A stretch of DNA of 64,000 nt from a virus. Shown here one piece after another: positions 1 through 64,000 of the stretch (position 1 is the stretch's first letter; each line of letters begins with the position of its first letter). The notes below the pieces were generated by a model, which was given only the letters and a program-made list of their open reading frames with translations, made no database searches and had not been told where the DNA came from. The stretch is taken from IMG/VR virus record IMGVR_UViG_3300049460_000134, positions 51,556 to 115,555 of that record; one strand, 5' to 3'. A program made the position numbers and the translations under genes.

Positions 1-1
1 C

Positions 2-40
2 ATCGTCGGTCTCATCCTCCTGGGAGCGGCAATCGCGTGA
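2..40 (+). CDS. C-terminal end of a small membrane protein (truncated by window edge)
   Basis: The first frame reads a hydrophobic stretch (IVGLILLGAAIA) and stops at TGA 38-40. This looks like the end of a transmembrane helix whose gene starts outside the window. It is followed by a 7-bp hairpin (35-51). Only twelve residues are visible, so the call is tentative. Confidence 0.35.
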   Translation: MVGLILLGAAIA

Positions 41-51
41 AAAATTCACGC

Positions 52-96
52 AGCCCACGAATTCACTGACTATTATTGTCAGTAAACATTGACTGA
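52..96 (+). promoter_or_regulatory. Putative promoter and dispersed operator copy 1
   Basis: A TATTAT-like -10 candidate at 71-76 is followed at once by an operator palindrome (77-96, arms TGTCAGT and ATTGACTGA). The same arrangement recurs before many other genes in the window. The ATG of the next gene lies only 11 bases after the operator, so the TTGACT inside it cannot be its -35 box. Confidence 0.6.
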
Positions 97-106
97 AGGT
101 TTGGAA

Positions 107-586
107 ATGGCAAGAAAAACCCTTGATGAAGCCGAAAAGGCAAGGCTTCAGCGTATTGCCGACCGCATTTTCGAGAAGGTGAAGGCACTCGACGGCATCT
201 ATTACGTCGAAGGCATGCATCAGCTTCCGGTTCTGCGGCACGACAGTGAATACCGCCAGGCGCCGATCGATAGCTCGATCGAGTTCCTGCTCTCCTCCGT
301 CCGCGTTGGCGGCCGCGGACAAATCATCTTCTGCTTCGAGCCGGCTGATAACCGTGAATTCAAGCATATTGAGGTCGAACAGCGGAAGATGGACGACGTC
401 TTCCCTCTTTTCGGTCCCGCCTATGCTGAAGCAATCGGCTCCGAGCAAGAGAACTTCGAGGCTCTGATCAACGAGACGTCCGAGGCGCTCGAGCTTGAGG
501 ACGAAGCCGCCGAGATCCGCAAGGCTCAAGAAGCTGAAGAGGCTCTCGAAAACAATCGCAAACTCCAAAACTACGGGAGATTCTAA
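107..586 (+). CDS. Hypothetical protein with C-terminal NYGRF tag
   Basis: About 159 residues, no family recognised. The N-terminal half mixes charged helix and beta segments; the C-terminal third is a Glu-rich predicted helix ending in QNYGRF. That ending recurs on seven other small proteins here. The codons for GRF contain a GGGAG ribosome site for the RuvC-like gene, whose ATG overlaps this stop (TAATG). ATG 107 was chosen because the in-frame TTG at 89 lies inside the operator. Confidence 0.8.
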   Translation: MARKTLDEAEKARLQRIADRIFEKVKALDGIYYVEGMHQLPVLRHDSEYRQAPIDSSIEFLLSSVRVGGRGQIIFCFEPADNREFKHIEVEQRKMDDVFPLFGPAYAEAIGSEQENFEALINETSEALELEDEAAEIRKAQEAEEALENNRKLQNYGRF

Positions 587-1179
587 TGGCAAAGATCCGC
601 ATTGGCGGTCTCGATGGTTCGCTGCGCAACTTCGGCATAGCGAAGCTGGACTATGAAACGGACACCGGCGAGCTCGAGCTGGTTGGTCTGAAACTGATCG
701 AGACGGAAAAGACGAAGGCAAAGCAGGTGCGCGCCTCGTCCGATACCTATGAGCGCGCCAGGACGCTCGCGACCGAGGCAGACGCCTACCTCGAGGACTG
801 CGATATCATCTTCGCCGAAATCCCGTTCGGCGGTAAATCCTATGACGCCGTGCTTGGCTTCGGGATTGTGATTGGCGTCTATGGCGCGCTCTCGCTGAAG
901 ACCCCGCTGATCGAGGTCGCTCCGGCTGAGACGAAGAAGGCAGCCGTCGGCACGCGCACTGCGTCGAAGGAAGAAATGATTGCCTGGGCATTTGAGAAGT
1001 TCCCGGATGGTCCGTGGCTGCGACACGCCAAGAACGGCAAGGGCTACAGCAAGGGCGATCCGACCAACGCAAACGAACACCTGGCAGACGGCTGCGGCGT
1101 TGCCTTTGCAGGTATCAAGACGCCGGCGTTCCGCCAGGCTGCCGCAATGCTCGCGACTTCGCTCAAGAAGGCAGCATAA
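586..1179 (+). CDS. RuvC-like Holliday junction resolvase / RNase H-fold nuclease
   Basis: About 197 residues. The N-terminus (GGLDGSLRNFGIA) matches the first RuvC strand with its catalytic Asp, FAEIPFGG carries the second acidic residue, and the C-terminal NEHLADGCGVA carries the last. Phage RuvC-like enzymes resolve branched replication DNA before packaging. Fold assignment is from motif spacing; the exact substrate is inferred. It is translationally coupled to the tagged protein upstream. Confidence 0.75.
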   Translation: MAKIRIGGLDGSLRNFGIAKLDYETDTGELELVGLKLIETEKTKAKQVRASSDTYERARTLATEADAYLEDCDIIFAEIPFGGKSYDAVLGFGIVIGVYGALSLKTPLIEVAPAETKKAAVGTRTASKEEMIAWAFEKFPDGPWLRHAKNGKGYSKGDPTNANEHLADGCGVAFAGIKTPAFRQAAAMLATSLKKAA

Positions 1180-1198
1180 TCGTAAAATCAAGCCTGTT

Positions 1199-1220
1199 TA
1201 GTCAGTAAAAACTGACTTAC
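1199..1220 (+). promoter_or_regulatory. Dispersed operator copy (AGTCAGTA...ACTGACTTAC)
   Basis: Imperfect palindrome directly after the resolvase gene and 33 bases before nrdB. This subtype (right arm ACTGACTTACAAT) is also found at 29049, 52303 and 56016. It probably controls the nrd operon. Confidence 0.6.
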
Positions 1221-1252
1221 AATGAGCACACCTTTCACTGCAGGAGCACCGA

Positions 1253-2215
1253 ATGCTTTTCGAACGCCAGGTCGAGCGTCTGCCCGACCATTATCCGTGG
1301 ACACAGGACTACATCGAAGCCATGCAGGATGGCTTCTGGACCGCAAAGAAGTTCACTTTCGACACCGACAAGACCGACTATGAGCTCAATCTCAATGAGG
1401 CTGAGCGCCAGATGGTCACGCGCTGCCTTGCAGCGATCGCCCAGATCGAGGTCTCCGTGAAGGAGTTCTGGAAACGCCTCGGCGATCATCTTCCGCATCC
1501 TTCGATTAAGGATCTCGGGATCACGATGGCCTACATCGAGGTCATCCATAACAACGCCTACGAAAAGCTCCTGAAGAAGCTCGGTCTGATCGACGTCTTC
1601 AAGGACAACATGAGTGTTCCGGCTGTTGCTGGGCGCGTCGGCTATCTCAACAAGCACGGCGAGCGCGTCTACAGCGACAACCGCAAGCAATACATCTACA
1701 GCCTGATCCTTTTCACGATGTTCGTGGAAAACGTCAGCCTCTTCAGCCAGTTCTACGTGATCCTCTGGCTCAACCGCTTTCAGAACGTGCTCAAGGATGC
1801 TGCGCAGCAGGTGAAATACACGCGCAACGAGGAGCTTCTACACGCCCAGGCCGGCGCCAAGATCATCATGACGCTCCGCAAGGAATATCCGGAGCTGTTC
1901 GATCAGGAAATGGAACGCAAAATCAAGCACGAATGCCACGTCGCGTTCGGCGCTGAATGCGAACTCATCAACTGGATGATCGGCGATTTCCAGGGCGACA
2001 AGCTCAATGCCGAAGTGCTCAAGGGCTACGTTGCTCAGCGCTTCAACGAAAGCCTCGAAATGGTCGGCTACGAGCCGGTCTTCCACGTCGACAAGTCCGT
2101 CCAGGAGGCGACCTTCTGGATGACCGAGGGGCTCTACGCTCCATCGAAGGTCGATTTCTTCCACTCTGAACCCACCGAATACGCGCAGGCCGACTCTGCG
2201 GACGACGAATTTTAA
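1253..2215 (+). CDS. nrdB: Ribonucleotide reductase, class I small (radical) subunit
   Basis: 320 residues, a little shorter than typical NrdB. Ferritin-like di-iron ligands are visible: an E in the first helix pair (AAIAQIEVSVKEFW), E-I-I/V-H in AYIEVIHNNAY, and EELLHAQAG later. It makes the tyrosyl-type radical needed by NrdA to reduce ribonucleotides. The C-terminus is acidic and ends DDEF, where class I small subunits dock the large subunit. It sits 14 bases before nrdA. Confidence 0.93.
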   Translation: MLFERQVERLPDHYPWTQDYIEAMQDGFWTAKKFTFDTDKTDYELNLNEAERQMVTRCLAAIAQIEVSVKEFWKRLGDHLPHPSIKDLGITMAYIEVIHNNAYEKLLKKLGLIDVFKDNMSVPAVAGRVGYLNKHGERVYSDNRKQYIYSLILFTMFVENVSLFSQFYVILWLNRFQNVLKDAAQQVKYTRNEELLHAQAGAKIIMTLRKEYPELFDQEMERKIKHECHVAFGAECELINWMIGDFQGDKLNAEVLKGYVAQRFNESLEMVGYEPVFHVDKSVQEATFWMTEGLYAPSKVDFFHSEPTEYAQADSADDEF

Positions 2216-2229
2216 AAGGACTGAAGATT

Positions 2230-3912
2230 ATGCGACAAGATTATGCCTGGCTGAACCAGGTGGCTCTAACTACGCTCTCGCGCGGCTATCTGCGCGAGGG
2301 CATCGCGCCTGAGAACCTCAAGGAAGAGGCGATCGCGCGTGTCAATGCCATCGTAGATCGTGCAGAAGAAATCCTCGGTTTTGAACTGCCGACGCTGCGC
2401 CTGGGCGTCAAGCGCGGTTGGGTCTCACCCGCCTCTCCGATCTGGTCGAACTTCGGCGCTGGGCGCGGTCTGCCGATTAGCTGCAACGGCAGCTTCATGG
2501 CCGACGACATGGACTCCATTCTCTTCAAGAATGCCGAGATTGGCATGATGACGAAGGAAGGCGCTGGCACTTCTGTCTATATGGGCAAGCTGCGTCCGTT
2601 CGGCTCTGCTATCTCTGGCGGTGGACGCTCGGAAGGTCCGACGCATTTCGCTCGGCTGCCGCAGGAACAGGTGACTGTCGTCTCGCAGGGCAACACGCGC
2701 CGCGGCAATGCAGCCGTCTACCTCGATATCGAGCATGAAGACGCCGAGCGCTGGCTGGATATGCGTTCGATCTCTGGTGGCGTGCACCATCCGATCCAGC
2801 ATCTTTCGTTCGGCGTGGTCATCGGCGACGACTGGATGAACGCGATGCTCGCCGAAGAAAAGGGCGGTCCTAAGCGCAAGCTGATGGCGAAGATTCGCAA
2901 CAAGCGGCGCGAGACTGGCTTTCCCTACATTGTCTTCCGCGACAACGCCAACAATGCTCGCCCGGAAGTGCTGAAGCGGCTTGGTCTGCTGATCTATGCC
3001 TCGAACCTGTGCACTGAGGTCATGCTGCCGTCCGGTCCCGACGAAAGCTTCGTCTGTGATCTGTCCTCGGTCAATGCGCTCTATTACCACGAGTGGAAGA
3101 GCACGCCGTTCGTCCGCGAAATGATCTACATGCTCGACGCGGTGATGACGGAATACATCGAGAAGATCCGCGGTGTCCGGCTGCTCGCTGATGCGCTTCG
3201 CTTTGCAGAACGCTGGCGCGCTCTTGGTCTCGGTGTTCTCGGCTGGCATTCGCTGCTGCAATCGCAGATGATCGCCATCGAAAGCGATGAGGCTCGAGCG
3301 CTGAATATCGAAATCAGCGAGTATCTCGCCACCGAGTCACACGCCGCATCCCGCGACCTCGCCGAACGTCTTGGAGAGCCGGAAGGGCTGAAGGGCACTG
3401 GCTACCGCAACCTGACGGTTAATGCGATCGCGCCTACCACATCCTCGTCGATCATCTGCGGCCAAGTTTCGCAGCAACGCGAGCCTTGGACTGCAAATAT
3501 CTTCGAGAACGACAATGCCAAGGGCGTTTTCACGCAGCGCAACGTGTTCCTTGAGGAGCTGCTCGAAAGCAAGGGGCGCAACGACCAGCAGACTTGGCTC
3601 TCGATCTTGCAGAATGCCGGCTCCGTGCAACATTTGGACTTCCTGACGCAGCACGAGCGCAACGTCTTCAAGACCTTTGCCGAGATCGACCAGGCAGAGC
3701 TGATCCGTCAGACTGCGGACTGCCAGAAGTATATCGATCAGGGCATCAGTCATAACATCATCCTGCCGCCCGAAGCGACGATGAAGGAAGATATCGATCT
3801 GATCGTGTTGGCGTGGAGAAGCGGTTTGAAATCGCTCTACTATCGCAAGGGCTTGAACAAGGCACAGGAACTGGCTCGCCAGAATGCTTCCTGCGTGGCG
3901 TGTGAGGCGTAA
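2230..3912 (+). CDS. nrdA: Ribonucleotide reductase, class I large (catalytic) subunit, compact
   Basis: 560 residues against roughly 750 for E. coli NrdA. It has the substrate-site Cys in SCNGSF, the NLCTE radical/active-site motif, the paired tyrosines in LYYRKG for radical transfer, and a C-terminal CVACEA redox pair. The N-terminal ATP-cone domain that carries the activity (dATP) switch appears absent, so the phage enzyme may escape dATP shut-off; that is inference. It is followed one base later by a redoxin. Confidence 0.93.
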   Translation: MRQDYAWLNQVALTTLSRGYLREGIAPENLKEEAIARVNAIVDRAEEILGFELPTLRLGVKRGWVSPASPIWSNFGAGRGLPISCNGSFMADDMDSILFKNAEIGMMTKEGAGTSVYMGKLRPFGSAISGGGRSEGPTHFARLPQEQVTVVSQGNTRRGNAAVYLDIEHEDAERWLDMRSISGGVHHPIQHLSFGVVIGDDWMNAMLAEEKGGPKRKLMAKIRNKRRETGFPYIVFRDNANNARPEVLKRLGLLIYASNLCTEVMLPSGPDESFVCDLSSVNALYYHEWKSTPFVREMIYMLDAVMTEYIEKIRGVRLLADALRFAERWRALGLGVLGWHSLLQSQMIAIESDEARALNIEISEYLATESHAASRDLAERLGEPEGLKGTGYRNLTVNAIAPTTSSSIICGQVSQQREPWTANIFENDNAKGVFTQRNVFLEELLESKGRNDQQTWLSILQNAGSVQHLDFLTQHERNVFKTFAEIDQAELIRQTADCQKYIDQGISHNIILPPEATMKEDIDLIVLAWRSGLKSLYYRKGLNKAQELARQNASCVACEA

Positions 3913-3913
3913 G

Positions 3914-4156
3914 ATGAGTATTCACGTTCTCATCCGATCCAATCCACCCTGTCCTTCCTGCCTCAAGACAAAAGCGCTCCTTGAGCGGCGCGGTCTGGCC
4001 TTCACGGCAGAAGATCACGAGACGCCGGAGAAGGTTGAGACCTTCGTCGCTGCCGGCCATCGCACCTTTCCGCGCGTCTTCATTGACGACAAGCTGATAG
4101 GTGGCTTCGAAGATCTCGAACGCCATCTTGCTTCGCTGGAAGATGACGATTTCTGA
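3914..4156 (+). CDS. NrdH-like glutaredoxin
   Basis: 80 residues with an N-terminal CPSC redox motif, the cis-Pro segment TFPRVFI and the glutaredoxin ending IGGFEDLERHL. It probably re-reduces NrdA. ATG 3914 follows the nrdA stop by one base, so the two are coupled. It ends the nrd operon. Confidence 0.88.
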   Translation: MSIHVLIRSNPPCPSCLKTKALLERRGLAFTAEDHETPEKVETFVAAGHRTFPRVFIDDKLIGGFEDLERHLASLEDDDF

Positions 4157-4172
4157 GAAATAGCGCTTGCGT

Positions 4173-4222
4173 CCCAATCGCGCATCGTTATAAATGCTCT
4201 TGTAAGTAAATACTGACTGACA
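4173..4222 (+). promoter_or_regulatory. Putative promoter and operator copy
   Basis: TTGCGT at about 4168-4173, then TTATAA at 4189-4194, then an operator palindrome at 4201-4222 (GTAAGTA..TACTGACTGAC). It would drive the structured leader and the genes from 4572. A half-site (TGTCAGTCAG) follows at about 4232. Confidence 0.5.
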
Positions 4223-4305
4223 CGAAAGCGATGTGTCAGTCAGTTCCAGCGATCGAAGATCAACCGCTCTACGAGGTGTCGCCTTATGAACCGCTAAGTC
4301 GGGTT

Positions 4306-4324
4306 TATCAGTCAAAATTGATTA
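4306..4324 (+). promoter_or_regulatory. Operator copy inside the leader region
   Basis: ATCAGTCAAAATTGATTAA is a weaker copy of the dispersed palindrome, about 100 bases after the one at 4201. Paired operators at this spacing could allow looping, but that is inference. Confidence 0.45.
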
Positions 4325-4338
4325 AGAAAAAGACGTCG

Positions 4339-4546
4339 CCAGGAGCCGTCAGAAAATAAACCTGGCTCTTATGTGAGTGGAGCGCGAAGGCTGAGCTAAA
4401 GGCCTGTTGTATTCGCGATGCAGCGAAACGAGAAAACCGGATTCTCGCGTAGCGGGCTCCGCTCACATAAGAGACCTGACGAGGACTGCGGTGAAGTCTC
4501 TCGCTTACAAGCGTGGCTAGGGTTCGAGTCCCTTAAGGGTCGCCTG
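4339..4546 (+). ncRNA. Highly structured RNA leader or non-coding RNA with tRNA-like T-arm
   Basis: An 18-bp stem pairs 4366-4383 (CTCTTATGTGAGTGGAGC) with 4456-4473, with a single G-U. It encloses three hairpins: AGGC/GCCT (4388-4405), TTCGC/GCGAA (4412-4427) and CGAGAA/TTCTCG with a 7-base loop (4429-4447). Downstream are a GACT/AGTC hairpin with a 7-base loop (4484-4498), CGCT/AGCG (4502-4513) and AGGG-TTCGAGT-CCCT (4519-4533), which looks like a tRNA T-arm. AGGAGCC (4341-4347) can instead pair with GGCTCTT (4364-4370), competing with the main stem. No full tRNA can be folded. Confidence 0.6.
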
Positions 4547-4571
4547 TTCAACACCTACTGAGGAGAAGCGC

Positions 4572-4856
4572 ATGTCTGCCACCATTCTTGCATTCAAGCC
4601 GCGTTCTAAGCCAGAGCCGGAGTCCGTAAAGCAGCCGGCGCCTAACCAGCTCGAGATTTCAAAGTTTGAGTGCGATCACCTCGACCGCGTGATTGATCGC
4701 GCCGTCCATGTGCTTGACGTCATCCACTCTGGTCCGGCGCTCATCAAGCAGTTCCTCGCCGGCCAGCGCACGATCGCCTCCACCGTCAAGCACGGCGGCG
4801 TCGAATACGAGCTGCAGATCAGCCTCGTCGAAAAGCATTCCCCTCGCTTCGCATAA
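4572..4856 (+). CDS. Hypothetical protein
   Basis: 94 residues, family not recognised. A Pro-rich basic start is followed by a helical segment and a beta-rich C-terminus (KHGGVEYELQISLVEK). A strong AGGAG lies 8 bases before the ATG. It is the first gene after the structured RNA and may be controlled by it. Confidence 0.75.
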   Translation: MSATILAFKPRSKPEPESVKQPAPNQLEISKFECDHLDRVIDRAVHVLDVIHSGPALIKQFLAGQRTIASTVKHGGVEYELQISLVEKHSPRFA

Positions 4857-4868
4857 TAGGAGATTCCA

Positions 4869-5114
4869 TTGCGAAACTTTCTTTCTCGCCTTTTCCGCCG
4901 CAACCAGACGATCGTCACGAACGTCTCGGTCAATCACCAGGTCAACGTGATCCGTGATGACGCCGACTATATCGACGCGCTCGAAAACCGGATCGCCGAT
5001 CTCCTGGTCGCCAACACCGACTACGTGATGCGCCTTCAGGCTCGCGGCATTCGCGTCAAGGAGCTCGAGACGGAAAACGCCGAGCTGCGCGCACAGATCC
5101 CTGTTGCGGCATAA
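4869..5114 (+). CDS. Hypothetical coiled-coil protein
   Basis: 81 residues starting at TTG behind TAGGAG. The N-terminus is very basic (MRNFLSRLFRRN), and the C-terminal half (DALENRIADLL...RVKELETENAELRAQ) has clear leucine heptads of a coiled coil. Function unknown; it lies in a string of four small genes before thyA. Confidence 0.7.
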   Translation: MRNFLSRLFRRNQTIVTNVSVNHQVNVIRDDADYIDALENRIADLLVANTDYVMRLQARGIRVKELETENAELRAQIPVAA

Positions 5115-5119
5115 CGCAC

Positions 5120-5326
5120 ATGGGGCTTTCGGCTAACGGGAAGCCTATAACGCCCTACCAAGGCTCGTGGGCATGGAAAATGGAGCAGCGCCGCAAGCTC
5201 GGCGCGCTTCGCGAGCAAGAAACCACCCTCTTCATCAATGGCAACAATCGCGAGGCTGCAGAGCGTCGCGACGAAGCCGCAGATCTCGAAAGGAGCTTAC
5301 ATGGCGGACAGACGCCTAACGACTGA
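5120..5326 (+). CDS. Hypothetical small charged protein
   Basis: 68 residues, not recognised. It is Arg/Glu-rich and helical from residue 18 on. Its 3' end overlaps the next gene by 26 bases in another frame. It has no clear ribosome site; the ATG lies five bases after the previous stop, suggesting coupling. Confidence 0.6.
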   Translation: MGLSANGKPITPYQGSWAWKMEQRRKLGALREQETTLFINGNNREAAERRDEAADLERSLHGGQTPND

Positions 5327-5531
5327 AGACAGGCATACGCCGAAGTTGAAGCAGATCGCCGGTCTCATCCAGGGACTGACCTTCCGCGAAATGCAGCATA
5401 TCTCGGAATTGCTGAGGGATGAGCTGCAAGTGAGCGGCTCAATGCCTGTTACCGATGCGCTGCTAAAAGTTGCCGACAATCTTCTCGGCTTCGACACGCA
5501 GACCGGAATTCCCTTTCGTTCCGCTTCCTGA
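5301..5531 (+). CDS. Hypothetical protein
   Basis: 76 residues. ATG 5301 is preceded by AAGGAG, which decides the start. The centre ([21 protein letters not shown]) looks like paired helices. It is immediately upstream of thyA. Family not recognised. Confidence 0.65.
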
Positions 5532-5550
5532 AACAATAAGGACACCTCCT

Positions 5551-6546
5551 TTGACCTTTCTCATCAATGACCCTGTGACGAAGATCACCGGCGACTACAG
5601 CTTCGACGGCACGGTCGTCGCAGCATTCGACAAGCAGGACGGCAAGCAACGCTACGTCGTCGAGGACGATCGCGGCGCGCTGCATATCTACAGCGAACAG
5701 AACCTCCGGCTGATCGGCAACATGGCTGATCACCAGTATCTGCGTGTCCTCAAGAAGCTGCTCGACAAGGGCGTCTATCGCGAAGGTCGCAACGGCGGCA
5801 CTTATGGTCTCTTCGGCGAACAGATGCGCTTCGACCTCTCTCGCGGCTTCCCGCTGCTGACGACCAAGAAGGTTCACTTCCACTCCATCGTCGTTGAATT
5901 GCTCTGGTTCCTCCGCGGCGAGACGAACATCAAGTTTCTGAAGGACCATAACGTCTCGATCTGGGATGAATGGGCTGACGAGAAGGGTGATCTTGGTCCG
6001 GTCTACGGCGCGCAGTGGCGCACCTGGCCGACGATCGAGCATCAGTGCGCCGATATCTACTATCCCGGCCACATCGACCAGATCCAGAAGGTGATCGACG
6101 GCCTCAAGCGCGATTCATACGGTCGCCGGCACATCGTCTCGGCATGGAATCCGGCTGAGATCGATGAAATGGCGCTTCCGCCCTGTCACTGCCTCTTCCA
6201 GTTCTTCGTGTCTGACAACAAGCTGAGCTGCCAACTCTACCAGAGGAGCGCAGATTGGTTTTTGGGGGTCCCATTCAACGTTGCCTCATACGCGCTGCTG
6301 ACCATGCTGATTGCGCGCGAAACCGGCCTTCAGCTTGGCGAATTCGTGCATAGCTTCGGCGATCTGCACCTCTACGCCAATCACATCGAGCAGGCCAAGG
6401 AGCAGCTCACTCGCGAGCCGCGCAAGTTGCCGAAGGTGCTCATCAATCCGGACATCGACAAGCACATCTTCGACCTGGAAGTCGGTGACGTCGCTCTCGT
6501 CAACTACGATCCCCATCCAGCGATCAAAGCGCCGGTCTCAGCGTAA
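5551..6546 (+). CDS. thyA: Thymidylate synthase with N-terminal beta extension
   Basis: 331 residues from TTG 5551. ThyA hallmarks: [15 protein letters not shown] (phosphate-binding Arg), [10 protein letters not shown] (nucleophilic Cys), [16 protein letters not shown] and HLYANH. It makes dTMP from dUMP using methylene-folate. Roughly the first 55 residues ([20 protein letters not shown] then [10 protein letters not shown]) are an extra small beta domain, seen in my memory as a stand-alone phage or rhizobial segment. The upstream AAGGA supports TTG; no ATG lies near. Confidence 0.92.
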
Positions 6547-6548
6547 GA

Positions 6549-6603
6549 TATCCACGCGCAACCCAACATTTCTTGCGCTATTGTGTCAGTAACAATTGAC
6601 TGA
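6549..6603 (+). promoter_or_regulatory. Two-part promoter and operator
   Basis: TATCCACGCGCAACCC at 6549-6564, a spacer, then GCGCTATT at about 6576-6583, then the palindrome TGTCAGTAACAATTGACTGA (6583-6602). The ATCCAC.CG.A.CCC element recurs at 7937, 15033, 17590, 19946, 22954 and 23966. Confidence 0.55.
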
Positions 6604-6630
6604 TAGCGCGAGCAAAGATAAGGACGATCC

Positions 6631-6834
6631 ATGTCAGAAAAGATCGACATTCACATCGACCACTACATCGCCCAGGAAGGCGGTGTTGGCTTCTACTATT
6701 CGGTGATGCCATCGACTGAGCTGTTTGGACCGTTCGAAACTGCACAACTCGCCGCTGAAGGTGCTCTCGCAGCGCTTCAAGGGGCGATGGACGACATTGT
6801 AATGGCCGCACTCGGCATCGAAAAAGGAGAGTAA
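6631..6834 (+). CDS. Hypothetical small acidic protein
   Basis: 67 residues, alternating beta (IDIHIDHYIA...GFYYSVMPS) then a helix. AGGACG precedes the ATG. It is in an operon with dut, two bases upstream. Not recognised; a dUTPase partner is possible but nothing shows it. Confidence 0.7.
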   Translation: MSEKIDIHIDHYIAQEGGVGFYYSVMPSTELFGPFETAQLAAEGALAALQGAMDDIVMAALGIEKGE

Positions 6835-6836
6835 AC

Positions 6837-7304
6837 ATGGGCGGCACGCTCATTGAACAGACCAAGGTTATCGTGAGCAAGGTTCACGAGAAGGCATTCA
6901 TTCCGACATACGGATCTGACGAGGCGGCCGGCGCTGACCTTTACGCTGTTGTCGATGGTCCGGACGCTATCCCGGTTCCGGTCGGCGAGCGCGTGCTCGT
7001 CAAGACCGGCTTGTCGATCGAGCTCCTGCCTGGCTACGAAGCCCAGGTGCGTCCTCGTTCCGGTCTGGCACTGAAGCAGGGCATCACGGTCCTCAACACG
7101 CCTGGCACGATCGACAGCGACTATCGCGGCGAGGTTGGCGTCATCCTTTATAACGCTGGCAACCGGACGTATTTCGTCAACCACGGCGATCGCATCGCTC
7201 AGTTGGTGATTGCGCCTGTCGTGCGCGGTGTCTTCGTTGTCGGCGAACTCAGCGACAGTAACCGCGGCGAAGGTGGCTTTGGCTCGACTGGAGTTTCCGC
7301 CTAA
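6837..7304 (+). CDS. dut: dUTP diphosphatase
   Basis: 155 residues, the normal size for trimeric dUTPase. Motifs in order: DEAAGADLYA (1), RPRSGLALK (2), NTPGTIDSDYRGEVGVIL (3), GDRIAQLVI (4) and the C-terminal RGEGGFGSTG (5). It hydrolyses dUTP to dUMP, feeding thymidylate synthase and keeping uracil out of DNA. The AGGAG ribosome site is 7 bases from the ATG. Its stop overlaps the next start. Confidence 0.94.
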   Translation: MGGTLIEQTKVIVSKVHEKAFIPTYGSDEAAGADLYAVVDGPDAIPVPVGERVLVKTGLSIELLPGYEAQVRPRSGLALKQGITVLNTPGTIDSDYRGEVGVILYNAGNRTYFVNHGDRIAQLVIAPVVRGVFVVGELSDSNRGEGGFGSTGVSA

Positions 7305-7924
7305 TGCTCTACGGCATCTGCGGTGCTCATCGCAGTGGAAAAACCACACTTGCCAAGCGCGTCGCGGAAGAACTTGGTATCGAGTTCATCGATACCTCGT
7401 TCGGCTCCATCAGCAAGGGCAAACGCAATCCGGTCGCTCCCATGACTCTCAGGGAGCGGCTCGACATTCAGGTTCACGGCCTGGAACGCCACCTGGAGCT
7501 CATCCTTCAGGCAAGCCGGCCGGCAATCGTCGATCGCACGCCGCTCGACATGTTCGGCTATCTCCTCGCAGAATTTCACATGACCTCCGATCGCCATGCT
7601 GATGCGGACGTCCTGGAAGGAGCTGCCTACCTCGCCGAGCAATACCTCGAGGCTGTGAAGCTCAACTACGACATGGTCTTCTTCACGGAGATCCTGCCGG
7701 TCTACGAGGTCGATACCTCGAAGCCGACGCCGCCAAACAATCGTGCCTTCCAGCTTCACCTGGACGCGATCATCCGCGGCGGTCTGCATCGGCTCCATGA
7801 CGAGATCAACCATGCCGTTGTGCCAGCGATACCGCTTGCGGAGCGCGTGGAACAGGTCTCGGAACTGATCGTGGAGCGGATGAACGAAATCGACGACCAG
7901 CGCAAAGCCGTCGGATTCCACTAA
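7304..7924 (+). CDS. P-loop nucleoside/nucleotide kinase-like protein
   Basis: 206 residues. Walker A is GAHRSGKTT at residues 6-14 and a DRTPLD segment near residue 80 resembles the LID/acceptor region of deoxynucleoside kinases. It is coupled to dut (TAATG) and so probably phosphorylates a (deoxy)nucleotide, although the acceptor cannot be told. A second unrelated P-loop kinase is at 43547. Confidence 0.75.
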   Translation: MLYGICGAHRSGKTTLAKRVAEELGIEFIDTSFGSISKGKRNPVAPMTLRERLDIQVHGLERHLELILQASRPAIVDRTPLDMFGYLLAEFHMTSDRHADADVLEGAAYLAEQYLEAVKLNYDMVFFTEILPVYEVDTSKPTPPNNRAFQLHLDAIIRGGLHRLHDEINHAVVPAIPLAERVEQVSELIVERMNEIDDQRKAVGFH

Positions 7925-7936
7925 GCCACACGAAAA

Positions 7937-7988
7937 AGCCACGCGCATCCCAACTGCGCGTGAGCTATTCAGTAATTATTGACTGACA
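7937..7988 (+). promoter_or_regulatory. Two-part promoter and operator before rIIA
   Basis: CCACGCGCATCCCAAC, then GAGCTATT, then a near-perfect operator (TTCAGTAATTATTGACTGAC). Same architecture as at 6549. ATG of rIIA follows 33 bases later behind AAGGAG. Confidence 0.6.
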
Positions 7989-8020
7989 ACAAACAAGAAC
8001 AGACACAAGGAGACAGAAGC

Positions 8021-10357
8021 ATGGAAGTTTCGCAGCTTGCGCAGCTCGACACACACGCCGTCATCGGCGGTGAAGATCCTGAAGCGTTCGGCATGGCTGA
8101 TACTCCAGAATTCTATCAGATGCTCTCAGCCAGCATCTATCGCGACAAGATCCGCGCAGTCGTGCGCGAGACGATCTGCAATGGCTGGGACGCGCATATC
8201 ATGGGCGGCTGCACCGACAAGGCAGTGCAAGTTACACTCACGGACGAGGAGCTTGTCATCAAGGACTTCGGTCCCGGCATTCCGCATGAGAAGATGCGGC
8301 CGATCTATTGCATCTACGGCGTTTCGACGAAGGTGAAGGATGAGAGCCAGACCGGCGGTTTCGGTCTCGGATCCAAGTCGCCATTCGCCGTCACCGATCA
8401 CTTCTCCGTCGTCTCGTGCTTTGCAGGCACACGCTCTGTCTATGCCATCTCTCGCGGTGGCAAAGCTACAAGCGGCAAGCCTGACATGCGCCGCATGGTC
8501 GCCGTGCCGACAACCGAAAGCGGCGTCACTGTCACGGTCCCGATCAAAAAGGAAGAGCGCGAGAGCTTTGCCAAGCACATTCGCGCCGTTGCAAAGCAGG
8601 GCGGCATGCTGGTGACGCTGAACGGCGAACTTCTGGAGCGCTTCGATTACGAGGAGGCGCGCAAGACTGAGTTCTGCGTCGTCGCGCCTCACTGGATGCA
8701 CGAAAGCCGCATCTATACGCTCTACGGCACCGTCCTCTATCCGGTGATGACGACCGACCCTGATATCTCCAAGCTGACACGCGATATCGAAGGCCTGATC
8801 GGCTACGGCTCGACGCTGGTTATCGTTGCCCCGCCGAATTCAGTCGAAGTCACGCCGTCGCGCGAGTCCCTCTCTTTTACGGATGGAACCACCGACACCA
8901 TCAAGCGGCTGCTCGACAAGGCATGCACGCGCATCAGCAAGGCAATTCCGGCAGCTACTAAGCTCGCTGTCGATGCACGCGTTGCAAAGAACGGCCGCCT
9001 AGCGCTCGCGAGCAAGATCCACGCGATCAGAGAGGTGCCTGAGAAGGTTCTCTCCAGTGCGCTCGCGATCGCCGAGCACGCCGTCCGCTCGAATCCTGAT
9101 AACCATATCCAGTATGATCGACAGCGGCGCCTATGCCTTCAGGCAGCGCAGCGACTGTTCAAAGATGATCGCCGCACCTTCCGCCGTGCGCTGAAGCGTG
9201 GTTACAACGCTGGCGAGGACAGCTTCAAGGCGTCGAGCAAGCCGCTCATCCGCATTGCCTCGAAGATGGGCATGCTGAAGGATGCGCACCTCTTCAACAT
9301 CTACGCCTATCGCTACCAGACGATCGGCTCCAAGACCAATCCGCTGAAGGAGCACGACACCGGGGTCGTTAGGCCTGTCCTTTGCGTGGCGCGCAATCTG
9401 CGCGATCTGCGACCGACGATGAGCGGTGCAAGCAGCGGTTTTCCGCCGGACAAGGATAGCTTCATCGCCGGCCTGGTCATGCGCCAGTGGACTGCGGAGC
9501 GCCTGAAGCAGCTTCGCGCGCTCGCCGAGCACTACAAGCTGAAGCTGGTCATCTTCGATTACGAAGCAGCGAAGAAGCCGAAGAAAGCACCGGTCAAGCG
9601 CGAAAAGATCGTCGACAAGTATTTCGCCCTTGGTGATTTCAGGGGAACGACTTGCGAAACGGCAAACCTCGAAAATCCGAAATACTTCCTGATGAGCTTT
9701 GCGCGCGAAGGCATGCGTTCGCCCTTTCAGGATGAAGGCCATCAATACCACCACCTTCTTGCGAAGCGCTATCCGGAGACGGCTGTCATTTCGTCCAAGA
9801 CAGACGCTGAGAAGCTGATGAAGCGCGGCGCAGTCAATCTGACCGGTGTCATTGCCAAGCGCATTGCGGAGCTCGCTGGGGTCCGTGAGGTCCAATACGC
9901 TTACGCGATCCGCGAAGGCCTGATGTGCAACGGCAATTATCACCACTACCCATCAGACCTGGCCATTTCGTTCGCCAAGCTCGACATGCGGATTGCAAAG
10001 CGCCTGTTCCCCGACAAGGCGACGCCTGGCGCTCTCGCTGAAGAAGGCTTGCTTCTGAACGACGTGATGAACTCGCTGCGGCTCGATTATCAGGACCGCA
10101 ACTGCGGCGGCAATGAAGCCAAGCTCAAGATCTGGACGTCTGCGAGAGAGACCTACAAGGCCATGACCACGTCATATGCCGACCAGAAATTCAGTTACTT
10201 GAGCGTCCTGGCAGGCATCAGAGTTACCGGCGGCATCAAACGCAAGATCGATGATCTCCACGACATCATCGTCTTTTTGCAGGACCGCGAGAGTAAGTCA
10301 AAATTGACTGAATCCCTTTTGAACCCAATTGCTAACGCCCAGAAGGAGGCAGCATGA
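8021..10357 (+). CDS. rIIA: rIIA-like protein, GHKL ATPase domain
   Basis: 778 residues, close to T4 rIIA in size. The N-terminal quarter is a GHKL ATPase: N-box RETICNGWDA near residue 49, G1 DFGPGIP near 82 and G2 GGFGLGSKSPFA near 111. T4 rIIA associates with the membrane and blocks RexAB exclusion and affects lysis inhibition; the role here is inferred from homology. It overlaps rIIB by four bases. The start was set by AAGGAG before ATG 8021. Confidence 0.85.
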   Translation: MEVSQLAQLDTHAVIGGEDPEAFGMADTPEFYQMLSASIYRDKIRAVVRETICNGWDAHIMGGCTDKAVQVTLTDEELVIKDFGPGIPHEKMRPIYCIYGVSTKVKDESQTGGFGLGSKSPFAVTDHFSVVSCFAGTRSVYAISRGGKATSGKPDMRRMVAVPTTESGVTVTVPIKKEERESFAKHIRAVAKQGGMLVTLNGELLERFDYEEARKTEFCVVAPHWMHESRIYTLYGTVLYPVMTTDPDISKLTRDIEGLIGYGSTLVIVAPPNSVEVTPSRESLSFTDGTTDTIKRLLDKACTRISKAIPAATKLAVDARVAKNGRLALASKIHAIREVPEKVLSSALAIAEHAVRSNPDNHIQYDRQRRLCLQAAQRLFKDDRRTFRRALKRGYNAGEDSFKASSKPLIRIASKMGMLKDAHLFNIYAYRYQTIGSKTNPLKEHDTGVVRPVLCVARNLRDLRPTMSGASSGFPPDKDSFIAGLVMRQWTAERLKQLRALAEHYKLKLVIFDYEAAKKPKKAPVKREKIVDKYFALGDFRGTTCETANLENPKYFLMSFAREGMRSPFQDEGHQYHHLLAKRYPETAVISSKTDAEKLMKRGAVNLTGVIAKRIAELAGVREVQYAYAIREGLMCNGNYHHYPSDLAISFAKLDMRIAKRLFPDKATPGALAEEGLLLNDVMNSLRLDYQDRNCGGNEAKLKIWTSARETYKAMTTSYADQKFSYLSVLAGIRVTGGIKRKIDDLHDIIVFLQDRESKSKLTESLLNPIANAQKEAA
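10293..10312 (+). promoter_or_regulatory. Operator copy inside the end of rIIA
   Basis: AGTCAAAATTGACTGA lies within rIIA codons, 42 bases before the rIIB start. It would allow separate control of rIIB. Confidence 0.5.
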
Positions 10358-11724
10358 CAAATAAGGTTCGCATTGCCGGTGCTATCGCATCGAACACCGG
10401 CGTAACGTTTTATCTCGACAATGGCGGCGAGCTTAACCTCGCCAAAGACCACCCGACGACGATCAAGGTCATGGACCTCGTAGTCGAGGCGCTGAAGCGC
10501 AATGAACAGGTTACGATCAACCTGGATGACTTCTCGGTCGAGAAGAAGCTGGAGAAGCAGACCAGGGGCGCGATCCGTCTCGTTCGCGGCGCTTTCTCGA
10601 AGATCAAGGCGATGCTCGGTGGTTCGACCGAAGACGCCGACGTCGAAAAGCTTGGACAGGTTCGACTTGCATCGCCGGCGAGTCCCGCCGCGCCTGTCAG
10701 CTCGCCGATGCCGATCGAGCCGGAAGAGCTGCACGCCATTGTCGACGGCAAGATCATTCCAGGCGTAGAAGCGCTCTCGACGCACATCGAGCACGCCGTC
10801 GAGACCAACGACACCGAAGGCTTGCAGCGCTTCATGGAACGCATTGCAGCCGTCATCGACACGCGCTCACACTCTGTCAAGGAGCTGCTTAATTTCATGA
10901 GGCGCGGTGATCTGCCGATCGCGAAGGACGGCTCGATCGTCGCTTACAAGGTGCTGCAGTCGAGAGCCACTGGCTTCGTCGATTGCCACTCGAAGAAGGT
11001 GACGCAGAAGCTCGGCTCTTTCGTGCAGATGGACGAAAAACTCGTCGATCCGAACCGTCGCAACGAATGCTCGACTGGCCTGCATATCGCGCGCCGTGCT
11101 TATCTCAGCGGCTTTGGTGGCGACATCATCACACTGGTCAAGGTCGCACCTGAAGACGTGATCGCGGTTCCGCCAGGTGAGCCGAACAAGATGCGCGCCA
11201 AAGGCTATCACATCTGCGCTGTGCTGCCGAAGGACGTTCACCAGACCCTACGCAACAACCAGCCGATGACTGGCAATGAGAAGGCGGCAAAGCTGCTCGC
11301 TGACGTGATCGCCGGCAATCACACGCCCATCCTCGAGTTCGTCAATATCGGCTCTGCAATGGGCGGCAATGTGACCGTCACGCCCGTCGAAGGCGCCAAG
11401 AAGATTGCTCGTGCTGCAGTCGGCACCTCTGGCACCGCAAAGGCGCTCGATGACAAGGCGCCTGAAGAGAAGGTCGAGCTGTCGCTCAAGGAAGTCCGGA
11501 AGAAGGTCGATGATGCTTACGTAGAGGCCAAGAAGGTCAAGAAGCCAAAGGCAGTGAAGACTACGAAGGCCAAGGCTCCTGCGAAATCGGCACCTGTCGC
11601 ACGGCAGATCCCTGAGAAGTATCAGAAGGCGCTCGATCTGATTGCAGCCGGTCAGTCCCAGCGCGAGGTGGCGAAGCTCCTCAACGTCTGCCCCAAGACG
11701 ATGCGCAAATACCTGAAGGGCTGA
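10354..11724 (+). CDS. rIIB: rIIB-like protein with C-terminal helix-turn-helix
   Basis: 456 residues. The N-terminus (ASNTGVTFYLDNGGELNLAKDHP), a central block (LNFMRRGDLPIAKDGSIVAYK and CSTGLHIARRAYLSGFGG) match the rIIB family as I remember it. A Lys/Ala/Pro linker (about 370-410) leads to a C-terminal HTH (AGQSQREVAKLLNVCPKTMRKYL). It partners rIIA. The GGAGG site is 7 bases from ATG. Confidence 0.82.
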   Translation: MTNKVRIAGAIASNTGVTFYLDNGGELNLAKDHPTTIKVMDLVVEALKRNEQVTINLDDFSVEKKLEKQTRGAIRLVRGAFSKIKAMLGGSTEDADVEKLGQVRLASPASPAAPVSSPMPIEPEELHAIVDGKIIPGVEALSTHIEHAVETNDTEGLQRFMERIAAVIDTRSHSVKELLNFMRRGDLPIAKDGSIVAYKVLQSRATGFVDCHSKKVTQKLGSFVQMDEKLVDPNRRNECSTGLHIARRAYLSGFGGDIITLVKVAPEDVIAVPPGEPNKMRAKGYHICAVLPKDVHQTLRNNQPMTGNEKAAKLLADVIAGNHTPILEFVNIGSAMGGNVTVTPVEGAKKIARAAVGTSGTAKALDDKAPEEKVELSLKEVRKKVDDAYVEAKKVKKPKAVKTTKAKAPAKSAPVARQIPEKYQKALDLIAAGQSQREVAKLLNVCPKTMRKYLKG

Positions 11725-11725
11725 C

Positions 11726-11878
11726 ATGACGCGCATTGAAGCTCGCATCCAACGCAATCGAGTGATCGCCAGGTTCCTTTTCGTGGCGGCACTCATCGCT
11801 CTCGCAGCCGACTTCGCTCAGCAAGCCGGCCTCATCCCTCACCTCGAGCCTGCACCGCTCACACGGAGTATCAAGTGA
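11726..11878 (+). CDS. Small membrane protein
   Basis: 50 residues: a basic N-terminus, one transmembrane helix (FLFVAALIALAADFA) and a short periplasmic tail. It starts one base after the rIIB stop and overlaps the HNH start (GTGA). In this place it could be a membrane partner of rIIA/rIIB, which is inference. Confidence 0.55.
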   Translation: MTRIEARIQRNRVIARFLFVAALIALAADFAQQAGLIPHLEPAPLTRSIK

Positions 11879-12282
11879 GTAGGCCTTCGCTCTACGGGAC
11901 TTGGGGCTCGATGATGCAGCGCTGTTACAACACAGAACGCGATTCCTACCCCAAATACGGTGGTCGCGGCATCAAGGTCTGCGATCGCTGGCACGACTTC
12001 CGGAACTTCGAGGCGGATATGTCGCCTCGACCAGATAACACAAGCCTCGATCGTATCGACAACGAAGGAGACTATGAACCTTCAAATTGTCGATGGGCTA
12101 CGCGCACTGAACAAGCGCGCAACCGCATGTCGAATGTTCCCCTCGAATTTGAAGGCGTCACCAAGCTTGAGTGCGAATGGTGCGAGGAGAAGGGAATGAA
12201 ACCAGGAGCCATCAGAAAACGTCTGAGACGCGGCTGGACCGTCGAGCAGGCTATTTCTCTACCACAAGGAGTTAGACTTTGA
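11875..12282 (+). CDS. HNH/AP2-type endonuclease-like protein
   Basis: 135 residues from GTG 11875 behind CGGAG. The sequence (GSMMQRCYN, YGGRGIKVCDRWHDF, SLDRIDNEGDYEPSNCRWA) is the common phage HNH/AP2-like family, probably a free-standing homing endonuclease. The C-terminus has an HTH-like segment (KPGAIRKRLRRGWTVEQAI). It is coupled to both neighbours. Confidence 0.78.
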   Translation: MSRPSLYGTWGSMMQRCYNTERDSYPKYGGRGIKVCDRWHDFRNFEADMSPRPDNTSLDRIDNEGDYEPSNCRWATRTEQARNRMSNVPLEFEGVTKLECEWCEEKGMKPGAIRKRLRRGWTVEQAISLPQGVRL

Positions 12283-12935
12283 ACACTGAACGCAAATCCA
12301 ATTACATGCACACTTCGAACGGCAAGAAATACTGGCCGCTCGATCCGCGCCCTGAAGAAGTCCACCTCGAGGTCGTGGCGCACCACCTGGCAACGCGTGC
12401 TCGCTACAACGGCGCAACGCAGCATCCGGTCTTCAAGTCGCGCATCCTTTTCTCGGTGGCTGAACACTCGGTTTTGGTGTCTCGCTTCATCGAGGAAGAG
12501 CTTGGTCGCCCTGATCTGGCGCTCGAAGGTCTCATGCACGACGGCTCCGAAGCGTTCAACGGCGATCTCATCCGGCCGCTGAAGTATGACGACAGCTTCC
12601 GTGCGCCATTCCAGCGCGTCGAGGTTCTGAACGAGAAGGCCAATGCTCTGCGCTTCGGTCTGGTCTATCCCTATCCGGAAGAGATCAAGATCGCCGACGA
12701 GGCTGTTACCGCGGCTGAAGTCAATCAGATCATCGTCAAGGCGCCTGAAGATGACTGGAGCTTCGGCAAGCTGCATGACGACACGCGCGTCGCGCCATAC
12801 GAGATCGAAATGCTCCTGCCCTACGAGGCCAAGGTGCTCTTCCTCGATCGCTTCTATGAATTGGCTCGTCGGCGGAAGGTTGAGGGATATGAAAGATATT
12901 TCGACGCCTCGCTTGCATCCCAATCTGCTGCGTGA
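12279..12935 (+). CDS. HD-domain phosphohydrolase (YfbR-like 5'-nucleotidase)
   Basis: 218 residues from TTG 12279, with AAGGAG seven bases upstream; ATG 12306 is the alternative. HD ligands: H in AEHSVLVSRF, HD in LMHDGSEAF with the following GDLIRPLK, as in YfbR-type dNMP 5'-nucleotidases. It may trim host nucleotides alongside dut and thyA. Substrate is inferred. Confidence 0.8.
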   Translation: MNTERKSNYMHTSNGKKYWPLDPRPEEVHLEVVAHHLATRARYNGATQHPVFKSRILFSVAEHSVLVSRFIEEELGRPDLALEGLMHDGSEAFNGDLIRPLKYDDSFRAPFQRVEVLNEKANALRFGLVYPYPEEIKIADEAVTAAEVNQIIVKAPEDDWSFGKLHDDTRVAPYEIEMLLPYEAKVLFLDRFYELARRRKVEGYERYFDASLASQSAA

Positions 12936-12938
12936 CAT

Positions 12939-12961
12939 TGTCAGTAAATGCTGACTGACAA
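12939..12961 (+). promoter_or_regulatory. Operator copy with upstream promoter-like sequence
   Basis: TTGTCAGTAAATGCTGACTGACA, preceded at 12911 by TTGCATCCCAATC, which resembles TTGCGTCCCAATC before the operator at 4201. It lies at the very start of the next gene. Confidence 0.55.
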
Positions 12962-13208
12962 CTTTAAGCAATCGAACGACGAATGGGTGAGCTTCAACTC
13001 GGAGCTCACCCGTAAACTTGAGACGGTGATGGAGCGGTGGGTGACGAACCACACGCAAGGCAAGATCACCGATCGCGAGCTTTACATCCTGACGAGTGCG
13101 CTCTGGGACACATGCTCAGGGCTCACACAAGAACAGCCTTTGCGCCTCCTCGAGCAAATCAACAAGGAGCTGCGCCTGAAGATGAAAGCAGAACGGTCCA
13201 AGGCATGA
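12948..13208 (+). CDS. Hypothetical helical protein (start uncertain)
   Basis: Up to 86 residues, helical and charged, family not recognised. The ATG at 12948 lies inside the operator and has no ribosome site, so the true start may be GTG 12985 or ATG 13029. Its stop overlaps the next ATG (ATGA). Confidence 0.6.
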   Translation: MLTDNFKQSNDEWVSFNSELTRKLETVMERWVTNHTQGKITDRELYILTSALWDTCSGLTQEQPLRLLEQINKELRLKMKAERSKA

Positions 13209-13780
13209 GCGAGAAGTTCGACAAAGATTCCTGGATCCTCTCTGCGATCAAAGCGAAATACATCGTGCCGCAGGAAGACGGCACGATCTACCGCCGCATT
13301 AGCTGCACGCGCGACGGCAAGCGCATGAGCGCTGAAGTCCGCAGCGTCAAATACACGACGCACAAGAAGTCCGGTCGCGTGTTCTTCAACATGACCTGGC
13401 TCGGCATCACGAAGTCGGTGCTCGTCAATCGCGTGATCGCGCTGGCCTTCCTGCCGAACCCCGACAATCTCCCCCAGGTCAACCATGTGGACGGCGAGAA
13501 GCAGCACAACTACCTGCGTCAGCCGACCGAAGAGCTGAAAGCCAAGTGGGGTGAATACCAGCTCGAATGGTCCACCGGCCAGGACAATGAGAAGCACGCT
13601 CACCGCACCGGTCTGAAGACAGGCCGCGGATCTCAGAATTCGAACGCCAAGCTGACCGCCAACGACGTCGTGGCAATCCGCGCATCCCAGGCGGGAGCTG
13701 CTGATCTCGCCAAACAATACGGCGTGGCGCGCTCGACCATCACCAACATCATCAACAAGAGGACATGGACGCACGTATGA
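13205..13780 (+). CDS. HNH homing endonuclease with C-terminal HTH
   Basis: 191 residues. The HNH core reads LVNRVIALAFLPNPDNLPQVNHVDGEKQHNYLRQ (shown in parts: NHVDG then N-x3-L), after an NUMOD-like N-terminal part. The C-terminus (GAADLAKQYGVARSTITNIINKRTW) is an HTH DNA-binding segment with the usual I-x-K-x-x-W ending. It is the second HNH gene within 2 kb. Confidence 0.8.
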   Translation: MSEKFDKDSWILSAIKAKYIVPQEDGTIYRRISCTRDGKRMSAEVRSVKYTTHKKSGRVFFNMTWLGITKSVLVNRVIALAFLPNPDNLPQVNHVDGEKQHNYLRQPTEELKAKWGEYQLEWSTGQDNEKHAHRTGLKTGRGSQNSNAKLTANDVVAIRASQAGAADLAKQYGVARSTITNIINKRTWTHV

Positions 13781-14127
13781 TCGACATTTTCGTCTTCGGC
13801 TCAAACCTAGCCGGCCGACATGGCGCTGGCGCTGCAAAGTTCGCAGTCGAACACCACGGCGCGGTCTACGGTCGCGGCATTGGTATCCAGGGTCACAGCT
13901 ACGGCATTCCGACGAAGGACCAGTTCATCAAGACACTGCCGCTCAACATCATCGAGCGGCACGTCGAAGTCTTCAAGACGTTCGCGCGCAACCATGATGA
14001 GCTGACCTTCTACGTCACGCCGATCGGTTGCGGTCTCGCCGGCTACAAGCGCGAGCAGATCAAGCCGTTCTTCGAGGACATGCCGTGCAACTGCCGCTTC
14101 GCTGAAACCTGGGAGGAGGTGGAATGA
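13777..14127 (+). CDS. Macro-like / A1S_2505-type phage protein
   Basis: 116 residues beginning MIDIFVFGSNLAGRHGAGAA, followed by TPIGCGLAGYK. The FGSN-GRHGAGAA and IGCGLAG loops resemble nucleotide-binding loops of macro domains, and the family is common in phages (A1S_2505 type, from memory). Possible ADP-ribose chemistry is inference. ATG 13777 overlaps the previous stop. Confidence 0.7.
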   Translation: MIDIFVFGSNLAGRHGAGAAKFAVEHHGAVYGRGIGIQGHSYGIPTKDQFIKTLPLNIIERHVEVFKTFARNHDELTFYVTPIGCGLAGYKREQIKPFFEDMPCNCRFAETWEEVE

Positions 14128-14354
14128 AGATGAACTGGCAAAAGGCGCGGAGCGTCGAACGCAGCCGTGCGTGCTTTGAACCCATGCGCACCGCAGAACT
14201 TCCATCCGAAGAGCTTAGAGAGTTTCAGCGTCGCCCTAGTGGCGAAAAGCATGAGGCTACAATGACAATTCCAAAGGAAACACAAGAGAGACGCAGACAA
14301 CATCGCAGAAGCGGTCCAGCTCGCGGTCGCAATTTCAAAGGAGCGATCGACTGA
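14124..14354 (+). CDS. Hypothetical basic protein
   Basis: 76 residues, Arg-rich, with a C-terminal RRRQHRRSGPARGRNFKG that could bind nucleic acid. GGAGG precedes the ATG and both ends overlap neighbours (ATGA, TGATG). Not recognised. Confidence 0.6.
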   Translation: MKMNWQKARSVERSRACFEPMRTAELPSEELREFQRRPSGEKHEATMTIPKETQERRRQHRRSGPARGRNFKGAID

Positions 14355-14521
14355 TGGAGCCTTTCGTCCTCGGTCTCATCGCAGCCATCGGCGCCGCACT
14401 CGTCTTCATCCCTCTCCTCGTCACCTGCTCTTCCTGTTTTGAAATCTGGAGAACCATCCGTGGAACCAATTATTGCAGCCCTCGACACCGAAACCACCGG
14501 CCTAAGGCCGGGAGATCATAG
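14354..14521 (+). CDS. Small membrane protein overlapping the exonuclease gene
   Basis: 55 residues with one transmembrane helix (FVLGLIAAIGAALVFIPLLV) and two Cys just after it. Its last 62 bases lie within the exonuclease gene in another frame, so the C-terminus may be fortuitous. Start overlaps the previous stop. Confidence 0.5.
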   Translation: MEPFVLGLIAAIGAALVFIPLLVTCSSCFEIWRTIRGTNYCSPRHRNHRPKAGRS

Positions 14522-15029
14522 GTTCGTCGAAATCTATATCAGCCTTTGGCGCGGCAGCACCAAGATCTACGAATATCACACGTTGATTGATCCGCAGCGC
14601 TCCATCCCGGCTGACGTCCAGGCCATTCACGGCATCACGCCGTCTGACGTCGCCGGCAAGCCGACCTGGCAGCAGGTAGCGAAGAACGTCCAGGCGGTGC
14701 TCGCCAAGGCTGACGCTCATATGGCGCACAATGCCGCGTTCGATATGGAATTCATCGAAGTCGAGCTGAAACGCCTGAAGCTCGACATGCCGAAGCGACC
14801 GGTCATCGACACTATGGACTATGTCTGGGCAACGCCGGACGGAAAGAAGCCTTCGCTCCTGGAGCTCTGCACGGCTTGCGGCATTGCTTACGACAAGAGC
14901 CAGGCTCACCGCGCCGACTACGACGTTGGCGTCATGGTGCAAGCCTACCACAAGGCGATCGAATTCGGCTTTGCACAGCCGTTCGTGAAGCCGGCAGCGG
15001 AAACTGAAGAAACCGCTCTTGCTGCCTGA
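14460..15029 (+). CDS. DEDD-family 3'-5' exonuclease (DnaQ/epsilon-like)
   Basis: 190 residues from GTG 14460, eight bases after GGAG; a TTG at 14439 is the alternative. Exo I ALDTETTGL, Exo II HNAAFDMEFI and Exo III HRADYDVGVM with its final Asp are all present, typical of DnaQ-like exonucleases. No polymerase is visible in the window, so it may work with the host or a phage polymerase encoded elsewhere. Confidence 0.85.
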   Translation: MEPIIAALDTETTGLRPGDHRFVEIYISLWRGSTKIYEYHTLIDPQRSIPADVQAIHGITPSDVAGKPTWQQVAKNVQAVLAKADAHMAHNAAFDMEFIEVELKRLKLDMPKRPVIDTMDYVWATPDGKKPSLLELCTACGIAYDKSQAHRADYDVGVMVQAYHKAIEFGFAQPFVKPAAETEETALAA

Positions 15030-15075
15030 CATATCCACCCGAACCCCTGCGTGCGCTTCGCTATAACGTATTTGT
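15030..15075 (+). promoter_or_regulatory. Two-part promoter without operator
   Basis: ATATCCACCCGAACCCC at 15031-15047 and GCTATAAC at about 15059-15066. The same upstream element as before operator-linked promoters, here without the palindrome. It precedes the gene at 15123, whose ribosome site is AAGGAG. Confidence 0.5.
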
Positions 15076-15122
15076 AAACGAAAACAACGCGCTAGCGAAG
15101 CGCACAGCAAGGAGCTTTTGAA

Positions 15123-15938
15123 ATGAAGAACGCACAAATGGCAGGAAACGTAGTCAACGGCGTGTCGGCAGAAAGCATCGATGATCTCCTCGAAGATCTC
15201 GACCTGGGCATCGAGCCGGCGCGTGGCGAAGAAATTGAAACGATCGTCGCCTCGGAAGAAGTGATCGAGGACGTCGATACGATCGTCGAGGAAGTTGTTG
15301 CCGCTGACGTCTCCGGCGACGACGATCTGTCCATCGACGAACTCGAAATGGGCATCGAGCGCGCTCAGGGCTACCAGGAGCAGGACGGCGGTGAGCAGCT
15401 CGCCGGCAATGCGACTGAGACCGTAGCTTCGAAGAAGGCAAACGCACCGAAGGCAGACTCGACTGTCAAGACAGTGAAAGCGCCGCGTGCATCTACGCCG
15501 CGTCAGCCGCGCGACGTGTCTGCGATCGCCGCTGAAGTCTTCGTCCTCGAAGGCGACGCCTCGCAGATGTCGGCTGACGAACTCGAAAGCAACAAGAAGG
15601 CGGTGATCGACGCTGCGCCGACGCAGAAGAAGATCGCCGAGAAATACGAAAACCTCTTCATGTCGCTCTCGGTCGGCAAGCAGCCTTCGACCTACGTCGT
15701 CCAGGCGTTCAAGTTCCTGGACCAGAAGAAGACGCTGTCCTCGACGGATATCGTCGCGATGCTTAAGGGCTCCTACAAGCAGGGCACTGCTCAGAGCCAG
15801 GCCGGTCAGATCATGAAGCTCTTCGAGGCGACGAAGATCGCGACGCGGACCAAGAACTCGCTGGAGCTGAACGACAACTCGGTCATCGCCGGCAAGCTGC
15901 GCGACATTCTCAACAACGCGAACAAAGCCGCCGCGTAA
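15123..15938 (+). CDS. Hypothetical acidic two-part protein
   Basis: 271 residues. The first 100 are very acidic with repeated DD/EE clusters; a basic Lys/Ala/Pro linker follows (about 100-130); the last 130 form a helical domain (SADELESNKKAVIDAAPTQ, YVVQAFKFLDQKKTLSSTDI, QIMKLFEATKIATRTKNSLE) that ends like a winged-helix unit. It may be an abundant DNA- or RNA-interacting protein. Family not recognised. It has its own promoter. Confidence 0.75.
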   Translation: MKNAQMAGNVVNGVSAESIDDLLEDLDLGIEPARGEEIETIVASEEVIEDVDTIVEEVVAADVSGDDDLSIDELEMGIERAQGYQEQDGGEQLAGNATETVASKKANAPKADSTVKTVKAPRASTPRQPRDVSAIAAEVFVLEGDASQMSADELESNKKAVIDAAPTQKKIAEKYENLFMSLSVGKQPSTYVVQAFKFLDQKKTLSSTDIVAMLKGSYKQGTAQSQAGQIMKLFEATKIATRTKNSLELNDNSVIAGKLRDILNNANKAAA

Positions 15939-16014
15939 GCGACGGCTCATTCACCGGAGCGGCGGCGCGTCCCAGGCGCGCTGCCACCATCAACCACCCC
16001 TGAAAGGAAAGATC

Positions 16015-16278
16015 ATGAAGAAACTCGCAGTAGCGGGTGTGGCTGTTCTCGTCTCATCGTGCAGCAGCCTATTGCCATCCTACGACTACGCCAAGGTGCG
16101 GTCGAACGAATACAAGATGACTGACCATCCGTGGAAATCGGCGAAAGACTGCGTTCGCAAGGAGCCGAAAGGCAAGTTCGACGCGCGCTGTGACATTCCG
16201 GTCGTTGGCTATCGTGGCGACGGCGACATCACACCTCACTTCGGCGTCGGCTCCAGCGCTGGCGGCTTCAGCTTCTAA
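16015..16278 (+). CDS. Small lipoprotein
   Basis: 87 residues: a short basic N-terminus, hydrophobic core AVAGVAVLVSS and a Cys at residue 16 in a lipobox-like LVSSC. Mature part has two further Cys that may form a disulphide. An infection-stage envelope lipoprotein is likely, for example in exclusion of other phages, but no function is shown. AAAGGAAAG precedes ATG. Confidence 0.65.
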   Translation: MKKLAVAGVAVLVSSCSSLLPSYDYAKVRSNEYKMTDHPWKSAKDCVRKEPKGKFDARCDIPVVGYRGDGDITPHFGVGSSAGGFSF

Positions 16279-16289
16279 GGAGCACGACA

Positions 16290-16736
16290 ATGCCACAGAC
16301 AATTAATGGCAGTAAGTTTCCGGCCATCGGCGACGAAGTCGTCTTCCTCGCGGCGAACGGCCATGACTACCAGCTCGAGGCAGCGAAGAAGGTCTTCGTC
16401 AAGGACCAGATCCTCACGGTCAAGGATATCTTGATCGGCGACTGGTATAGCAGCATCGAGTTCCTCGAGCGGCCAGGCCAGACCTTCAACAGCGTCATGT
16501 TCGAGCTCCTCGGCGATGACGTGCAGCCTGAAGAACAGCCGGAGGAGCTGGTGACGCTCCAAGTCACCGAGGCGCAGCGCGACACTATCCTCGCGGCTCT
16601 GCGACTGTGGAAAAACGATCTGGTTGGCGAGTCTCCGGACAACGCCATGCTCGATGACATCGCCACGAACGGCGGGCAGCACGAGAAGCTGGATGATGAG
16701 GCGGTTGATGTGCTCTGCGAGGCGATCAATGTCTAA
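16290..16736 (+). CDS. Hypothetical protein
   Basis: 148 residues. The first 75 look like a small beta-barrel (PAIGDEVVFLAANGHDYQLE, ILTVKDILIGDW), the rest is an acidic helical part. Not recognised. It overlaps the next gene by 8 bases. Confidence 0.72.
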   Translation: MPQTINGSKFPAIGDEVVFLAANGHDYQLEAAKKVFVKDQILTVKDILIGDWYSSIEFLERPGQTFNSVMFELLGDDVQPEEQPEELVTLQVTEAQRDTILAALRLWKNDLVGESPDNAMLDDIATNGGQHEKLDDEAVDVLCEAINV

Positions 16737-16962
16737 CATCACCAACGCTGGTCGCGCAGCCTGGGCTGCAATCGCACTCGGTGCCTTCAAGAGCGTCTGC
16801 CAGTGCGACGAAGACGAGGTCGCCAACATCAAGGATCTCATCACGGATCTCTTGCACCTGGCACGCCGGGAGTTCGGCGTCACCGGCGACGATCTCTATC
16901 ACCTCACCCTCTCGGCAGCAGACATGCACTTCGCCGAGGAAATCGAAGATCCGGAGGAATAG
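16729..16962 (+). CDS. Hypothetical small helical protein
   Basis: 77 residues, mostly helical and acidic at the end (HFAEEIEDPEE). Starts in an eight-base overlap with the previous gene. No family recognised. Confidence 0.65.
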   Translation: MSNITNAGRAAWAAIALGAFKSVCQCDEDEVANIKDLITDLLHLARREFGVTGDDLYHLTLSAADMHFAEEIEDPEE

Positions 16963-16964
16963 AC

Positions 16965-17408
16965 ATGTGGATCGCATTTGACGACAGACAGCGCGCCGTC
17001 ATCAAGAAGGTGCTCCGCGATCGCATCGACGCTCACACCGAGGGCGACGTGGTCGATGCTACGGTCGCTGACGAGGTTTCGGCGCTCATTCACATTGAGC
17101 GCACGGAGAAGACCTTCGATCCGGCTGATCCCTACCGCGCCTACCTGCAGACGCAGGCTGACGACGACATGGAAGTCGATGACGACGCCATCGTCTCGCC
17201 AGGCGACGATCCTGGTGCCTTTGTGCACGCCTGGATTTGGGTCCGCAACGATGAGGCCGGCGTGCCGGATGAAGACGAGGACTGCTGCGACACCTGCGGC
17301 TCGCCGCTCGACGAGGCCGGCGACGGCTATGATGGCAAGTGCGCAGACTGCGCCGACAAGGCGGATAAAGACACCTACCCCGCCAACTGGACGAAGGACG
17401 ACGGCTAA
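16965..17408 (+). CDS. Hypothetical acidic zinc-ribbon protein
   Basis: 147 residues, strongly acidic. Near the C-terminus CCDTCGSPLD and KCADCADK give two CxxC pairs typical of a zinc ribbon. ATG 16965 lies two bases after the previous stop behind GGAGG. Last gene before a terminator. Confidence 0.7.
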   Translation: MWIAFDDRQRAVIKKVLRDRIDAHTEGDVVDATVADEVSALIHIERTEKTFDPADPYRAYLQTQADDDMEVDDDAIVSPGDDPGAFVHAWIWVRNDEAGVPDEDEDCCDTCGSPLDEAGDGYDGKCADCADKADKDTYPANWTKDDG

Positions 17409-17423
17409 AAGAATAGCGATAAC

Positions 17424-17449
17424 AATGGCGGGCTCGAAAACCCGCCATT
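17424..17449 (+). terminator. Rho-independent terminator
   Basis: AATGGCGGG pairs with CCCGCCATT around an 8-base loop, followed by TCT. It closes the 15.1-17.4 kb unit. Confidence 0.75.
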
Positions 17450-17507
17450 TCTAGTCGGCGCGTCCCATGGCAAGCCTCGACTTAGGGATGTCCTGTCTTA
17501 TTTACCC

Positions 17508-17528
17508 TTTAGTAAATATTGACTGACC
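17508..17528 (+). promoter_or_regulatory. Operator copy
   Basis: TTAGTAAATATTGACTGACCG, 130 bases before the next gene. Left arm is degraded relative to other copies. Confidence 0.5.
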
Positions 17529-17589
17529 GTCCGCATCGCCGAGACTGGCGGTCAGATTGGATTTTAGAATAAACGATTAACCATCATCA

Positions 17590-17625
17590 GTATCCACCCG
17601 AAATCCTCTATAGCGTGTATCAATG
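17590..17625 (+). promoter_or_regulatory. Two-part promoter
   Basis: TATCCACCCGAAATCC then GTATCAATG. Same upstream element as 15031 and 23966. It precedes the gene at 17660. Confidence 0.45.
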
Positions 17626-17659
17626 TATGAACGCGCTAACGAAGTAGAAAGGTTGAGTG

Positions 17660-17974
17660 ATGGGATTAATATACGATGAAACATCTGTCCGCGCCGCGAG
17701 TAATATTCGCGTTCACGATATGGACGGCACGAAGAACTATCTAAAGCACTATGGCTATAAATTAGAGCTTAGTTTCTTCGCCAAAAACGGCACACGCCAA
17801 GAGCGGTGGCAAGCCGAGAAAGAGCTTGTCATCTGCGAGCGGAAGCCGACCTATTGGGAAAAACATCCTAAGTTTGTCGGAGAGGATGCGCGCCGAGGAA
17901 TGGAGGCACTGAACAGGGCATTGGAAAGAGGCGAGCGCCCGTTAGACACTCGCCGAGAAATGCACTTGGGTTAG
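17660..17974 (+). CDS. Hypothetical protein
   Basis: 104 residues, basic, not recognised. AAAGG precedes ATG 17660. Lower GC and less regular codon use than neighbours (for example GGATTAATATAC at the start) suggest recent arrival. Its stop overlaps that of a minus-strand gene by four bases. Confidence 0.65.
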   Translation: MGLIYDETSVRAASNIRVHDMDGTKNYLKHYGYKLELSFFAKNGTRQERWQAEKELVICERKPTYWEKHPKFVGEDARRGMEALNRALERGERPLDTRREMHLG

Positions 17975-18333
17975 GCTGCTACGATCGTCGGCTCAAACTC
18001 CGACGAGTCTTCTCTGATGGTGATGCCGGCACCGAAAACCATTACGTATCGGGCAAAGTCGTCTAATTGGTCGGCGATCGCGGTCGCCAGGGTCTCGGTA
18101 TCTACAACGCGTCCACGCTCTGCGAAGAAGCGTGCCGCGTTTGCGACAATGAAGGATTGGTATTCATTGACAGTCTGTTCGAACACTCGCCGGTGCATTT
18201 CTGTTATCTTCCTTTTCAGATCATCGCCTAGGATAAAATTCCTACCATCTTTGCAGATCGGTTGCAACTGCCCAAAAAGTTGTCCCCGGCCCAGGCTTGG
18301 CGCTGAGATAGCAAGCGCCAAATGTTCCGACAA
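17971..18333 (-). CDS. Hypothetical protein, minus strand
   Basis: Up to 120 residues with a believable helical C-terminal part (VANAARFFAERGRVVDTETLA). The only in-frame start is TTG at 18333, without a clear ribosome site, so either the start is weak or the gene is a remnant. Convergent with the previous gene. Confidence 0.45.
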   Translation of the reverse strand: MSEHLALAISAPSLGRGQLFGQLQPICKDGRNFILGDDLKRKITEMHRRVFEQTVNEYQSFIVANAARFFAERGRVVDTETLATAIADQLDDFARYVMVFGAGITIREDSSEFEPTIVAA

Positions 18334-18446
18334 TAGGGTGCTAGAAAAAAGTGAGCATCCCTACGTTTAGTGAACTATTATGATGCACTAATTAAACAGA
18401 TATCAATCGATAGCGTTGCCGCTATGTTACAGTTAGGAGAGGTAGA

Positions 18447-18770
18447 ATGCTGACCAACGCCGCAAAAACGATCAACAATGAGTTGCGCACAGGCAATGGG
18501 CAAAAAGAGTTCTCGGTTCAGCAGGGCGACTGCGGCATCGTCATCCGCAAGGATGGCACTGTGGATATCTTTCAGTATGGCATGGACGTCGAGACATTGG
18601 AGACGGTCGGTCAGTCAGATATGACTGACGAGCAGCGCCAGATTCTGAAAAATGGGGAGCTTTTGTTTGCGCTAGGTGTCGTAGCTCAGAACGAGGTTCT
18701 CAAGCAGGGCATTCTCGACGCGGCAAAGGTCGAAGGTCTCATTGGTTATGAGGCCGCCAATGCCAACTAG
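18447..18770 (+). CDS. Hypothetical protein
   Basis: 107 residues. A beta segment (GDCGIVIRKDGTVDIFQYG) is followed by helices. AGGAGAGG lies before ATG. An operator palindrome is embedded in its codons at 18608. Overlaps the next gene by 11 bases. Not recognised. Confidence 0.7.
   Translation: MLTNAAKTINNELRTGNGQKEFSVQQGDCGIVIRKDGTVDIFQYGMDVETLETVGQSDMTDEQRQILKNGELLFALGVVAQNEVLKQGILDAAKVEGLIGYEAANAN
18608..18630 (+). promoter_or_regulatory. Operator palindrome inside a coding region
   Basis: GGTCAGTCAGATATGACTGACG is a good palindrome within the 18447 gene. It encodes part of GQSDMTDE, so either it is chance or a regulated internal promoter. Confidence 0.4.
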
Positions 18771-19182
18771 GAAGATGATCTACAAGGCGCTCGAAGCGCT
18801 GCCCCACCAAGAGCGGGATGTCGAACGTATATTCGAGGTCATCCGTGATGTGATCGAGCGCTCTCCCGGCTCGGTCGAAGAGCTATTTCCAGGCATGGCG
18901 CTCGTTCCACGGCAGTTGTCGCGGAAGGAAATCTCGACCAAGGCAGCCAAGGCGTCTGTCGAACGGCGCCAGCGCCAGACCGACGAGCGATACAACGAGA
19001 TTGTGCCGCATCTGCGGCGCTGGCTCGAGGAGGATCCAGAGATCACGCTCTCGAAGATCCGCCAGAAACTGACCGACATGGGCTTGAAGCCACTCCGGTC
19101 TGACAAGTGGAACCGCGCTTCCATCCTCTTCATGCTGAAAAAGGCAGGACTACGAAACGACGATGAACAGAAAGAGACTTGA
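18760..19182 (+). CDS. Hypothetical HTH-like protein
   Basis: 140 residues. The C-terminal half (EDPEITLSKIRQKLTDMG...WNRASILFMLKKAGL) resembles the helical DNA-binding tail found after serine-recombinase or resolvase domains, but the catalytic part is absent. ATG 18760 follows GAGG; ATG 18775 is an alternative. DNA-binding is inferred. Confidence 0.62.
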   Translation: MPTRKMIYKALEALPHQERDVERIFEVIRDVIERSPGSVEELFPGMALVPRQLSRKEISTKAAKASVERRQRQTDERYNEIVPHLRRWLEEDPEITLSKIRQKLTDMGLKPLRSDKWNRASILFMLKKAGLRNDDEQKET

Positions 19183-19396
19183 GTTCGCAGCCGAGAAGTT
19201 CCTGCTCTCTATGGGGCAGGAGTTTCTCAAGGCCAATCCAGACGCCACCTCCCCTATCAAGAAGCTCGCCGACTACTCTCCTGAGCAGCGCTCACTGCTG
19301 ATGAGGGCGGTCGGCCATACCATTAAGGCGTCGCTGCCAGCGGCCGACGGCGAGTTCCAGGCCTGGCTAGATCGCCAGCGCCAGGCCGCCGAGTAA
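19163..19396 (+). CDS. Hypothetical helical protein
   Basis: 77 residues, all helical by pattern, overlapping the previous gene by 20 bases. Not recognised. It ends just before an operator. Confidence 0.65.
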   Translation: MNRKRLEFAAEKFLLSMGQEFLKANPDATSPIKKLADYSPEQRSLLMRAVGHTIKASLPAADGEFQAWLDRQRQAAE

Positions 19397-19410
19397 TCGT
19401 TTGCGGCAAT

Positions 19411-19432
19411 GTGTCAGTAAAAATTGATTGAC
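19411..19432 (+). promoter_or_regulatory. Operator copy
   Basis: GTGTCAGTAAAAATTGATTGAC, 47 bases before the gene at 19479. Confidence 0.55.
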
Positions 19433-19478
19433 GATATCCGCACGACCGGCTAGGCGTGCGGTCAACCAGGAGAAACAA

Positions 19479-19694
19479 ATGTTCGCCATTTTGAAAGGTA
19501 TCGCCGAGCGGCAGAAGAAGGACGACGACAGGCAAGCCGTCTTGCGCTTCCGTTCCGGCGCCGTATCGCATGTCGAGGAGTGGATCGAGGTCCGCACCAA
19601 TCTTGTCAAAGTCGTTGTCAACTACAGCCAGAAGTCCACGGAAGTCTCGTTCCTGCCGGAAGCCGTCGAATCCGTCGAATACAGGTGGCGATAA
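19479..19694 (+). CDS. Hypothetical small beta-rich protein
   Basis: 71 residues. Pattern (VEEWIEVRTNLVKVVVNYSQKSTEVSFLP in parts) suggests a small beta sheet. CAGGAG precedes the ATG. Coupled to the next gene (TAATG). Not recognised. Confidence 0.65.
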   Translation: MFAILKGIAERQKKDDDRQAVLRFRSGAVSHVEEWIEVRTNLVKVVVNYSQKSTEVSFLPEAVESVEYRWR

Positions 19695-19939
19695 TGGCTC
19701 TACCGCTCGCGAACGCCAACCTCCCTATCTTGCCCCTCGATCGTGAGAGTGATTGGTCCAAGGGCATCAACTTCCTCACCGAGCATCGCTATGGCCTGAG
19801 CGTCATGAGGCCAAACATCTACGGCAGCGCCGGCGCCGACAGCTTCGAGATCCGCCAGGCCAAGAAGACCGCCGACAAACTGAGCGAGGAAGAGCTCGCT
19901 GAGCGTCGCAAAGATCAGCCGAACTTCGCCAAGTTCTAA
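19694..19939 (+). CDS. Hypothetical protein with tag variant PNFAKF
   Basis: 81 residues, not recognised. The charged helical C-terminal part ends in DQPNFAKF, a conservative variant (G to A, R to K) of the NxGRF tag shared by seven other proteins here. No gene overlaps its end, so the ending does not serve as a ribosome site. Confidence 0.65.
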   Translation: MALPLANANLPILPLDRESDWSKGINFLTEHRYGLSVMRPNIYGSAGADSFEIRQAKKTADKLSEEELAERRKDQPNFAKF

Positions 19940-19945
19940 TACGCA

Positions 19946-19998
19946 CTATCCGCGCGCTTCCCTGCGTGCGCTGTGCGATAAGTAATTATTGACTGACA
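19946..19998 (+). promoter_or_regulatory. Two-part promoter and operator
   Basis: TATCCGCGCGCTTCCC, then GCGATAAGTAATTATTGACTGACA, in which the -10-like GCGATAA runs into the operator. Drives the SpoT-like gene and the long string that follows. Confidence 0.55.
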
Positions 19999-20016
19999 AA
20001 TCAAGGAGATAGTCGA

Positions 20017-20604
20017 ATGCACTATAGCAGTGTCGGCATGATCGCGATCCAACAGGCCAAACTGTTTGCGATCGCCGCCCACGCAGCCGTCGGCCAGAAG
20101 CGCAAATACGGCGGTGAGGACTACATCACGCATCCGGTGCGCGTCGCTGAAATGGTCAAGCAGCTCCGTGGCCACACCTGGGAAATGGTGGCGGTAGCAC
20201 TCCTGCATGACGTCGTCGAAGACACCGCGATCGACCATGAGCTGATTGCCGACCTGTTCGGCACCACAGTCGGCGGCATGGTTCGCTCGTTGACGAACAT
20301 CGACAAGGCGGCCGGCAACAGCAAGCACCGGCTCGAGCTCGATATCCAGCGCCTGAAGATGGCGACGCCCGAGACGAAGACCATCAAGGTCGCGGACATC
20401 TACGACAACCTCTACAACCTGGTCGAGCTCGACTTCCGCCACGCACGCTACTTCGTGCCGAAGGTCAAGCGGATCATGCTTGAGGCTCTGCACGACTGCA
20501 GCGACGCCTGCCTCTGGGGTCTAACGATGATCCGCGTCAACGACATGGAAGCTCAGATCGCCAAGATCGAGGCGGGGCAGCAGGAGGCGAAACTTGCCAG
20601 CTAA
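20017..20604 (+). CDS. SpoT/MESH1-like HD hydrolase
   Basis: 195 residues. Motifs of (p)ppGpp hydrolases: YITHPVRVAEM, ALLHDVVEDT (HD metal site plus ED) and IKVADIYDNLYNL (catalytic D and N). There is no synthetase, TGS or ACT domain, so it resembles a stand-alone small alarmone hydrolase. It could degrade ppGpp and keep host metabolism active during infection; that role is inferred. AAGGAG precedes ATG. Confidence 0.82.
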   Translation: MHYSSVGMIAIQQAKLFAIAAHAAVGQKRKYGGEDYITHPVRVAEMVKQLRGHTWEMVAVALLHDVVEDTAIDHELIADLFGTTVGGMVRSLTNIDKAAGNSKHRLELDIQRLKMATPETKTIKVADIYDNLYNLVELDFRHARYFVPKVKRIMLEALHDCSDACLWGLTMIRVNDMEAQIAKIEAGQQEAKLAS

Positions 20605-20803
20605 CATCCTGAAGACCATGCCGGTGATCACTCGTTGGACCCAATGCACGCTTTGCGACCATGTTCAGATGGACGTGATCGTATGCGTCGAGCCGACCGC
20701 CGTCGCCGAAATGGAATGCGGTCATACCTATGCGGACGGTCGCGAGATCTCTGCCAACCGCGCCTTTGACGCCGACGTGCGCCAGATCATCGAGCACGCA
20801 TGA
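20594..20803 (+). CDS. Hypothetical small zinc-binding-type protein
   Basis: 69 residues from TTG 20594, six bases after GGAGG. CTLC and a later EMECGH could bind zinc. Overlaps the hydrolase gene by 11 bases and the next start by 4. Confidence 0.62.
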   Translation: MPANILKTMPVITRWTQCTLCDHVQMDVIVCVEPTAVAEMECGHTYADGREISANRAFDADVRQIIEHA

Positions 20804-21030
20804 AGAAGCAGCGGAACAAGATGCGCGCAAACCAGAAGAAAGCGCGCGAGAAACAGACACAGCGAGTCACCAGCGCGCGCCGTGAGCTTCCGAGGTCTCA
20901 GAGTGCGTCGCGCGACCGGATGCTCGCTATGAACGCTGCTATGAGCGGTCACTCATTGGCTGCAGGCCTTGGCGCCGTCGCTCTCGCCCAGGCTATGTTC
21001 TGGGGAAAAAGGAAGGCCGATGTTTCTTAA
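20800..21030 (+). CDS. Hypothetical basic protein with C-terminal hydrophobic segment
   Basis: 76 residues. Very basic N-terminal half (MKKQRNKMRANQKKAREKQ) and a hydrophobic Ala-rich segment near the end (SLAAGLGAVALAQAMF). Possibly membrane-anchored with a nucleic-acid-binding cytoplasmic part. Not recognised. Confidence 0.6.
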   Translation: MKKQRNKMRANQKKAREKQTQRVTSARRELPRSQSASRDRMLAMNAAMSGHSLAAGLGAVALAQAMFWGKRKADVS

Positions 21031-21337
21031 GGTCGAGAAACCAAGCTCCACGCTCTACGCCGCGCACGAAGCGGAGAAGGAACGGATCATTGCCGCCGCG
21101 ATCTTCTTCGGCGGCATTGTCTCGCTTCCACCGCCGGCCAGGCACCATACCATCATTCAGACGATGGATCGCGGCATGCACCTCGACGGCGCGGCTGTCT
21201 TGCCGCAGATGCAAGGCTTCATCACCAGCACAGGCCGCTACGTCAACCGCGTCGAGGCCTACTACCTCGCATATAGCGCCGGTCAGCTCATCAGCGAGAC
21301 CAAAGGACCGGAGCTCTACTCGGAGGATTTGTGGTGA
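21020..21337 (+). CDS. Hypothetical protein
   Basis: 105 residues. Contains IIAAAIFFGGIVSLPPPARHHTII and a conserved-looking GFITSTGRYVNRVEAYYLA segment that I associate with small unknown phage proteins. ATG 21020 follows GGAAGG. Overlaps the previous gene by 11 bases. Confidence 0.68.
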   Translation: MFLKVEKPSSTLYAAHEAEKERIIAAAIFFGGIVSLPPPARHHTIIQTMDRGMHLDGAAVLPQMQGFITSTGRYVNRVEAYYLAYSAGQLISETKGPELYSEDLW

Positions 21338-21675
21338 TCCACACTGAAGTTCTGCGAAAGGGCGAGGCACGCTTCAACATGGTTGGTCAGAGGCTGCCGG
21401 ACAGCCTTCACGACACCGACCAGGAGATTTCCCCTGGTCTGGCCTATCGCCTCTATCGGTATTGCTACGTGCGCCTCACCGAGAATGGCTTCAATCTGGA
21501 GGGCTGGAAGGTCCACGTCTACACGATGGACGGCGATCTGCCACGCTCCGATCGGTATTACTGCGTCGAGTTCGTCCACCAGAAGGGCGGCATGATCGGC
21601 TTGCAAGGGATTCTAATCGGCAAGGGTGGCTGGCCTACCCTCGATCACGGCGTCAGCACAGGAGAAGGATATTGA
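21334..21675 (+). CDS. Hypothetical protein
   Basis: 113 residues from GTG 21334 (GTGA overlap, GGAGG seven bases upstream). Not recognised. Aromatic-rich centre (YRLYRYCYVRL). Stop overlaps the next TTG. Confidence 0.65.
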   Translation: MIHTEVLRKGEARFNMVGQRLPDSLHDTDQEISPGLAYRLYRYCYVRLTENGFNLEGWKVHVYTMDGDLPRSDRYYCVEFVHQKGGMIGLQGILIGKGGWPTLDHGVSTGEGY

Positions 21676-21956
21676 GCCTACCTGTTCTTCCGACCGGCTG
21701 GGAATGGATCGAGGGGATATCGACGAACGGCGACATCTACCTCGCCTTTAGAGGCAGGCCAGCGGTTGACTTGGAGGTAGGCATTTTCGTCTGCGGCCTT
21801 GGTATGAACCACTGGCGCGTCATCGAGCGCCCATCGCGCATCATTCTCGGCAAGAAACGCATGAAAGAGATCCGTAACGACATCCAGCTCGGCAAATACA
21901 CGATCGCCGACCTTGTGCCGGCGCCAGCAACGCAGAAGAATTGGGGAAGATTTTGA
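21672..21956 (+). CDS. Hypothetical protein with C-terminal NWGRF tag
   Basis: 94 residues from TTG 21672 behind AGGAGAAGG. Mixed beta/alpha, not recognised. Ends PAPATQKNWGRF: a Pro/Ala linker followed by the shared tag. The GGGGAAG in the tag codons also acts as ribosome site for the next TTG start, which overlaps this stop. Confidence 0.68.
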   Translation: MSLPVLPTGWEWIEGISTNGDIYLAFRGRPAVDLEVGIFVCGLGMNHWRVIERPSRIILGKKRMKEIRNDIQLGKYTIADLVPAPATQKNWGRF

Positions 21957-22300
21957 GCGACAACGAACACCTTTCCGAGCGCACCGACCGAATCCGCCAG
22001 CTCAACGACCAGCTCCGGCGCACAGGCAAGGGCGGTCAGATCGTCGCGACAGGCGCGCTCACTCAGGCCGATCCAGAGCTGATCTACCAGGCTTCCGTCC
22101 AGGTGCGCGACTATGCGGCTTTCGACACTGGCGATGATCCTTATGGCGAGCATGACTTCGGCTCGTTCGTGATCGGCGGTCAGAAATTCCATTGGAAGAT
22201 CGACTATTACGATCGGAGCATGGAGTTCGGCGCTGACGATCCGGCTGATTCCGCCAATTGCGTTCGCGTGCTCTCTATCTTCTACGCCGAGGACTACTGA
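21953..22300 (+). CDS. DUF3768-like protein
   Basis: 115 residues. RIRQLNDQLRRT near the start, DDPYGEHDFGSFVI, FHWKIDYYDRSMEFG and the ending RVLSIFYAEDY match DUF3768, a family I recall from rhizobial genomes. Function unknown. TTG start overlaps the upstream stop. Confidence 0.75.
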   Translation: MSDNEHLSERTDRIRQLNDQLRRTGKGGQIVATGALTQADPELIYQASVQVRDYAAFDTGDDPYGEHDFGSFVIGGQKFHWKIDYYDRSMEFGADDPADSANCVRVLSIFYAEDY

Positions 22301-22629
22301 TGAATCGGCACGACTCCCTTATCGCCTCGAGCCAGTGCGACAACATCATCGCCCTCCTCTTCTTCGAGGATACGGACGAGGTGATTAAGGTCGTCGAGCC
22401 GAGCTACCGGATCGACCTGATTGATCCGATTTCGAATGTGACGCACCGGTCGAAGCGCTTCAACGCCAAGGACGACACCGACGCCAAGCGAAAGTTCCGG
22501 ATAGTCTGCCAGCAGGCCGTCACGACAACCTTTCAGGAGGCAGTCGCTGAAATCGCGCCGGAGCCTGAGCCGCAAATCCAGGAACCAAGCGCTCCTGCCC
22601 CTAAGCCTGCCCAATGGGGACGCTTCTGA
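22300..22629 (+). CDS. Hypothetical protein with C-terminal QWGRF tag
   Basis: 109 residues. A small alpha/beta part is followed by a Pro/Glu linker (EPEPQIQEPSAPAPKPA) and ends AQWGRF. Coding codons GGA CGC TTC differ from those of other tagged genes, so the peptide and not the DNA is shared. TGATG overlaps on both sides. Confidence 0.7.
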   Translation: MNRHDSLIASSQCDNIIALLFFEDTDEVIKVVEPSYRIDLIDPISNVTHRSKRFNAKDDTDAKRKFRIVCQQAVTTTFQEAVAEIAPEPEPQIQEPSAPAPKPAQWGRF

Positions 22630-22955
22630 TGGCGATCCGCGTGGTCCAAGAGGTGACTGATAGAGGCTATCGCTTCACCTGGGAGGAAGAGACCAAGGAG
22701 ATCGAAACTGCCTCTCACGGTCGCGTGATCGTCGTTAAGGGCTGGCAAGCAGTTGTCGAGGCGCAGAAAGGCGACATTGTCAGCACGACTGATATCTTTC
22801 CCCTACCCGACAAGTTCACGGCGACCCAGGCTGAGTTTGTGAAGCTGACCAACACCTATCCTGCCTACAGATATGAGGCAGGGCAATTTCCGACGGTCAT
22901 CATCAAGAAGCCACCCAAGGACTACGAAAAACTCCCCAATTACGGCCGCTTTTAG
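22629..22955 (+). CDS. Hypothetical protein with C-terminal NYGRF tag
   Basis: 108 residues. Ends KKPPKDYEKLPNYGRF. It is last in its string; its tag is coded GGC CGC TTT with no ribosome-site character and no overlapping gene, which argues for selection on the peptide. Not recognised. Confidence 0.7.
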   Translation: MAIRVVQEVTDRGYRFTWEEETKEIETASHGRVIVVKGWQAVVEAQKGDIVSTTDIFPLPDKFTATQAEFVKLTNTYPAYRYEAGQFPTVIIKKPPKDYEKLPNYGRF

Positions 22956-22985
22956 CCACGCGTAACCCAACGGGCGCTATGCGAA
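22954..22985 (+). promoter_or_regulatory. Two-part promoter-like element
   Basis: CCACGCGTAACCCAAC followed by GGGCGCTATGCG. Similar to the element at 6549 but with a shorter spacer and no operator. Confidence 0.35.
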
Positions 22986-23017
22986 AACAATCATGTCAAC
23001 AGCAACAAAGAGGTTAC

Positions 23018-23239
23018 ATGAGCAATCGCATTAAGCTTCCGAAGCGCGTCAAGCAGGCACTCGAACAGGTCGGGAGCTACAGGCTCGAGCAGGGTGGGAA
23101 GCATGTTCGGATCTACGTTAACGAAGTGCTGGCAGGAATCGTGCCACATGGAGTGCGAGGCGACGGCGAGATCCCTGGACGCGCGATGCTGAACGTGGTC
23201 TCCCAGATTCGAAGAGCAGGAAGGGCGGTGACATGCTGA
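23018..23239 (+). CDS. HicA-like small RNA-binding-fold protein (tentative)
   Basis: 73 residues. GSYRLEQGGKHVRIYVNEVLAG...HG and a final helix with R-xx-R resemble the dsRBD-like HicA fold (G-x-R-x-x-G-x-H). The catalytic-type His is present in GGKH. No HicB antitoxin follows, so a toxin role is doubtful. AAGAGG precedes the ATG. Confidence 0.5.
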   Translation: MSNRIKLPKRVKQALEQVGSYRLEQGGKHVRIYVNEVLAGIVPHGVRGDGEIPGRAMLNVVSQIRRAGRAVTC

Positions 23240-23496
23240 CAAGAATTGGCGTTTGGGTCTGGCGACTGATGAAGCTCGGCGTGGCTCTTGGCGCGATAGC
23301 TGCCGTAAGAGAGGTAGGCAACAATGCCGTCTATCACTTTTCGGGCCCCGAGAGTTCACCAAGCAATTGGGTGCTCGTGCGGCAGCTCGAAAGCGGCATT
23401 CAGGTGCTCGATACCTCAACCGGTCGGCTCTGCTTTATCCTGAATGACCCTAAACTGTTCGCGCCTGACTGCTCTCGGACGGCGGTGACGAAGTGA
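23233..23496 (+). CDS. Membrane-anchored or secreted hypothetical protein
   Basis: 87 residues with an N-terminal hydrophobic helix (VWVWRLMKLGVALGAIAAV) and a periplasmic-type part with two Cys. Overlaps both neighbours by a few bases. Not recognised. Confidence 0.62.
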   Translation: MLTRIGVWVWRLMKLGVALGAIAAVREVGNNAVYHFSGPESSPSNWVLVRQLESGIQVLDTSTGRLCFILNDPKLFAPDCSRTAVTK

Positions 23497-23750
23497 CCGA
23501 GACAGAAGACTTCAACGAGAAGGAGACGAAGCGGAAAGTGCTCGTGCGCAACGAGCAGCGGAAGCTTCGTGCCAGCTTTGGGAACACCATAGGCGGTGGC
23601 GTCGTTTCTGTCGGAACCGCCGGTCCTGTTGTAGCCTGGTTTGCAGGCACTATATCTCAGCTACCGGTCCTAGGAATCATGATTTGGTTCTGCATCGGCG
23701 TTGTGATACACAGTTTGGCAATGGACGTCTTAGAAGGGATGGAAATCTGA
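23493..23750 (+). CDS. Small two-helix membrane protein
   Basis: 85 residues from GTG 23493 (GTGA overlap). Charged N-terminal helix, then two hydrophobic segments (GGGVVSVGTAGPVVAWFAG and LPVLGIMIWFCIGVVIHSLA). Part of a three-gene membrane group. Confidence 0.6.
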   Translation: MTETEDFNEKETKRKVLVRNEQRKLRASFGNTIGGGVVSVGTAGPVVAWFAGTISQLPVLGIMIWFCIGVVIHSLAMDVLEGMEI

Positions 23751-23893
23751 TGGACTTCAACCAGGCCTATACTACGACCGGCGTTGTCGTTCTCGCTGCG
23801 CTTTGCGGCGTGCTCTTCTATCGGAAGCTGGCGCGCGCGAACTGGAACGTGATGGAAGCGCTCAACAGCTTCATCCATATGACGCGCATCTGA
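23750..23893 (+). CDS. Small membrane protein
   Basis: 47 residues with one helix (TGVVVLAALCGVLFY). Starts in a TGATG overlap and ends eight bases before a terminator. Confidence 0.6.
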   Translation: MDFNQAYTTTGVVVLAALCGVLFYRKLARANWNVMEALNSFIHMTRI

Positions 23894-23901
23894 TTTTGCC
23901 A

Positions 23902-23926
23902 AGGGCGCTTGACGGCGCCCTTTTTC
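23902..23926 (+). terminator. Rho-independent terminator
   Basis: AGGGCGC pairs with GCGCCCT around TTGACG, followed by TTTTC. Ends the 20-23.9 kb unit. Confidence 0.85.
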
Positions 23927-23937
23927 GGCTCTAGTTG

Positions 23938-24058
23938 TGTCAGTAAATCCTGACTGACTCCTGACATATCCACCCGAACTCCTGTCTCAGACATGCGATA
24001 ACAAATCATCGAAAGAGACGACGCATGTCCGCATGCGTCAGTAAACACTGACTGACAA
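23938..24058 (+). promoter_or_regulatory. Promoter flanked by two operators
   Basis: Operator TGTCAGTAAATCCTGACTGA (23938-23957), then TATCCACCCGAACTCC (23966) and ATGCGATAACAAATCATC (23993-24010), then a second operator (24036-24058). The 18-base ATGCGATAACAAATCATC string is repeated exactly at 32707. Confidence 0.6.
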
Positions 24059-24069
24059 GAGGATTTGGC

Positions 24070-24579
24070 ATGACTGAACACATCATAAACGAGCAGCGCA
24101 TCGACGTTCCGGATGACATGACGGTCGTCCTCGAGACAGGCTTCGCCGGAGCATTCGATCACATTCGCTACCGCGGCGTCGAGATCTGCACCTACGAGCA
24201 GGATGACGACCAGGCTTACACCAGCGGATTTGCTGTCTGCATCAATGGCGACCCCGAGCATGTGAATGAGCTCGCCGAAGCGCGCACCATGATCGACGCC
24301 TACCACGCGGAAATGCTCCTGGCGTTCACTTGCAAAGACTGCGCGGTCAACACCTCGGCGATCGGCGAATATTACATGGTGACTGACGACCTCTGGGCGA
24401 AAGCAGGCATGGCGCCTGACGGCGGCATGCTGTGCATCGGCTGCCTGGAGACGCGGATCGGCCGGCAGCTCATTGCAAAGGACTTTCCGGACTATCCGGT
24501 CAACGCGATCGGCTTCTCTTCCAAATCGGAACGCCTCATGTCGCGCATCACATGCGCCGAAGTCCTCGAGGCTGCGTGA
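24070..24579 (+). CDS. Hypothetical zinc-binding phage protein
   Basis: 169 residues. Central FTCKDC and LCIGCLETRIGRQL give two CxxC pairs; the segment EYYMVTDDLWAKAGMAPDGG between them matches a widespread unknown phage family from memory. Probably a small treble-clef or ribbon domain. AGAGGA precedes ATG. Confidence 0.72.
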   Translation: MTEHIINEQRIDVPDDMTVVLETGFAGAFDHIRYRGVEICTYEQDDDQAYTSGFAVCINGDPEHVNELAEARTMIDAYHAEMLLAFTCKDCAVNTSAIGEYYMVTDDLWAKAGMAPDGGMLCIGCLETRIGRQLIAKDFPDYPVNAIGFSSKSERLMSRITCAEVLEAA

Positions 24580-24806
24580 TGGTGCGTTGGTTCGGCTCGA
24601 GACCAACCAATCCAGCCTCCGAGGCTGATAAGATCGACGTTCTGCTGCTGGCTCGGCGGGACGAAGGCGTGAAGATCGCCGCAAACAATCATGGCGTGGT
24701 CGAGCTGCTGTTTCAGCTCGGCATGCTCAAGCACAAAGGTAAACAGACGGTTCGTGCCACAAAGGCAGGCCGCGCATACTTGGAGAGATTCGAATGGGCG
24801 CGCTAG
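24579..24806 (+). CDS. Hypothetical winged-helix-like protein
   Basis: 75 residues. KIAANNHGVVELLFQLGMLKHKGKQTVRATKAGRAYLERF reads like helix, helix, wing (shown as described, not searched). TGATG overlap with the previous gene. DNA binding is inferred. Confidence 0.6.
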   Translation: MVRWFGSRPTNPASEADKIDVLLLARRDEGVKIAANNHGVVELLFQLGMLKHKGKQTVRATKAGRAYLERFEWAR

Positions 24807-25372
24807 GTCGCATCAGCAAGAAAATGCATAAGCACACCGCCAAGATCGACTCGCTACGGATGGGCTCGACTCCGAAAGATCCGCCACGGCGCAAGGAGCT
24901 GTTCATGCCGGCTGGATACCAGCCTGGCGAGCTGAACATCGTGCCGACGCCAGGCATGAGAAGCAACCGCATGTCGATGTCTGTTGGCGATCATGCGCGT
25001 CATGGGAGCCAGATCGTGCTCGTTGACATGGAGATCGCCAGGCATGACCTAGACGAGCGCATGGCCGGCTACGACGCCGAGATCATCTACGTCGATGAGC
25101 TGGAACAGGTCGTGCCACCACACGGACAGAAATATCCGAAACATGCCCTGGCGCGCAAAGGCTCGATCTTCCAAGGCATCTGCAATCGCACGGCATGCGA
25201 CAACGTCGACGCGCGCTTCTACAACAAGGGCACGTTTGGCTACTATTGCACGTCATGCGGCTGGGCAATCAACGGGCGCAAGACCGGCGACGAGCGGCTC
25301 TGCATCGAGGTCGATCACAACCTCACCCATGACGAAATGAACCAGCTCTACAGAGGACACACGTTCGCATGA
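24794..25372 (+). CDS. Hypothetical zinc-ribbon-like protein
   Basis: 192 residues. C-terminal part has CNRTACDN and YYCTSCGWAINGR, four Cys that could bind zinc, followed by LCIEVDHNLTHDEM. Not recognised as a whole. Overlaps neighbours on both sides. Confidence 0.68.
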   Translation: MGALGRISKKMHKHTAKIDSLRMGSTPKDPPRRKELFMPAGYQPGELNIVPTPGMRSNRMSMSVGDHARHGSQIVLVDMEIARHDLDERMAGYDAEIIYVDELEQVVPPHGQKYPKHALARKGSIFQGICNRTACDNVDARFYNKGTFGYYCTSCGWAINGRKTGDERLCIEVDHNLTHDEMNQLYRGHTFA

Positions 25373-25569
25373 GAGAGCACGCCGACGGCACACGCATTCG
25401 CCTGATTGAAATGACGGACCCTTATCCGGCCCCGGTCGGCACAGAAGGCACGATCACCGGCTACGAGCCGAGCATCGGCTATCTGAACGAGGCCTACCAC
25501 GTCAATTGGGACAACGGCAGCAGACTCAAGGTGCTGGTCGATGTCGATCACTGGGAGGTCATCGAATGA
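25369..25569 (+). CDS. DUF4314-like protein
   Basis: 66 residues: GTRIRLIEMTDPYPAPVGTEG, then WDNGSRLKVLVDVDHWEVI, the signature of DUF4314, a small SH3-like barrel family. Function unknown. ATGA overlap upstream and downstream. Confidence 0.75.
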   Translation: MREHADGTRIRLIEMTDPYPAPVGTEGTITGYEPSIGYLNEAYHVNWDNGSRLKVLVDVDHWEVIE

Positions 25570-25952
25570 CGGTTAGCGATCAGCTCATCAAGGATCTCAC
25601 GTTCTCGCTGGCATGCGGCCATGACGAAGGCTACATCAGAAATCAGGCCTGGAGCCTTCACTGGCGACTTAAGGTGCGTCGCATCGAGGACAAGGCGCGC
25701 GATAACGTCTTCTCGATCGCTACCATCGCTCTCCGCGAGAACCTGTGCGGCCGCGGACACTTCACGGCGCTGATCCGGCACCTGGTCGAGCATCCAACGA
25801 TCGCCGGCCGGTCCCTGGACTGGCTTTACATCGAGCAGTGCCGCTTCAGGCTCGGTGAGCATTTGCGCCGCGAGCTCGGCTTCAAAATCGACGACGGCAT
25901 GGTCATAGACGCCTGGCGCCGCACGACCTCGCAGATGGAGCTCGGCCTATGA
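25566..25952 (+). CDS. Hypothetical protein
   Basis: 128 residues, mixed alpha/beta. The middle (FTALIRHLVEHPTIAGRSLDWLYIEQC then LGEHLRRELGFKIDD) has the feel of a degenerate GNAT fold but no acetyl-CoA loop can be seen. Coupled both sides. Confidence 0.62.
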   Translation: MTVSDQLIKDLTFSLACGHDEGYIRNQAWSLHWRLKVRRIEDKARDNVFSIATIALRENLCGRGHFTALIRHLVEHPTIAGRSLDWLYIEQCRFRLGEHLRRELGFKIDDGMVIDAWRRTTSQMELGL

Positions 25953-26302
25953 GCGCAATAGCGGCGCCACCACGCGATCCAGATGGCCTCTGGCATGAGG
26001 TCGCAACCAAGTTCAACGGCAAGCATTGGTATGTCCTGCTCGAAGGCAGAGGCCGCAATCGAAACCTGGCTTCGATCAACCGCCACATCGAAGGCGAGTG
26101 GGAAATGTTCGAACACGGCGCCTATGCCGATATCGAAGTGGTTTGGCTCAGCCTGAAGGACGTCAACGCGCCGGTCGTGGTTGCGGCGAAGCCGGAGATC
26201 GAATGGGAAGAGGCTGGCGATTTGCTGGATGAGGCTGAGATCATTCCAGCCGAGCCGCCGGTCGATCCATACGCCGCCCTGCCGAACTACGGGAGATTCT
26301 GA
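25949..26302 (+). CDS. Hypothetical protein with C-terminal NYGRF tag
   Basis: 117 residues. Ends AEPPVDPYAALPNYGRF after a Pro/Glu linker. The tag codons (AACTACGGGAGATTC) match those at 567-581 exactly and give the GGGAG ribosome site for the next gene, whose ATG overlaps the stop. Confidence 0.7.
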   Translation: MSAIAAPPRDPDGLWHEVATKFNGKHWYVLLEGRGRNRNLASINRHIEGEWEMFEHGAYADIEVVWLSLKDVNAPVVVAAKPEIEWEEAGDLLDEAEIIPAEPPVDPYAALPNYGRF

Positions 26303-26520
26303 TGGGTGAGGACGACTATGATCTGCTCGATCGCGGCTGCACCTGTCACACAAGTCATCCACCCTGCAGCTTTTGCACGGAGCTCGGCGAGGATGAGATC
26401 GAGGTTTATCATGACGGCGGCGCCGAGGCTGTGCGCGATCGGCGTATCGCTCTGGAGAATGGCGAGACCTGGCCGCCACCGTCGCCATACGCCGACAATC
26501 CGGATTATGGGAGGTTCTGA
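26302..26520 (+). CDS. Hypothetical Cys-rich protein with C-terminal DYGRF tag
   Basis: 72 residues. GCTCHTSHPPCSFC near residues 12-25 could bind zinc; acidic middle; Pro-rich linker and PDYGRF end. GGGAGG in the tag codons serves the next ATG (TGATGA). Confidence 0.7.
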   Translation: MGEDDYDLLDRGCTCHTSHPPCSFCTELGEDEIEVYHDGGAEAVRDRRIALENGETWPPPSPYADNPDYGRF

Positions 26521-26828
26521 TGATTGAATCCGGTGTTGGTCCAGAGTCCTGGCGCAAGATCTATCCGTCGTCTGAGTGGGAGACCTACAGGCGGCATCAG
26601 TTTCCAGCCGGCGACCGGCTCGTCATGGTCCGGCACAAGGAGAGCATGCGCGCCGCGGTGCTGTCGTTCTTTCACAAGGAAGGCGATCTGCATTGGATTG
26701 TCCATTGGGACGGTCACTCGATGGGCACGCTGACCTGCTTTGAACAGATGGTCGCGCGTGGTGTCACCGCCATGGACTCTGCGCCTGCCGCCGAATACGC
26801 GGAACTGCCTAATTTCGGCAGGTTCTAG
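26520..26828 (+). CDS. Hypothetical protein with C-terminal NFGRF tag
   Basis: 102 residues. Beta-rich (VMVRHKESMRAAVLSFFHKEG, HWIVHWDG). Ends EYAELPNFGRF, coded GGC AGG TTC TAG with no gene overlapping, so the tag is kept at the end of an operon as well. Third tagged gene in a row. Confidence 0.7.
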   Translation: MIESGVGPESWRKIYPSSEWETYRRHQFPAGDRLVMVRHKESMRAAVLSFFHKEGDLHWIVHWDGHSMGTLTCFEQMVARGVTAMDSAPAAEYAELPNFGRF

Positions 26829-26932
26829 GTATCTATTAAGCCAACAATTCCAGCAGCTTAGCCGACTCTATCCAGTCGGACGCCTTTGTGCGTCGCGCTA
26901 AGATGCATCATCAACAACGAAAGCGACACGAC

Positions 26933-27226
26933 ATGAAGAAGACGCTTTCCACCCTCTTAAAGCACTGCGCATCGCTCGGCATGACGTTCGTCTGCTACTA
27001 CGACGACTTCAGCGATCCAGACTACAGGGGCACGAGCCAGCCCGCCGCCAAGGAGGCGCTTGAGGCTTGCGACGTCATGAACCTCGTTGTCCTCGACAGC
27101 GAAGGCAAGCGTTGGGGCTGGGCGCTCATCGTCAATGAACACGGCCAGAATCCAGAAGAGCAGGTCGCCGACTACACGGCGAGGGATCCAATCAATTTTT
27201 GGTTCAATCCGGAGGAGGCGGCATGA
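26933..27226 (+). CDS. Hypothetical protein
   Basis: 97 residues, alpha/beta (LGMTFVCYYDDFSD, DVMNLVVLDSEGKRWGWALIV). ATG 26933 follows GCGACACGAC without a strong ribosome site. First gene after a 104-base gap that has no clear operator. Confidence 0.65.
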   Translation: MKKTLSTLLKHCASLGMTFVCYYDDFSDPDYRGTSQPAAKEALEACDVMNLVVLDSEGKRWGWALIVNEHGQNPEEQVADYTARDPINFWFNPEEAA

Positions 27227-27420
27227 GCACGGTCAAGATCCGGTTTACCAATATCGATGCGAGACCCAAGGAGGTTTCGTTCGACATTTCCAAGGATGGT
27301 GTCAAAGACGTGATGGCCTGGTATGGCGGCTATCACTCCGGCGATCGCTATTCCGTCCACATCGACGGCGCGAAGGTTAAGAAGGATCTGAACGGCGAGC
27401 TGGTCGGAGAGCTGGCATGA
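27223..27420 (+). CDS. Hypothetical small beta protein
   Basis: 65 residues. Two beta strands, a helix and two strands by pattern. GGAGGAGG precedes the ATG, which overlaps the previous stop. Confidence 0.65.
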   Translation: MSTVKIRFTNIDARPKEVSFDISKDGVKDVMAWYGGYHSGDRYSVHIDGAKVKKDLNGELVGELA

Positions 27421-27671
27421 GCGCTGAAGCAACCGAGATCCAGGTGTTCGGCATGACCACCAACGGAAAGACAGGGGACAGCCGCATCGCTCAGCGCGGC
27501 GAGGTTGTCGAATACTATGACATTCTCGTGCGCGGCGATCCCGATGAGGAGACCGGCGAAATTCCGGAGATCGAGGAGTTCGAGGATCTGACCTATCTGC
27601 AGATGGTCGAGAAGGTCGCGGAGCTGGAGCGGAAATACGATCTTTGCTCCGAAGAGGTATGGGGATTCTGA
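27417..27671 (+). CDS. Hypothetical acidic protein
   Basis: 84 residues, Glu-rich helical end (IEEFEDLTYLQMVEKVAELE). Ends EEVWGF; its GGGGATTCTGATG resembles a tag-type junction but the Arg is missing, so it is not counted as tagged. Confidence 0.63.
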   Translation: MSAEATEIQVFGMTTNGKTGDSRIAQRGEVVEYYDILVRGDPDEETGEIPEIEEFEDLTYLQMVEKVAELERKYDLCSEEVWGF

Positions 27672-27895
27672 TGAAAAATCCAAAGTATTTCGTCCTCAAC
27701 GAGCACACGCTGGGCTACACAATCGAGGAGACGTCTGGCTGGTTTGGCATCTTGCACGCCAGCATTCTCAAGGGCAGCACCTACGACCGACTGAGTGGTC
27801 CAGTCGTGATCTCGCCGAGCGACACGCTGCGGCCTGCCACCAAGGCTGACTTCGATGAATATCGCGTATCCTGGAAGGGGCATTTGGATGACTGA
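27671..27895 (+). CDS. Hypothetical protein
   Basis: 74 residues; LRPATKADFDEYRVS near the end recurs in similar form at the end of the next protein (VRPATPDEIASES), hinting that the two are distant duplicates. Coupled by TGATG. Confidence 0.62.
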   Translation: MKNPKYFVLNEHTLGYTIEETSGWFGILHASILKGSTYDRLSGPVVISPSDTLRPATKADFDEYRVSWKGHLDD

Positions 27896-28283
27896 ACTTA
27901 TATCTATCGCCGACGACGCGGCTATCGAGCCAGTCTTTGACTTCTCCTCGCCTGAAGACGTGCTGATCGAGGTCATCATGCACGACCTGGCCGGCTCCAA
28001 GACCGACTGGAAGAACTTCGGCATCGAGTCCACGACGATCATCAACGGCAAGGAAGGCGTGATCGGCGCTGCCGAGTATGAGCGCACCGAAGGCGGCTTC
28101 CTCGACTACACGATCAAGGACATGATCGACCCGCCTGGCGAAGGCTGGTTCGTAATCGTCGGTGTCACCGCCACCTATCATCGCGGCGATGGATGGATGA
28201 CCGATGACAATATGAGCTTCGAACATCAAACCGTGCGGCCTGCGACGCCGGACGAGATTGCCTCGGAGAGCGTGACTCAATAG
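27888..28283 (+). CDS. Hypothetical protein
   Basis: 131 residues, beta-rich centre (GWFVIVGVTATYHRGDGW). Shares a V/L-RPAT ending with the previous gene. Not recognised. Confidence 0.62.
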   Translation: MTELISIADDAAIEPVFDFSSPEDVLIEVIMHDLAGSKTDWKNFGIESTTIINGKEGVIGAAEYERTEGGFLDYTIKDMIDPPGEGWFVIVGVTATYHRGDGWMTDDNMSFEHQTVRPATPDEIASESVTQ

Positions 28284-28315
28284 CTTGCTGCCAATGATTC
28301 ACATGGGGGATAAGC

Positions 28316-28501
28316 ATGCTCAAAGGACCGCTTAAATGGTGGATCCTCTTCTTTCTCGTGATGGCCGCTGTGATCATCCACGATCAGAGCCGACGTCGCA
28401 TCAAGGACGGCGTAGACTGCACGAACATCAAAAATTGGGGTCGCCAAATCTGTGAAGACACTTGGCGCGACGGCTCTGGTAGCGACGACGTCAAGAGCTA
28501 A
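28316..28501 (+). CDS. Small secreted or membrane-anchored protein
   Basis: 61 residues with one N-terminal helix (WWILFFLVMAAVIIHD) and two Cys in the tail. GGGGGA lies upstream. Not recognised. Confidence 0.58.
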   Translation: MLKGPLKWWILFFLVMAAVIIHDQSRRRIKDGVDCTNIKNWGRQICEDTWRDGSGSDDVKS

Positions 28502-28732
28502 GGCTCATTTCCGACAAGCGATAGTTATCGATAGTCAGCCACACCGGCGCCGAATCCCATGGACGACAGAACAGATTGAGCCGTTCGCTTCTTGATCGAG
28601 GCGAGCGGCATTTCTTTACAATGCGTTAACGCCACGGCGAGCCGCAGGGTTAACAAGTGGTTAACGGCCATTCTCCTTGCAGACCCTATCTAGGGCTTCT
28701 ATTAGACCAGCCTGCAACAACAGAGGTCACAC
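28502..28732. other. Non-coding stretch with GTTAAC motifs
   Basis: No gene seen. Contains GCGATAGTTATCGATAGTC and three GTTAAC-type sites (28624-28665), a hexamer also frequent in the 35 kb non-coding region. A promoter for 28733 probably lies near its end (TATCTAGGGCTTCTATTAGA). Confidence 0.4.
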
Positions 28733-29005
28733 ATGAAGTCCATTCTCACCGCCGCACTCGTCGCTCTCAGCGCTCTCCCCTCTTTCGCCTATGAGGCAGA
28801 CACGCCGAGCCGCGCCATCATGATCTATCCGGATTCCACGCCTGACGACCGCATCAACGTCTCCGGCATCATGCCCTGGAGCGATTGCGAAAAGGTCGTG
28901 GCACAGCCGGCAGACGAGAACAACAAAGGCTCGATCGTCTTTTGCGTGCCTGCCGACATGCGAGAAGGCTCGATCAGCGGCGCCGTGCCGTTCACGCGCA
29001 ATTAA
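28733..29005 (+). CDS. Secreted hypothetical protein
   Basis: 90 residues with a cleavable signal peptide (MKSILTAALVALSALPSFAY, cut after FA). The mature part has two Cys (SDCEKV, VFCVP) likely in a disulphide. Periplasmic; role unknown. Single-gene unit followed by a terminator. Confidence 0.68.
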   Translation: MKSILTAALVALSALPSFAYEADTPSRAIMIYPDSTPDDRINVSGIMPWSDCEKVVAQPADENNKGSIVFCVPADMREGSISGAVPFTRN

Positions 29006-29011
29006 GTGACC

Positions 29012-29039
29012 AGGCCGCCACGGAGCGGCCTTTTCTTTT
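29012..29039 (+). terminator. Rho-independent terminator
   Basis: AGGCCGC pairs with GCGGCCT, followed by TTTCTTTTG. Confidence 0.85.
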
Positions 29040-29048
29040 GGTCTGGTT

Positions 29049-29070
29049 AGTCAGTCAATATTGACTTACA
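29049..29070 (+). promoter_or_regulatory. Operator copy
   Basis: TAGTCAGTCAATATTGACTTA, 39 bases before the gene at 29109. Confidence 0.6.
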
Positions 29071-29108
29071 ATAACGGAAAGATTTCCCCTTTCTATTGGA
29101 GACACGAC

Positions 29109-29744
29109 ATGCCAGCGCCGAAAAATGACATCAGACAGTTCCGCTTTAAGGTGCGGATCACCGCTCTCGGGCGAGAAGAATACACCGGCAAGATCGCCAA
29201 GGTCTCCTTTAAGGACGGGCTTTCCGAGAATTTCGTCAGCTATCAAGAGGCGATGTCCGTCTGTGCGACTATCACCGCCGAGATCTCTCCGGATTACGGC
29301 GACGGCGATCTGAATTTCAGCCCCGCCAGCCCCGCCCTTCTTGCGGCTCAATTTGCTACCGAGCGCGAAGACGATGCGCCCGATACGGTAGCAACGAAGG
29401 TTGTCCTGCCCAATGTCGAACCGCTCGCCATCAAGACCATCCAGGGTTCTGAATACTTGCTGAGCGACAGCGACGCCGGCTATCTGCTCGACTTCGAGGA
29501 GGGCTGTGAAATCACTGTGCCGAGCGGTTTGAAGGAAGGCTTCTACTGCTCGCTGCGACAGGGCGGCGACGATCAGATCGAGGTCGCCGGTGATGATCCC
29601 GAGATCGGGCGTGCCGTGATCGTCGAGGAAATCGACGACCTGTTCTTCTCCGAAAAGCGCCTGGCGATCCTGCACCTGGCACGATTCCCTGATGGCAGCT
29701 TCCAGCTTACCGGCCGCACCGGCGAAGAGCAGGAGTCGGCGTAA
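29109..29744 (+). CDS. Hypothetical protein upstream of the SGNH protein
   Basis: 211 residues. ATG 29109 follows TTGGAGA. The N-terminal 80 residues are alpha/beta; the rest is beta-rich (LLDFEEGCEITVPSGLKEGFY, IEVAGDDPEIGRAVIVEE) like the shell of a trimeric fibre or carbohydrate-binding module. Coupled to the SGNH gene (TAATG), so it may be an accessory or chaperone; this is inference. Confidence 0.65.
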   Translation: MPAPKNDIRQFRFKVRITALGREEYTGKIAKVSFKDGLSENFVSYQEAMSVCATITAEISPDYGDGDLNFSPASPALLAAQFATEREDDAPDTVATKVVLPNVEPLAIKTIQGSEYLLSDSDAGYLLDFEEGCEITVPSGLKEGFYCSLRQGGDDQIEVAGDDPEIGRAVIVEEIDDLFFSEKRLAILHLARFPDGSFQLTGRTGEEQESA

Positions 29745-31918
29745 TGCGTCACCCCTTCCTCTCCCGCTTCGATCATAGCGGCCGCTCCGGATCTTCCGGT
29801 GGCGTGCCGCGCTTCACCCTTGACTACGACTCGATCGCCGAAGATTTCGAGATCGGCTGGTCTGTTACCAGCCTCCTGATCAACGGCGATACCAACGATC
29901 CTAACTACACCAGCTTCGTCATCGTCGATGACCCGGATGGGAGGTTCTCGATCAGCGGAAGCACTCTGTTCCTTGCTGCTCTGGTGGATTACGAGACCAA
30001 GTCGAGCCACGACGTGTCGATCATGGCTATTCACGCTACCGACCCGACCAAGAACATCGTCAAGACCTTCACCATCCAGGTCGAGAACCTTGCAGAAGGC
30101 CTGCTTGGCCCGACCGTGGCGAGCTTCATCTCGGGTGCGGCGCCTGGCACGGTCGTTTGCGACATCACCGGTCTAGACGTCAGCGTGAACGAGCGGCTTT
30201 TGGCGATCCTGTATCCCGCGAACAACAAGGTTGTCATCAGTCCGGACGGCATGCAGCTCCTTGTGGGCACAAACCTTCAGTCGGCAGGACAGACGGAAAC
30301 CCTCAGCATTGTTACCAACCGTGGCCGGAATCTCAACATCGATGTCACCGCCCAGTCGGCAGAGCAGCCGATCTACCGCGTGGCAACGCGTCAGTATGGC
30401 ACCGGCTACAACGCCGAAAGCGTTGCGCTGACTGGCGATGGCTCGACCAAGACCTATACGACCTCGCTCGTCAACGAGAGTGGTCGGCAGATGGATACGG
30501 TCGCGATCGCATTCCAGGGCTGGGGTCTCATCACGACTGGCACGCAGCCTGTCGGGAACGACAACACCATGTCTGGCACGATCACCTACAATGGCGTGAC
30601 GCAGAACTTTCAGGACGTTGTGGTGCCCAATGGTGACGACACGCAGAATGCGGATCTTGCTCTCTCGACGCCGATCCCGGCAGGCGCAAGCTTCAGCATC
30701 AACCTTAGCTCTCCGGTCGCAAGCGGTGCCAAGTATCCGCCGCGGCTTGGCTTTGCTGGCGTGCTGACCAAGGCTCTCGAGTCCGAGCTGGAGCCTGCCT
30801 TCTACGGCATCGGTGACTCGATCGCGACCAACAATGGCGCAGCACTCATGAACGCCTCGATCGGCAAGTGCCCTGTCTACCAGGCGTCGATCGTCGGAAC
30901 GACCGCACAAGCCTATGGCGAGAATACCGCCAACTTCCTGCGCCAGAAGAACCTGGCAAAGCGGCTTGGTGCGGACTTCTTCTGCGACTTCGGCACCAAC
31001 GACCTGATCGCCAGCAAGACGCCGGCGCAGATCCTCGGCTGGCTGAAGAACATGCGCGATCTCGCCAAGGCAGACGGTATCGGCTGGATCCAGACGACGA
31101 TGCTGCCGCGCGTCACCAAGAAGGCAGCGGTCGCCGTGACCAGCCTGACGTCCGATGGCATCAGCAACAGGATGAAGATCAAGGTTGCGGACGCGTCGAT
31201 CTTCACGATCGGTCAGGCCTACTCGGTGGCAGGCGCAACACCGGCTGGCTACAACGGCTCGACGATCTGTGACGGACTCGACCTTGCACAGAACGAGGCA
31301 ACCTTCATCTGCGCCAATGGTCTCGCGAGCCCCGCGACCGGCACGATCACCATCACGGCTCGTAATCCGACCAACACGGCCTACTGGCAGCAGCCGGCGA
31401 ACTCCAACTACAATCCAGGCGCGGCAAGCCCTCGTGGCGTGTTCAACACGGCAGTTCGAAATGGACCATCCAGCGGTGACTTCGACGCCTTTGTAGATTG
31501 GGCGGATGCCGTAGAGCCCTTCCGTGACAGCGGCCGCTTTGCCGTGGCTGGCGAAAAGGGCAAACTGCCGTTGCCTGTCATCGCGACCGTCATCGCCGGC
31601 GGCACCAGGACGACCACGCGTTTCAATACCGACTACGGCGTTGGGTCGAGCACGACGGCAAACGGTCTGGTGCAGTTCATCACCGGCGCCAATGCCGGCC
31701 AGCTCAAGGGCGCATCGAACAACACCGCCGGCGACATCACGTTGCTGACGGCTCTGACCGCGGCTCCGGCTGTCGGCGACAAGATGTGGGTTTGGCCTGG
31801 CGTCTGCTACCAGTCCGACGACGGTATCCACGACCGCGTCTCGACAGGCGGCATGGGTGGGCAGGTGCTCCTCGATGATGAGACCCAAGAGTTCCTCATC
31901 GAAGCGATTGCCGCCTAG
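29744..31918 (+). CDS. Large surface protein with SGNH hydrolase domain
   Basis: 724 residues. The N-terminal part has cadherin-like repeats (ending KTFTIQVENLAEG). A beta region follows. The SGNH/GDSL hydrolase begins near residue 350: GIGDSIAT (block I Ser), FGTND near 415 (block III) and DDGIHDR near 692 (catalytic Asp and His). An insert of about 200 residues separates blocks III and V. It could deacylate host surface polysaccharide as a tail spike, yet it lies 20 kb from the tail genes. Confidence 0.78.
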   Translation: MRHPFLSRFDHSGRSGSSGGVPRFTLDYDSIAEDFEIGWSVTSLLINGDTNDPNYTSFVIVDDPDGRFSISGSTLFLAALVDYETKSSHDVSIMAIHATDPTKNIVKTFTIQVENLAEGLLGPTVASFISGAAPGTVVCDITGLDVSVNERLLAILYPANNKVVISPDGMQLLVGTNLQSAGQTETLSIVTNRGRNLNIDVTAQSAEQPIYRVATRQYGTGYNAESVALTGDGSTKTYTTSLVNESGRQMDTVAIAFQGWGLITTGTQPVGNDNTMSGTITYNGVTQNFQDVVVPNGDDTQNADLALSTPIPAGASFSINLSSPVASGAKYPPRLGFAGVLTKALESELEPAFYGIGDSIATNNGAALMNASIGKCPVYQASIVGTTAQAYGENTANFLRQKNLAKRLGADFFCDFGTNDLIASKTPAQILGWLKNMRDLAKADGIGWIQTTMLPRVTKKAAVAVTSLTSDGISNRMKIKVADASIFTIGQAYSVAGATPAGYNGSTICDGLDLAQNEATFICANGLASPATGTITITARNPTNTAYWQQPANSNYNPGAASPRGVFNTAVRNGPSSGDFDAFVDWADAVEPFRDSGRFAVAGEKGKLPLPVIATVIAGGTRTTTRFNTDYGVGSSTTANGLVQFITGANAGQLKGASNNTAGDITLLTALTAAPAVGDKMWVWPGVCYQSDDGIHDRVSTGGMGGQVLLDDETQEFLIEAIAA

Positions 31919-32202
31919 CGCGGCAGTTGGCCAAGGATCCACATGTTATGATCCTTGGCCCCACACTTTCGGCACCTAAGCATGTGCTTCAAGGAGCCAA
32001 TATACGTATTGGCTCCATATTTCCTGACCAGCTCCCAGCGATCCACCCATCCGTCATGCTCGCATTTGATGCAGTGTCCGCCGAGCGCATAATACTCAGG
32101 CAGATCATCAAAAACCGTGTGCTGTGGATCCATGAGTGGTCCCAGGTAGGTGATGCCGTCAGACGGTCGCCGCACCAGTTCCACACCTCGCCGGTGTTTC
32201 AT
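31915..32202 (-). CDS. Hypothetical zinc-finger-type protein
   Basis: 95 residues from ATG 32202 behind AGGAA. CIKCEHDGWVDRWEL and LRCRKCGAKDHNMW supply two CxxC pairs spaced like a zinc ribbon. I associate this with short unknown proteins of rhizobial genomes. Convergent with the SGNH gene. The last codons form a strong hairpin (31929-31960) that may end both transcripts. Confidence 0.68.
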   Translation of the reverse strand: MKHRRGVELVRRPSDGITYLGPLMDPQHTVFDDLPEYYALGGHCIKCEHDGWVDRWELVRKYGANTYIGSLKHMLRCRKCGAKDHNMWILGQLPR

Positions 32203-32233
32203 TGTTCCTATTTTGTTCACTAAACAGCCGGAG

Positions 32234-32590
32234 TCAATTAGCCTCTGGTGATATGGCAGGTTTTCTTTTCCTCGAGCCCTTCAGTTTCAGCCGTGGCTCA
32301 GGGCGCAACTGGATATACTCTTCCAGCATCATGAGCATTTCAGCAGCCGCGGCGGCCGCCACGAACGCAGCTCTTGCCTCTTCCGGATCAACCTTGCCTT
32401 CCATAGCGGCCAGGCACACCAGTTGCGCGTTCTGCCACTCCTCGCCGCGGTCATCTTCAGGCCAGCGGAAGACCAGGCTGTAAGCCAGGTCGCCAAGGGT
32501 AGCGTGCCGGCGCATGTTCACGCCTTTGCGCTTCTCGATGCAGACGATGGCATCGCGGATGCTCATGTGCTCGCCAATGTATTCAGCCAT
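32234..32590 (-). CDS. Hypothetical protein
   Basis: 118 residues from ATG 32590, nine bases after GGAGG. Helical, Ala-rich centre (ARAAFVAAAAAAEMLMMLEE) and basic C-terminus. Not recognised; same transcription unit as the zinc-type gene. Confidence 0.65.
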   Translation of the reverse strand: MAEYIGEHMSIRDAIVCIEKRKGVNMRRHATLGDLAYSLVFRWPEDDRGEEWQNAQLVCLAAMEGKVDPEEARAAFVAAAAAAEMLMMLEEYIQLRPEPRLKLKGSRKRKPAISPEAN

Positions 32591-33133
32591 ACGCATTACC
32601 TCCAAGGGAGTCCAAGGTAGGCGTCACATGTTACGAATCCAAGAGCCATATTAGAGTCGCCTAAAAGAATCTTCCGAACATAGCCGCGAGCTTCCCAGCA
32701 GCGAGCATGCGATAACAAATCATCAAAGACGAAGAGAGAAAGAGAGCTAACAGTGAGATCGCCATGTGAACGATGAGGGTAGCTACCTCGACCGCAAATA
32801 GCTCGGCTCCGATTAAGCTCGTCACGCTCATACGGTAGGCAGACCGCTACAATAGAGGATGGGATAGATATGCGCCCTACCCTCCGGCTGCTGAGTCCGC
32901 TTTGTCGCCCACTCGCTTAGAGATCCGGGGTGAAATCAATCCACCTGTATGCCTTGCGCCGAACCCTTGACCCCGGCAGGCGCATTGTCACAGCGAGCCA
33001 TCGCTTGATTGCTCACGATCCACTCCCTACGCGGTGAAGAATGTAGCCTCGTTGTGAACCGAAGGACCGCTCGGAGTGAGATCAATGAACAATCGCCGCA
33101 AATAGCCACTTGGACGCCGTTCTCAAGTGTCGT
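32591..33133. other. Non-coding region of about 540 bases
   Basis: No convincing gene on either strand. It contains an exact copy (32707-32724) of ATGCGATAACAAATCATC, part of the promoter at 23993, followed by a purine-rich leader with GTG and only seven codons. Further on are near-repeats GTGAAATCAATCC (about 32931) and GTGAGATCAATGA (about 33076). A non-coding RNA is possible but I cannot fold one convincingly. Confidence 0.4.
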
Positions 33134-33154
33134 ATTCAGTAATTATTGACTGAC
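33134..33154 (+). promoter_or_regulatory. Operator copy
   Basis: TTCAGTAATTATTGACTGACA, same sequence as at 7967, 20 bases before the next ATG. GTCGTATTC just upstream may be the -10. Confidence 0.6.
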
Positions 33155-33173
33155 AAACACGAAAGAGCGAGCT

Positions 33174-33395
33174 ATGAAGCGCAAACCGACAAAGACCATA
33201 GAATTCACAGCGGCTGAGCACCGCGTCATCACGGCAATCGTCAACGCTATCCAGTTCGGCGGCGACGTCGTCGTGGCAGCTCAGCGCGCCGAAGAGCGCA
33301 ACAACGATGTGAAGCCGGTCGCTGAAGGTTCCGAGGAGGAACTAATCATCTGGGGTAACATCACCGATCTCTTCCAAAAGATCCGGCTCGCCTGA
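33174..33395 (+). CDS. Hypothetical protein
   Basis: 73 residues, helical; not recognised. Leader ACACGAAAGAGCGAGCT is of the type shared by the genes at 37153, 37728 and 38128. Confidence 0.65.
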   Translation: MKRKPTKTIEFTAAEHRVITAIVNAIQFGGDVVVAAQRAEERNNDVKPVAEGSEEELIIWGNITDLFQKIRLA

Positions 33396-33406
33396 AAGGA
33401 ACAACA

Positions 33407-33871
33407 ATGACCAAGGAACAAATCGCCGAGATCTGGGACCGGTATTTCGAGATCGTCAGCGAGGACGATGATGACGTCGTGCCGGTGCATGGCGAGCTGG
33501 CTGAGAAGCTCAAGGCTCTGATCGCTGAGGCGCCATACCAGGGCAAGGATCCGATGTTCTGCACTGGCTTCTGGACATACGAGGACGGCAACCGTGCCTT
33601 TGAGATCAGCCTCCACCTCAACAGCGGCGAATCTGCCATCTGCGACGCCGACGTCCCTGATGTGGATAAGCGCAGCGATCGCCTCGACAAGCTGCGCTGG
33701 GCCCAGATCCGCGCATTGCTGACGGTGGACGAGGCAAACGCCCTAGTCGAGTGTGCTGAGGCAATGGACCAGTTCGCCGACGAATGCGAGTCTCAAGGCA
33801 ACGAGGTGTCAGCAGACGAGCTTTGGACCAAGGCAGGACTCGTGCAAAGCATGATGGCGTGCGCTCCATGA
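33407..33871 (+). CDS. Hypothetical acidic protein
   Basis: 154 residues, acidic alpha/beta (FCTGFWTYEDGNRAFEISLH, then long helices). AAAGGAAC precedes ATG. Overlaps the next ATG. Confidence 0.68.
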   Translation: MTKEQIAEIWDRYFEIVSEDDDDVVPVHGELAEKLKALIAEAPYQGKDPMFCTGFWTYEDGNRAFEISLHLNSGESAICDADVPDVDKRSDRLDKLRWAQIRALLTVDEANALVECAEAMDQFADECESQGNEVSADELWTKAGLVQSMMACAP

Positions 33872-34023
33872 TGACGGCAGCATATCAGACCAAGCTCCTC
33901 AAAGACCGTCGCACCTTGGCGCAGAGTAAGGTAAAGGCGTTGGCAGAGGGCGACGCCAAGCGAGCCGCTTACGAGAAGTGGATCGCCGAGCTCGACGAAC
34001 AGATAATGGCTCTAGGAGGCTAG
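33868..34023 (+). CDS. Hypothetical small helical protein
   Basis: 51 residues, one long helical hairpin by pattern. ATGATG start in overlap with the previous stop. Confidence 0.58.
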   Translation: MMTAAYQTKLLKDRRTLAQSKVKALAEGDAKRAAYEKWIAELDEQIMALGG

Positions 34024-34025
34024 GT

Positions 34026-34148
34026 ATGATTGGCACAATTGAGCTCATGGCGTTCTTCTTCGTCGGCGGACTGATGTTCTGCACCGGCGTTCACTTCGAG
34101 CGCTGGCAGGTTCGCCAGGAGCAGAGGAGAGAATGGAATGACCGCTGA
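34026..34148 (+). CDS. Very small membrane protein
   Basis: 40 residues: hydrophobic helix (IELMAFFFVGGLMFCTGV) then a basic, amphipathic tail. GGAGG lies before ATG 34026. Coupled to the previous gene. Confidence 0.6.
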   Translation: MIGTIELMAFFFVGGLMFCTGVHFERWQVRQEQRREWNDR

Positions 34149-34178
34149 TCCACGCCTAACCCGATCATTCGGCATCAA

Positions 34179-34301
34179 GTGGCCGCGGATCTTCCCTGGG
34201 ACTATCTGATCCCTGGGTGTGTCACTGCCATCAAGAAGAGGCGCGAGCAAGCTGGGCACGACTTCATCCGGCTCTACGAGGCCTTCTACAAGAGCCGATA
34301 A
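34179..34301 (+). CDS. Hypothetical very small protein
   Basis: 40 residues from GTG 34179, coding-like (LPWDYLIPGC then a long basic helix). No clear ribosome site, so the start is uncertain. A CCACGCCTAACCCG promoter-like element lies at 34150. Confidence 0.45.
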   Translation: MAADLPWDYLIPGCVTAIKKRREQAGHDFIRLYEAFYKSR

Positions 34302-34526
34302 CAGTTTCAGGTAGGGGATCTGTCCGTGCTTCCCCTACAGCGCGCAGCCGGCGGTCGTGCTACCAAACAACACCGGCAGACTGCAGCCGTTCTCTTTCGG
34401 CGGTGATGCAGCATAGAGAGCCACGCCATACCCCAGGCGTGTGAAGTAAAGAGCGACTGTTGGCTCTTTCTCTCTATAGCCAGGTAGAGCCGTGGCATGC
34501 CATATCTCTCGCAGAGGGAGATACAG
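34302..34526. other. Non-coding leader with GCTATAGAG-type repeats
   Basis: No gene seen. Holds CATAGAGAGCCACG (34412) and TCTCTCTATAGCC (34471), members of a repeat concentrated in 35.2-35.5 kb. Confidence 0.4.
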
Positions 34527-34964
34527 ATGATTGACCAGGCGAAATACGACAAAGAGCTCGAGGAATGGCTCGAGAATACACCGACCTTGGCTCACGAGCG
34601 CCGCGCACTCGATAAGCTTAGAGCTGCCTACCAGGCGGTATTAAGCGATCCGCGGTTCAAACTCTCCCCTTGGCTTGCAAATGTGGTCCGCAGCGACGCC
34701 AATAACTATCTGTGGCTCGATATTCGCACGCATGCCTGGAACGAGAACGACGATGCGCAGTGGGTGATGAACTACGACCTTGGGCTCGGCGCCTATTTTC
34801 AATGGGTGAGAAACGACCAGGACCACCAAGTGGTGCGCAGCCGGATCGACGAGAAGGACGTAATCGACCTCGCCATTCAGTTCTGCCTGAAAGCGCTGGA
34901 GAAAGGATGGCTACCGCCACGGTCCTTGACAGGCCAGGCCACGGCACCACTCACAGGCGATTAA
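34527..34964 (+). CDS. Hypothetical protein
   Basis: 145 residues; helical start, Trp-rich middle (NYLWLDIRTHAWNENDDAQWVM). GAGGGAG precedes ATG. Not recognised. Last gene before a kilobase of non-coding DNA. Confidence 0.66.
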   Translation: MIDQAKYDKELEEWLENTPTLAHERRALDKLRAAYQAVLSDPRFKLSPWLANVVRSDANNYLWLDIRTHAWNENDDAQWVMNYDLGLGAYFQWVRNDQDHQVVRSRIDEKDVIDLAIQFCLKALEKGWLPPRSLTGQATAPLTGD

Positions 34965-35550
34965 CAGCCAATCTCCACAACCTCATCCGCTTAACATTAG
35001 ACCGCCCTAATGTTAACTCGAAACCGCGCAGTTAACATCCAATCGTTTAGTGAACATCGCGCCATGCTTAATAGTTTAACCTTAGTTTAACACTAACTTA
35101 CCCTCAAATGACCGAAATCGAATTTTTCCCTCGAATGTTAAACTCCCCAGAGCACAACCTGCTGACAACGGAATCGCTATAGAAGCTCACACAATCGATC
35201 CGCTCACGTCTAACGATACAGACAGCGCTCTCTATAGCGGATGAAGCTCAGCAACGCTCTCAGCGTCAAACAGCACACAGGTCTCGTCGTATCTAAACGC
35301 TATAGAAACCAGTGCAGAAAACATTCACAGCAACACCGGCTAGAAACAGCTCAATCCATAGAGAGACAGCGACCAGCATAGAGAGCCAATAGACCTAGAG
35401 AGAGGCTATAGAGCACATAAGCGCATAGCGGGGAGAGAGCATAGAGAGGTCCGCGGTATAGAGAGGGAGCTATTGCAAAGAGTCGATGGTGGAAATGCGT
35501 CGGCGCCGATCCTGTCTCGCCAGCCCAATCCACGCCTCGCCTCACCCATC
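34965..35550. other. Possible replication origin: AT-rich segment with iterated CTATAGAG repeats
   Basis: No gene. 34990-35155 is much richer in A/T than its surroundings and has several GTTAA/TTAAC motifs. 35170-35470 carries at least eight copies of CTATAG or CATAGAG words (35178, 35231, 35301, 35357, 35378, 35392, 35437, 35457) on both strands. An AT-rich stretch next to iterons is typical of origins, but no initiator gene is adjacent. Confidence 0.4.
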
Positions 35551-35671
35551 CTGTGCACAGCCGACTTAACCCTTTCGCAACCCGACGCGCGACGCGCTAC
35601 TGTCATTCTGTGACGAGCAGGTGCTCACACGCAGCGAATGATCTGGGGCTGGGGCATTGGATCATCACCTT

Positions 35672-35706
35672 AGAGGCGGTCTTCACAGGATCGCCTCTCT
35701 TTTTGA
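35672..35706 (+). terminator. Rho-independent terminator
   Basis: AGAGGCG pairs with CGCCTCT around a 13-base loop, followed by CTTTTTG. No gene was recognised just upstream, so it may end a non-coding transcript. Confidence 0.7.
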
Positions 35707-35891
35707 CCTCCAGGAAAATAGGAACCACGCCAACTCGCCGTCGCAGACGCCAAACCGTAGGGTGCTCCTAATTGCGGACGTGCCTGATGAGCCGGACCTT
35801 AGCCTCTCTATAGCCGCGGCATGCCACCTTAAGCCGGAGTGATCCTAGGATGACCGAGGCGTGCCTTGGAAATCCTCGGCGAGACCTTCTT

Positions 35892-35963
35892 TCCGAGTCC
35901 GTGTTCTCACTAATATAATCTTCTTATCTACGTATTATCTATTAGTGAGAACATGGCTCCGGA
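35892..35963. repeat. Long inverted repeat, copy 1
   Basis: About 24-base arms (core TGTTCTCACTAATA / TATTAGTGAGAACA) around a 24-base AT-rich spacer; outer part TCCG-AGTCCG pairs imperfectly with CATGGCTCCGGA. A second copy is at 50221. It lies in non-coding DNA 150 bases before the next gene. Confidence 0.75.
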
Positions 35964-36110
35964 TATGTCCGGAATGTGTCCGTGGCTCTCCATACGCCGG
36001 AACGAGCCTAAACGTGCCGTGAAAAGCCGATTTCTATCCTAAAATCAAAGACTTATGTTCTTCTCATCGAAAGCGAGCGCACTCGAAGCGCGTCACAGAG
36101 GAGAAAGAGC

Positions 36111-36791
36111 ATGCAGTCCACGTCCAACCAGGCACCGGCCACGTCCAAGAAGATAGAGGCCTACGACTTCAAGCAGGCGGCACAGAGCCATACATCTGAC
36201 GAGTTGGCGGCGTTTGCCTTGCGTGTCGAGCAGGCGTTCACCGCAAGAGCGCAGTTCGAGCTCGACCAGACGAGCAACGCCGACGAGCCGATCCAGAAGA
36301 AGCTCGCCACCGCACGCAAGTCCTTCTCTATGCCGGACACACTGCGCGGCATGATCGAACTCAACCTCGATCCGGAGTTCATCAACGGCACGCTCTCCAA
36401 AGACGGCAAAGGCAAGCGCCTGAACGTCTATGCCATCAAGAAGGCGCAGCAGATCGTGGACTTCATGCTCGGCAAGGACAAGCTGCCGGAGGTGCTGATC
36501 GCCTGCCTCAAGTCGATGGTGGCATTCAAGGCGGCCGGCGAGAAGTTCACGGCAGAGTTTTCCAAGGCTGCAGTCTCAGACAAGATCAGGCTCGCGCCAT
36601 CTGCCGGCCTTAAGCTCCTTGTCAGGCACAACGTCGATAAGGCTACCGCCTCGACGCAGGCAAGTAGTAATATGCGCATTCTGCAGGCTCTTGGTCTGGT
36701 GAAGAACGTAGGCAGTGCACGCTCCGGTGTGTATGAGCTGACGGATACAAAGCAGGCGGTAGCGCTTGTGGATCTTCTGAGGTCAGCCTAG
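36111..36791 (+). CDS. Hypothetical protein, GC-rich member of a two-gene family
   Basis: 226 residues. The C-terminal half (LKSMVAFKAAGEKFT, then SNMRILQALGLVKN and a final Y-x-L...ALVDLLRSA) aligns by eye with the protein at 38916. The end reads like a winged helix. AGAGGAGAAAGAGC precedes ATG. It is alone between non-coding DNA and a strong terminator. Function unknown. Confidence 0.72.
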   Translation: MQSTSNQAPATSKKIEAYDFKQAAQSHTSDELAAFALRVEQAFTARAQFELDQTSNADEPIQKKLATARKSFSMPDTLRGMIELNLDPEFINGTLSKDGKGKRLNVYAIKKAQQIVDFMLGKDKLPEVLIACLKSMVAFKAAGEKFTAEFSKAAVSDKIRLAPSAGLKLLVRHNVDKATASTQASSNMRILQALGLVKNVGSARSGVYELTDTKQAVALVDLLRSA

Positions 36792-36824
36792 GCCTCGCCG
36801 GCTAGGCGAAACTGCAGAGGGGAA

Positions 36825-36865
36825 GAGGCGGTAGGCACCCAAACCTACCGCCTCGCTTTGTTTTG
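36825..36865 (+). terminator. Rho-independent terminator
   Basis: An 11-bp perfect stem GAGGCGGTAGG / CCTACCGCCTC with an 8-base loop, followed by GCTTTGTTTTG. Confidence 0.88.
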
Positions 36866-37113
36866 GCTATAGAGAGACCAAGGATATCCGTGGCAGCGGC
36901 CATTAGGAACCGGTGGGGTCCAAGGGACCGGCCGCTAGAAACCACGCATGTCCGCTCCAGGTGTAGGGGAAGGATTGGGTTGATGCCGCGGCGATCCTAG
37001 GCGATCCGTGGCAGGCCGCGGCAAACCTTGGCTGAGGCATCGCCTCCCCTCTCCTATCCGTGCCTCGCCGGAGTGATCCAGAGATTGCCGATTGCATGCC
37101 TCTCTCTATCATC

Positions 37114-37134
37114 GTATCAGTAATTATTGACTGA
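37114..37134 (+). promoter_or_regulatory. Operator copy
   Basis: TATCAGTAATTATTGACTGAC, 17 bases before ATG 37153. The 250 bases upstream hold no gene but many ATCC, CCGTGGC and CCTTGG words. Confidence 0.58.
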
Positions 37135-37152
37135 CAAACACAAGAGAGACAC

Positions 37153-37485
37153 ATGAAGATCATTACTGAAGCCGAACTGACGAGCGCTATCGAAGACTGC
37201 CTGTGCGAAGTGTTTGAGCTCGTCGTAGGCCAGCGCGCATATCTCGAAGTGCTCACGAATGAGACGGACTACGTCGGCACGCTCATCGAGTATGAGACGG
37301 ACCTTGGCTTTCACAACGCGACAAACGTCTTCGATCTGGACCTAGAGACGCGCAAGTATGCCTTTGAGCGCGCAGTGACTGCCGGCGATGCGAAACAGTC
37401 GTTCTTTGCATATGACAGCCTATCTGATGCGAAAGCACACGCCACGGCGCTGCTATTCGCAAAGCTCGACGGCTACGAAGAATAG
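37153..37485 (+). CDS. Hypothetical acidic protein
   Basis: 110 residues, alpha/beta, not recognised. Leader ACACAAGAGAGACAC. Single-gene unit. Confidence 0.68.
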   Translation: MKIITEAELTSAIEDCLCEVFELVVGQRAYLEVLTNETDYVGTLIEYETDLGFHNATNVFDLDLETRKYAFERAVTAGDAKQSFFAYDSLSDAKAHATALLFAKLDGYEE

Positions 37486-37673
37486 GCCATAGCGAGCGTC
37501 GCTGACCGCGGCGCTTTCATTTGGCTTGTCGAGTGCCGTGGCGATCCTTGGAACCCGCCGAGGGGCAGTCCACGCCACACCAGGCCGGTCCAGTCCTCAT
37601 CCGGCCAGGCCAGGTCCACGGCACGTCAGGCCGCCTCACCCTGCAAGACCCCTGCAATGCCGATTTGATCGCC

Positions 37674-37707
37674 TTTAGCGACTTCGCTAAAACAATAATT
37701 AGCGAAA
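37674..37707. promoter_or_regulatory. Second-type palindrome, first copy
   Basis: TTTAGCGACTTCGCTAAA (37674-37691) and half-site TTAGCGAAA (37699). This is the leftmost member of the motif group that runs to 49.06 kb. It replaces the first-type operator in front of the gene at 37728. Confidence 0.6.
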
Positions 37708-37727
37708 CACGAAAGAGAGACACGCGC

Positions 37728-38051
37728 ATGACCAACGAACTCGTAAAGACCGCCGCCATTGCTCTGCTCAATCATCTGTCCACGATGAACGATGATGCCT
37801 TTGAGCGCGTCGATACCGACTACATCGACTATTCGCCTGACGCGCACTTCACAGTCGCCTTGTTCGACGCGATCGAGCCAGCCAAAGACCGCAACTACTT
37901 CGACATGATTACCGAGTTCACCTACGAGCTCGCCAGTGTCACCAAGAGCGATGACGATCGTGCCGACGTCGATCGCTTCTGCACCAAGCTCTTCTCCGCC
38001 CTCCTCCGTTTCGAAATGAGCGAGAACATCCAGAGTCTCGACGCCTCATAG
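37728..38051 (+). CDS. Hypothetical acidic protein
   Basis: 107 residues, helical, acidic, not recognised. ATG 37728 follows AAAGAGAGACACGCGC, the same leader type as 37153. Preceded by the second-type palindrome. Confidence 0.66.
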   Translation: MTNELVKTAAIALLNHLSTMNDDAFERVDTDYIDYSPDAHFTVALFDAIEPAKDRNYFDMITEFTYELASVTKSDDDRADVDRFCTKLFSALLRFEMSENIQSLDAS

Positions 38052-38076
38052 CGCCGACAACATCCATTTGAACGCC

Positions 38077-38094
38077 TTTAGCGAATTCGCTAAA
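38077..38094. promoter_or_regulatory. Second-type palindrome, perfect 18-mer
   Basis: TTTAGCGAATTCGCTAAA, a perfect palindrome, 34 bases before the next gene. Best copy in the window. Confidence 0.65.
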
Positions 38095-38127
38095 TATTTA
38101 AGTGTCAACAACGTGAGAGCGAGACAC

Positions 38128-38298
38128 ATGCAAACGATCATTCCAGCGCCGACCGTCAGATACCACATAAAAGAAATGACGCCGCGCCAGTCGAACTTCG
38201 CAAGCCAAGCCCTGTCGCTTGCCAAGGAGACTGCCGCCTTCATTGCCTTTATCGTCTTCGTCTGTGCTGTCATCGCCGTGTGCGTGATAATCCACTAA
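38128..38298 (+). CDS. Small membrane protein
   Basis: 56 residues with a C-terminal transmembrane helix (AFIAFIVFVCAVIAVCVIIH) and a basic cytoplasmic start. Tail-anchored layout. Leader GAGAGCGAGACAC as for its neighbours. Confidence 0.62.
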   Translation: MQTIIPAPTVRYHIKEMTPRQSNFASQALSLAKETAAFIAFIVFVCAVIAVCVIIH

Positions 38299-38304
38299 GT
38301 CGAG

Positions 38305-38347
38305 AGCCAGGTCCGGACACCGCCATGTCACCGGACCTGGCTTTTTC
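38305..38347 (+). terminator. Rho-independent terminator
   Basis: AGCCAGGTCCGG pairs with CCGGACCTGGCT, followed by TTTTC. Confidence 0.88.
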
Positions 38348-38609
38348 ATTGCCTGAAACCATGGCATGCCACGGTTGCCAAAATCAGGAACCGAGGCTAT
38401 TCGTGCCAAGGGGATCCAGTCCGGCGAGTCCCGCTGGCGATGCCTGTCAATATATGAGCGCTCGCTACATCGCTCGACGCTTCATTAGTCGATGCTACAT
38501 TACGCGCTGCTGCATTAGTCGACGCTTCGAAAGCGCACGCTCTCACACCTCTTGCTCAATTAGCGCATGCTCACAGACACGCGCTCGCGAGCCTGTCCGT
38601 TTCCGCACC
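38348..38609. repeat. Non-coding region with imperfect tandem repeat
   Basis: No gene. CATTAGTCGA occurs at 38483 and 38513 within an imperfect 30-base repeat (CGACGCTTCATTAGTCGATG and relatives). From 38444 on it shares the GG/CC poverty of the island to its right. Confidence 0.5.
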
Positions 38610-38648
38610 AAAAACAAAGAAAAGCACACGCTTGTTTAGCGTGTGCTT
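38610..38648 (-). terminator. Terminator for the minus-strand island
   Basis: AAGCACACGC pairs with GCGTGTGCTT; read on the minus strand it is followed by TTCTTTGTTTTT. Confidence 0.8.
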
Positions 38649-38666
38649 GTATCTGCTTTTGCTGTT

Positions 38667-38846
38667 TTATTCAGCGCTCATGCGCTCGCGTTCTGTGGTG
38701 CGCACATAGTCGCGCATGTCGAAATACTCGCTTTCATAGTCGCGCTCTAACAGCGCAACGTCTGAGGTGTTAGCAAACGACATGCTAAGCGCTTGTCTGA
38801 AGTTGTCGCGCTCGCGACGCTCTTTCTTTGTCATGTGTATGCGCAT
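38667..38846 (-). CDS. Hypothetical small charged protein in the GG/CC desert
   Basis: 59 residues from ATG 38846, ten bases after GAGAG; ATG 38834 is an alternative. Sequence is almost only charged and small residues (TKKERRERDNFRQALSMSF, then LLERDYESEYFDMRDYV) and lacks Gly, Pro and Trp. Helical by pattern. Ends before the minus-strand terminator. Function unknown. Confidence 0.6.
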   Translation of the reverse strand: MRIHMTKKERRERDNFRQALSMSFANTSDVALLERDYESEYFDMRDYVRTTERERMSAE

Positions 38847-38875
38847 TATCTAAATCTCTCGTTGGTGTTTCGTGT

Positions 38876-38903
38876 GAGTGTCAGTCAATTAAGACTGACA
38901 CTC
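38876..38903 (-). promoter_or_regulatory. Longest operator palindrome
   Basis: GAGTGTCAGTC / GACTGACACTC arms of 11 bases around AATTAA: the longest perfect arms of the first palindrome type, between the two minus-strand genes. Confidence 0.65.
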
Positions 38904-38915
38904 GTTTCTGTGGTG

Positions 38916-39500
38916 TTACGCGCTCAGCTTCGCTTCAATGAGCGCAAAGATTGCGTTGTTGTTGACTGCATATTCAGTCTTGTTTTTCTGCTCAATCAGA
39001 TTGAGCGCATGCAGTGCGCGCATGCTCATGTTTGCATGTCGTGCATAGTTCGCGAATTGCGTGCGACGCTGATAGATGAGCGCTTTTTTGGTGTCGTCGA
39101 TTTTCGCGCTCGCGTTCAAGCTGTCTTCAATGTCGCGCACAGTGAAGTTTACATTAGCGTTCTTGAAGTTAACAAGCGTGCGCAACACTTCTTCGAGATT
39201 GCTCTTGAGGTGTTTTACATCGTCGCGCGTTGCGAACTTGAGCAAGCTATCAACACTGTTGATTGCTTTCATGCACATATACTTATTTTCGACGCGCTTG
39301 TCGTGCGAAAACACCTCAGAAACGTTGCTCTTCTTGAGCAACGCAGCAACGCTTTTCTGCGATACTGTGAGCGTTACATCAGTGATGAACTTGAGCGATG
39401 CAGCGCATGCACCATTTTTCAGTTCATCGTCATAGCGCTTGTTCAAATCTGCAGCGTATGCGTTGATCTTGACTTCGTTGTTCTTCGTTACTTCAGTCAT
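38916..39500 (-). CDS. Hypothetical protein in the GG/CC desert, paralogue of 36111
   Basis: 194 residues with one Gly, no Pro, no Trp; Arg is coded CGC or CGT without AGG or CGG. The C-terminal half (LRTLVNFKNANVNFT, NMSMRALHALNLIEQ, then YAVNNNAIFALIEAKLS) aligns by eye with the GC-rich protein at 36111. Helical, ending like a winged helix. Operators lie both before it and after it. Confidence 0.75.
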   Translation of the reverse strand: MTEVTKNNEVKINAYAADLNKRYDDELKNGACAASLKFITDVTLTVSQKSVAALLKKSNVSEVFSHDKRVENKYMCMKAINSVDSLLKFATRDDVKHLKSNLEEVLRTLVNFKNANVNFTVRDIEDSLNASAKIDDTKKALIYQRRTQFANYARHANMSMRALHALNLIEQKNKTEYAVNNNAIFALIEAKLSA

Positions 39501-39987
39501 TTGCTTGTCTTTCTTTCGTTGTGCTGTTTAATCAGCGTTGTTAACATGTTCACTAAACACTTATTCGCAAAAACAGTCAAGCGTATCAGTCAAAAATAAC
39601 TGACATTTTGCGAAAATAATTCGATGCACTCTATTTGACACATAGACGCGCACTGACGCGCGTTGTGTGTCGTGCGCTGTCATCTATCGTTTTTGTGCGT
39701 CGCTGCATCCCTCGTGCAACGTCGTGACAATGCGCGCGTGATTGATTCTCTAGTGTCGCGTGACAGTGTTGCTAGCGTGAGTTTTCGAGGTGAAAGCGAA
39801 GTCTTAGAAAAAAGTGCGTCGCTCGAAAGGGATGCCTCCTGCTGCGCCGACACTTCCCGGCTCGGACTACCTGTCCTCATTCCCGGCCTGGACGGACAGC
39901 ATAGGTGCGGTATGCCGAGGCCCCTCCCCTGCTCTCCCCTCTACCAGACCGCCCAGATTCCCGGATCCCGGACTACCTATCCTTATG
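39501..39987. other. Non-coding region between divergent units
   Basis: No gene seen. Left part (to about 39828) continues the GG/CC poverty with one TCCC exception at 39709; right part switches abruptly to GG/CC-rich words (CCCGGCTCGGACTACC and CCCGGACTACC, 39852 and 39966). Confidence 0.5.
39585..39605 (-). promoter_or_regulatory. Operator copy for the minus-strand island
   Basis: TATCAGTCAAAAATAACTGAC, 85 bases upstream of the 39500 start. Confidence 0.5.
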
Positions 39988-40010
39988 TGTCAGTAACTAT
40001 TGACTGACAT
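39988..40010 (+). promoter_or_regulatory. Operator copy
   Basis: TGTCAGTAACTATTGACTGACA at 39989-40010, 48 bases before ATG 40058, with CTATCCTTATG just upstream as a possible -10. Confidence 0.6.
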
Positions 40011-40057
40011 TCGACGCGCGGCTACAGTCGCCTCATCATCAACGCAGGATCTCTCCT

Positions 40058-40987
40058 ATGGAAATCACTAACTCCGGCAACCTCCAGGTCAGAACGCACG
40101 AGAACGGCGTTCAGGAATTCCTCGAGGCCCCGCTCAGCATGTCGCTGTTCAACGACTTTGAGGACCGGCTGCTGACACGCCACACGGACGGCCGCTACGT
40201 CTTCAGGGACGATCGCGGCAACGTGCTGATCTACATGAGCACTGGCCTCTCCGCGCTCGACGGCTTCCAGCGCGTCGGTCTGGAGCTCAAGAGCTACTAC
40301 GACGTGGAGCGCAACCTCTACCAGACCGCCTTCCCTCCCCTCTCCCTGACGATGAGCGACGTTCTCGTGCCGAACAGGCTTCTCCAGGAGCTGACATTCG
40401 TTCCGACCGAGGAGCCGTTCGTCTACAAGCGCACTGCTGGTCCGTTTGGCTTCCCTGTGCTCGATCTCTTCGGTCAGCTTGCCGACAGCATTCCCCTCGA
40501 GGACGCCGTAACAGCAGCCCCTGGCTATCTCAGCGGCGAGCCGACCGAACAGGAGCCTGTCACCGCCGGCTCGCTCTCGAATGCGGACGGCAGCTTCAAG
40601 ATTGACCTGGACGAAGGCGCGATCGAAATTAGCGAAAGCCAGAATTCGCTAACTCGCGTTTCCGTTCACTATGACGATCGCCGCGACCTGGTCTTCGTCG
40701 GCTATGACGTCTTGGATCACATCGACGACGACGGCGGCGCCCTGGCGCTCGAGATCGATGGCAAGGCGATCGTGCCGGCCTTTGGCTGGACGCACTACAC
40801 CTTCGAGGCGCTCGACAATCCGCTTGTGGACGAAGAGGCGCCGCTTGCTTCTGTCGCGAAAGAGCGAATTAGCGATCCGATCTGCGAAGGACCGGTCTTT
40901 CCGGATGGCAGCTTCACCAAGGATCAGATCGAAGAGGCTTTCCGCTTCCTCGTCGCCGACAAGCTCACCGATCGCAAGGCAGCCTGA
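40058..40987 (+). CDS. Hypothetical protein
   Basis: 309 residues, acidic, alpha/beta. FVGYDVLDHIDDDGGALALEIDGK and VPAFGWTHYTFEALDNP in the second half look like a beta sandwich. Two half-sites of the second palindrome (TTAGCGAAA and GAATTCGCTAA) are embedded at 40629-40652 and another at 40866. Not recognised. Confidence 0.7.
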   Translation: MEITNSGNLQVRTHENGVQEFLEAPLSMSLFNDFEDRLLTRHTDGRYVFRDDRGNVLIYMSTGLSALDGFQRVGLELKSYYDVERNLYQTAFPPLSLTMSDVLVPNRLLQELTFVPTEEPFVYKRTAGPFGFPVLDLFGQLADSIPLEDAVTAAPGYLSGEPTEQEPVTAGSLSNADGSFKIDLDEGAIEISESQNSLTRVSVHYDDRRDLVFVGYDVLDHIDDDGGALALEIDGKAIVPAFGWTHYTFEALDNPLVDEEAPLASVAKERISDPICEGPVFPDGSFTKDQIEEAFRFLVADKLTDRKAA

Positions 40988-40989
40988 GC

Positions 40990-41109
40990 ATGGACGCTGT
41001 CTCGCTCGCCGGCGATACGACTGACCTGGTGGTGAAGTCCATTGACTTCACCTTGGTGCTCATCGTCGTGATCGCCTTCATGCTCCACGATACCAAGAAT
41101 AGGATCTGA
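40990..41109 (+). CDS. Very small membrane protein
   Basis: 39 residues with one helix (FTLVLIVVIAFML). Starts two bases after the previous stop. Co-transcribed with the Acb2-like gene. Confidence 0.55.
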   Translation: MDAVSLAGDTTDLVVKSIDFTLVLIVVIAFMLHDTKNRI

Positions 41110-41110
41110 A

Positions 41111-41395
41111 ATGACGGACACCGTCAAAGGACTGCCCATAAAGGGCTACAAGAACGAGCAGCCGATCCACCTGGTCGAGCTGGTCAACGAGAACAAGGTT
41201 CTCGAGGAAATGGTTCTGCGCCAGATCGACCGGCACGTCGCACTCGGCGCCGAGGTCAATGGTCGTGACGTGCAGATGGCTCGTGGTCTGATCGAGGATG
41301 CGTTCATGCGCCTCAACCGCGGCGTATTCCAGCCGCAACGTCTCGAAGGCGAGCTCGGCGGGGCTGTCCTTGCTGATATGCTGGGAGCTGCCTGA
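41111..41395 (+). CDS. Acb2/Tad1-like cyclic-nucleotide sponge (candidate)
   Basis: 94 residues. IKGYKNE near residue 10, a long helix with LVNENKVLEEMVLRQID, then DVQMARGLIEDAFMRLNRGVFQP match the helical-hairpin pattern (I-x-GY ... AR-x-x-IE-x-xFM-x-LNR-x-V-x-QP) I recall for Acb2-type anti-CBASS proteins. These sequester signalling nucleotides as hexamers. The assignment rests on motif memory; a plain structural role is possible. Confidence 0.55.
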   Translation: MTDTVKGLPIKGYKNEQPIHLVELVNENKVLEEMVLRQIDRHVALGAEVNGRDVQMARGLIEDAFMRLNRGVFQPQRLEGELGGAVLADMLGAA

Positions 41396-41550
41396 TGAGC
41401 GTCGTCGCCCTACTCTACGTCTGGCTGGCGCTCTGGCTCCTGATCGGCATCTTTGTCGCCGGTCTGGTGCTGCTCTTCCTGCGGTTCATCTGGCGAACCT
41501 ATCGCTTTATCCAGAAAGAGCGATTTCGCGATTTAGCGAATGCACGATAA
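41395..41550 (+). CDS. Small membrane protein
   Basis: 51 residues with two close hydrophobic stretches (LLYVWLALWLLIGIFVAGLV and LLFLRF) and a basic tail. TGATG overlap with the Acb2-like gene. The second palindrome motif (GATTTAGCGAA) lies in its last codons. Confidence 0.58.
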   Translation: MSVVALLYVWLALWLLIGIFVAGLVLLFLRFIWRTYRFIQKERFRDLANAR

Positions 41551-41553
41551 AAG

Positions 41554-41580
41554 AAAGGGCGCTTAGAGCGCCCTTTGTCA
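41554..41580. terminator. Bidirectional terminator
   Basis: AAAGGGCGC / GCGCCCTTT around TTAGA, with A-rich and T-rich flanks, between convergent genes. Confidence 0.85.
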
Positions 41581-41859
41581 TTTCTGCGTCTTCTTCCAGG
41601 CCGCGAAGCACTCCTCGAGGAGTTCCTTCATCGACATGCCTCTCGCGGTCGCGGTCATCTTGAACTCCCGGCTGAATGCGCCGTCCACCTTGAAGTTCAG
41701 ATCTTTGTAGATCTTCTTGACCTTCATGTTGTCGGCCACGAATGGCGTCTCGGCGGTATCGGCGATCGTCGCCAGCAGCTTGAACTCGTCGGCCTTCTTG
41801 CTTGGCGGCTTGCCTACCGGTGCCTTGGTAGCTGCCGTTTCAACTGGTGCCTTTGTCAT
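41578..41859 (-). CDS. Ribbon-helix-helix partition partner (ParG-like)
   Basis: 93 residues. An unstructured, basic N-terminal half is followed by LNFKVDGAFSREFKMTATARGMSMKELLEECF (in parts: beta strand NFKVD, then two helices), the layout of ParG-type centromere-binding proteins. It overlaps the parA stop (ATGA). DNA target is probably the second palindrome; that is inference. Confidence 0.72.
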   Translation of the reverse strand: MTKAPVETAATKAPVGKPPSKKADEFKLLATIADTAETPFVADNMKVKKIYKDLNFKVDGAFSREFKMTATARGMSMKELLEECFAAWKKTQK

Positions 41860-42500
41860 GCTGCTTCCTCCGCGGCCTGGTTGATCCTGGTGACGATCTC
41901 GCTGGCGAGAGCCTCAGCGCGCTCGTTGAGCGACGGATACTTGGTCTCGGAGATCGCAAAGCCGGTGTTTTGAGCGGACTGATACCCTGCCCTGGTGCCT
42001 AGATCGGTATCGGCGACGTCGAAGCCCTGCTTCTTGATGAGCGCTGCTGCCTCGCGAACCGCGGCCTCACTGTCGGCCGTCTTGTTGAGGACGAAGAAGA
42101 TCTTGTCTCGGCTGACGCCTTTGGCCGCGAGCTCCTGGGCAAAGCCAAGCTGCGGCTTCAGATCGTCCACGGTCACGCCGGTCGGCACGATGACTTGGTC
42201 GGCGACCAGGGCAGCCTCGAGCGAGGTCTGAACAGAGTCCGGCGCGCCATCGACGATCAGGCAGTCGGCCGTCTCATTCTTCAGCTTCTTGACCGAGTTG
42301 AACGGCTGCGCCTCGATCTCCGGCTGGATCACACCGCGGATGCGTGCCGCCACCCAATCAACCGAAGTGAGCTGGTTGGTGTTGAAGTCGCAGATCTTCA
42401 CCGACCACTCAGCCGATGCGTAGGTTCTAGCCATCAGCCGAGCGAGCGTGGACTTGCCGACGCCGCCTTTCTGGGACAGGCACGCGATTATCAGGGTCAT
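41856..42500 (-). CDS. parA: ParA-family partition ATPase (ParF-like)
   Basis: 214 residues, the size of small type Ib ParA/ParF proteins without an N-terminal HTH. Deviant Walker A SQKGGVGKSTLA at residues 9-20, Walker A' DFNTNQLTSVDW, and DCLIVDGAPD for Walker B. Its product with the RHH protein should position DNA at cell division or act on phage DNA placement. Strong second-type palindromes lie right before its start. Confidence 0.85.
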   Translation of the reverse strand: MTLIIACLSQKGGVGKSTLARLMARTYASAEWSVKICDFNTNQLTSVDWVAARIRGVIQPEIEAQPFNSVKKLKNETADCLIVDGAPDSVQTSLEAALVADQVIVPTGVTVDDLKPQLGFAQELAAKGVSRDKIFFVLNKTADSEAAVREAAALIKKQGFDVADTDLGTRAGYQSAQNTGFAISETKYPSLNERAEALASEIVTRINQAAEEAA

Positions 42501-42502
42501 GG

Positions 42503-42554
42503 TCGCTAATTCCCGTTTGAACGATTTCGCTAAATCGTTACTTAGCGGATTCGG
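42503..42554. promoter_or_regulatory. Candidate centromere/partition operator (three second-type sites)
   Basis: TCGCTAATTC (42503), ACGATTTCGCTAAATCGTTA (42521-42540) and CTTAGCGGATTCGG (42541) within 52 bases of the parA start. ParFG-type systems carry their centromere directly upstream of the operon. Confidence 0.6.
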
Positions 42555-42590
42555 GTTAACGAGACACTACCAAATTTGAAGGGAGAGGTT

Positions 42591-42671
42591 GGCGCAGCCC
42601 ATTTGTGTCAACAACGAAACAACAAACGAGAGAGACCGGGATCTCAAACGAGAGATTTCTAGGGCTGCGCC
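42591..42671. repeat. Inverted repeat enclosing a purine-rich segment
   Basis: GGCGCAGCCC (42591-42600) and GGGCTGCGCC (42662-42671) flank 61 bases with AAACGAGAGA twice. It separates the kinase-like gene from parA. It could be an attenuator or promoter element for parA. Confidence 0.45.
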
Positions 42672-42684
42672 GGGGTATTTAGTT

Positions 42685-43179
42685 TCACGAGCTGGTGGTT
42701 TTGTCGAGGTTCTTTCGGGACACAAGACGCATCTTTTTCTCCTCCTGGATGGACTTCATGAAGCCCCAGAGGAAGCCGTAGTCGAAGAGCACCGGTCGGC
42801 CTTCGTAAAGACCCCAATTGCGGTCGTGGCAGTCGCTGAAGAAGTGCGGCACGACGGATGGAATGTCCTTGGGGTCTATCCATTCGCAGCGCTTCTGGAT
42901 GAGGATTGAGCCCTGGCGTGAGATTCCGCAGCACGGCGCCAGCCAGTGCGCGTATGGGCTCTCACAGAGATAATTCCAGACCTTGTGCTCGATGACGTTG
43001 CAGAAGGCTGCCTGATCGGACGGCCGCTCGACCTTGATGACGAACTCGCTAGGCTGCCAGGAGCTCTCATAGACGGCGCGATGCCTGCCGCCGCCCAGGT
43101 ATTCGCCGAGCATGAAGCCGTTAAACTCCTCCTGGATCTCACGAAGGAAGTCATACATGGGTGTAGGAGAGTTGCTCAT
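42685..43179 (-). CDS. Small protein-kinase-like protein
   Basis: 164 residues. FMLGEYLGGGRHRAVYES resembles a glycine-rich loop, VIKVERP carries a candidate Lys, FSDCHDRNWGLYEGRPVLFDYGF resembles the catalytic loop (H-D-x-N) and DFG (here DYG). It is far shorter than a full kinase C-lobe and ends just after the DYG, so it may be a minimal or inactive kinase. Coupled to the upstream gene. Confidence 0.6.
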   Translation of the reverse strand: MSNSPTPMYDFLREIQEEFNGFMLGEYLGGGRHRAVYESSWQPSEFVIKVERPSDQAAFCNVIEHKVWNYLCESPYAHWLAPCCGISRQGSILIQKRCEWIDPKDIPSVVPHFFSDCHDRNWGLYEGRPVLFDYGFLWGFMKSIQEEKKMRLVSRKNLDKTTSS

Positions 43180-43550
43180 AGCGGCTCAAACTCCGGCATA
43201 TCGAAGATTTCCTCGTAGATCTCCGGTGTCTGGGCGTCGAGCGCCTCCCAGGTCAACCGCATGGCGTCCTGGTTACACATCGTCTCGGTGCAGCAGGTGG
43301 CGATATCGACCTTGTGCTTCTCAGCCACGAAGCCGGCGAGGTCATTGCCACGCATCATCAGATCGAACCGATCGACCTTGGCGTTGCGCTTGGTTCGCGC
43401 AATCGCGAAATCGCTATTTACCGAATTCGTTGGATCGCTAGGTCCAAGCCCATAATCGGAGTCTCGAAATATGCAGTGCGTCGGCGTGCTCCCATGGGGC
43501 TCCCGATCGAGGAACCCCTTGAGCTGGCCTTTAAACCAGACTTGCATCAT
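43176..43550 (-). CDS. Hypothetical protein
   Basis: 124 residues, Cys in TCCTETMCNQ, acidic end. The second palindrome type is embedded at 43401-43442 (AATCGCGAAATCGC, CCGAATTCG). Overlaps both neighbours by ATGA-type junctions. Not recognised. Confidence 0.66.
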   Translation of the reverse strand: MMQVWFKGQLKGFLDREPHGSTPTHCIFRDSDYGLGPSDPTNSVNSDFAIARTKRNAKVDRFDLMMRGNDLAGFVAEKHKVDIATCCTETMCNQDAMRLTWEALDAQTPEIYEEIFDMPEFEPL

Positions 43551-44122
43551 GCCGCTTCACTCGACGGGACGGAGCCGATGACCGCGAAGAGCTTCTCAGC
43601 CAGGTCTTTGCGCGCAGCTTCCGGCGACAGACCGCGCGCCAGGCCGTCGTTCTTGATCTTGGCATGCGCATAGGCCGGATTGTAGGTGTCGAATTCGAAC
43701 TTGGAGGGGCCAGCGAGAGGATTCTCGATCTCCAGCACCAGAGCATCTTGTTCGCGCCAGTAGCGGCCTTGCTCGCGACGCACGGAGCCAAAGACGGAGT
43801 AGGAGCCCTTGGGGCGCGCGTTGTCGCTCATGATCGGGATGATATCGCCGCCAAACTTCTCCTCGAAGGCATTGCCGATCTCGCCGAGGATCTCGCGCAC
43901 CTGCCATTCACGGCCATTGATGGTGACAAATTCGAGCTTGCCGGCCTGAGTGAAGACCTGGTCAGCGGTCAATCCCAGGTAATCCATGGCAATCTTGCGC
44001 AATGGAAGGCCGTCATCGGCGAGCTCATGCCCGTAGGCGGCGTTGATGATTTCAGCGGCCGTGGTTTTGCCGGAAGTCGGGTTGCCGCAAAGGGCGATCT
44101 TGCGAGGGAGGTTTGACGACAT
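43547..44122 (-). CDS. P-loop deoxynucleoside monophosphate kinase-like protein
   Basis: 191 residues from ATG 44122 behind CAGGAG. Walker A GNPTSGKTTAA near residue 13; REQGRYWREQDALVLEIENP resembles the phage dNMP kinase middle part. It probably supplies dNDPs for replication. Distinct from the kinase at 7304. Confidence 0.72.
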   Translation of the reverse strand: MSSNLPRKIALCGNPTSGKTTAAEIINAAYGHELADDGLPLRKIAMDYLGLTADQVFTQAGKLEFVTINGREWQVREILGEIGNAFEEKFGGDIIPIMSDNARPKGSYSVFGSVRREQGRYWREQDALVLEIENPLAGPSKFEFDTYNPAYAHAKIKNDGLARGLSPEAARKDLAEKLFAVIGSVPSSEAA

Positions 44123-44139
44123 AGAAAAGCTCCTGCGTT

Positions 44140-44162
44140 TGTCAGTCAATATTTACTGACAC
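44140..44162 (-). promoter_or_regulatory. Operator copy before the minus-strand operon
   Basis: On the minus strand, TGTCAGTAAATATTGACTGAC sits 20 bases before the kinase ribosome site. Confidence 0.6.
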
Positions 44163-44175
44163 TACAACAGGAGCT

Positions 44176-44213
44176 GATTTAGCGGAAGCACGAATTAGCG
44201 AATTCGCTTAAGC
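44176..44213. promoter_or_regulatory. Second-type palindrome pair
   Basis: GATTTAGCGGAA and AATTAGCGAATTCGCTTAAG, overlapping the end of the 44208 gene. Confidence 0.55.
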
Positions 44214-44390
44214 AGGATCGATTTCCTCAATGAAACCGGCCTGTTTGGCCTTGCGCACGAGCTTGGAAAGCTTGGCGTTGTCCTTCAATAGCTCGTCGAT
44301 CGAGTCCAGCAGGAACTTTTCCGTGACAGCGGCAAGACCGGTTGTGTTGAAGAAGTGGATCGGGTCCACAAGGCGACGTTCTGCGGTCAT
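44208..44390 (-). CDS. Hypothetical small helical protein
   Basis: 60 residues from ATG 44390, overlapping the helicase stop (ATGA). Helical with Leu/Lys repeats (SIDELLKDNAKLSKLVRKAK). Not recognised; may assist the helicase. Confidence 0.62.
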   Translation of the reverse strand: MTAERRLVDPIHFFNTTGLAAVTEKFLLDSIDELLKDNAKLSKLVRKAKQAGFIEEIDPA

Positions 44391-45985
44391 GCTGCTTTCC
44401 TCTGTGCTGCAAAGATGGACCAATCGAAATCCTGGTTGGCCGGCAGAATGCCTTCAGCGAAGCCAGGGGTGCTTTTGACAACGTTGCGCCGACTCGCGGT
44501 GTGCTCAGACAGCGAGATATTGCCAGCGCAGTTGTAGTCGGCGATGAATGCGACGTTCGGCATGCCCTTTTTCGCACGCAGACCGCGACCGATGCGCTGA
44601 CGCAGGGCGACTTCAGCCTTCCCACCGCCGGCGAGCTGCACCAGGCCGAGAGCAGGGACGTCAACACCAACATCAACGATGGTGGAGCCGATGATACCGT
44701 CGATCTCACCGCGGCCGAGCTCGCCAAGCGCCTTCTTGCGCTCTGCCTGGCTGGCCTTGCCGTTCAGGAAGACGACCCTCAGGCCGACGTGCTCCATCTT
44801 CCGAGCGAGCGCCAGACCGTGATCCTCGCGAATGATGAGCGTCAGAAAGGGCAGACCGTAGCGCTTTGCCATTAGAGCATCACGAATGATGTCCTTGTGC
44901 ATGTGCGCGTTCTTCAGGTAGCCGAACTCATAGGCGCGCTGCCAGGGCGACGTCCGAAAGATCTCCTTCGGCGCCTGGCTTTGGACGTATTTGAAATACG
45001 GCTTTGCCAGGATGCCGAGGTTGATGAGCTGCTCTTCGCTGATCCGGATGAGCACTGAGCCGAAAGCAGCCATCAGACGCATGTTGTCTTCGGCGTCGTC
45101 GCGCATAAACGGGGTCGCAGTCAGAGCAACGCGGATCGACGCGTTCTTGCAGAACTGCAGGATCTGGTAATAGCTGTCACCGCCGGCCTCGTGAGCCTCT
45201 TCGCCAATCACGACCTCGATCATTTCGAGGAAAGTGATGTAGCGATTTCGCCTTTTCGTCTTTTCGCGAACTCGCTCTTCCGCCAATTCGCGGATCTGCT
45301 CCTTCGGCATGTTCGAATCCTTCTTCTTCGAACGATGCTGGGACTTGGTAACAGCGATGATCTCTTCCTGGAGGTTCGGCTCCTTCAGCGCAGCAACGAG
45401 TGTCTGCACCATGCCGAGGTTGATGCCCTTGACCATCTTCTCGACGCCGTCACCGACCATGCCGGTGTTGATGCCGAGTTCGTCGAGCTGCTCGCCCATC
45501 TGATACATGAGCACGCCGCGCGTCGTCAGGAAGAGGGTAGGGCGCCTGAAGCGCATCATGATAAGCTTGGCGATCTTCGACTTGCCGCCGCCGGTGGCGA
45601 CCTGGATGATGCCGCGGCCATGTCGTTCGACGGCCTTCAAGGCTTTCATCTGGTAGTCGTAGCGCGGATCGTCATTGCCGAACTCGTCAACGATCGGGCT
45701 CTCCGGACCAAGCGGCTCGTGATGTGGCTTGCGAACGAGCTGAACCTTGAAGCCGCGGCGCGTCAGCTCGGCGTGGATCATGTAGGCGAAGCCAGCCGGA
45801 AAGCTCTGTGTCTTGAAGGCGTAGAACGACGAGCGACCATCCCATGTGCCCTGATTGAAGGCGAAGGACTGCTCAGCACCGGAGACCATGTAGGAGAGAA
45901 GTTCCGAAACGATACCTTCGACCTTCTCGGTAGGGTCGATCAGCTTCGCGTTCACGGCGTTATGCGCCAGTTTCACAAGGGTCAT
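44387..45985 (-). CDS. uvsW: SF2 helicase, UvsW-like
   Basis: 532 residues. N-terminal about 110 residues are an extra module; then Q-type site DYQMKAL, motif I ATGGGKSK, Ia FLTTRG, motif II EEAH, motif III TATPF, a C-terminal RecA lobe with VGVDVPAL and motif VI QRIGRGLR. UvsW-type helicases unwind branched DNA and R-loops during phage replication and recombination. Second-type palindromes lie in its codons at 45240-45296. Confidence 0.82.
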   Translation of the reverse strand: MTLVKLAHNAVNAKLIDPTEKVEGIVSELLSYMVSGAEQSFAFNQGTWDGRSSFYAFKTQSFPAGFAYMIHAELTRRGFKVQLVRKPHHEPLGPESPIVDEFGNDDPRYDYQMKALKAVERHGRGIIQVATGGGKSKIAKLIMMRFRRPTLFLTTRGVLMYQMGEQLDELGINTGMVGDGVEKMVKGINLGMVQTLVAALKEPNLQEEIIAVTKSQHRSKKKDSNMPKEQIRELAEERVREKTKRRNRYITFLEMIEVVIGEEAHEAGGDSYYQILQFCKNASIRVALTATPFMRDDAEDNMRLMAAFGSVLIRISEEQLINLGILAKPYFKYVQSQAPKEIFRTSPWQRAYEFGYLKNAHMHKDIIRDALMAKRYGLPFLTLIIREDHGLALARKMEHVGLRVVFLNGKASQAERKKALGELGRGEIDGIIGSTIVDVGVDVPALGLVQLAGGGKAEVALRQRIGRGLRAKKGMPNVAFIADYNCAGNISLSEHTASRRNVVKSTPGFAEGILPANQDFDWSIFAAQRKAA

Positions 45986-46027
45986 AAAAATCTCACGTTG
46001 CCTGTTGCGTTCGGTTCCGGATATGAT

Positions 46028-46049
46028 GTAAGTAAATACTGACTGACAA
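46028..46049. promoter_or_regulatory. Operator copy in a divergent promoter region
   Basis: AGTAAGTAAATACTGACTGACA between the helicase (minus) and ParB (plus) starts, 29 bases before ATG 46078. One operator may serve both directions. Confidence 0.55.
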
Positions 46050-46077
46050 ACGCCAACTATTCAAGGCTTAGAATAAG

Positions 46078-46836
46078 ATGACAGAAGTGGAGCCCCTGAA
46101 GGGCTATCCGAAATACGGGGAAGCGGATCCATCCACGCTGCAGCCGAATCCCTGGAATACAAACATCATGACGCCGGAGAACGAGCAGAAGCTTGAGGCG
46201 TCTATGAAGCGCTTCGGCATCTTCCGTCCGGTTGTCGTTCGCGAAATCGTTAATTCGCGAAATGGCGACAAAACTTTGCAGATCTTGGGTGGTCAACACC
46301 GCAACGAGATCGCGCAGCGGCAGGGGAGGGGAGTGGTCCCGATCGTCAATCTGGGGCCAATCGATGAGGAGAAGGCCAAGGAGATCGGTATCGCCGACAA
46401 CGCACGATACGGCGTCGATGATGCCATCGCGTTCGGCGAACTCATCAAAAGCCTCGCTCATGCCGACCAACTCGCTGACTTCCTTCCCTACACCCAAAAT
46501 GAATTCGACAGTTTCGTCACGTCGTCTGAAATAGACTTGGATTCATTGGATTTCGAAGAAAACTTCGAAAAAAGCGAGGAGAACGACACTTCTCCGCAGC
46601 CTGAGACTGAGAAGCCTGCCAAGACGCATACGATCCTGCGTTTCAAGTGCTCCAACCGCGACGCCGAAGACATCACCGCCAGAATCGAGGCTGTGAAACA
46701 GGCGCAGGGCTTCATCGGCTCCGACGATCTCACCAATGCCGGCGACGCGCTGGCTCACCTCCTTCTGCATGCCGTTAGTGGTCAGTCAAATTTGACTGAT
46801 GATCTCGAAGACATCGACGCCGGAGACGACGAATGA
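46078..46836 (+). CDS. ParB/sulfiredoxin-domain protein 1
   Basis: 252 residues. Residues about 15-110 are a ParB-N/Srx domain (LQPNPWNTNIM, FRPVVVREIV, ILGGQHRNEIAQRQGRG, IADNARYGVDDAI). The G-x-H-R motif is the CTP/ATP-binding or nuclease-type site. No HTH centromere domain follows; the C-terminus is acidic then a small alpha/beta end. Such proteins precede terminase in many phages. Confidence 0.78.
   Translation: MTEVEPLKGYPKYGEADPSTLQPNPWNTNIMTPENEQKLEASMKRFGIFRPVVVREIVNSRNGDKTLQILGGQHRNEIAQRQGRGVVPIVNLGPIDEEKAKEIGIADNARYGVDDAIAFGELIKSLAHADQLADFLPYTQNEFDSFVTSSEIDLDSLDFEENFEKSEENDTSPQPETEKPAKTHTILRFKCSNRDAEDITARIEAVKQAQGFIGSDDLTNAGDALAHLLLHAVSGQSNLTDDLEDIDAGDDE
46780..46800 (+). promoter_or_regulatory. 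Operator palindrome inside the ParB gene
   Basis: GGTCAGTCAAATTTGACTGA near the end of the ParB gene, 33 bases before the next ATG. Confidence 0.5.
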
Positions 46837-47015
46837 ACGTCCGGCCGAAGTTCGACGACTGCACAGGCTGCAAATACTTCCTGAAGAACCGCCGCAACCC
46901 GATCTGCGGCGAGTGTGACGCCGGCGAGTTCTTCGAAACCAAAACCAGAGTCCGGGAGAAGAGCCCGGATGAACTCATGAAGCTTTACGGGGAACTTTCC
47001 GACCATGACGAATAG
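46833..47015 (+). CDS. Small zinc-finger-type protein
   Basis: 60 residues with CTGCKYF and ICGECD: two CxxC pairs 15 residues apart. Between two ParB-domain genes, overlapping both. Confidence 0.65.
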   Translation: MNVRPKFDDCTGCKYFLKNRRNPICGECDAGEFFETKTRVREKSPDELMKLYGELSDHDE

Positions 47016-47676
47016 CCTAGCCGTCCAGATCCTCGATCTGGCTTCTCTCATCCCACACGCCAAGAACGCCAAGAAGCATTCCGACGAGCAGGTTGCCAAT
47101 ATCGCAGCCCTCATCAAGCGCCTTGGCTGGACGAGCCCGATCGTTGTCGACAAGGATCTGGTCATCATCGCCGGTCACGGCCGCCGCCTGGCCGCCCTGC
47201 ACCTCGGGATGACGAAGGTTCCGGTCATCGTTCGTGACGATCTCAGCAAGGAAGAGGCTGAAGCGCTTCGCCTGGCTGACAACCGCGTCGCATCGACCGA
47301 CTACGACTTGGCGCTGGAGCAGGAAGCTCTGCAGGCGCTCGCCGAATTCAACCTCGATCTCGACTTCTCGGTCATGGGCTACACCGAGCGCGAGCTCGAT
47401 TTCATGACCAACGACCTCGGCGCGATGGATGAGAGCCTCTTCGTCGAGGATATCTCCGAAGCCGTCCAGGGTCAGAAGGAAGACAACGAGAAGAAGGTCG
47501 AGGAGGTCGATGATATCGCAGCTCCGGTCGCCGACGCTCTTGGCTTCAAGCGCGTGACGATCGCCGAAAGCCGCGTCCTGCGCGATCTCATGGGTCGAAT
47601 GGAGCAGGCAACCGGCCTGCAGGGCGCTCCGGCGCTCATCGGCTTCATCCAGTCGAGCCTGGATCGCGCTGCATGA
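47005..47676 (+). CDS. ParB/sulfiredoxin-domain protein 2
   Basis: 223 residues. ParB-N domain at residues about 5-95: LIPHAKNAKKHSDEQ, GWTSPIVVD, IIAGHGRRLAALHLG, LRLADNRVAST. The rest is helical and acidic. Phage proteins of this type are often annotated ParB-like nuclease; the second of a tandem pair. Confidence 0.8.
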   Translation: MTNSLAVQILDLASLIPHAKNAKKHSDEQVANIAALIKRLGWTSPIVVDKDLVIIAGHGRRLAALHLGMTKVPVIVRDDLSKEEAEALRLADNRVASTDYDLALEQEALQALAEFNLDLDFSVMGYTERELDFMTNDLGAMDESLFVEDISEAVQGQKEDNEKKVEEVDDIAAPVADALGFKRVTIAESRVLRDLMGRMEQATGLQGAPALIGFIQSSLDRAA

Positions 47677-48086
47677 CCGATGTGATCGACATCAAGACTC
47701 GTCGCCCCTGGGCTTTGGCACGCGCTGAAGCCCAGAAGGCCAGGCGCAAGGCCAAGCGCCAGGAGAAGAAGGAAGCCAAGGAAGGCATCGAGGAGCACAA
47801 GGCAGCCATGCTCGAGGTGCTCGATGGCGTGCGCAAACTCGTCGAGGCAGGCCGTCTGGAAGGGCTGCTGCTGATCGCACGCGAGCCGAAGACCAAGCAC
47901 TTCTTCACCGAAGTCGTCCTTGATGACCGCATCATCACGAACAATGACCTCCACTCGTTCGTCGGCTGCCTGGAAACCCTGAAGATCGAGCTGGCTGACG
48001 GCGCGGCAATGGCGCCGGCGCTGATGCTCGATGGCTCAACCATTGATCCGGAAATGGAGCCGCCGGAATACGAGGAATTCGAATGA
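47673..48086 (+). CDS. Hypothetical protein
   Basis: 137 residues. Basic helical start (EAQKARRKAKRQEKKEAKE), then alpha/beta with HFFTEVVLDDRI. Not recognised. Overlaps both neighbours by four bases, inside the ParB-ABC string. Confidence 0.65.
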   Translation: MTDVIDIKTRRPWALARAEAQKARRKAKRQEKKEAKEGIEEHKAAMLEVLDGVRKLVEAGRLEGLLLIAREPKTKHFFTEVVLDDRIITNNDLHSFVGCLETLKIELADGAAMAPALMLDGSTIDPEMEPPEYEEFE

Positions 48087-48727
48087 CCGTCTATACGATC
48101 AACAAATCCTTCACCTCATCGGTGGAGCGCACGGATCGCGTGCTTGAAATGGCTGAGAGCTTCGGCCTGGGACTGACCGACAAAGAGTTCACGATCTACA
48201 AGGATCTGGAGCTCAACGTTCCGCAAGGCTCGATCGTCTACATCAACGGCCAATCTGGCTCCGGCAAGTCGCTGCTCCTGCGCGAGCTGTCGGCCGCCAT
48301 GCGCGCCGGTGGTCTCAAGGTCGCCGACCTGAACGAGATTGAGCTGCCCGAAAAGCCGGTGATCGAGATTGTCGGCAAATCCACGAGCGAAGCGCTGCAC
48401 CTCCTGGCGCTCGCCGGTATCTCTGACGCCTGGATCTATATCCGCAAGCCGTCGGAGCTCTCTGACGGGCAGCGCTACCGCCTGAAGCTCGCAGTCCTCC
48501 TTGAGCAAGACGCCGATGTATGGGTTGCCGACGAGTTCGGCGCCGTTCTCGATCGCGTCTGCGCCAAGGTGATTTCTTTCAATCTCCAGAAGGTCGCTCG
48601 CCAGCACGGCAAAACATTCATGGTTGCCACCACGCACACCGATCTCGTCGATGAACTTGGTCCGGATCTGTCGATCTACAAGGAATTCAAGGAGCGCGTG
48701 CTGGTCAAAGAGAAGGCCGCGGCATGA
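48083..48727 (+). CDS. ABC-type ATPase (COG2401-like half)
   Basis: 214 residues. Walker A NGQSGSGKSLLL, a signature-like PSELSDGQRYRLKLAVLL, Walker B VWVADEFGA and a switch His in TTHTD. No membrane domain: a soluble ABC ATPase. From memory, COG2401 is an ABC ATPase fused to an acetyltransferase; here the two are separate genes 1 kb apart. Confidence 0.8.
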   Translation: MTVYTINKSFTSSVERTDRVLEMAESFGLGLTDKEFTIYKDLELNVPQGSIVYINGQSGSGKSLLLRELSAAMRAGGLKVADLNEIELPEKPVIEIVGKSTSEALHLLALAGISDAWIYIRKPSELSDGQRYRLKLAVLLEQDADVWVADEFGAVLDRVCAKVISFNLQKVARQHGKTFMVATTHTDLVDELGPDLSIYKEFKERVLVKEKAAA

Positions 48728-49014
48728 ATTACGGTCAGGCACTCGAATATCTGAAACGCGGCGGCACAGCCAGGCGCAAAGCCTGGCGCAGCGGTTTCGT
48801 CTACCTGGAGCTCGGCTCACGCGATCAGTCCAAGCTTTTCGGCCGCAGTCGGATCGAGGCTGTCCTCGATGCCGACCTCTTCGAGAAGGGCGCGAAGGGA
48901 ACAACCACGCGCCTCCCGAACCTGAATTTGAAGAATGCCGACGGGACGACCATGACTGGCTGGCAGGCCTCTCAGGTCGATACCCTGGCTGATGATTGGG
49001 AGCTGATGGAGTGA
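48724..49014 (+). CDS. Tad2-like (DUF2829) anti-Thoeris candidate
   Basis: 96 residues. NYGQALEYLKRGGTARRKAW at the start and NLKNADGTTMTGWQASQVD...DDWELM at the end match DUF2829 (N-x-G-x-AL...R-x-GW; K-x-x-DG-x-x-x-x-W-x-x-S-Q-x-D-x-L-A-x-DW). Tad2 proteins bind the Thoeris signal gcADPR and block that defence. Length is normal. Whether the pocket residues are intact was not tested. Confidence 0.78.
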   Translation: MNYGQALEYLKRGGTARRKAWRSGFVYLELGSRDQSKLFGRSRIEAVLDADLFEKGAKGTTTRLPNLNLKNADGTTMTGWQASQVDTLADDWELME

Positions 49015-49124
49015 TGGCGAAGTCGCTAATTCTATCTTTCGCTATTTCGCTACTGGTGAGCACTTGCAGCGCGACAGCACCAGTCTTCGCAAAACTCGAC
49101 GGAGCGCGCTGTGAGCGAATCTGA
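49014..49124 (+). CDS. Very small lipoprotein candidate
   Basis: 36 residues: SLILSFAISLLVSTC is a hydrophobic segment ending in a lipobox-like LVSTC, with a short tail. Overlaps the previous stop (TGATG) and the GNAT start. Contains second-type palindrome words (GAAGTCGCTAATTC, TTTCGCTATTTCGC). Confidence 0.45.
   Translation: MAKSLILSFAISLLVSTCSATAPVFAKLDGARCERI
49017..49056. promoter_or_regulatory. Second-type motif cluster, last copy
   Basis: GCGAAGTCGCTAATTC and TTTCGCTATTTCGC. The rightmost members of the motif group; none seen from here to 64 kb. Confidence 0.45.
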
Positions 49125-49977
49125 AGCGATTGTGACGTATAACAAGAACGCACGAGGGGTCTTTGCGCTCGCGAACGAAATGTTTGTTGAGCGAGGGGCG
49201 CGTTCGGATTGGGAATTGCTCCACGATCTCCATTACAAGGCAGAAGGTCTGCCGATTGGACCGCAGTTCTGGAAGCTGCATCTTCGAGGCGAAACCGTCG
49301 GCGTCCTGGTCATCGGCCAGCCGAAAGGCATGCTGAAGGAGCGCCATCGTGTGTTCCCGAACATGGCACCTGGCGCCAACGAGACGAAGCTGACCAACAC
49401 CAACCGGTTCCGGCACATCAACCAGAACTTCCGGGTGATCTCGCGCTTCGTGATCGACACCAGGTTCCGCGGTATCGGCGCCGGCTACCGGATGATGAAT
49501 CTGGTCAGCCGCATGGATGGGCATCGCTTCATCGAGATCCAGTCCTCGATGTCGAAGTTCAACATCTTCGGCCAGAAGGCAGGCTTCAAGTTCGTCCGAC
49601 CGATGAACGCCAACAAGTTCGAGAAGGGCATGAAGTTCTTCCGCTCGCACTTTCAGGCATCACCCCAGGACTTCGAGGCGATCGTCAACGAGATCGAGAT
49701 GTCGGCGAGCCGCGACAAGCTGTTTGCCGAGTGCAAGATCTTCTATCAGCGCCATTCGGCTCTGGAGAACACTGGTGCAGCTCGCGATCGTGCCGACGGC
49801 CGCGTTGCCTCGATGTCGATCCGCGATGTGGTGAAGGGCATTCAGCAGATGAGCCTCGCAAGCCCGATGTATGGCATCTGGGAAGCGCCTGATCTTGGCC
49901 GCGAGGTTCCAGCAGTCATGCCTCTGACGGCGTTTGACTGCCAGAAGCCGACTGAGCCGTTGCGGTGGAAGCCGTGA
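49111..49977 (+). CDS. GNAT-fold acyltransferase, possible Mom-like DNA modifier
   Basis: 288 residues from GTG 49111, six bases after GGAG. GNAT core: VGVLVIGQ strand, VISRFVIDTRFRGIGAGYRMM with the acetyl-CoA loop R-G-I-G-A-G near residue 128, then IEIQSSMSKFNIFGQKAGFKFV. The C-terminal 100 residues are unlike ordinary GNATs. Phage Mu Mom is a GNAT-fold DNA modifier; association with an ABC ATPase and ParB domains next to terminase makes this plausible here but unproven. Confidence 0.7.
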   Translation: MSESEAIVTYNKNARGVFALANEMFVERGARSDWELLHDLHYKAEGLPIGPQFWKLHLRGETVGVLVIGQPKGMLKERHRVFPNMAPGANETKLTNTNRFRHINQNFRVISRFVIDTRFRGIGAGYRMMNLVSRMDGHRFIEIQSSMSKFNIFGQKAGFKFVRPMNANKFEKGMKFFRSHFQASPQDFEAIVNEIEMSASRDKLFAECKIFYQRHSALENTGAARDRADGRVASMSIRDVVKGIQQMSLASPMYGIWEAPDLGREVPAVMPLTAFDCQKPTEPLRWKP

Positions 49978-50219
49978 CGCTCATTCTGCGCACCAAGAAG
50001 CAGCGTGAGATCGCGGATATCATTCTTCGAGCCGCAGACCAGGGAACGTTTCTGAACGTGACCGAAATCTACGAAATGCTTTCGTGGAACAATGCCTATG
50101 GCTCACTCCGGAAGACGATCAAGTCTTTCGAGGACCGGAACCTAGTGGTGAAGGAACGAGCCGGAATGTGTGTTCTGATTAAGCCTACTCAGGCCCTCTA
50201 TGACTGGTTCCGTAACTAA
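49974..50219 (+). CDS. Winged-helix-type small protein
   Basis: 81 residues from GTG 49974 (GTGA overlap); GTG 49965 is an alternative. REIADIILRAADQGTFLNVTEIYEML...YGSLRKTIKSFEDRNLVV reads as a winged helix. Possible regulator of the late genes; inference. Confidence 0.6.
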   Translation: MTLILRTKKQREIADIILRAADQGTFLNVTEIYEMLSWNNAYGSLRKTIKSFEDRNLVVKERAGMCVLIKPTQALYDWFRN

Positions 50220-50220
50220 A

Positions 50221-50297
50221 TCCGGAGCCGTCTTCTCACTAATATATCTACTTAGATATTTAGATATGTATTTATATTAGTGAGAAGATGGACCGGA
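50221..50297. repeat. Long inverted repeat, copy 2
   Basis: Arms of about 24 bases (TCCGGAGCCGTCTTCTCACT at the left; core TCTTCTCACTAATAT / ATATTAGTGAGAAGA) around a 28-base AT-rich spacer. Compared with copy 1 at 35892 one G-C pair is swapped to C-G on both arms (TGTTCTC to TCTTCTC). It sits between the early/middle genes and the terminase operator. Confidence 0.8.
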
Positions 50298-50316
50298 TTG
50301 AAGCTACGTGCCATAA

Positions 50317-50339
50317 TGTCAGTAAATACTGATTGACAA
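50317..50339 (+). promoter_or_regulatory. Operator copy before terminase
   Basis: ATGTCAGTAAATACTGATTGAC; CATAAT just upstream may be the -10. Drives the packaging genes. Confidence 0.58.
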
Positions 50340-50344
50340 ATTGA

Positions 50345-51022
50345 ATGAAGATGGAAGCTGAAACAAACACTCCGGCTGAAGAAGAGACCGGCACGAAGGC
50401 GCAAGGACGCAGGCTTACGGAAGAAGAATTCGCCGAAGCGCGCGAGCTCTATGAGCTCGGTAAAGCGCGCCTGGCTGAGATCGCCGACAAGCTGAACGTC
50501 ACGCGGCAAACCCTTTCGAAGAAGTTCAAGGACGCAGGCGTTGTTTGGGGCTCACGCGCTCACGAGACGCAAGCCGCGGTGTCTGCTGGTGTGAAGACTG
50601 CTGTCGCGGCAAACGCTGCTCAGACGGCTTCTGCGTTGATCGACCGGTATGCGGAACGCCGCAACGACTGGATCGAGGAAACGCGCGTCCAGGGATACAA
50701 GTCTCTGAAGCAGGCCGACATGCTCGCCAAGAAGATCGTCGGCGAGGCGGTCAAGAACCGTGCTTCGATGGCCTCGATCGACGACGACCTGAAGGCTGTT
50801 CAGCGCTTCCAGAAGATTCTCGTCGAAAACACGCTCACGCGCCTCGATGTCCTGCGCGCCGACGAAGTGATCGACGAAGACGATCTGCCGCAGATCCACT
50901 TCGAGGATCTGACCGACGACGATATCCTGTCGCATCACCGCGACAACGGTCTCATCCAGGAAGACGAGGACGCCGAGGAGATCCTGGCGTCCATCCATGC
51001 TTCCGAAGAGGAAAACCTCTGA
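50345..51022 (+). CDS. Terminase small subunit-like HTH protein
   Basis: 225 residues. HTH at about 35-60 (ARLAEIADKLNVTRQTLSKKF), long helical middle, acidic C-terminus. Position directly before the large subunit (TGATG overlap) and the DNA-binding helix fit a small terminase. ATG 50345 or 50351; neither has a strong ribosome site. Confidence 0.72.
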   Translation: MKMEAETNTPAEEETGTKAQGRRLTEEEFAEARELYELGKARLAEIADKLNVTRQTLSKKFKDAGVVWGSRAHETQAAVSAGVKTAVAANAAQTASALIDRYAERRNDWIEETRVQGYKSLKQADMLAKKIVGEAVKNRASMASIDDDLKAVQRFQKILVENTLTRLDVLRADEVIDEDDLPQIHFEDLTDDDILSHHRDNGLIQEDEDAEEILASIHASEEENL

Positions 51023-52296
51023 TGGGAGCCAATGTCATTCTGAAAGCCCACAAGGGGCAGAAGCTCGTCCTGAAGGACCGCCGGCGTTTCAAGGTGATCG
51101 TCGCCGGCCGCCGCTGGGGCAAGACGCAGATTTCTAAGATCGCGCTGATTAAGGCTGCATGCACGCGCCGCAATCAGCTCGTCTGGTATGTCGCGCCGAC
51201 CTATCAGATGGCTCGACAGATCCTTTGGGAAGACCTGAAGCGCTGTATTCCGAAGAAGCTGATCGTCTGGAACGGCATCAACGAAACACGCATGACTATC
51301 CGGCTCATCAACGGCTCGCGGATTGAGCTGAAGGGCGCCGACAATCCGGACTCGCTCCGCGGTGTTGGTATCAACTTCCTCGTCCTCGACGAATTCCAGG
51401 ACATGAAGAAGGAGACCTGGGAAGAGGTTCTGCGTCCGACCCTGGCGTCCACCGGCGGCCAGGTCATCTTCATCGGCACGCCGAAGCAGTTCAACCACCT
51501 CTACGACATGTATGTCCTGGGTCAGCGTGGCGACACCTATGTCGACGAAAAGGGCAAGGTCGTCATCAACCAGTGGAAGAGCTGGCAGTTCCCGACGATC
51601 ATGTCGCCATTCATTCCGCGATCGGAAATCGAGCACGCTCGCCGCGAAATGGATCCGAAGACCTTCCGCCAGGAGTTCGAGGCAAGCTTCGAGAGCATGT
51701 CCGGCCGCGTCTACTACGCCTTCGAGCGTCGCGAGCATGTGAAGCGCTGCGAATTCGATCCGCGCAAGCCGATCATCATCGGCCAGGACTTCAACATCGA
51801 CCCGATGTCCTCGGTCGTTATGCAGATCCAGGACAACGGCGAGATCCATGTGATCGACGAGATCATCCTTTACGGCTCCAACACGCAGGAAACAGCCGAC
51901 GAGGTGGCTCGTCGCTATCACCGCCAGATGAACCAGATCACATTCTATCCAGACCCTGCCGGCAACAACCGGTCACATGGGCGAGGGGAGTCTGACCTCG
52001 ACATCCTGCGCGATGCCGGCTTTAAGCGGATCATCTTCAAGCGCAAGCATCCGGCCGTCTCCGATCGCGTCAACTCGGTCAACCGATTGCTGCGCTCGGC
52101 CGAAGGCACGATCCGAATGTATTTCGATCCGAAGTGCAAGAAGACGATCGAGGCGATGGAGCAGACGATCTACAAGCCTGGAACGCGTGAGGTGGATAAG
52201 AAGATGGGCGTCGAACACCCTGCCGACGCGCTCGGCTATTTCACCGATTACGAATATCCAGTCCGCAAGGTCGAGATTCTTGGTGTCAGCCTTTAA
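51022..52296 (+). CDS. terL: Terminase large subunit
   Basis: 424 residues. Walker A VAGRRWGKT near 23-31, Walker B FLVLDEFQ, coupling motif FIGTPKQ, and an RNase H-type nuclease beginning GQDFNIDPMS with later Asp in YPDPAG and EHPADALGY. It cuts and pumps DNA into the prohead. ATG 51022 chosen since it matches the family's start and overlaps the previous stop. Confidence 0.92.
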   Translation: MGANVILKAHKGQKLVLKDRRRFKVIVAGRRWGKTQISKIALIKAACTRRNQLVWYVAPTYQMARQILWEDLKRCIPKKLIVWNGINETRMTIRLINGSRIELKGADNPDSLRGVGINFLVLDEFQDMKKETWEEVLRPTLASTGGQVIFIGTPKQFNHLYDMYVLGQRGDTYVDEKGKVVINQWKSWQFPTIMSPFIPRSEIEHARREMDPKTFRQEFEASFESMSGRVYYAFERREHVKRCEFDPRKPIIIGQDFNIDPMSSVVMQIQDNGEIHVIDEIILYGSNTQETADEVARRYHRQMNQITFYPDPAGNNRSHGRGESDLDILRDAGFKRIIFKRKHPAVSDRVNSVNRLLRSAEGTIRMYFDPKCKKTIEAMEQTIYKPGTREVDKKMGVEHPADALGYFTDYEYPVRKVEILGVSL

Positions 52297-52302
52297 GGTT
52301 GC

Positions 52303-52345
52303 GTGTCAGTAAAAACTGACTTACAATTTCTGTTGACTGACACGA
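52303..52345 (+). promoter_or_regulatory. Operator copy plus half-site before portal
   Basis: GTGTCAGTAAAAACTGACTTAC then TTGACTGACACG. Spaced so that two and a half palindromes lie within 43 bases of the portal gene. Confidence 0.55.
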
Positions 52346-52355
52346 AGGCCTCATT

Positions 52356-53942
52356 ATGCAAGATTACGTCCTCCGCAATTTTTACGATCGCCGGCATCCA
52401 GACTATGCCCGTTCGATTGCGCATTGGCGTTTTCTGGAGAAGACCTACGAGGGCGGCCGCGACTGGTTTGAAGACAACATCTTCAAATACGTCAAGGAGG
52501 GCGCGAAGGAATTCAAGGCTCGCAAGGCTCGTGCCTACCGCTTCAACCATACACGCGAAGTCGTCGACCTGGTTGTGAAGTATCTATTCAAGGGCGCCAT
52601 CATCCGCAACACCGATGCGGCGCCGCAGTCCGTGCAGGATTTCTGGAAGAACTCCACCCTGCAGAACATGAACATCGCCCAGCTCATGCGCACCGGCACC
52701 ACCTCGTCCTCGCAGAAGGGCAGGGTGGCGATCGTCGTTGATAACAACGTTCGTCAGGACTCGATCTCTGTCGCCGAAGCCAAGCAATCCAAGATGCGCA
52801 TCTACGCCTATCCGGTCGATGTGACGGATCTGCTTGACTACGCCTTTGACGAAGATGGCGACGGCGGCCTGCTTTGGGTGAAGATCCGCGAATACGTGCG
52901 CGACGACATCGATCCGCTCAACGGCTCTGGTGACGTCATGGCGCGCGTTCGCCTGTGGACGCGCACCGGCTGGCAGCTTTATGTCGAGACCGAAGAGACG
53001 TTCGAAGCGATCGGGGCTGACGGCAAGCGCTATCAGCAAAAGAAGATCAAACTCGAGGATTCGGGTGAGCACAAGCTCGGCAAGGTGCCGGTGATCTTCC
53101 TCGATCACATCATTACCGACAATCCGTATCGCACGCCTGGTCTGATTGACGATATCGCCTATCTCGACCGCGCCGTCGCAAACTACCTGTCGAACCTGGA
53201 CGCCATCATCCAGGATCAGACCTTCTCGCAGCTCACCATGCCGGCGCAGGGACTGCTGCCAGGCGAGGAAGCTTACAACAAGCTGGTCGAACTCTCGACC
53301 AAGCGCGTCCTGATCTATGACGGCGGCACTGGCTCCAACGCAGCGCCCGAATTCATTTCGCCCGATCCGAAGCAGGCGCAGATGATCCTCACGGTGATCA
53401 ACAAGATCATCGGCGAAATCTACAACACAGTTGGCCTGGCCGGCGAACGCACCAAGGAAGACAACTCCGTCGGTATCGACAACTCGTCCGGCGTTGCCAA
53501 GGCCTACGACTTCGAACGCGTCAACTCGCTCCTGACCTCGAAGGGGCAGTCGATGGAGAAGGCCGAAAACGAGATCGTTGAGCTGGTCTGCCTCTGGGCA
53601 GGCGATACCGTTCCGGATGAGCGCCTGGTCAAGTATCCGGAAACCTATGACGTCATGCGTCTCATCGACGACCTGGCGATCGCAGAACAGCTCGCAACCG
53701 TGGACGCTCCGAAGGAAGTCCGCCGCGAGCAGATGCGCAACATCATCGACAAGATCTTCCCGCGTCTCAAGAAGGACATCCGCGCGAAGATCGAGAAAGA
53801 CATCGATGACTGGCTGGAAGGTGACGAACTTCTTCCGGTCCCTACCACCTTCGGCAAGCCTTCAGCGACCAAGTCGCCAGTCGCACCTTCCCGTCAGGGG
53901 CAGGTGACGAAGTCCTCGCCGAACAAACAGGCCGCCAAGTAA
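52356..53942 (+). CDS. Portal protein
   Basis: 528 residues, normal size. HPDYARSIAHWRFLEKTYEGG and RFNHTREVVDLVVKYLFKG at the start fit DUF4055-type portals; IADITYLDRAVANYLS-like helix (DDIAYLDRAVANYLSNLD) matches the portal stem region; C-terminus is Pro/Ser/Lys-rich. Forms the ring at the packaging vertex. Confidence 0.85.
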   Translation: MQDYVLRNFYDRRHPDYARSIAHWRFLEKTYEGGRDWFEDNIFKYVKEGAKEFKARKARAYRFNHTREVVDLVVKYLFKGAIIRNTDAAPQSVQDFWKNSTLQNMNIAQLMRTGTTSSSQKGRVAIVVDNNVRQDSISVAEAKQSKMRIYAYPVDVTDLLDYAFDEDGDGGLLWVKIREYVRDDIDPLNGSGDVMARVRLWTRTGWQLYVETEETFEAIGADGKRYQQKKIKLEDSGEHKLGKVPVIFLDHIITDNPYRTPGLIDDIAYLDRAVANYLSNLDAIIQDQTFSQLTMPAQGLLPGEEAYNKLVELSTKRVLIYDGGTGSNAAPEFISPDPKQAQMILTVINKIIGEIYNTVGLAGERTKEDNSVGIDNSSGVAKAYDFERVNSLLTSKGQSMEKAENEIVELVCLWAGDTVPDERLVKYPETYDVMRLIDDLAIAEQLATVDAPKEVRREQMRNIIDKIFPRLKKDIRAKIEKDIDDWLEGDELLPVPTTFGKPSATKSPVAPSRQGQVTKSSPNKQAAK

Positions 53943-53960
53943 GGCCAACCACTGAAGAAA

Positions 53961-54046
53961 CCGCCGAGATACTGGCGGCCTGAAGACGTGCATACCCGAA
54001 CGGCCAAGATACCGGCCAACCCCAAAGATCGCCCGAGATAATGGGC
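53961..54046 (+). other. Three tandem RNA hairpins with common 8-base loop
   Basis: CCGCC-GAGATACT-GGCGG (53961-53978), GGCC-AAGATACC-GGCC (54002-54017) and GCCC-GAGATAAT-GGGC (54031-54046). Stems differ in sequence but pair fully; loops agree as RAGATAMY. They fill the gap between portal and scaffold genes, just before the scaffold ribosome site (AAGGAG). Confidence 0.65.
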
Positions 54047-54058
54047 AAGGAGTAAGAC

Positions 54059-54967
54059 ATGACTGACGTGCTTAAGAAGTATTCCGCTGGTCGCGCATTC
54101 GGCGCCTTTGCAGCGATGAACATGCCCCATATGCCGCGCATCGCATTCGAAAAGCCCGACGATCTGGGCAATGGCGCTGGCGACAACAACGGTGGTGGCT
54201 CTGATGACAATTCTGGTTCCGATGATTCCACTGGCGGTTCTGACGATGACGCTGCTGGTGATGACGACACTTCCGGCTCCGACAAGAGCGAGGCGGACAA
54301 GGCTCTCCTGCGCGAAGTCATGGAAAAGAAGGGCAAGATCAAGGATCTGACCGGCGAGGTTTCGACGCTCAAGGCTGAGCTGAAAAGGTTCGAAGGCATC
54401 AACCTCGATGAAGTCCGCGCGCTGATCGACGAAAAGAAGAATGCCGAGCTGCAGGCTGAAGAAGCCAAGGGCAACTTCGACCGCGTCAAGCAGATGATGG
54501 TCGAGGCGCACGAGAACGACAAGAAGACGCTCACCGACACGATCGCCGATCTGCAGACGCAGCTCCAGAAGGCCAACGGCCAGATCGATGAACTGACGGT
54601 CGGCCGCTCGTTCTCCGAGTCCAAGTATATCGTGGATGAACTCGTGCTGACGCCGGCCAAGGCTCGCCAGCTCTACGGCGCTCACTTCGGTATCGAAGAC
54701 GGCCAGGTCGTTGCTTACGACAAGCCGACAGGTGCCGACGCTCGCACGGTCTATACCGGTGGTGACGGCAAGCCGCTCGCTTTCGAGGATGCCATGAAGA
54801 AGCTGATCGAAGCCGATCCGGATCGCGATCGCCTGGTCAAGTCGAACATCAAGCCTGGCGCTGGTTCGGCCACCAAGAAGGTCGAAGACAAGACCGACAA
54901 GACCGGCGCCGACAAGACCTATGGCGTGTCGCGCATCCTCTTCTCCCTCAACAAAGAAGACAAATAA
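54059..54967 (+). CDS. Scaffolding protein
   Basis: 302 residues. A Gly/Asp/Ser-rich acidic linker at about 40-75, a long coiled coil at 80-180 (KGKIKDLTGEVSTLKAELKRFE, AELQAEEAKGNFD) and a basic end: the usual layout of capsid scaffolds. Between portal and capsid genes. Confidence 0.82.
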   Translation: MTDVLKKYSAGRAFGAFAAMNMPHMPRIAFEKPDDLGNGAGDNNGGGSDDNSGSDDSTGGSDDDAAGDDDTSGSDKSEADKALLREVMEKKGKIKDLTGEVSTLKAELKRFEGINLDEVRALIDEKKNAELQAEEAKGNFDRVKQMMVEAHENDKKTLTDTIADLQTQLQKANGQIDELTVGRSFSESKYIVDELVLTPAKARQLYGAHFGIEDGQVVAYDKPTGADARTVYTGGDGKPLAFEDAMKKLIEADPDRDRLVKSNIKPGAGSATKKVEDKTDKTGADKTYGVSRILFSLNKEDK

Positions 54968-54990
54968 TCAGGTTTAGCCTGATTTATGGA

Positions 54991-55074
54991 TGTCAGTCAA
55001 CAATTACTGACATTTTTTTCTTGCGTAGTCCAAGGTCGTCGGGTTAACATTATGTCAATCAATTTTGACTGACA
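54991..55074 (+). promoter_or_regulatory. Operator, T-run and capsid promoter
   Basis: TGTCAGTCAACAATTACTGACA followed by TTTTTTT (54991-55018) could also act as a terminator hairpin. Then TTGCGT (55021), GGGTTAACATTATG (55041-55054) and a second operator (ATCAATTTTGACTGACAC). The GTTAACATTATG..CAATCAATTTTGACTGACA block is nearly repeated at 60004 before the tail tube gene. Confidence 0.6.
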
Positions 55075-55105
55075 CCCGACGGCCTGATTTCGTAAGGAGA
55101 ATACA

Positions 55106-56008
55106 ATGCCGCTACTCGTGCAAGAAGCCGCGAAACTGTCCCAGGAGGACAAGGCTCGTGGCGTAATTGAGGAAATCATCGAACGCGATGATCTCTTCGC
55201 GCTGCTCCCGTTCCAGCATGTGAACGACAAGGTTTTCAGCTACGTCCGCGAAGGCACGCTGTCTGAAGGCGAATTCCTGGACGCCTACGAAGAAGTCCCG
55301 GAAGGCGCTGCAACGTTCGAAGAAGTCACTGGCAAGCTCAAGGTGCTCGCTGGCGACGTCGACATCGACAAGTTCACGGCTTCCACGCAGTCGAACCTCA
55401 ACCCGCAGATTGCTATCCAGCTCGCTGCGAAGGCAAAGGGTATCGGCCGCAAGTATCGTCGCACGCTCGTCAACGGTGACTCCTCGGTCAACGCCAAGAG
55501 CTTCGACGGTATCAAGAAGCTGACGCCTGCCGCCCAGACGCTCGTCGCTGGTGCCAACGGTGCTGCTGTTTCTCCCGAAATGCTCGATGAGCTGCTCGAC
55601 GCCGTTACCCTCGGCGCCGACGTGCTGATGATGCGCAAGGGCACCTGGCGCGCTATCCGCTCCATCATGCGCTCCTTCGGTGGCAACACCGGCGACATGA
55701 TCCAGATCCCGAACTTCGGCAAGCCCGTTCCGGCTTACGACGGTATCCCGGTCATCATCAACGACTACATCCTGGACGATGAAGTTCAGGGTTCGGCGAA
55801 CGAGACGACCTCGATCTACGCTCTGCGCCTCAACGAAGCTGACGGCTTCCACGGCGTTTACGGTGGTCCTTCCGCCGGCGTTCAGTTCGAAGACATCGGC
55901 ACGATCCAGAACAAGGACGCGAGCCGGTTCCGTCTGAAGTGGTATTCGGCGACTGCCCTCAAGGCAACTCACGCCGTTGCACGTCTGAAGGGCGTCCTCA
56001 ACGTCTAA
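55106..56008 (+). CDS. Major capsid protein, HK97-type
   Basis: 300 residues. N-arm-like start (LVQEAAKLSQEDKARGVIEE), E-loop region SYVREGTLSEGEFLDAYEEV, P-domain FTASTQSNLNPQIAIQLAAKA, A-domain IPNFGKPVPAYDGIPVIIND and end TALKATHAVARLKGV. Own operator-promoter and a terminator right after it indicate high independent expression. GTAAGGAG precedes the ATG. Confidence 0.88.
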   Translation: MPLLVQEAAKLSQEDKARGVIEEIIERDDLFALLPFQHVNDKVFSYVREGTLSEGEFLDAYEEVPEGAATFEEVTGKLKVLAGDVDIDKFTASTQSNLNPQIAIQLAAKAKGIGRKYRRTLVNGDSSVNAKSFDGIKKLTPAAQTLVAGANGAAVSPEMLDELLDAVTLGADVLMMRKGTWRAIRSIMRSFGGNTGDMIQIPNFGKPVPAYDGIPVIINDYILDDEVQGSANETTSIYALRLNEADGFHGVYGGPSAGVQFEDIGTIQNKDASRFRLKWYSATALKATHAVARLKGVLNV

Positions 56009-56015
56009 TCTTGTT

Positions 56016-56037
56016 TGTCAGTAAAAACTGACTTACT
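56016..56037 (+). promoter_or_regulatory. Operator copy
   Basis: TTGTCAGTAAAAACTGACTTAC between the capsid stop and its terminator. Confidence 0.5.
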
Positions 56038-56039
56038 AT

Positions 56040-56068
56040 AAGGGGCAGGGTCATTCCTGCCCCTTTTG
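56040..56068 (+). terminator. Rho-independent terminator after the capsid gene
   Basis: AAGGGGCAGG / CCTGCCCCTT around GTCATT, followed by TTG. Confidence 0.85.
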
Positions 56069-56097
56069 CTGTTTCCTCCAACCATGATTGGCGAAGA

Positions 56098-57183
56098 ATG
56101 AACTACCTCAAACTCACGTCCAAAGGATTCGAGACCTACAATGGACACCTCAACATCATCCTCTTCCGCGACGGTATCTCGACCACGCCCGTTCCTGAGC
56201 GGATTGCCGACCGCATTGCTGCGGCTACGGCTTGCGTTGCCTGCGACGAGGATGGAAATACCGGCGAGACTCTCCAGCACGTCGGTATTCAAAATCGTCT
56301 CATCGATGACTCCAAGAACCGTGCTCCGGTAGCAAAGCGTCTAGCTCGTCAATCCGACAGCGAGCGCAGCGTCGAAGAGCGCGTCGATCTGTCCAAGGCT
56401 CTGAAGGCTCCGAGCGAAACACTCTACACGCGTCAGGATCTTGAACTGCTCGCTGACAAGGCCGGCATCAAGGGTCTGCGCGACATCGGCAAGAACTGGA
56501 AGGTCACTGGCCGCGCCATCCCTGAGCTGATCGAGAAGATCCTCAATGCCCAGGCGAAGTTCCTCAAGCAGCGCGAGCAGGCGCTCGAAAGCCGCGGCGC
56601 TACCAAGAACCGCGTCACGACGATCGCCCAGGAAGAAAAGGCTGTCGAAGTTGTCGAGGAAGTTCCGGCCGCCGCAAGCATCGAGGGACTAGCCGAAGCT
56701 TACACTGCCAATGGCGAAGTCGTTGTTACTGGCGTCCAGCTCGTCGAGCGTGCCCTGAAGAACTCCGGCAAGTCGCTGACCGGCTGGAACACGCTGACCG
56801 ACAAGGAGCGCAAGCCCTTCATCGATCGCGAGATCACCGCCCTTGAAGTCTTCAATTCCGCTCGCCTAAAGCCTGTCGTCACCGAAGCTTCGGCTGAAGA
56901 GAAGTCTGCTGAGCCCGAAAAGGCCGTCGAGCCTGAGAAGGCTGCCGAAGAGACCAAGCAGGAAGCTACTCCGGAAGGGGAGGGCGAGAAGCAGCCTGAA
57001 AGCACCGAGACGCCGGAAGGCGAAAAGGCGCCTGAAGACGAAACGCCTTCGGCCGACCAGGACGACGCTGACGAGGACAACGCCTCTGATGCCGACGACG
57101 AAGACGATGGCGTCGATTTCATCGATGAGGACGAAGAGGCCGGCGACAAGCCTGCCGACGAAGACGCCAAGAAGGACGCATAA
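56098..57183 (+). CDS. Head-associated hypothetical protein with acidic tail
   Basis: 361 residues. Beginning LKLTSKGFETYNGHLNIILFRDG, central helical parts including GIKGLRDIGKNWKVTGRAIPELI (Rho-N/SAP-like), and a C-terminal 120 residues of Glu/Pro/Asp repeats. Place between capsid and connector genes suggests a head or head-decoration protein. The SAP-like part might touch DNA; inference. Confidence 0.65.
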   Translation: MNYLKLTSKGFETYNGHLNIILFRDGISTTPVPERIADRIAAATACVACDEDGNTGETLQHVGIQNRLIDDSKNRAPVAKRLARQSDSERSVEERVDLSKALKAPSETLYTRQDLELLADKAGIKGLRDIGKNWKVTGRAIPELIEKILNAQAKFLKQREQALESRGATKNRVTTIAQEEKAVEVVEEVPAAASIEGLAEAYTANGEVVVTGVQLVERALKNSGKSLTGWNTLTDKERKPFIDREITALEVFNSARLKPVVTEASAEEKSAEPEKAVEPEKAAEETKQEATPEGEGEKQPESTETPEGEKAPEDETPSADQDDADEDNASDADDEDDGVDFIDEDEEAGDKPADEDAKKDA

Positions 57184-57186
57184 CCA

Positions 57187-57990
57187 ATGCTGAAGCTCTA
57201 CCCCGAGAACTATGACGTCGCCGTGGACGTTCTCTTCACCGATCTGAATGGAGCGCCGGTCACTGTGACCGGTGTTGACGCGGTTCTGTATGATGGCGAT
57301 GACGAGATCGTTGCCAGCTTCATGAACCTGCCGTTCGACCAGCCAGACGGCAAGAAGACGATCACGATCCCGGCTGCATTCAACCTTCTCGGGGAGAGCG
57401 ATCTTTCGGTCGTGCGCGTGCTGCGCTCGACCCTTCACGCTGCAGCCGGCGATATCAACCGTTCGTTCGGCTATATCGTCGAAGGCGAGTCCCGCCTGGA
57501 GCTCCTCAACAATTCCTTCACGTCGCTTGAAGCTGCCGAAGCGGCAGCTCGCGACCTTCCAAACGTAAAGGCCTGGCTGGCTGCCAGCGACGAGCAGAAA
57601 GCAGCCGCTCTGATCCAGGCCTATTCGCGCGTCTCGCGCATCCAGGTTCGTTTCCCGCTGACACCTGAAGAGACGGACACTCGAGACTTTGACGAGCGCC
57701 AATATTGGATCGTTCGACCTGGTCAGTGGACCGAGATCCCGAAAGACCAGTTCCTCGGCTTCCCGAAAGACTTCCGCCGTGCGCTGCGCGCCGCCCAGGT
57801 CTCCGAAGCCAACGTCATCCTCACCGACAATCCTGTCACGCAGCGCCACCGCTCCGGCATTATCTCCGAGACGATCGGCGAAAGCTCTGTGATGCTGCGC
57901 GGCGGCAAGCTCGAGCTCGGCGTCGATAACGAGACGCTGCGCTGCCTCTCAGGCTATGTCTATTACGATGTGCGAGTTGTCCGCGGATGA
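57187..57990 (+). CDS. Head-tail connector/adaptor-type protein
   Basis: 267 residues. The first 100 form a beta domain (VDVLFTDLNGAPVTVTGVDAVL, VVRVLRSTLHAAAG); the second part (SRVSRIQVRFPLTPEETDTRD, then RRALRAAQVSEANVIL) resembles gp6-like connector helices. Followed by neck genes. Assignment by synteny. Confidence 0.6.
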   Translation: MLKLYPENYDVAVDVLFTDLNGAPVTVTGVDAVLYDGDDEIVASFMNLPFDQPDGKKTITIPAAFNLLGESDLSVVRVLRSTLHAAAGDINRSFGYIVEGESRLELLNNSFTSLEAAEAAARDLPNVKAWLAASDEQKAAALIQAYSRVSRIQVRFPLTPEETDTRDFDERQYWIVRPGQWTEIPKDQFLGFPKDFRRALRAAQVSEANVILTDNPVTQRHRSGIISETIGESSVMLRGGKLELGVDNETLRCLSGYVYYDVRVVRG

Positions 57991-58757
57991 TTACCAATCT
58001 TCTGTCTGACAAGGCCGGCGCCGCCTATAATCGATATGGCCTCTTTACCGACGGCCTGAAATCCATTCACCGCGGCGCTTTGCTGCGCTCCGACTTCGGC
58101 TCTGCCTCGCTTACCGATCAACTGCGCAAGCACGCAATGCACCAGGGCTCCACCTTCCTGGATAGCGAGCTGGTTCAGATGCGGACCGACATTCAGGAAA
58201 TCGCTGAGATTGCGCGCACAGTGACGTTGCGCGAAATTCAGAGCAACGACACGTCAAATCTGACGGACGCGATTGTCGAGCATACTGACGCGTCTTACGA
58301 CTATTTCCAGACTGAGCTTGTGGTGCAGCAGACGCGTGACATCGCAACGCTGCAACGCGCGATGCAAAGGGCAGGGCTGGAAGTTAGCATTGCAGCTCGC
58401 TCGCGCGGCAAGTCCCACCGATCGGCACTGATGGAATACACCTTCGGCAACAAGGCCGACGTCGAGTTCTTCTTCCACGACCGCGCCTCGAGGAAATACG
58501 AAAGCCGTCTGTTCGTGCGCTCGCTCTACCGCCAGACGCTTCTGTCCGTTTACAACGAGACGGTTCTCTTCACGCTGGCCGATCACGGCATGACGCATGC
58601 GGTTGTCGAGCATCATTCGCCCGAATCCGAATTCCACGGCCTGATGATCGCGCTGTCATCCAGCAATGAGCTGCCGACCTATTCAGAGATCCGCGACAAG
58701 GTCTTTCACCCGAACGCCAATGCTTATCTGAGGATGGACACTGATGTTTCTGCCTAA
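57987..58757 (+). CDS. Hypothetical virion-module protein
   Basis: 256 residues, helical, not recognised. SYDYFQTELVVQQTRDIATLQRAMQ suggests a coiled region; ALMEYTFGNKADVEFFFHDRAS is alpha/beta. Overlaps the connector stop and the next start. Possibly a minor head or neck protein. Confidence 0.6.
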   Translation: MITNLLSDKAGAAYNRYGLFTDGLKSIHRGALLRSDFGSASLTDQLRKHAMHQGSTFLDSELVQMRTDIQEIAEIARTVTLREIQSNDTSNLTDAIVEHTDASYDYFQTELVVQQTRDIATLQRAMQRAGLEVSIAARSRGKSHRSALMEYTFGNKADVEFFFHDRASRKYESRLFVRSLYRQTLLSVYNETVLFTLADHGMTHAVVEHHSPESEFHGLMIALSSSNELPTYSEIRDKVFHPNANAYLRMDTDVSA

Positions 58758-59091
58758 TGGCTCCTGCACGCTGCGCCGCAAGGCTGGTCGCGACAAGTTC
58801 GGCCAGGCAAAGCTCTCCGATCCTGTGACGATCAGCTACGCGCCGGTCGATATGAACATGACCGTCGAGAAGACGTCCGTCCGCTCCGATAGCTCGGCGA
58901 CGCGCGGCCAGGCAGAACAGTTGGTCTCGGCCAATGCCAAGATCCTCGTTCCAGCCAAGACCGTCGTCGGCGCTGGCGACCAGCTTGAGATCGATGGTGA
59001 GAACTATCGCGTCTCTGGCCGGCACGCTCGCAAGAACGTCTTCGGCAATGTCGATCACATCGAACTGCTGTTGGAGGTCTTCCCGGCATGA
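58744..59091 (+). CDS. Head closure / neck protein
   Basis: 115 residues, beta-rich. The pattern of a short N-terminal strand, then VSANAKILVPAKTVVGAGDQLEIDGENYRVSGRH matches small SPP1 gp16-type closure proteins. Overlaps the next gene by four bases. Confidence 0.65.
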   Translation: MFLPNGSCTLRRKAGRDKFGQAKLSDPVTISYAPVDMNMTVEKTSVRSDSSATRGQAEQLVSANAKILVPAKTVVGAGDQLEIDGENYRVSGRHARKNVFGNVDHIELLLEVFPA

Positions 59092-59522
59092 TCGAAATGA
59101 AGGTGACAGGTGTCGCTGATACGATCCTGGGGCTGCGCAACACCGGCGAGCGCGTGGCAGCCAACGCCCGTAAGGTCATGCACCGCGCCGCCGACAAGAT
59201 TGTTGAGCGCGCACGCCTGATGGCGCCTGTCGACAAGGGCAACCTCGAGGACGCGATCCAGAAGCAAGTGACCTACGAAGGAAAGCGCAACCGTCTGGCG
59301 ATCGACATTGTGCTCCTCGATAGCGTCAACGGCGTCGATATCACCGATTACGGGCGCGAAATGCACGAGGGGATCTACAATCTCGGACCTCTGTCCGAAG
59401 AGAAGCAGTCCAGGACCGGCGTCCAGGTCGGACGCGAATTCATCACGCGTGCAGCCAAGGAACAGAAAGACAAGCTCGAGCCGGCTGTGCTCGCGGCCAT
59501 CAAGGACGGAGTAAAGATTTGA
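59088..59522 (+). CDS. HK97 gp10-like neck protein
   Basis: 144 residues. KVMHRAADKIVERARLMAPVDKGNLEDAI near 25-55 is the hallmark (A-P-V-D-x-G-x-L) of the HK97 gp10 family, and REFITRAAKEQKDKL closes it. Its TTGA end overlaps the next start. Confidence 0.8.
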   Translation: MIEMKVTGVADTILGLRNTGERVAANARKVMHRAADKIVERARLMAPVDKGNLEDAIQKQVTYEGKRNRLAIDIVLLDSVNGVDITDYGREMHEGIYNLGPLSEEKQSRTGVQVGREFITRAAKEQKDKLEPAVLAAIKDGVKI

Positions 59523-59938
59523 TCTGGGACATCATCACCGACAAGATCGTTGCGGCAGGCCTCGCCTCGGTCGAGCAAGATCAGGAAGACATTTTCATCC
59601 AGGACTTGCCGGCTGACATCAAGCGCGGCGTCGGTCTGTTTGCGCCGCTCAACGGCATTCAGATCAGCCCTTATCTGCCTGGCTTCTACAAGCCGGATCT
59701 TCGGATCATCGTGCGCGACTATGAGGTAGCGTCTGGAACAGCCAAGGCCAATCGGATCATGAAGATCCTGACGATCGACGCCGAGGAGATCTATGAGGCG
59801 ACCGACGAGCGTGGCCGCGTCATGCTGAAGGTGTTCTATCCGAAGCAGCTCCCAATCCAGTTTCCGCGCCAGGACGGCAATGGAATCGAATGGGCGCTGA
59901 GCTTCCAGACCGCATTTTCGATAAACGAACAGCCATAA
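59519..59938 (+). CDS. Tail terminator-like protein
   Basis: 139 residues from TTG 59519 (TTGA overlap). Alpha/beta pattern (LRIIVRDYEVASGTAKANRIMKIL, then QFPRQDGNGIEWALSFQTAF) fits tail terminator/completion proteins that follow gp10. Assigned by position and shape. Confidence 0.68.
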   Translation: MIWDIITDKIVAAGLASVEQDQEDIFIQDLPADIKRGVGLFAPLNGIQISPYLPGFYKPDLRIIVRDYEVASGTAKANRIMKILTIDAEEIYEATDERGRVMLKVFYPKQLPIQFPRQDGNGIEWALSFQTAFSINEQP

Positions 59939-59955
59939 ACCCGTTCGGGTTGGCT

Positions 59956-60035
59956 TGTCAATAAATACTTACTGATATTACTTGCTTACGGCAGGCGATA
60001 TGCGTTACCATTATGCCAATCAATTTTGACTGACA
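59956..60035 (+). promoter_or_regulatory. Operators and tail-tube promoter
   Basis: TGTCAATAAATACTTACTGATA (59957) and, after ATGCGTTACCATTATG (60001), ATCAATTTTGACTGACATC. The second block repeats the capsid promoter at 55041 with few changes. Confidence 0.58.
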
Positions 60036-60052
60036 TCTGTAAGGAGAATTCC

Positions 60053-60568
60053 ATGCCTTCGAGCACCGAAAATGTGAAGCTTGGCGTTTGCAACGTCCTC
60101 TTCGACGCTTTTGACCTTGGCTTCACCAAGGGCGGCGTTGAAGTCGAAGTTGCAACCAACACCCACGAAGTTACCGTCGATCAGCTCGGCGAAACTCCGA
60201 TCGACGAAATTATCATGGGCCGCACGGTCAAGGTCACGGTCCCGATGGCCGAAACGACCCTTGAGAACCTGGTCAAGATCATGCCTGGCTCGCGCCTGGT
60301 TACGGATGCCACCACGCCGACCAAGAAGAAGGTCGTTGTTGCCACCGGCACCTCGATCTCGCTGCTCAAGACCGCAAAGACTCTCGTCCTGCGTCCGAAG
60401 GGCACCAACGGCGAAGACGACTTCACGGTTCTGAGAGCCATGACCGCCGGTGCGATCCAGTTCGCCTACCAGACGGACCAGGAACGCGTCTTCAACGTTA
60501 CCTTCAAGGGTTACGCTGACGAAGAAGGCGACCTGTTCTCTGTCGGCGACGACACCGCAGCCGCTTAA
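60053..60568 (+). CDS. Major tail tube protein
   Basis: 171 residues from ATG 60053 behind AAGGAG. Beta-rich, with ENVKLGVCNVLFDAFDLGFTKGGVEVEVAT and GRTVKVTVPMAETTLENLVKIMPGS typical of siphovirus tube proteins, ending VFNVTFKGYADEEGDLFSV. Own strong promoter, as for the capsid gene. No sheath gene next to it. Confidence 0.8.
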   Translation: MPSSTENVKLGVCNVLFDAFDLGFTKGGVEVEVATNTHEVTVDQLGETPIDEIIMGRTVKVTVPMAETTLENLVKIMPGSRLVTDATTPTKKKVVVATGTSISLLKTAKTLVLRPKGTNGEDDFTVLRAMTAGAIQFAYQTDQERVFNVTFKGYADEEGDLFSVGDDTAAA

Positions 60569-60590
60569 TGTTCTTGCTTCGCGGCTAATT

Positions 60591-60636
60591 GTAAGTCAAA
60601 ATTGACTGACTATCTGAAAGGGTAGTCAGTCAATCT
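60591..60636 (+). promoter_or_regulatory. Two operator copies before tail chaperone
   Basis: GTAAGTCAAAATTGACTGACTA and GTAGTCAGTCAATCTTG. Confidence 0.52.
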
Positions 60637-60658
60637 TGTTTTAGGGAACCCCTCACAC

Positions 60659-61012
60659 ATGTCCGAACAATTCTATCTCGACCTCGACGCCGTATCGCCG
60701 AACGTGGAATTCACGATCAAGCTGGCCGGCGTTGAACATAAGGTCAAGGAATCGTCTGTCGAAGATTTCATCGCCAATGCGCGTGCAATCGAGAAGCTGG
60801 CGCTGAATGCCTCGCCGATCGATGAGATCGAGCTGATCCTGTCCATCATCACGCGCGCTCTGCCCACCTGTGACGCTGCAGTGCTGAAGAAGATGAGCCT
60901 CGGCCAGCTCATGACCATCCGCGACTTCGTCATGACCGCCAATGGCGAGAAGGCTGAAGAAGTCGGTCCCGCAACGGCGAGTGCAGAGGGAAACGAACCG
61001 GCGGCGAAGTAA
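60659..61012 (+). CDS. Tail assembly chaperone, short form (G-like)
   Basis: 117 residues. Small alpha/beta start (EFTIKLAGVEHKVKESSVEDF), helical middle, and end EGNEPAAK at TAA 61010. Before the tape measure gene, with a -1 slippery site 16 bases before its stop. Confidence 0.82.
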   Translation: MSEQFYLDLDAVSPNVEFTIKLAGVEHKVKESSVEDFIANARAIEKLALNASPIDEIELILSIITRALPTCDAAVLKKMSLGQLMTIRDFVMTANGEKAEEVGPATASAEGNEPAAK

Positions 61013-61386
61013 AGGGGATCGACTTCCCCTTTCTTTGGGCAAAGGTCATCAAGACCTACCACTTCGCCCATAGTGAACTCATGAAGATGCCGCTCAAGTT
61101 CTTCTGGCTCTACGTCCGGATGGTTGAGCGGCTCGAAGCAGACGAAGATATCCGGATGCTCGCCCTGATGACCTACTCTCAAACGGGCGAGGGGATCAAG
61201 GAGATCCACGAAAGGCTCTCGGAGCTGCGTGGTCAGATCCAGGTCTACCAGCCGGAAGTTCAGACGCTCAACCTCGACGATGACAGCCTCGATCCGACGT
61301 TCGACAAGGCTGCCCTGGATGCTCTCAAGGCCTCCATTCGCCGCGGTAAACCGAAGAAGGAAACTGAAGACGATAGCCAGGCGTAG
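60659..61386 (+). CDS. Tail assembly chaperone, -1 frameshift fusion (GT-like)
   Basis: G GGA AAC (60988-60994) is a canonical X-XXY-YYZ heptamer in the frame of the short form. After a -1 slip the frame is open through R-T-G-G-E-V-K-G-I-D-F-P and on to TAG 61384-61386, giving about 242 residues. The extension (LKFFWLYVRMVERLEADEDIR and a basic-acidic end) is the T-like part. The same reading frame has ATG 61081, but the continuous opening upstream favours frameshifting. Confidence 0.8.
60988..60994 (+). other. Programmed -1 ribosomal frameshift site
   Basis: GGGAAAC in register G GGA AAC, followed after 15 bases by the zero-frame stop. The downstream AAGGGGATC...CCCCTTTC could form a stimulatory stem (61011-61033). 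Confidence 0.78.
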
Positions 61387-61398
61387 TGCGCGCTTGGC

Positions 61399-61420
61399 TG
61401 TCAGTCAAATATGACTGATT
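61399..61420 (+). promoter_or_regulatory. Operator copy before the tape measure gene
   Basis: CTGTCAGTCAAATATGACTGAT, eleven bases before ATG 61432. Confidence 0.58.
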
Positions 61421-61431
61421 GAAGGACGAAG

Positions 61432-64000
61432 ATGGCAATTAAGGTTGAACTGGAACTCGTAGACGGCTCTTTCACGACGCGCATGCTTCATGCCGGCGAG
61501 ACGGTAGCTCAGTTCAACAGGAACGTTGCGCGCTCCTCGCCAGAGCTGCGCCGGCTTGCCGCAGACGGTCAGTCCGTCGTTCGCTCCATTGGCAAGGCTG
61601 AAGAAGCCTCGCGCGGCTTCCTGGCGACCATGCGCGATGTCTCCATCGTCGTTGGCACCGCCTCGATCGCGCTTAACAAGCTCATCAACGTCCAGGACAC
61701 TTGGATCGGCTCGATCGTCAAGACGAACGCCGAATTCGAGCGCCTGGTCTATCTCATGCGTGGCATGTCTGACGCTGCAGATCCGGTCAAGGATGCGGCC
61801 AACCAGGTCAACTATCTCGTCGAGGCAGCCAAGAAGTCACCTTACTCGATGAACGCGCTGACACAGGCATTCGTCAAGCTGAAGGCGACTGGCACCGATC
61901 CGATGAACGGCTCGCTCCAGGCGCTCGAAGACGGTCTGGCTGCATTCGGTGGCAATGACGAATCTCTCCAGCGTGTCGCACTCGGTCTGTCGCAGATGTC
62001 TGGTAAAGGCGTCGTGCAGATGGAAGAACTCCGTCAGCAGCTCGCAGAAAGCATCCCATCGGCCATGAACCTCATGGCTCAGGCAATGGGCACCTCCGTT
62101 GCCACGCTGACGTCGCGGATCTCGACCGGCACGGTCACGGCTAAGGACGCCCTTGAGCAGTTCTATCGCCAGCTCGACCTGTCGTTCGGCGGTTCGGCTG
62201 CGCGCATGATGGACACATTCAACGGCCAGCTCACCATCCTGCAGTCCAACTGGCAGCAGTGGCAGCGCCAGGTCGGCGGCCTCGATGAAGAGACTGGTCT
62301 TGCTGCGAAGGGTGGTTTCTTCGATACGCTGACGACGAAGCTGCGCACCTTCAACGAAGCGCTCTCCGGTGTGAGCGGCCAGAACTTCGCACGCGAACTC
62401 GGCCAGGATCTAACTTCGCTCCTGAACGTGCTGACCGCTGTCATCACGAAGGCCTGGGAGTGGCGCGACGTCATCGTCACGGTTGCTGGTCTGACGATCT
62501 TCGGCAAGACGATGGCCGCCGGTGGTCGCGCTTTCATCGGCATGATCGACAACCTGAAGGCATCGCTGACGATGTATCAGGCGACGATGGCGAACTCTGT
62601 TCGTGCCGCAAATCTTTTGGCGGCCGCGCAGGATAGGGCAGGGGTCTCCGCAGCAAGTCTCGGCCGCCTGGCTGAAATGCGTGCCGCTTACGGTCTGCGC
62701 GCGCTCATGGGACTGGCCGGTTCGCTCGCTGGTCCGCTCGGCCTGCTCGGTATCGGAATTCTCGCTGTCGCCGATCACTTCGACCTCTTCGGTCGCAAGG
62801 CAAAGGGTGCGATTGAGGAGCTGCGCGAATTCGGCCGCGCATCGAACGAGCAGCTTGGTCTGGCACAGAAGTTTGTCGAAGGCCAGCAGCAGAAGCTTGC
62901 CAACCTCTATGGCATTCGTGATCGCGCCGTTCGCGCCGCCAAGAACTTTGGCCTGACGCCGGCTCAGGACGAAGCGAACGTCAAGCAGGCGCTGATCGAG
63001 TTCGAAAAGGAATACGGCGACGAGGTTCGTCAGATAGAAGCTCAGCTCTCCAAGGACCGCCAGTCGATCAACAAGGCGCGCATCTTCAACATGGAAGAAG
63101 ATGGCCGCAAGTATGTCGAGGATCAGATCCGCGAACTCGATCGCACGCTCGCCGTCGAACAGGTTGCCTACCGCAAGCGCCAGGAGCAGTTCGCCAAGGA
63201 CGCGGAGGCTCGCCGCGCCAACATGAAGACCTCCGGCGAATCCGCCGCGAAGATCGAAGAAGATCTGAACGAGCGCCTCTTCAAGAACAGCAAGGAATGG
63301 CTGGAGACGCAGGCAAAGACGGTGTCGAGCTATATCGACAGCCTGAACGCCAAGGCCAACAAGGGTCCGCTGACGCAGGGCGACACTGCACTCCTCGATA
63401 CCATGCTGCAGAAGATGGAAGAGATCCGTCAAAAGCAGGCGCAGCTCCGACCTGGCTTCATCCCGAATAGCGGCAAGGGTGACACCACCGCTCAGGATCT
63501 CGCGAAGGCGCAGAAGCAGCTTGCGGATGTGAAGGGTGATGTGAAGTCGCTCGGCGAACAGCTTTACACGGCCAACAAGGAACTCGCGGACTTCCAGGGC
63601 AAGTTCGCGCAGGGCGCCTTTGGCGACCAGTCGGTTACGGAAGTTCGGGAACTGAACGCTGCTATGACCGAGCAGCTCACCATCAAGAAGGCGCTCGATG
63701 ACGTTGTCGAGGGCAAGAAGGATATCGAGAAGGATCTCGAGAGCGCCCGTATCAAGCTGATCCAGGAGCGCATGGAGCTCCAGTCGAAGGCAATGGGTCG
63801 CGAGCTGACTGAAGGCGAGAAGATCGCCATGCAGATCAAGGAGGGATACTACAAGGGCTTCGGCAAGAACTCTCCGGCTCTGGATGCGATCAAGCTCACC
63901 AATCAGGGCTTGAACCTACAGGCACGCCAGGCGACCAACGCCGGCGATATCATGCGCCGCAACCTCTTCGGTCAGCAGACCGTCGGTCGCATCCAGACTG
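61432..64000 (+). CDS. Tape measure protein (runs off the right edge)
   Basis: At least 856 residues, open to the window end. N-terminal tape-measure domain near 80-290 (NAEFERLVYLMRGMSDAADP, FVKLKATGTDP, LSQMSGKGVVQMEELRQQLAE). Hydrophobic segments near 355-370 and 425-450 (LAGSLAGPLGLLGIGILAVA), then long coiled coils (590-800). It sets tail length and is ejected with DNA. The gene being long agrees with a siphovirus tail. Confidence 0.9.
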   Translation, partial: MAIKVELELVDGSFTTRMLHAGETVAQFNRNVARSSPELRRLAADGQSVVRSIGKAEEASRGFLATMRDVSIVVGTASIALNKLINVQDTWIGSIVKTNAEFERLVYLMRGMSDAADPVKDAANQVNYLVEAAKKSPYSMNALTQAFVKLKATGTDPMNGSLQALEDGLAAFGGNDESLQRVALGLSQMSGKGVVQMEELRQQLAESIPSAMNLMAQAMGTSVATLTSRISTGTVTAKDALEQFYRQLDLSFGGSAARMMDTFNGQLTILQSNWQQWQRQVGGLDEETGLAAKGGFFDTLTTKLRTFNEALSGVSGQNFARELGQDLTSLLNVLTAVITKAWEWRDVIVTVAGLTIFGKTMAAGGRAFIGMIDNLKASLTMYQATMANSVRAANLLAAAQDRAGVSAASLGRLAEMRAAYGLRALMGLAGSLAGPLGLLGIGILAVADHFDLFGRKAKGAIEELREFGRASNEQLGLAQKFVEGQQQKLANLYGIRDRAVRAAKNFGLTPAQDEANVKQALIEFEKEYGDEVRQIEAQLSKDRQSINKARIFNMEEDGRKYVEDQIRELDRTLAVEQVAYRKRQEQFAKDAEARRANMKTSGESAAKIEEDLNERLFKNSKEWLETQAKTVSSYIDSLNAKANKGPLTQGDTALLDTMLQKMEEIRQKQAQLRPGFIPNSGKGDTTAQDLAKAQKQLADVKGDVKSLGEQLYTANKELADFQGKFAQGAFGDQSVTEVRELNAAMTEQLTIKKALDDVVEGKKDIEKDLESARIKLIQERMELQSKAMGRELTEGEKIAMQIKEGYYKGFGKNSPALDAIKLTNQGLNLQARQATNAGDIMRRNLFGQQTVGRIQT

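Follow-up and report, generated by a model that had tools for sequence, protein, structure and literature searches.

A kilobase-scale zone nearly free of GG and CC, anchored at a directional element in Rhizobium phages and plasmid prophages

The locus

The DNA analysed here, referred to as the window, is a stretch of 64,000 nucleotides corresponding to bases 51556-115555 of a virus record of 115,555 bp (115.6 kb). The relatives of this phage include the Rhizobium phages RHEph10, RHph_Y2_11, N1_15 and N1_10, more distantly B1VFA, X66 and V1VFA-S, and the plasmid prophages pLM21S1, Pararhizobium p5 and R. beringeri pRlX6. RHEph10 and pLM21S1 are archetypes of plasmid-like prophages, the latter with a RepC-like replication system (PMC4447125). 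Most genes of RHph_Y2_11 are annotated as hypothetical.

The GG/CC-free zone spans positions 38612-39796 of the window, and its exceptions are GGTG/CACC sites and a single conserved CCC. All oriented features within it lie on the minus strand. Its sharp 5' edge is formed by TCTAAGACTTCG (39797-39808, minus strand), of which this is the sole exact copy in the genome, and exactly 22 nt from it lies GGCATC (39831-39836, minus strand). Inside the zone are found, in the direction of reading, a leader site GAGGGAT (39707-39713), which in RHEph10-like lineages retains the only GGG of the zone's upstream part; a putative sigma70-like promoter TTGACT-N17-TTTAGT (39552-39580), recognized by eye, with counterparts in relatives, and not returned by a consensus promoter scan; gene 1 (38916-39500, 194 aa); gene 2 (38667-38846, 59 aa); and an intrinsic terminator, AAGCACACGCTAAACAAGCGTGTGCTT with a T-rich stretch (38622-38648), whose stem is itself free of GG and CC. 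On the left side the zone tapers beyond the terminator to approximately 38440, and this tail holds degenerate 15-bp quasi-repeats (38464-38538). Both the leader upstream of the promoter and the tail beyond the terminator follow the GG/CC rule. Nothing near the zone scored above the Rfam gathering scores.

As the original prediction had claimed, the two zone proteins have an unusual composition: one glycine, located in the gene 1 product, and neither proline nor tryptophan in either. Given that substitutions between relatives concentrate in the third codon positions of the 194-aa frame, it is a real gene. Long antisense open frames occur in several zones, and the published annotation of RHEph10 gp148 (L011, 4965-5645) is a frame antisense to the conserved zone gene. 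Searches against Pfam and PHROGs yielded only weak matches for gene 1, and no significant fold match to the PDB was obtained for the zone proteins. A distant paralogue of gene 1, here called family B, is located outside the zone at 36111-36791 (plus strand) and is ordinary in composition, with 42 GG and 10 glycines. The original prediction had already proposed this relationship, which is not visible by BLASTP and emerges in profile-to-profile comparison (hhalign E=7e-9). Both families, gene 1 and family B, are predicted to encode winged-helix proteins.

Depletion of GG and CC

In positions 38612-39705 (1,094 nt, GC 46%), GG occurs six times against 58.5 expected and CC twice against 57.1 expected (about 116 in total), which confirms the near-absence reported originally. 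The Poisson probability is approximately 5e-39, or 6e-26 when the expectation is scaled by the odds ratio that GG/CC has locally, about 0.72. From 39705 the zone extends to the conserved element at 39797-39808, and its breaks there are the conserved CCC (39709-39711) and one CACC. All eight exceptions in the maximum-scoring block of 1,099 bp are GGTG/CACC, again in agreement with what had been claimed. The odds ratios proposed as a check range from approximately 0.5 to 1.0 per 500 bases in the rest of the window, and by this measure no second stretch as GG/CC-poor as the zone exists elsewhere in the 64 kb. In the dinucleotide tally of the zone, GG and CC alone are near zero, and GC and CG are enriched.

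The codon-level null, also proposed originally, gives a similar answer. With the protein held constant and the codon usage of RHph_Y2_11, the larger gene is expected to contain 17 GG and 33 CC, whereas two of each were found; among the tested records, same-protein nulls for gene 1 yield GG z values of -4.6 to -7.7. These results support the earlier view that it is a GG context that is avoided, on either strand and whether or not the DNA is coding, rather than a composition being biased. The effect is larger than was reported then, when conservation among relatives, the edge element and the orientation switch of record L064 (see below) had not been considered.

Conservation among relatives

The syntenic zone is equally poor in GG and CC in 21 records, with CC partly back in two of them and identities of the gene 1 proteins as low as 24-25%, and its length in relatives is about 0.7-1.4 kb. 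No GG or CC occurs in the zones of V1VFA-S (135 expected) and pLM21S1 (139 expected), nor in a block of 1,348 bp in L020, where 140 would be expected. Relatives with a gene 1 protein of just 45%, or 24-27%, identity still have a GG/CC-free locus, over 0.75-1.4 kb. Pairwise comparison of relatives reveals 37-63 synonymously different codons in gene 1, with hardly a difference among them creating GG or CC. Given such an amount of synonymous change, the rule is being maintained rather than being an inherited accident. In a R. beringeri plasmid (L039, pRlX6), gene 1 of the zone is frameshifted, yet the zone has no more than one GG/CC exception. No relatives were found in bacterial genome contigs by the patterns used.

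The anchoring element

The zone of each record begins at GG(C/T)ATC-N22-TCTAAGACTTCG, with an invariant spacing of 22 nt. Among the 21 protein-defined records, TCTAAGACTTCG is unchanged in 20, L036 having one change in the last base, and GGCATC is present at 22 nt in 20, L037 having GGTATC. The exact element occurs once each in the window genome and in RHph_Y2_11. A 67-nt query from B1VFA gave one strong match in each of the closer relatives, being too diverged to reach L020 or RHph_Y2_11. Hence, wherever it was checked, the site is single-copy per genome, a trait of iteron-type origins.

When 2.9 million viral contigs were scanned for the element in its exact GGCATC form only, 16 stretches were obtained, including four (L054, L057, L062 and L064) that had escaped the protein searches. 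The zone is present in all of these four, as the element predicts, with observed over expected GG+CC counts of 3/103, 24/85, 6/130 and 0/107, respectively. Since these records were picked by the element alone, they constitute an independent test of the anchor, yet they belong to the same broad phage group. Considering fixed windows of 700 nt in the resulting 25 records (21 protein-defined and four element-found), GG+CC amounts to 113 against 1945 expected downstream of the element and to 2569 against 2919 expected upstream of it; all 25 records have a GG-normal flank on the upstream side. The zone is thus anchored at a single-copy, directional element.

Independence of gene content and direction

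In RHEph10-like phages, gene 2 belongs to a family of 59-64 aa. In L017 and L038 its place is taken by genes that appear to belong to other families and are themselves free of GG and CC; in V1VFA-S and pLM21S1 the second zone gene is an apparently unrelated one. All of these second genes lack glycine, proline and tryptophan. In L064, where the 790-bp zone has neither GG nor CC, the resident is a gene of 199 aa encoded on the other strand, without glycine, proline or tryptophan, which belongs to the 36111 family (hhalign to family B E=1.7e-16). The same family is therefore GG-normal at 36111 and GG-free inside the L064 zone, i.e., it exists in both states according to location. The rule is positional and holds for any resident genes, and L064, a single record, shows that the zone is independent of gene direction.

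Taken together with the lineage-specific exceptions described below, the positional rule and the strand of the L064 gene make a foreign origin, codon bias or a plain mRNA-level cause unlikely. The original prediction had offered descent from a GG-avoiding genome as one source of the zone; foreign DNA of this kind is rejected, given that the zone lies beside GG-normal DNA in all 25 records. Its suggestion of avoiding an NGG-type PAM fits badly, as such avoidance would protect only about 1% of each phage and the zone goes together with a single phage element. Neither codon bias nor expression is accepted as the sole cause, because the same-protein nulls fail and the non-coding parts obey the rule. 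An assembly artefact is rejected due to the agreement of isolates, plasmids and metagenomes, and avoidance of other short words or of Z-DNA-type alternation is rejected since GG and CC alone are near zero.

Forbidden words and strand asymmetry

The ban acts at the level of bases: GGA, GGC, GGG and their complements are excluded, and GGT is tolerated in some lineages. In L057, 22 of the 24 exceptions are GGT/ACC, compared with 22% in its flanks, which indicates that the banned words there are GGA, GGC and GGG (GGV/BCC). Along with the eight GGTG/CACC sites of the window block, this bears out a tolerance of GGT(G). In the window lineage nearly every tolerated site reads [AT]GGTG, and most of them sit in T[CT]TG[AT]GGTGT-like contexts; loosely defined, this consensus occurs 41 times in 115 kb, seven of them within the 1.2-kb zone. 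In most other lineages GGT is nearly absent too. The single steady exception in RHEph10-like phages is the leader GGGAT (CCC at 39709-39711 of the window); the GGG site is inverted in L023, L037 and L062. Elsewhere in the genomes GG contexts are ordinary. The lineage-shifting context of the exceptions suggests a phage-encoded reader of GG.

A strand-dependent effect exists as a second component besides the double-stranded ban. On the gene strand of L031 and L035, CC is back to 10 and 28 occurrences, while GG is still at 0 and 2. In the window, two small plus-strand genes at 37728-38051 and 38128-38298 have 0 and 1 sense GG against 9.7 and 5.9 expected, with normal CC. Milder sense-GG depletion is found in their counterparts in relatives and in other genes, including ssb and capsid, so sense-strand GG depletion may be partly translational. 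An RNA-level rule, as first inferred from the asymmetry in L031 and L035, is weakened by L064: most records avoid GG on both strands, and the gene orientation is opposite in L064, neither of which agrees with a rule on the sense strand only.

Possible explanations

What is observed is a zone of about 0.7-1.4 kb, nearly without GG and CC on both strands, whatever its genes or their reading direction. We consider it moderately probable that it represents a new type of cis element, i.e., a kilobase domain defined by an absent di- or trinucleotide, anchored at a directional element, enforced by a phage-encoded GG-reading agent, and dictating the amino acid repertoire of the resident genes. As to its function, our preference, a tentative one, is for a directional, origin-like zone that lacks the triplets at which the phage primase starts. 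From the element a DNA transaction of the phage would proceed in one direction; lytic DNA replication is the most likely candidate, and the replication start would adjoin a winged-helix initiator-type gene. The zone would be kept clear of start triplets for the DnaG-type primase of the phage replisome; with no primer in the first kilobase, priming would begin only outside the zone. The proteins free of glycine, proline and tryptophan would be by-products of this cis rule.

Several results count in favour of an origin-like zone: the anchoring and the directional counts (113/1945 against 2569/2919), the presence of the zone in the four element-found records, the single copy of the element, the strand of the L064 gene, the two states of family B inside and outside the zone, the obedience of the non-coding leader and tail, and the predicted winged-helix proteins. 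A primase would be expected to produce a rule on triplets that is relaxed differently from one lineage to another, as in the GGT exceptions of L057. DnaG primases start at trinucleotides, those of Aquifex aeolicus and Clostridium difficile at CCC (PMC5204125), and the likeness lies in a short, C/G-rich, lineage-dependent triplet on the DNA strand. The difference is that the few papers searched describe no kilobase from which such triplets have been removed on both strands. The annotation of a close relative lists a DnaB-like helicase, a primase, Pol III alpha and SSB of its own, and the translation of this primase has a zinc-binding motif. Other results count against an origin-like zone. The zinc-domain residues of the phage primase do not align, by eye, with the lysine region of the Aquifex and C. 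difficile enzymes; GC skew makes no clear turn; the 15-bp tail repeats are degenerate compared with the near-identical direct-repeat array of an iteron-type origin; RepC is annotated as a replication protein at a different place in a close relative; and neither the CC returned in L031 and L035, nor the sense-only GG loss in the genes at 37728 and 38128, nor the lack of a significant PDB fold match is in its favour.

Among the alternatives, a somewhat unlikely one is that a phage enzyme modifies, nicks or cuts DNA at GG(V), and that the zone must stay untouched, e.g., for host RNA polymerase before or during takeover. This would suit a strict, double-stranded, triplet-like rule with lineage-specific context, and phage genes that are mostly hypothetical could include such an enzyme; however, a base-modification gene is absent from the RHph_Y2_11 annotation, GG contexts are ordinary elsewhere in the genomes, and the start at a directional element, with genes in any orientation, is left unexplained. 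Another reading, an unlikely one, has a phage protein that is loaded at the element and then advances along the DNA, either as a filament or as a translocating complex, and that GG/CC would halt; a transcriptionally or structurally distinct domain would result. Although the directional, element-anchored zone with its sharp start and tapering end would be accounted for, and both zone gene families are predicted winged-helix, zero tolerance at each site is hard to explain in this manner, and we know of no filament former that is blocked by one dinucleotide.

We regard as distinctly unlikely a rule on the transcript, by which zone RNA without GG (and CC) would evade a GG-cleaving ribonuclease or GG-reading factor acting on other mRNAs. 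The sense strand of L031 and L035, still without GG though CC has returned, the sense-only depletion in the genes at 37728 and 38128, and the inclusion of the terminator in the zone all point towards such a rule. Yet L064 has its gene on the other strand of the same element-anchored zone, the leader before the promoter and the tail past the terminator also obey, CC is banned too with exceptions that are reverse-complement symmetric, and the milder sense-GG depletion extends to ssb and capsid. Finally, a mutational origin, in which a local process such as a deaminase in a persistent R-loop strips GG and CC, is highly improbable. The defined start with a promoter-like site and the sequence context of the exceptions would be compatible with it, but the zone genes are under purifying selection with many synonymous changes and hardly any creating GG or CC, the enriched GC and CG are not deamination products, and the conserved GGG survives.

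Relation to known systems

Plasmid and phage-plasmid replicons may have the origin in or beside the initiator gene, as in RepC of repABC plasmids and P1 oriL/repL. The zone resembles such replicons in having a single-copy site and an adjacent DNA-binding gene, and in belonging to phages with a plasmid state as well (PMC4447125). These replicons are not known to ban a dinucleotide, whereas the zone bans GG and CC, and no known iteron family or initiator homology was found for it. Sequence-specific ribonucleases such as T4 RegB, which cuts GGAG, and MazF, which ACA-less genes resist, offer the parallel of motif-free genes escaping an agent that acts on the remainder; they act on RNA, however, while the zone is anchored in DNA and independent of gene orientation. 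Avoidance of restriction sites by phages likewise leaves a short sequence under-represented, but it is genome-wide and concerns sites of 4-8 bp, while the zone covers about 1% of the genome and involves 2-3 bp with near-complete depletion. The searches made retrieved no literature on a GG/CC-free phage zone, and to our knowledge no described system explains it.

If the interpretation as a cis element is correct, selection on nucleic-acid sequence would override protein composition across a whole transcription unit, despite protein divergence to about 25% identity. The agent should be findable, given that isolated phages and plasmid prophages exist and the element is known to the base. A primase-silent origin zone would provide a sequence signature for origins, while a modification or nuclease system would represent new phage chemistry or a new takeover mechanism.

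Other features near the zone

A second, weaker GG/CC-poor non-coding stretch (35171-35400) has short motifs in common with the non-coding parts of the zone. More broadly, in the non-coding stretch preceding the 36111-type gene (34960-35400 in the window, 9000-9500 in L043, 6950-7300 in RHph_Y2_11), repeat-like words adjoin a partly GG/CC-poor segment with zone motifs, possibly a second origin or a regulator array. The intergenic DNA around the zone (35500-38440 in the window, and the flanks in relatives) is the opposite of the zone, since GG/CC words abound there, CCNNGG being one example. Several phage genes are preceded by the palindrome TTAGCGAATTCGCTAA or by near copies (37675-37690, 38078-38093 and other sites), and this palindrome is probably the operator of a phage regulator. 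On the other side of the element, a 94-aa protein (41111-41392, plus strand) with an Acb2/Tad1 hairpin domain (Pfam PF24729, E=6e-10) is, judging from this domain, a candidate cyclic-nucleotide sponge against CBASS or Thoeris. At 41581-42500 (minus strand) are a ParA-like partition ATPase and a small partner gene with weak similarity to ribbon-helix-helix proteins, in keeping with a phage-plasmid life style.

Follow-up and report, generated by a model that had tools for sequence, protein, structure and literature searches.

The open reading frame at 41111-41395 raises the question of whether this phage makes a protein that sequesters the signalling nucleotides of bacterial immunity and, if so, to which of the known sponge families that protein belongs. 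The window, which is the whole stretch of 64,000 nucleotides that was analysed, corresponds to bases 51556-115555 of a virus record of 115,555 bases. The original prediction placed at this position a helical hairpin protein of the Acb2/Tad1 type, flanked by two tiny membrane proteins, and the list of open reading frames agrees with the exact position and puts the ORF on the + strand. The gene and its closest surroundings contain the following features.

40990..41109, + strand: 39-aa ORF with one hydrophobic segment, the upstream neighbour (best 19-residue hydropathy 2.4)
41111..41395, + strand: acb2-like gene, 94 aa, ATG start, with the Acb2/Tad1 hairpin domain (matched by Pfam over residues 22-74) and a GY loop at residues 12-13
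41395..41550, + strand: 51-aa ORF with one long hydrophobic segment (best 19-residue hydropathy 2.9), its start overlapping the acb2-like stop
41554..41576, no strand assigned: bidirectional terminator-like hairpin between the + strand run and convergent ribbon-helix-helix-like and ParA-like genes

The acb2-like gene is intact and lies head-to-tail within a compact + strand run (40058-41550), and its stop shares one base with the next start (TGATG). The 94-residue product, MTDTVKGLPIKGYKNEQ...FMRLNRGVFQPQRLEG..., contains both of the motifs that had been read from it, namely the I-x-GY start (I10-K11-G12-Y13) and the end AR-x-x-IE...FM-x-LNR-x-V-x-QP (A57-P75). In comparisons with relatives, dN/dS was 0.16-0.47 in the seven of ten in which both rates were finite; of the other three, two were saturated at synonymous sites and one compared identical sequences. 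The codons are under purifying selection, which together with the head-to-tail packing and the shared stop/start base argues that the ORF is a real gene.

The 94-aa protein has a single Pfam match, the Acb2/Tad1 hairpin family PF24729, at 39.6 bits (E 6e-10) against a curated cut-off of 27 bits. Records of relatives were above this cut-off in nine of nine cases, and the model found one match in the whole record of the phage and none in 14 control genomes. The match is not due to chance. The name of the family spans both Acb2 and Tad1, so the two had to be told apart. A profile of nine sequences compared with the PDB recovered T4 Vs.4/Acb2 (E 4e-7) and PaP2 p26 Acb2 (8e-7) and did not find Tad1. 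A profile of 82 relatives recovered PaP2 Acb2 at E 2e-10 and T4 Acb2 at 2e-9, with Tad1 marginal at E 0.073 or weaker over 27 residues. The single 94-aa sequence had no match in the PDB by phmmer, so the tie to the solved Acb2 structures rests on the profiles. Among the PHROGs the ORF matched only phrog_717, an unnamed family, at E 0.004, and PADLOC gave no match for the ORF, the Tad2-like protein described below or the neighbours.

Structure prediction points in the same direction. An AlphaFold2 monomer model was built from an alignment of the window protein with 78 relatives taken from viral and genome contigs (79 rows in all) and reached a mean pLDDT of 91.6 and a pTM of 0.72. It consists of a two-helix hairpin (helices 19-44 and 51-73) and a short helix at 84-90, and the N-terminal segment comes out as coil with two 3-residue strands and no helix. 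When the model was compared with the PDB by Foldseek, the top nine matches were all Acb2 chains (probability 0.89-1.00, E 0.03-0.19, none with an E-value <0.001), and the probability fell to 0.20 at the tenth. The three best entries in VIA-align were also Acb2, with Z 7.9-8.5 over 70-72 residues, rmsd 2.1-2.5 A and 21-25% identity in the structural alignment. The first unrelated entry had Z 6.5, and helical hairpins carry a high background Z, so that Z by itself is not decisive; taken together with the sequence match, the values agree with Acb2. The hairpin and the Acb2/Tad1-type identity of the original prediction are thus borne out, no unrelated structural family having emerged from the profile search, and profile and fold comparison narrow the identity to Acb2.

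A Tad1-type protein would sequester the glyco-cyclic ADP-ribose of Thoeris instead of, or besides, CBASS nucleotides. Tad1 belongs to the same Pfam hairpin family, its chains stand at the edge of the search with the larger profile, aligned along R..A.T..E.AFM..NR.V, and the C-terminal hairpin with the motif R..A.T..E..M..NR.V is common to the window protein and the solved Tad1 structures (PDB 7uav, 8smd, 8kbe). However, in Tad1 the hairpin is preceded by an antiparallel beta-sheet domain at the N-terminus (PMC12043709). The window protein, at 94 aa and with only the two 3-residue strands in its model, has no such domain and begins its first long helix at residue 19, and Acb2 chains score better than Tad1 by seven to eight orders of magnitude. 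Tad1 identity was rejected on the missing domain and the weak profile score, and a Tad1-type role is extremely unlikely; the lack of the beta domain argues for an Acb2-type protein. The probability that this is a generic helical-hairpin virion or regulatory protein that resembles Acb2 by chance is practically negligible. Two-helix hairpins do give middling structural scores with many proteins, but here the sequence match is above the curated cut-off, the profile reaches Acb2 at the E-value given above, and Glu32, Asn69 and Arg70 are invariant (82/82 rows) and the GY near-invariant across relatives in diverse gene contexts. We are therefore confident that 41111-41395 encodes an Acb2-type sponge. 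The small protein very probably soaks up CBASS alarm nucleotides, as its relationship to the solved sponges suggests, and it is an ordinary, previously undescribed member of the known Acb2 family.

The residues of the nucleotide pockets were located through the profile alignment, and their conservation was counted over 82 aligned rows.

41147..41149, + strand: Tyr13 codon, aligned with T4 Acb2 Tyr8 of the cyclic-dinucleotide pocket; Y in 81/82 rows, with one gap
41195..41197, + strand: Lys29 codon, aligned with PaP2-type Acb2 Lys26; K in 81/82 rows
41264..41266, + strand: Arg52 codon, aligned with PaP2-type Acb2 Arg67; R in 76/82 rows
41327..41329, + strand: Phe73 codon, aligned with T4 Acb2 Phe82; F in 78/82 rows

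Lys26 of the PaP2-type protein presumably serves the dinucleotide site, and Arg67, the counterpart of Arg52, is taken here to serve the trinucleotide site. Tyr13 and Phe73 are the counterparts of two T4 Acb2 residues, Tyr8 and Phe82, that are required for function (PMC12657218). The Y8A mutation disrupts the binding of dinucleotides; Phe82, the residue mutated in an escaper phage, stacks against the bound dinucleotide (PMC12657218). Judged by this alignment, the residues of the dinucleotide pocket are conserved in the window protein. It departs from its relatives at Asn50, which is Asp in 79/82 rows, and at Asp53, which is Trp in 53/82 rows.

The window protein has in common with Acb2 of T4 (Vs.4, PDB 7uq2) and of Pseudomonas phage PaP2 (p26, PDB 8h2j/8ixz) a single hairpin, a length of about 90-95 aa, the GY loop, NxxK and the C-terminal R-x-V/I-x-QP. 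It differs in the length of the hairpin core, which measures 63 residues from Tyr13 to Pro75 against 77 in T4 Acb2 and 80 in PaP2 Acb2 and is thus shorter by 14 and 17 residues, respectively. In the 81 rows in which this length was counted it ranges over 59-77 and is most often 61, which indicates a branch with a shorter hairpin; unlike T4 and PaP2 Acb2, the branch occurs mainly in alphaproteobacterial phages and genomes. The shortened part adjoins Arg52, and the geometry of a hexamer may differ from that in T4 and PaP2 on account of the shorter core. RHph_X66, a relative from the same phage group, has a hairpin of T4 length, so the tip of the hairpin varies in length and the ends are fixed. 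The nearest named relative is gene 066 of Rhizobium phage B1VFA (75.6% identity over 78 aa). This protein and its kin (V1VFA-S, RHph_X66) have 155-157 aa, with a cysteine cluster (GCGxCERC) in an N-terminal extension, and the neighbouring gene is HslV-like; the window has neither the extension nor the HslV-like neighbour. Acb2-type proteins with the extension are encoded at L003 14767-15240, L005 7812-8282 and L006 8815-9282, and the extension may add a metal-binding part to the sponge. In a relative from a Caulobacter phage the N-terminus is longer and different.

The HslV-like neighbour bears on whether the sponge fold may have been kept with a changed ligand or job, for instance as a nucleotide-binding or oligomerising hairpin that is partner or regulator of the hydrolase of the relatives. 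By phmmer, HslV-like ORFs were found in 22 of 111 fetched loci (a count that takes in one weak match, L094, and one contig twice, as L011 and L017), mostly starting at or just after the stop of the hairpin gene, and the hairpin of the window protein is short. Yet nothing HslV-like turned up at E up to 10 in the record of the window, possibly an incomplete one, and the hairpin gene is conserved nonetheless; the residues of the dinucleotide pocket are present in nearly all 82 rows. A changed job is very unlikely. A broader reading is somewhat less so, though still improbable: a short-hairpin alphaproteobacterial Acb2 branch would have its own ligand range (the CBASS signals of Rhizobiaceae) and would in many relatives share a counter-defence operon with the genes for a small membrane protein and an HslV-like N-terminal hydrolase. 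The window phage would hold a reduced form of this operon that lacks the hydrolase.

The HslV-family (N-terminal hydrolase) gene itself, at L003 15237-15746 and in 21 other loci, lies directly 3' of the Acb2-like gene in most of them, with stop and start overlapping in several. Several relatives also have a small hydrophobic ORF after the hairpin gene. Eleven matches, with L011 and its duplicate L017 counted, resemble the one in L011; the 51-aa ORF of the window is not among them. In Rhizobium phage RHph_X2_26, the gene at L008 3432-4237, immediately 5' of an 82-aa Acb2-type hairpin gene, is annotated as a TIR-domain protein, and Pfam gives instead DUF1937/DUF4406 and, weakly, nucleoside deoxyribosyltransferase. 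Around the hairpin gene of 15 more distant relatives the neighbours differ, a diversity of context that fits an accessory gene.

Studies of solved Acb2 proteins have described a homohexamer in which dinucleotides bind in pockets where protomers meet head-to-head and trinucleotides can sit at the ends of a central channel, and the CBASS signals are sequestered uncut (PMC12043709, PMC10419184). Tad2 has been reported to bind cyclic-ADP-ribose signals and some dinucleotides (PMC12043709). In an Acb2-type role, the 94-aa protein would be made in quantity during infection and, as we infer from the solved relatives, its hairpins would assemble into a homohexamer. Each pocket would form where the end of one protomer that carries Tyr13 and Lys29 meets the Phe73 end of a second protomer, and would bind cyclic dinucleotides, and cyclic trinucleotides would perhaps be bound too. 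CBASS signals would thereby be kept from their effectors and the cell would not abort the infection, and a separate Tad2-like protein would cover the cyclic-ADP-ribose signals of Thoeris and some dinucleotides. We infer from the two proteins together that the phage may counter both CBASS and Thoeris.

The second sponge candidate, which had also been predicted in the same phage, lies about 7.3 kb downstream of the acb2-like gene.

48724..49014, + strand: Tad2-like gene, 96 aa, companion sponge candidate

Its product belongs to a different family from the 94-aa protein, namely Tad2 (PF11195), which matches the first 94 residues at 61.3 bits against a cut-off of 25 and upholds the prediction; a six-frame search of the phage's own record also matched the gene. 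The presence of a Tad2-like gene was then checked in 21 records or genomes (nine and twelve) chosen from the 111 loci. It was found in 10. Eleven of the 21 are virus records of 86 kb or more, and these include all 10; the one large virus record lacking it is G006 (119,863 bases). The other 10 lacking it were shorter records (seven) and bacterial genomes (three). Where coordinates were worked out, the two genes are 7-8 kb apart. The pair in 10 of the 11 large records indicates that possession of both sponges is a common trait of the phage group and no accident of the window. Acb2-type and Tad2-type sponges thus occur together, with conserved spacing where it was worked out, in most of the phages of about 115-122 kb that were checked, which leads to the prediction that in rhizobia these phages should withstand immunity based on cyclic oligonucleotides as well as immunity based on cyclic ADP-ribose. 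The analysis gives the Acb2 family a well-supported member from Rhizobium-type phages. It leaves the understanding of the family unchanged, and its interest comes from the pairing of the sponges and from the branch with a short hairpin.

Possible targets were surveyed across the bacterial family to which G003 (Agrobacterium vitis, the source of L096) belongs, with 199 genomes covered; this may not be the host family of the window phage. SMODS (CD-NTase) matches were present in 29 of the 199 genomes, 25 of them over the cut-off, ThsB_TIR in 16 and STALD (ThsA-type) in two; these counts are of single domains and not of complete systems. Panoptes (mCpol) has been shown to punish carriers of Acb2 (PMC12657218). 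mCpol was found in 0 of the 199 genomes, so there is no sign of Panoptes pressure in this family. A literature search at the level of titles and abstracts returned no paper on Acb2 in rhizobial phages, and the passages on anti-defence proteins in PMC10799925 name neither Acb2 nor Tad2.

Around the acb2-like gene, on the + strand, a 309-aa protein is followed by the 39-aa hydrophobic ORF, the acb2-like gene and the 51-aa hydrophobic ORF. The 309-aa protein (40058-40987) has no significant family match, and its only matches among the fetched loci are a near-identical contig and the window's own copy. The two flanking hydrophobic ORFs exist as predicted, and the 51-aa ORF occupies the position that hydrophobic ORFs of 62-76 aa have in relatives. 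The further suggestion that they may serve anti-defence is not supported: neither has a family match better than E 0.05, and the only homologues among the fetched loci are those of L010/L016, a near-identical contig, and of L002, which is the window's own copy. The number of terminator-like sites is not significant (two found against 2.3 expected in shuffles). The convergent run beyond the site at 41554..41576 encodes a small, possibly ribbon-helix-helix protein (a weak match) and ParA-like, deoxynucleotide-kinase-like and helicase genes. Further downstream are two ParB-like genes, an ABC-ATPase-like gene, the Tad2-like gene and the genes for the large terminase, portal and major head protein.

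When bases 36000-56000 of the window were compared at the DNA level, ten phage records were found, all of Rhizobium phages of 115-122 kb (RHEph10 twice), with 75-79% identity over 5-48% of the query. RHEph10, although related in its DNA, is absent from the 11 records with a tblastn match to the acb2-like protein, so either some members of the group lack the gene or it has diverged in RHEph10. Upstream in the window are genes for ribonucleotide reductase, thymidylate synthase and rIIA/rIIB-like proteins, the rIIA- and rIIB-like lysis-inhibition genes lying adjacent at 7979-11724. A 724-aa ORF (29744-31918) has no PHROGs match at E 0.001, and a long antisense ORF (30173-31942, - strand) runs over the same stretch.
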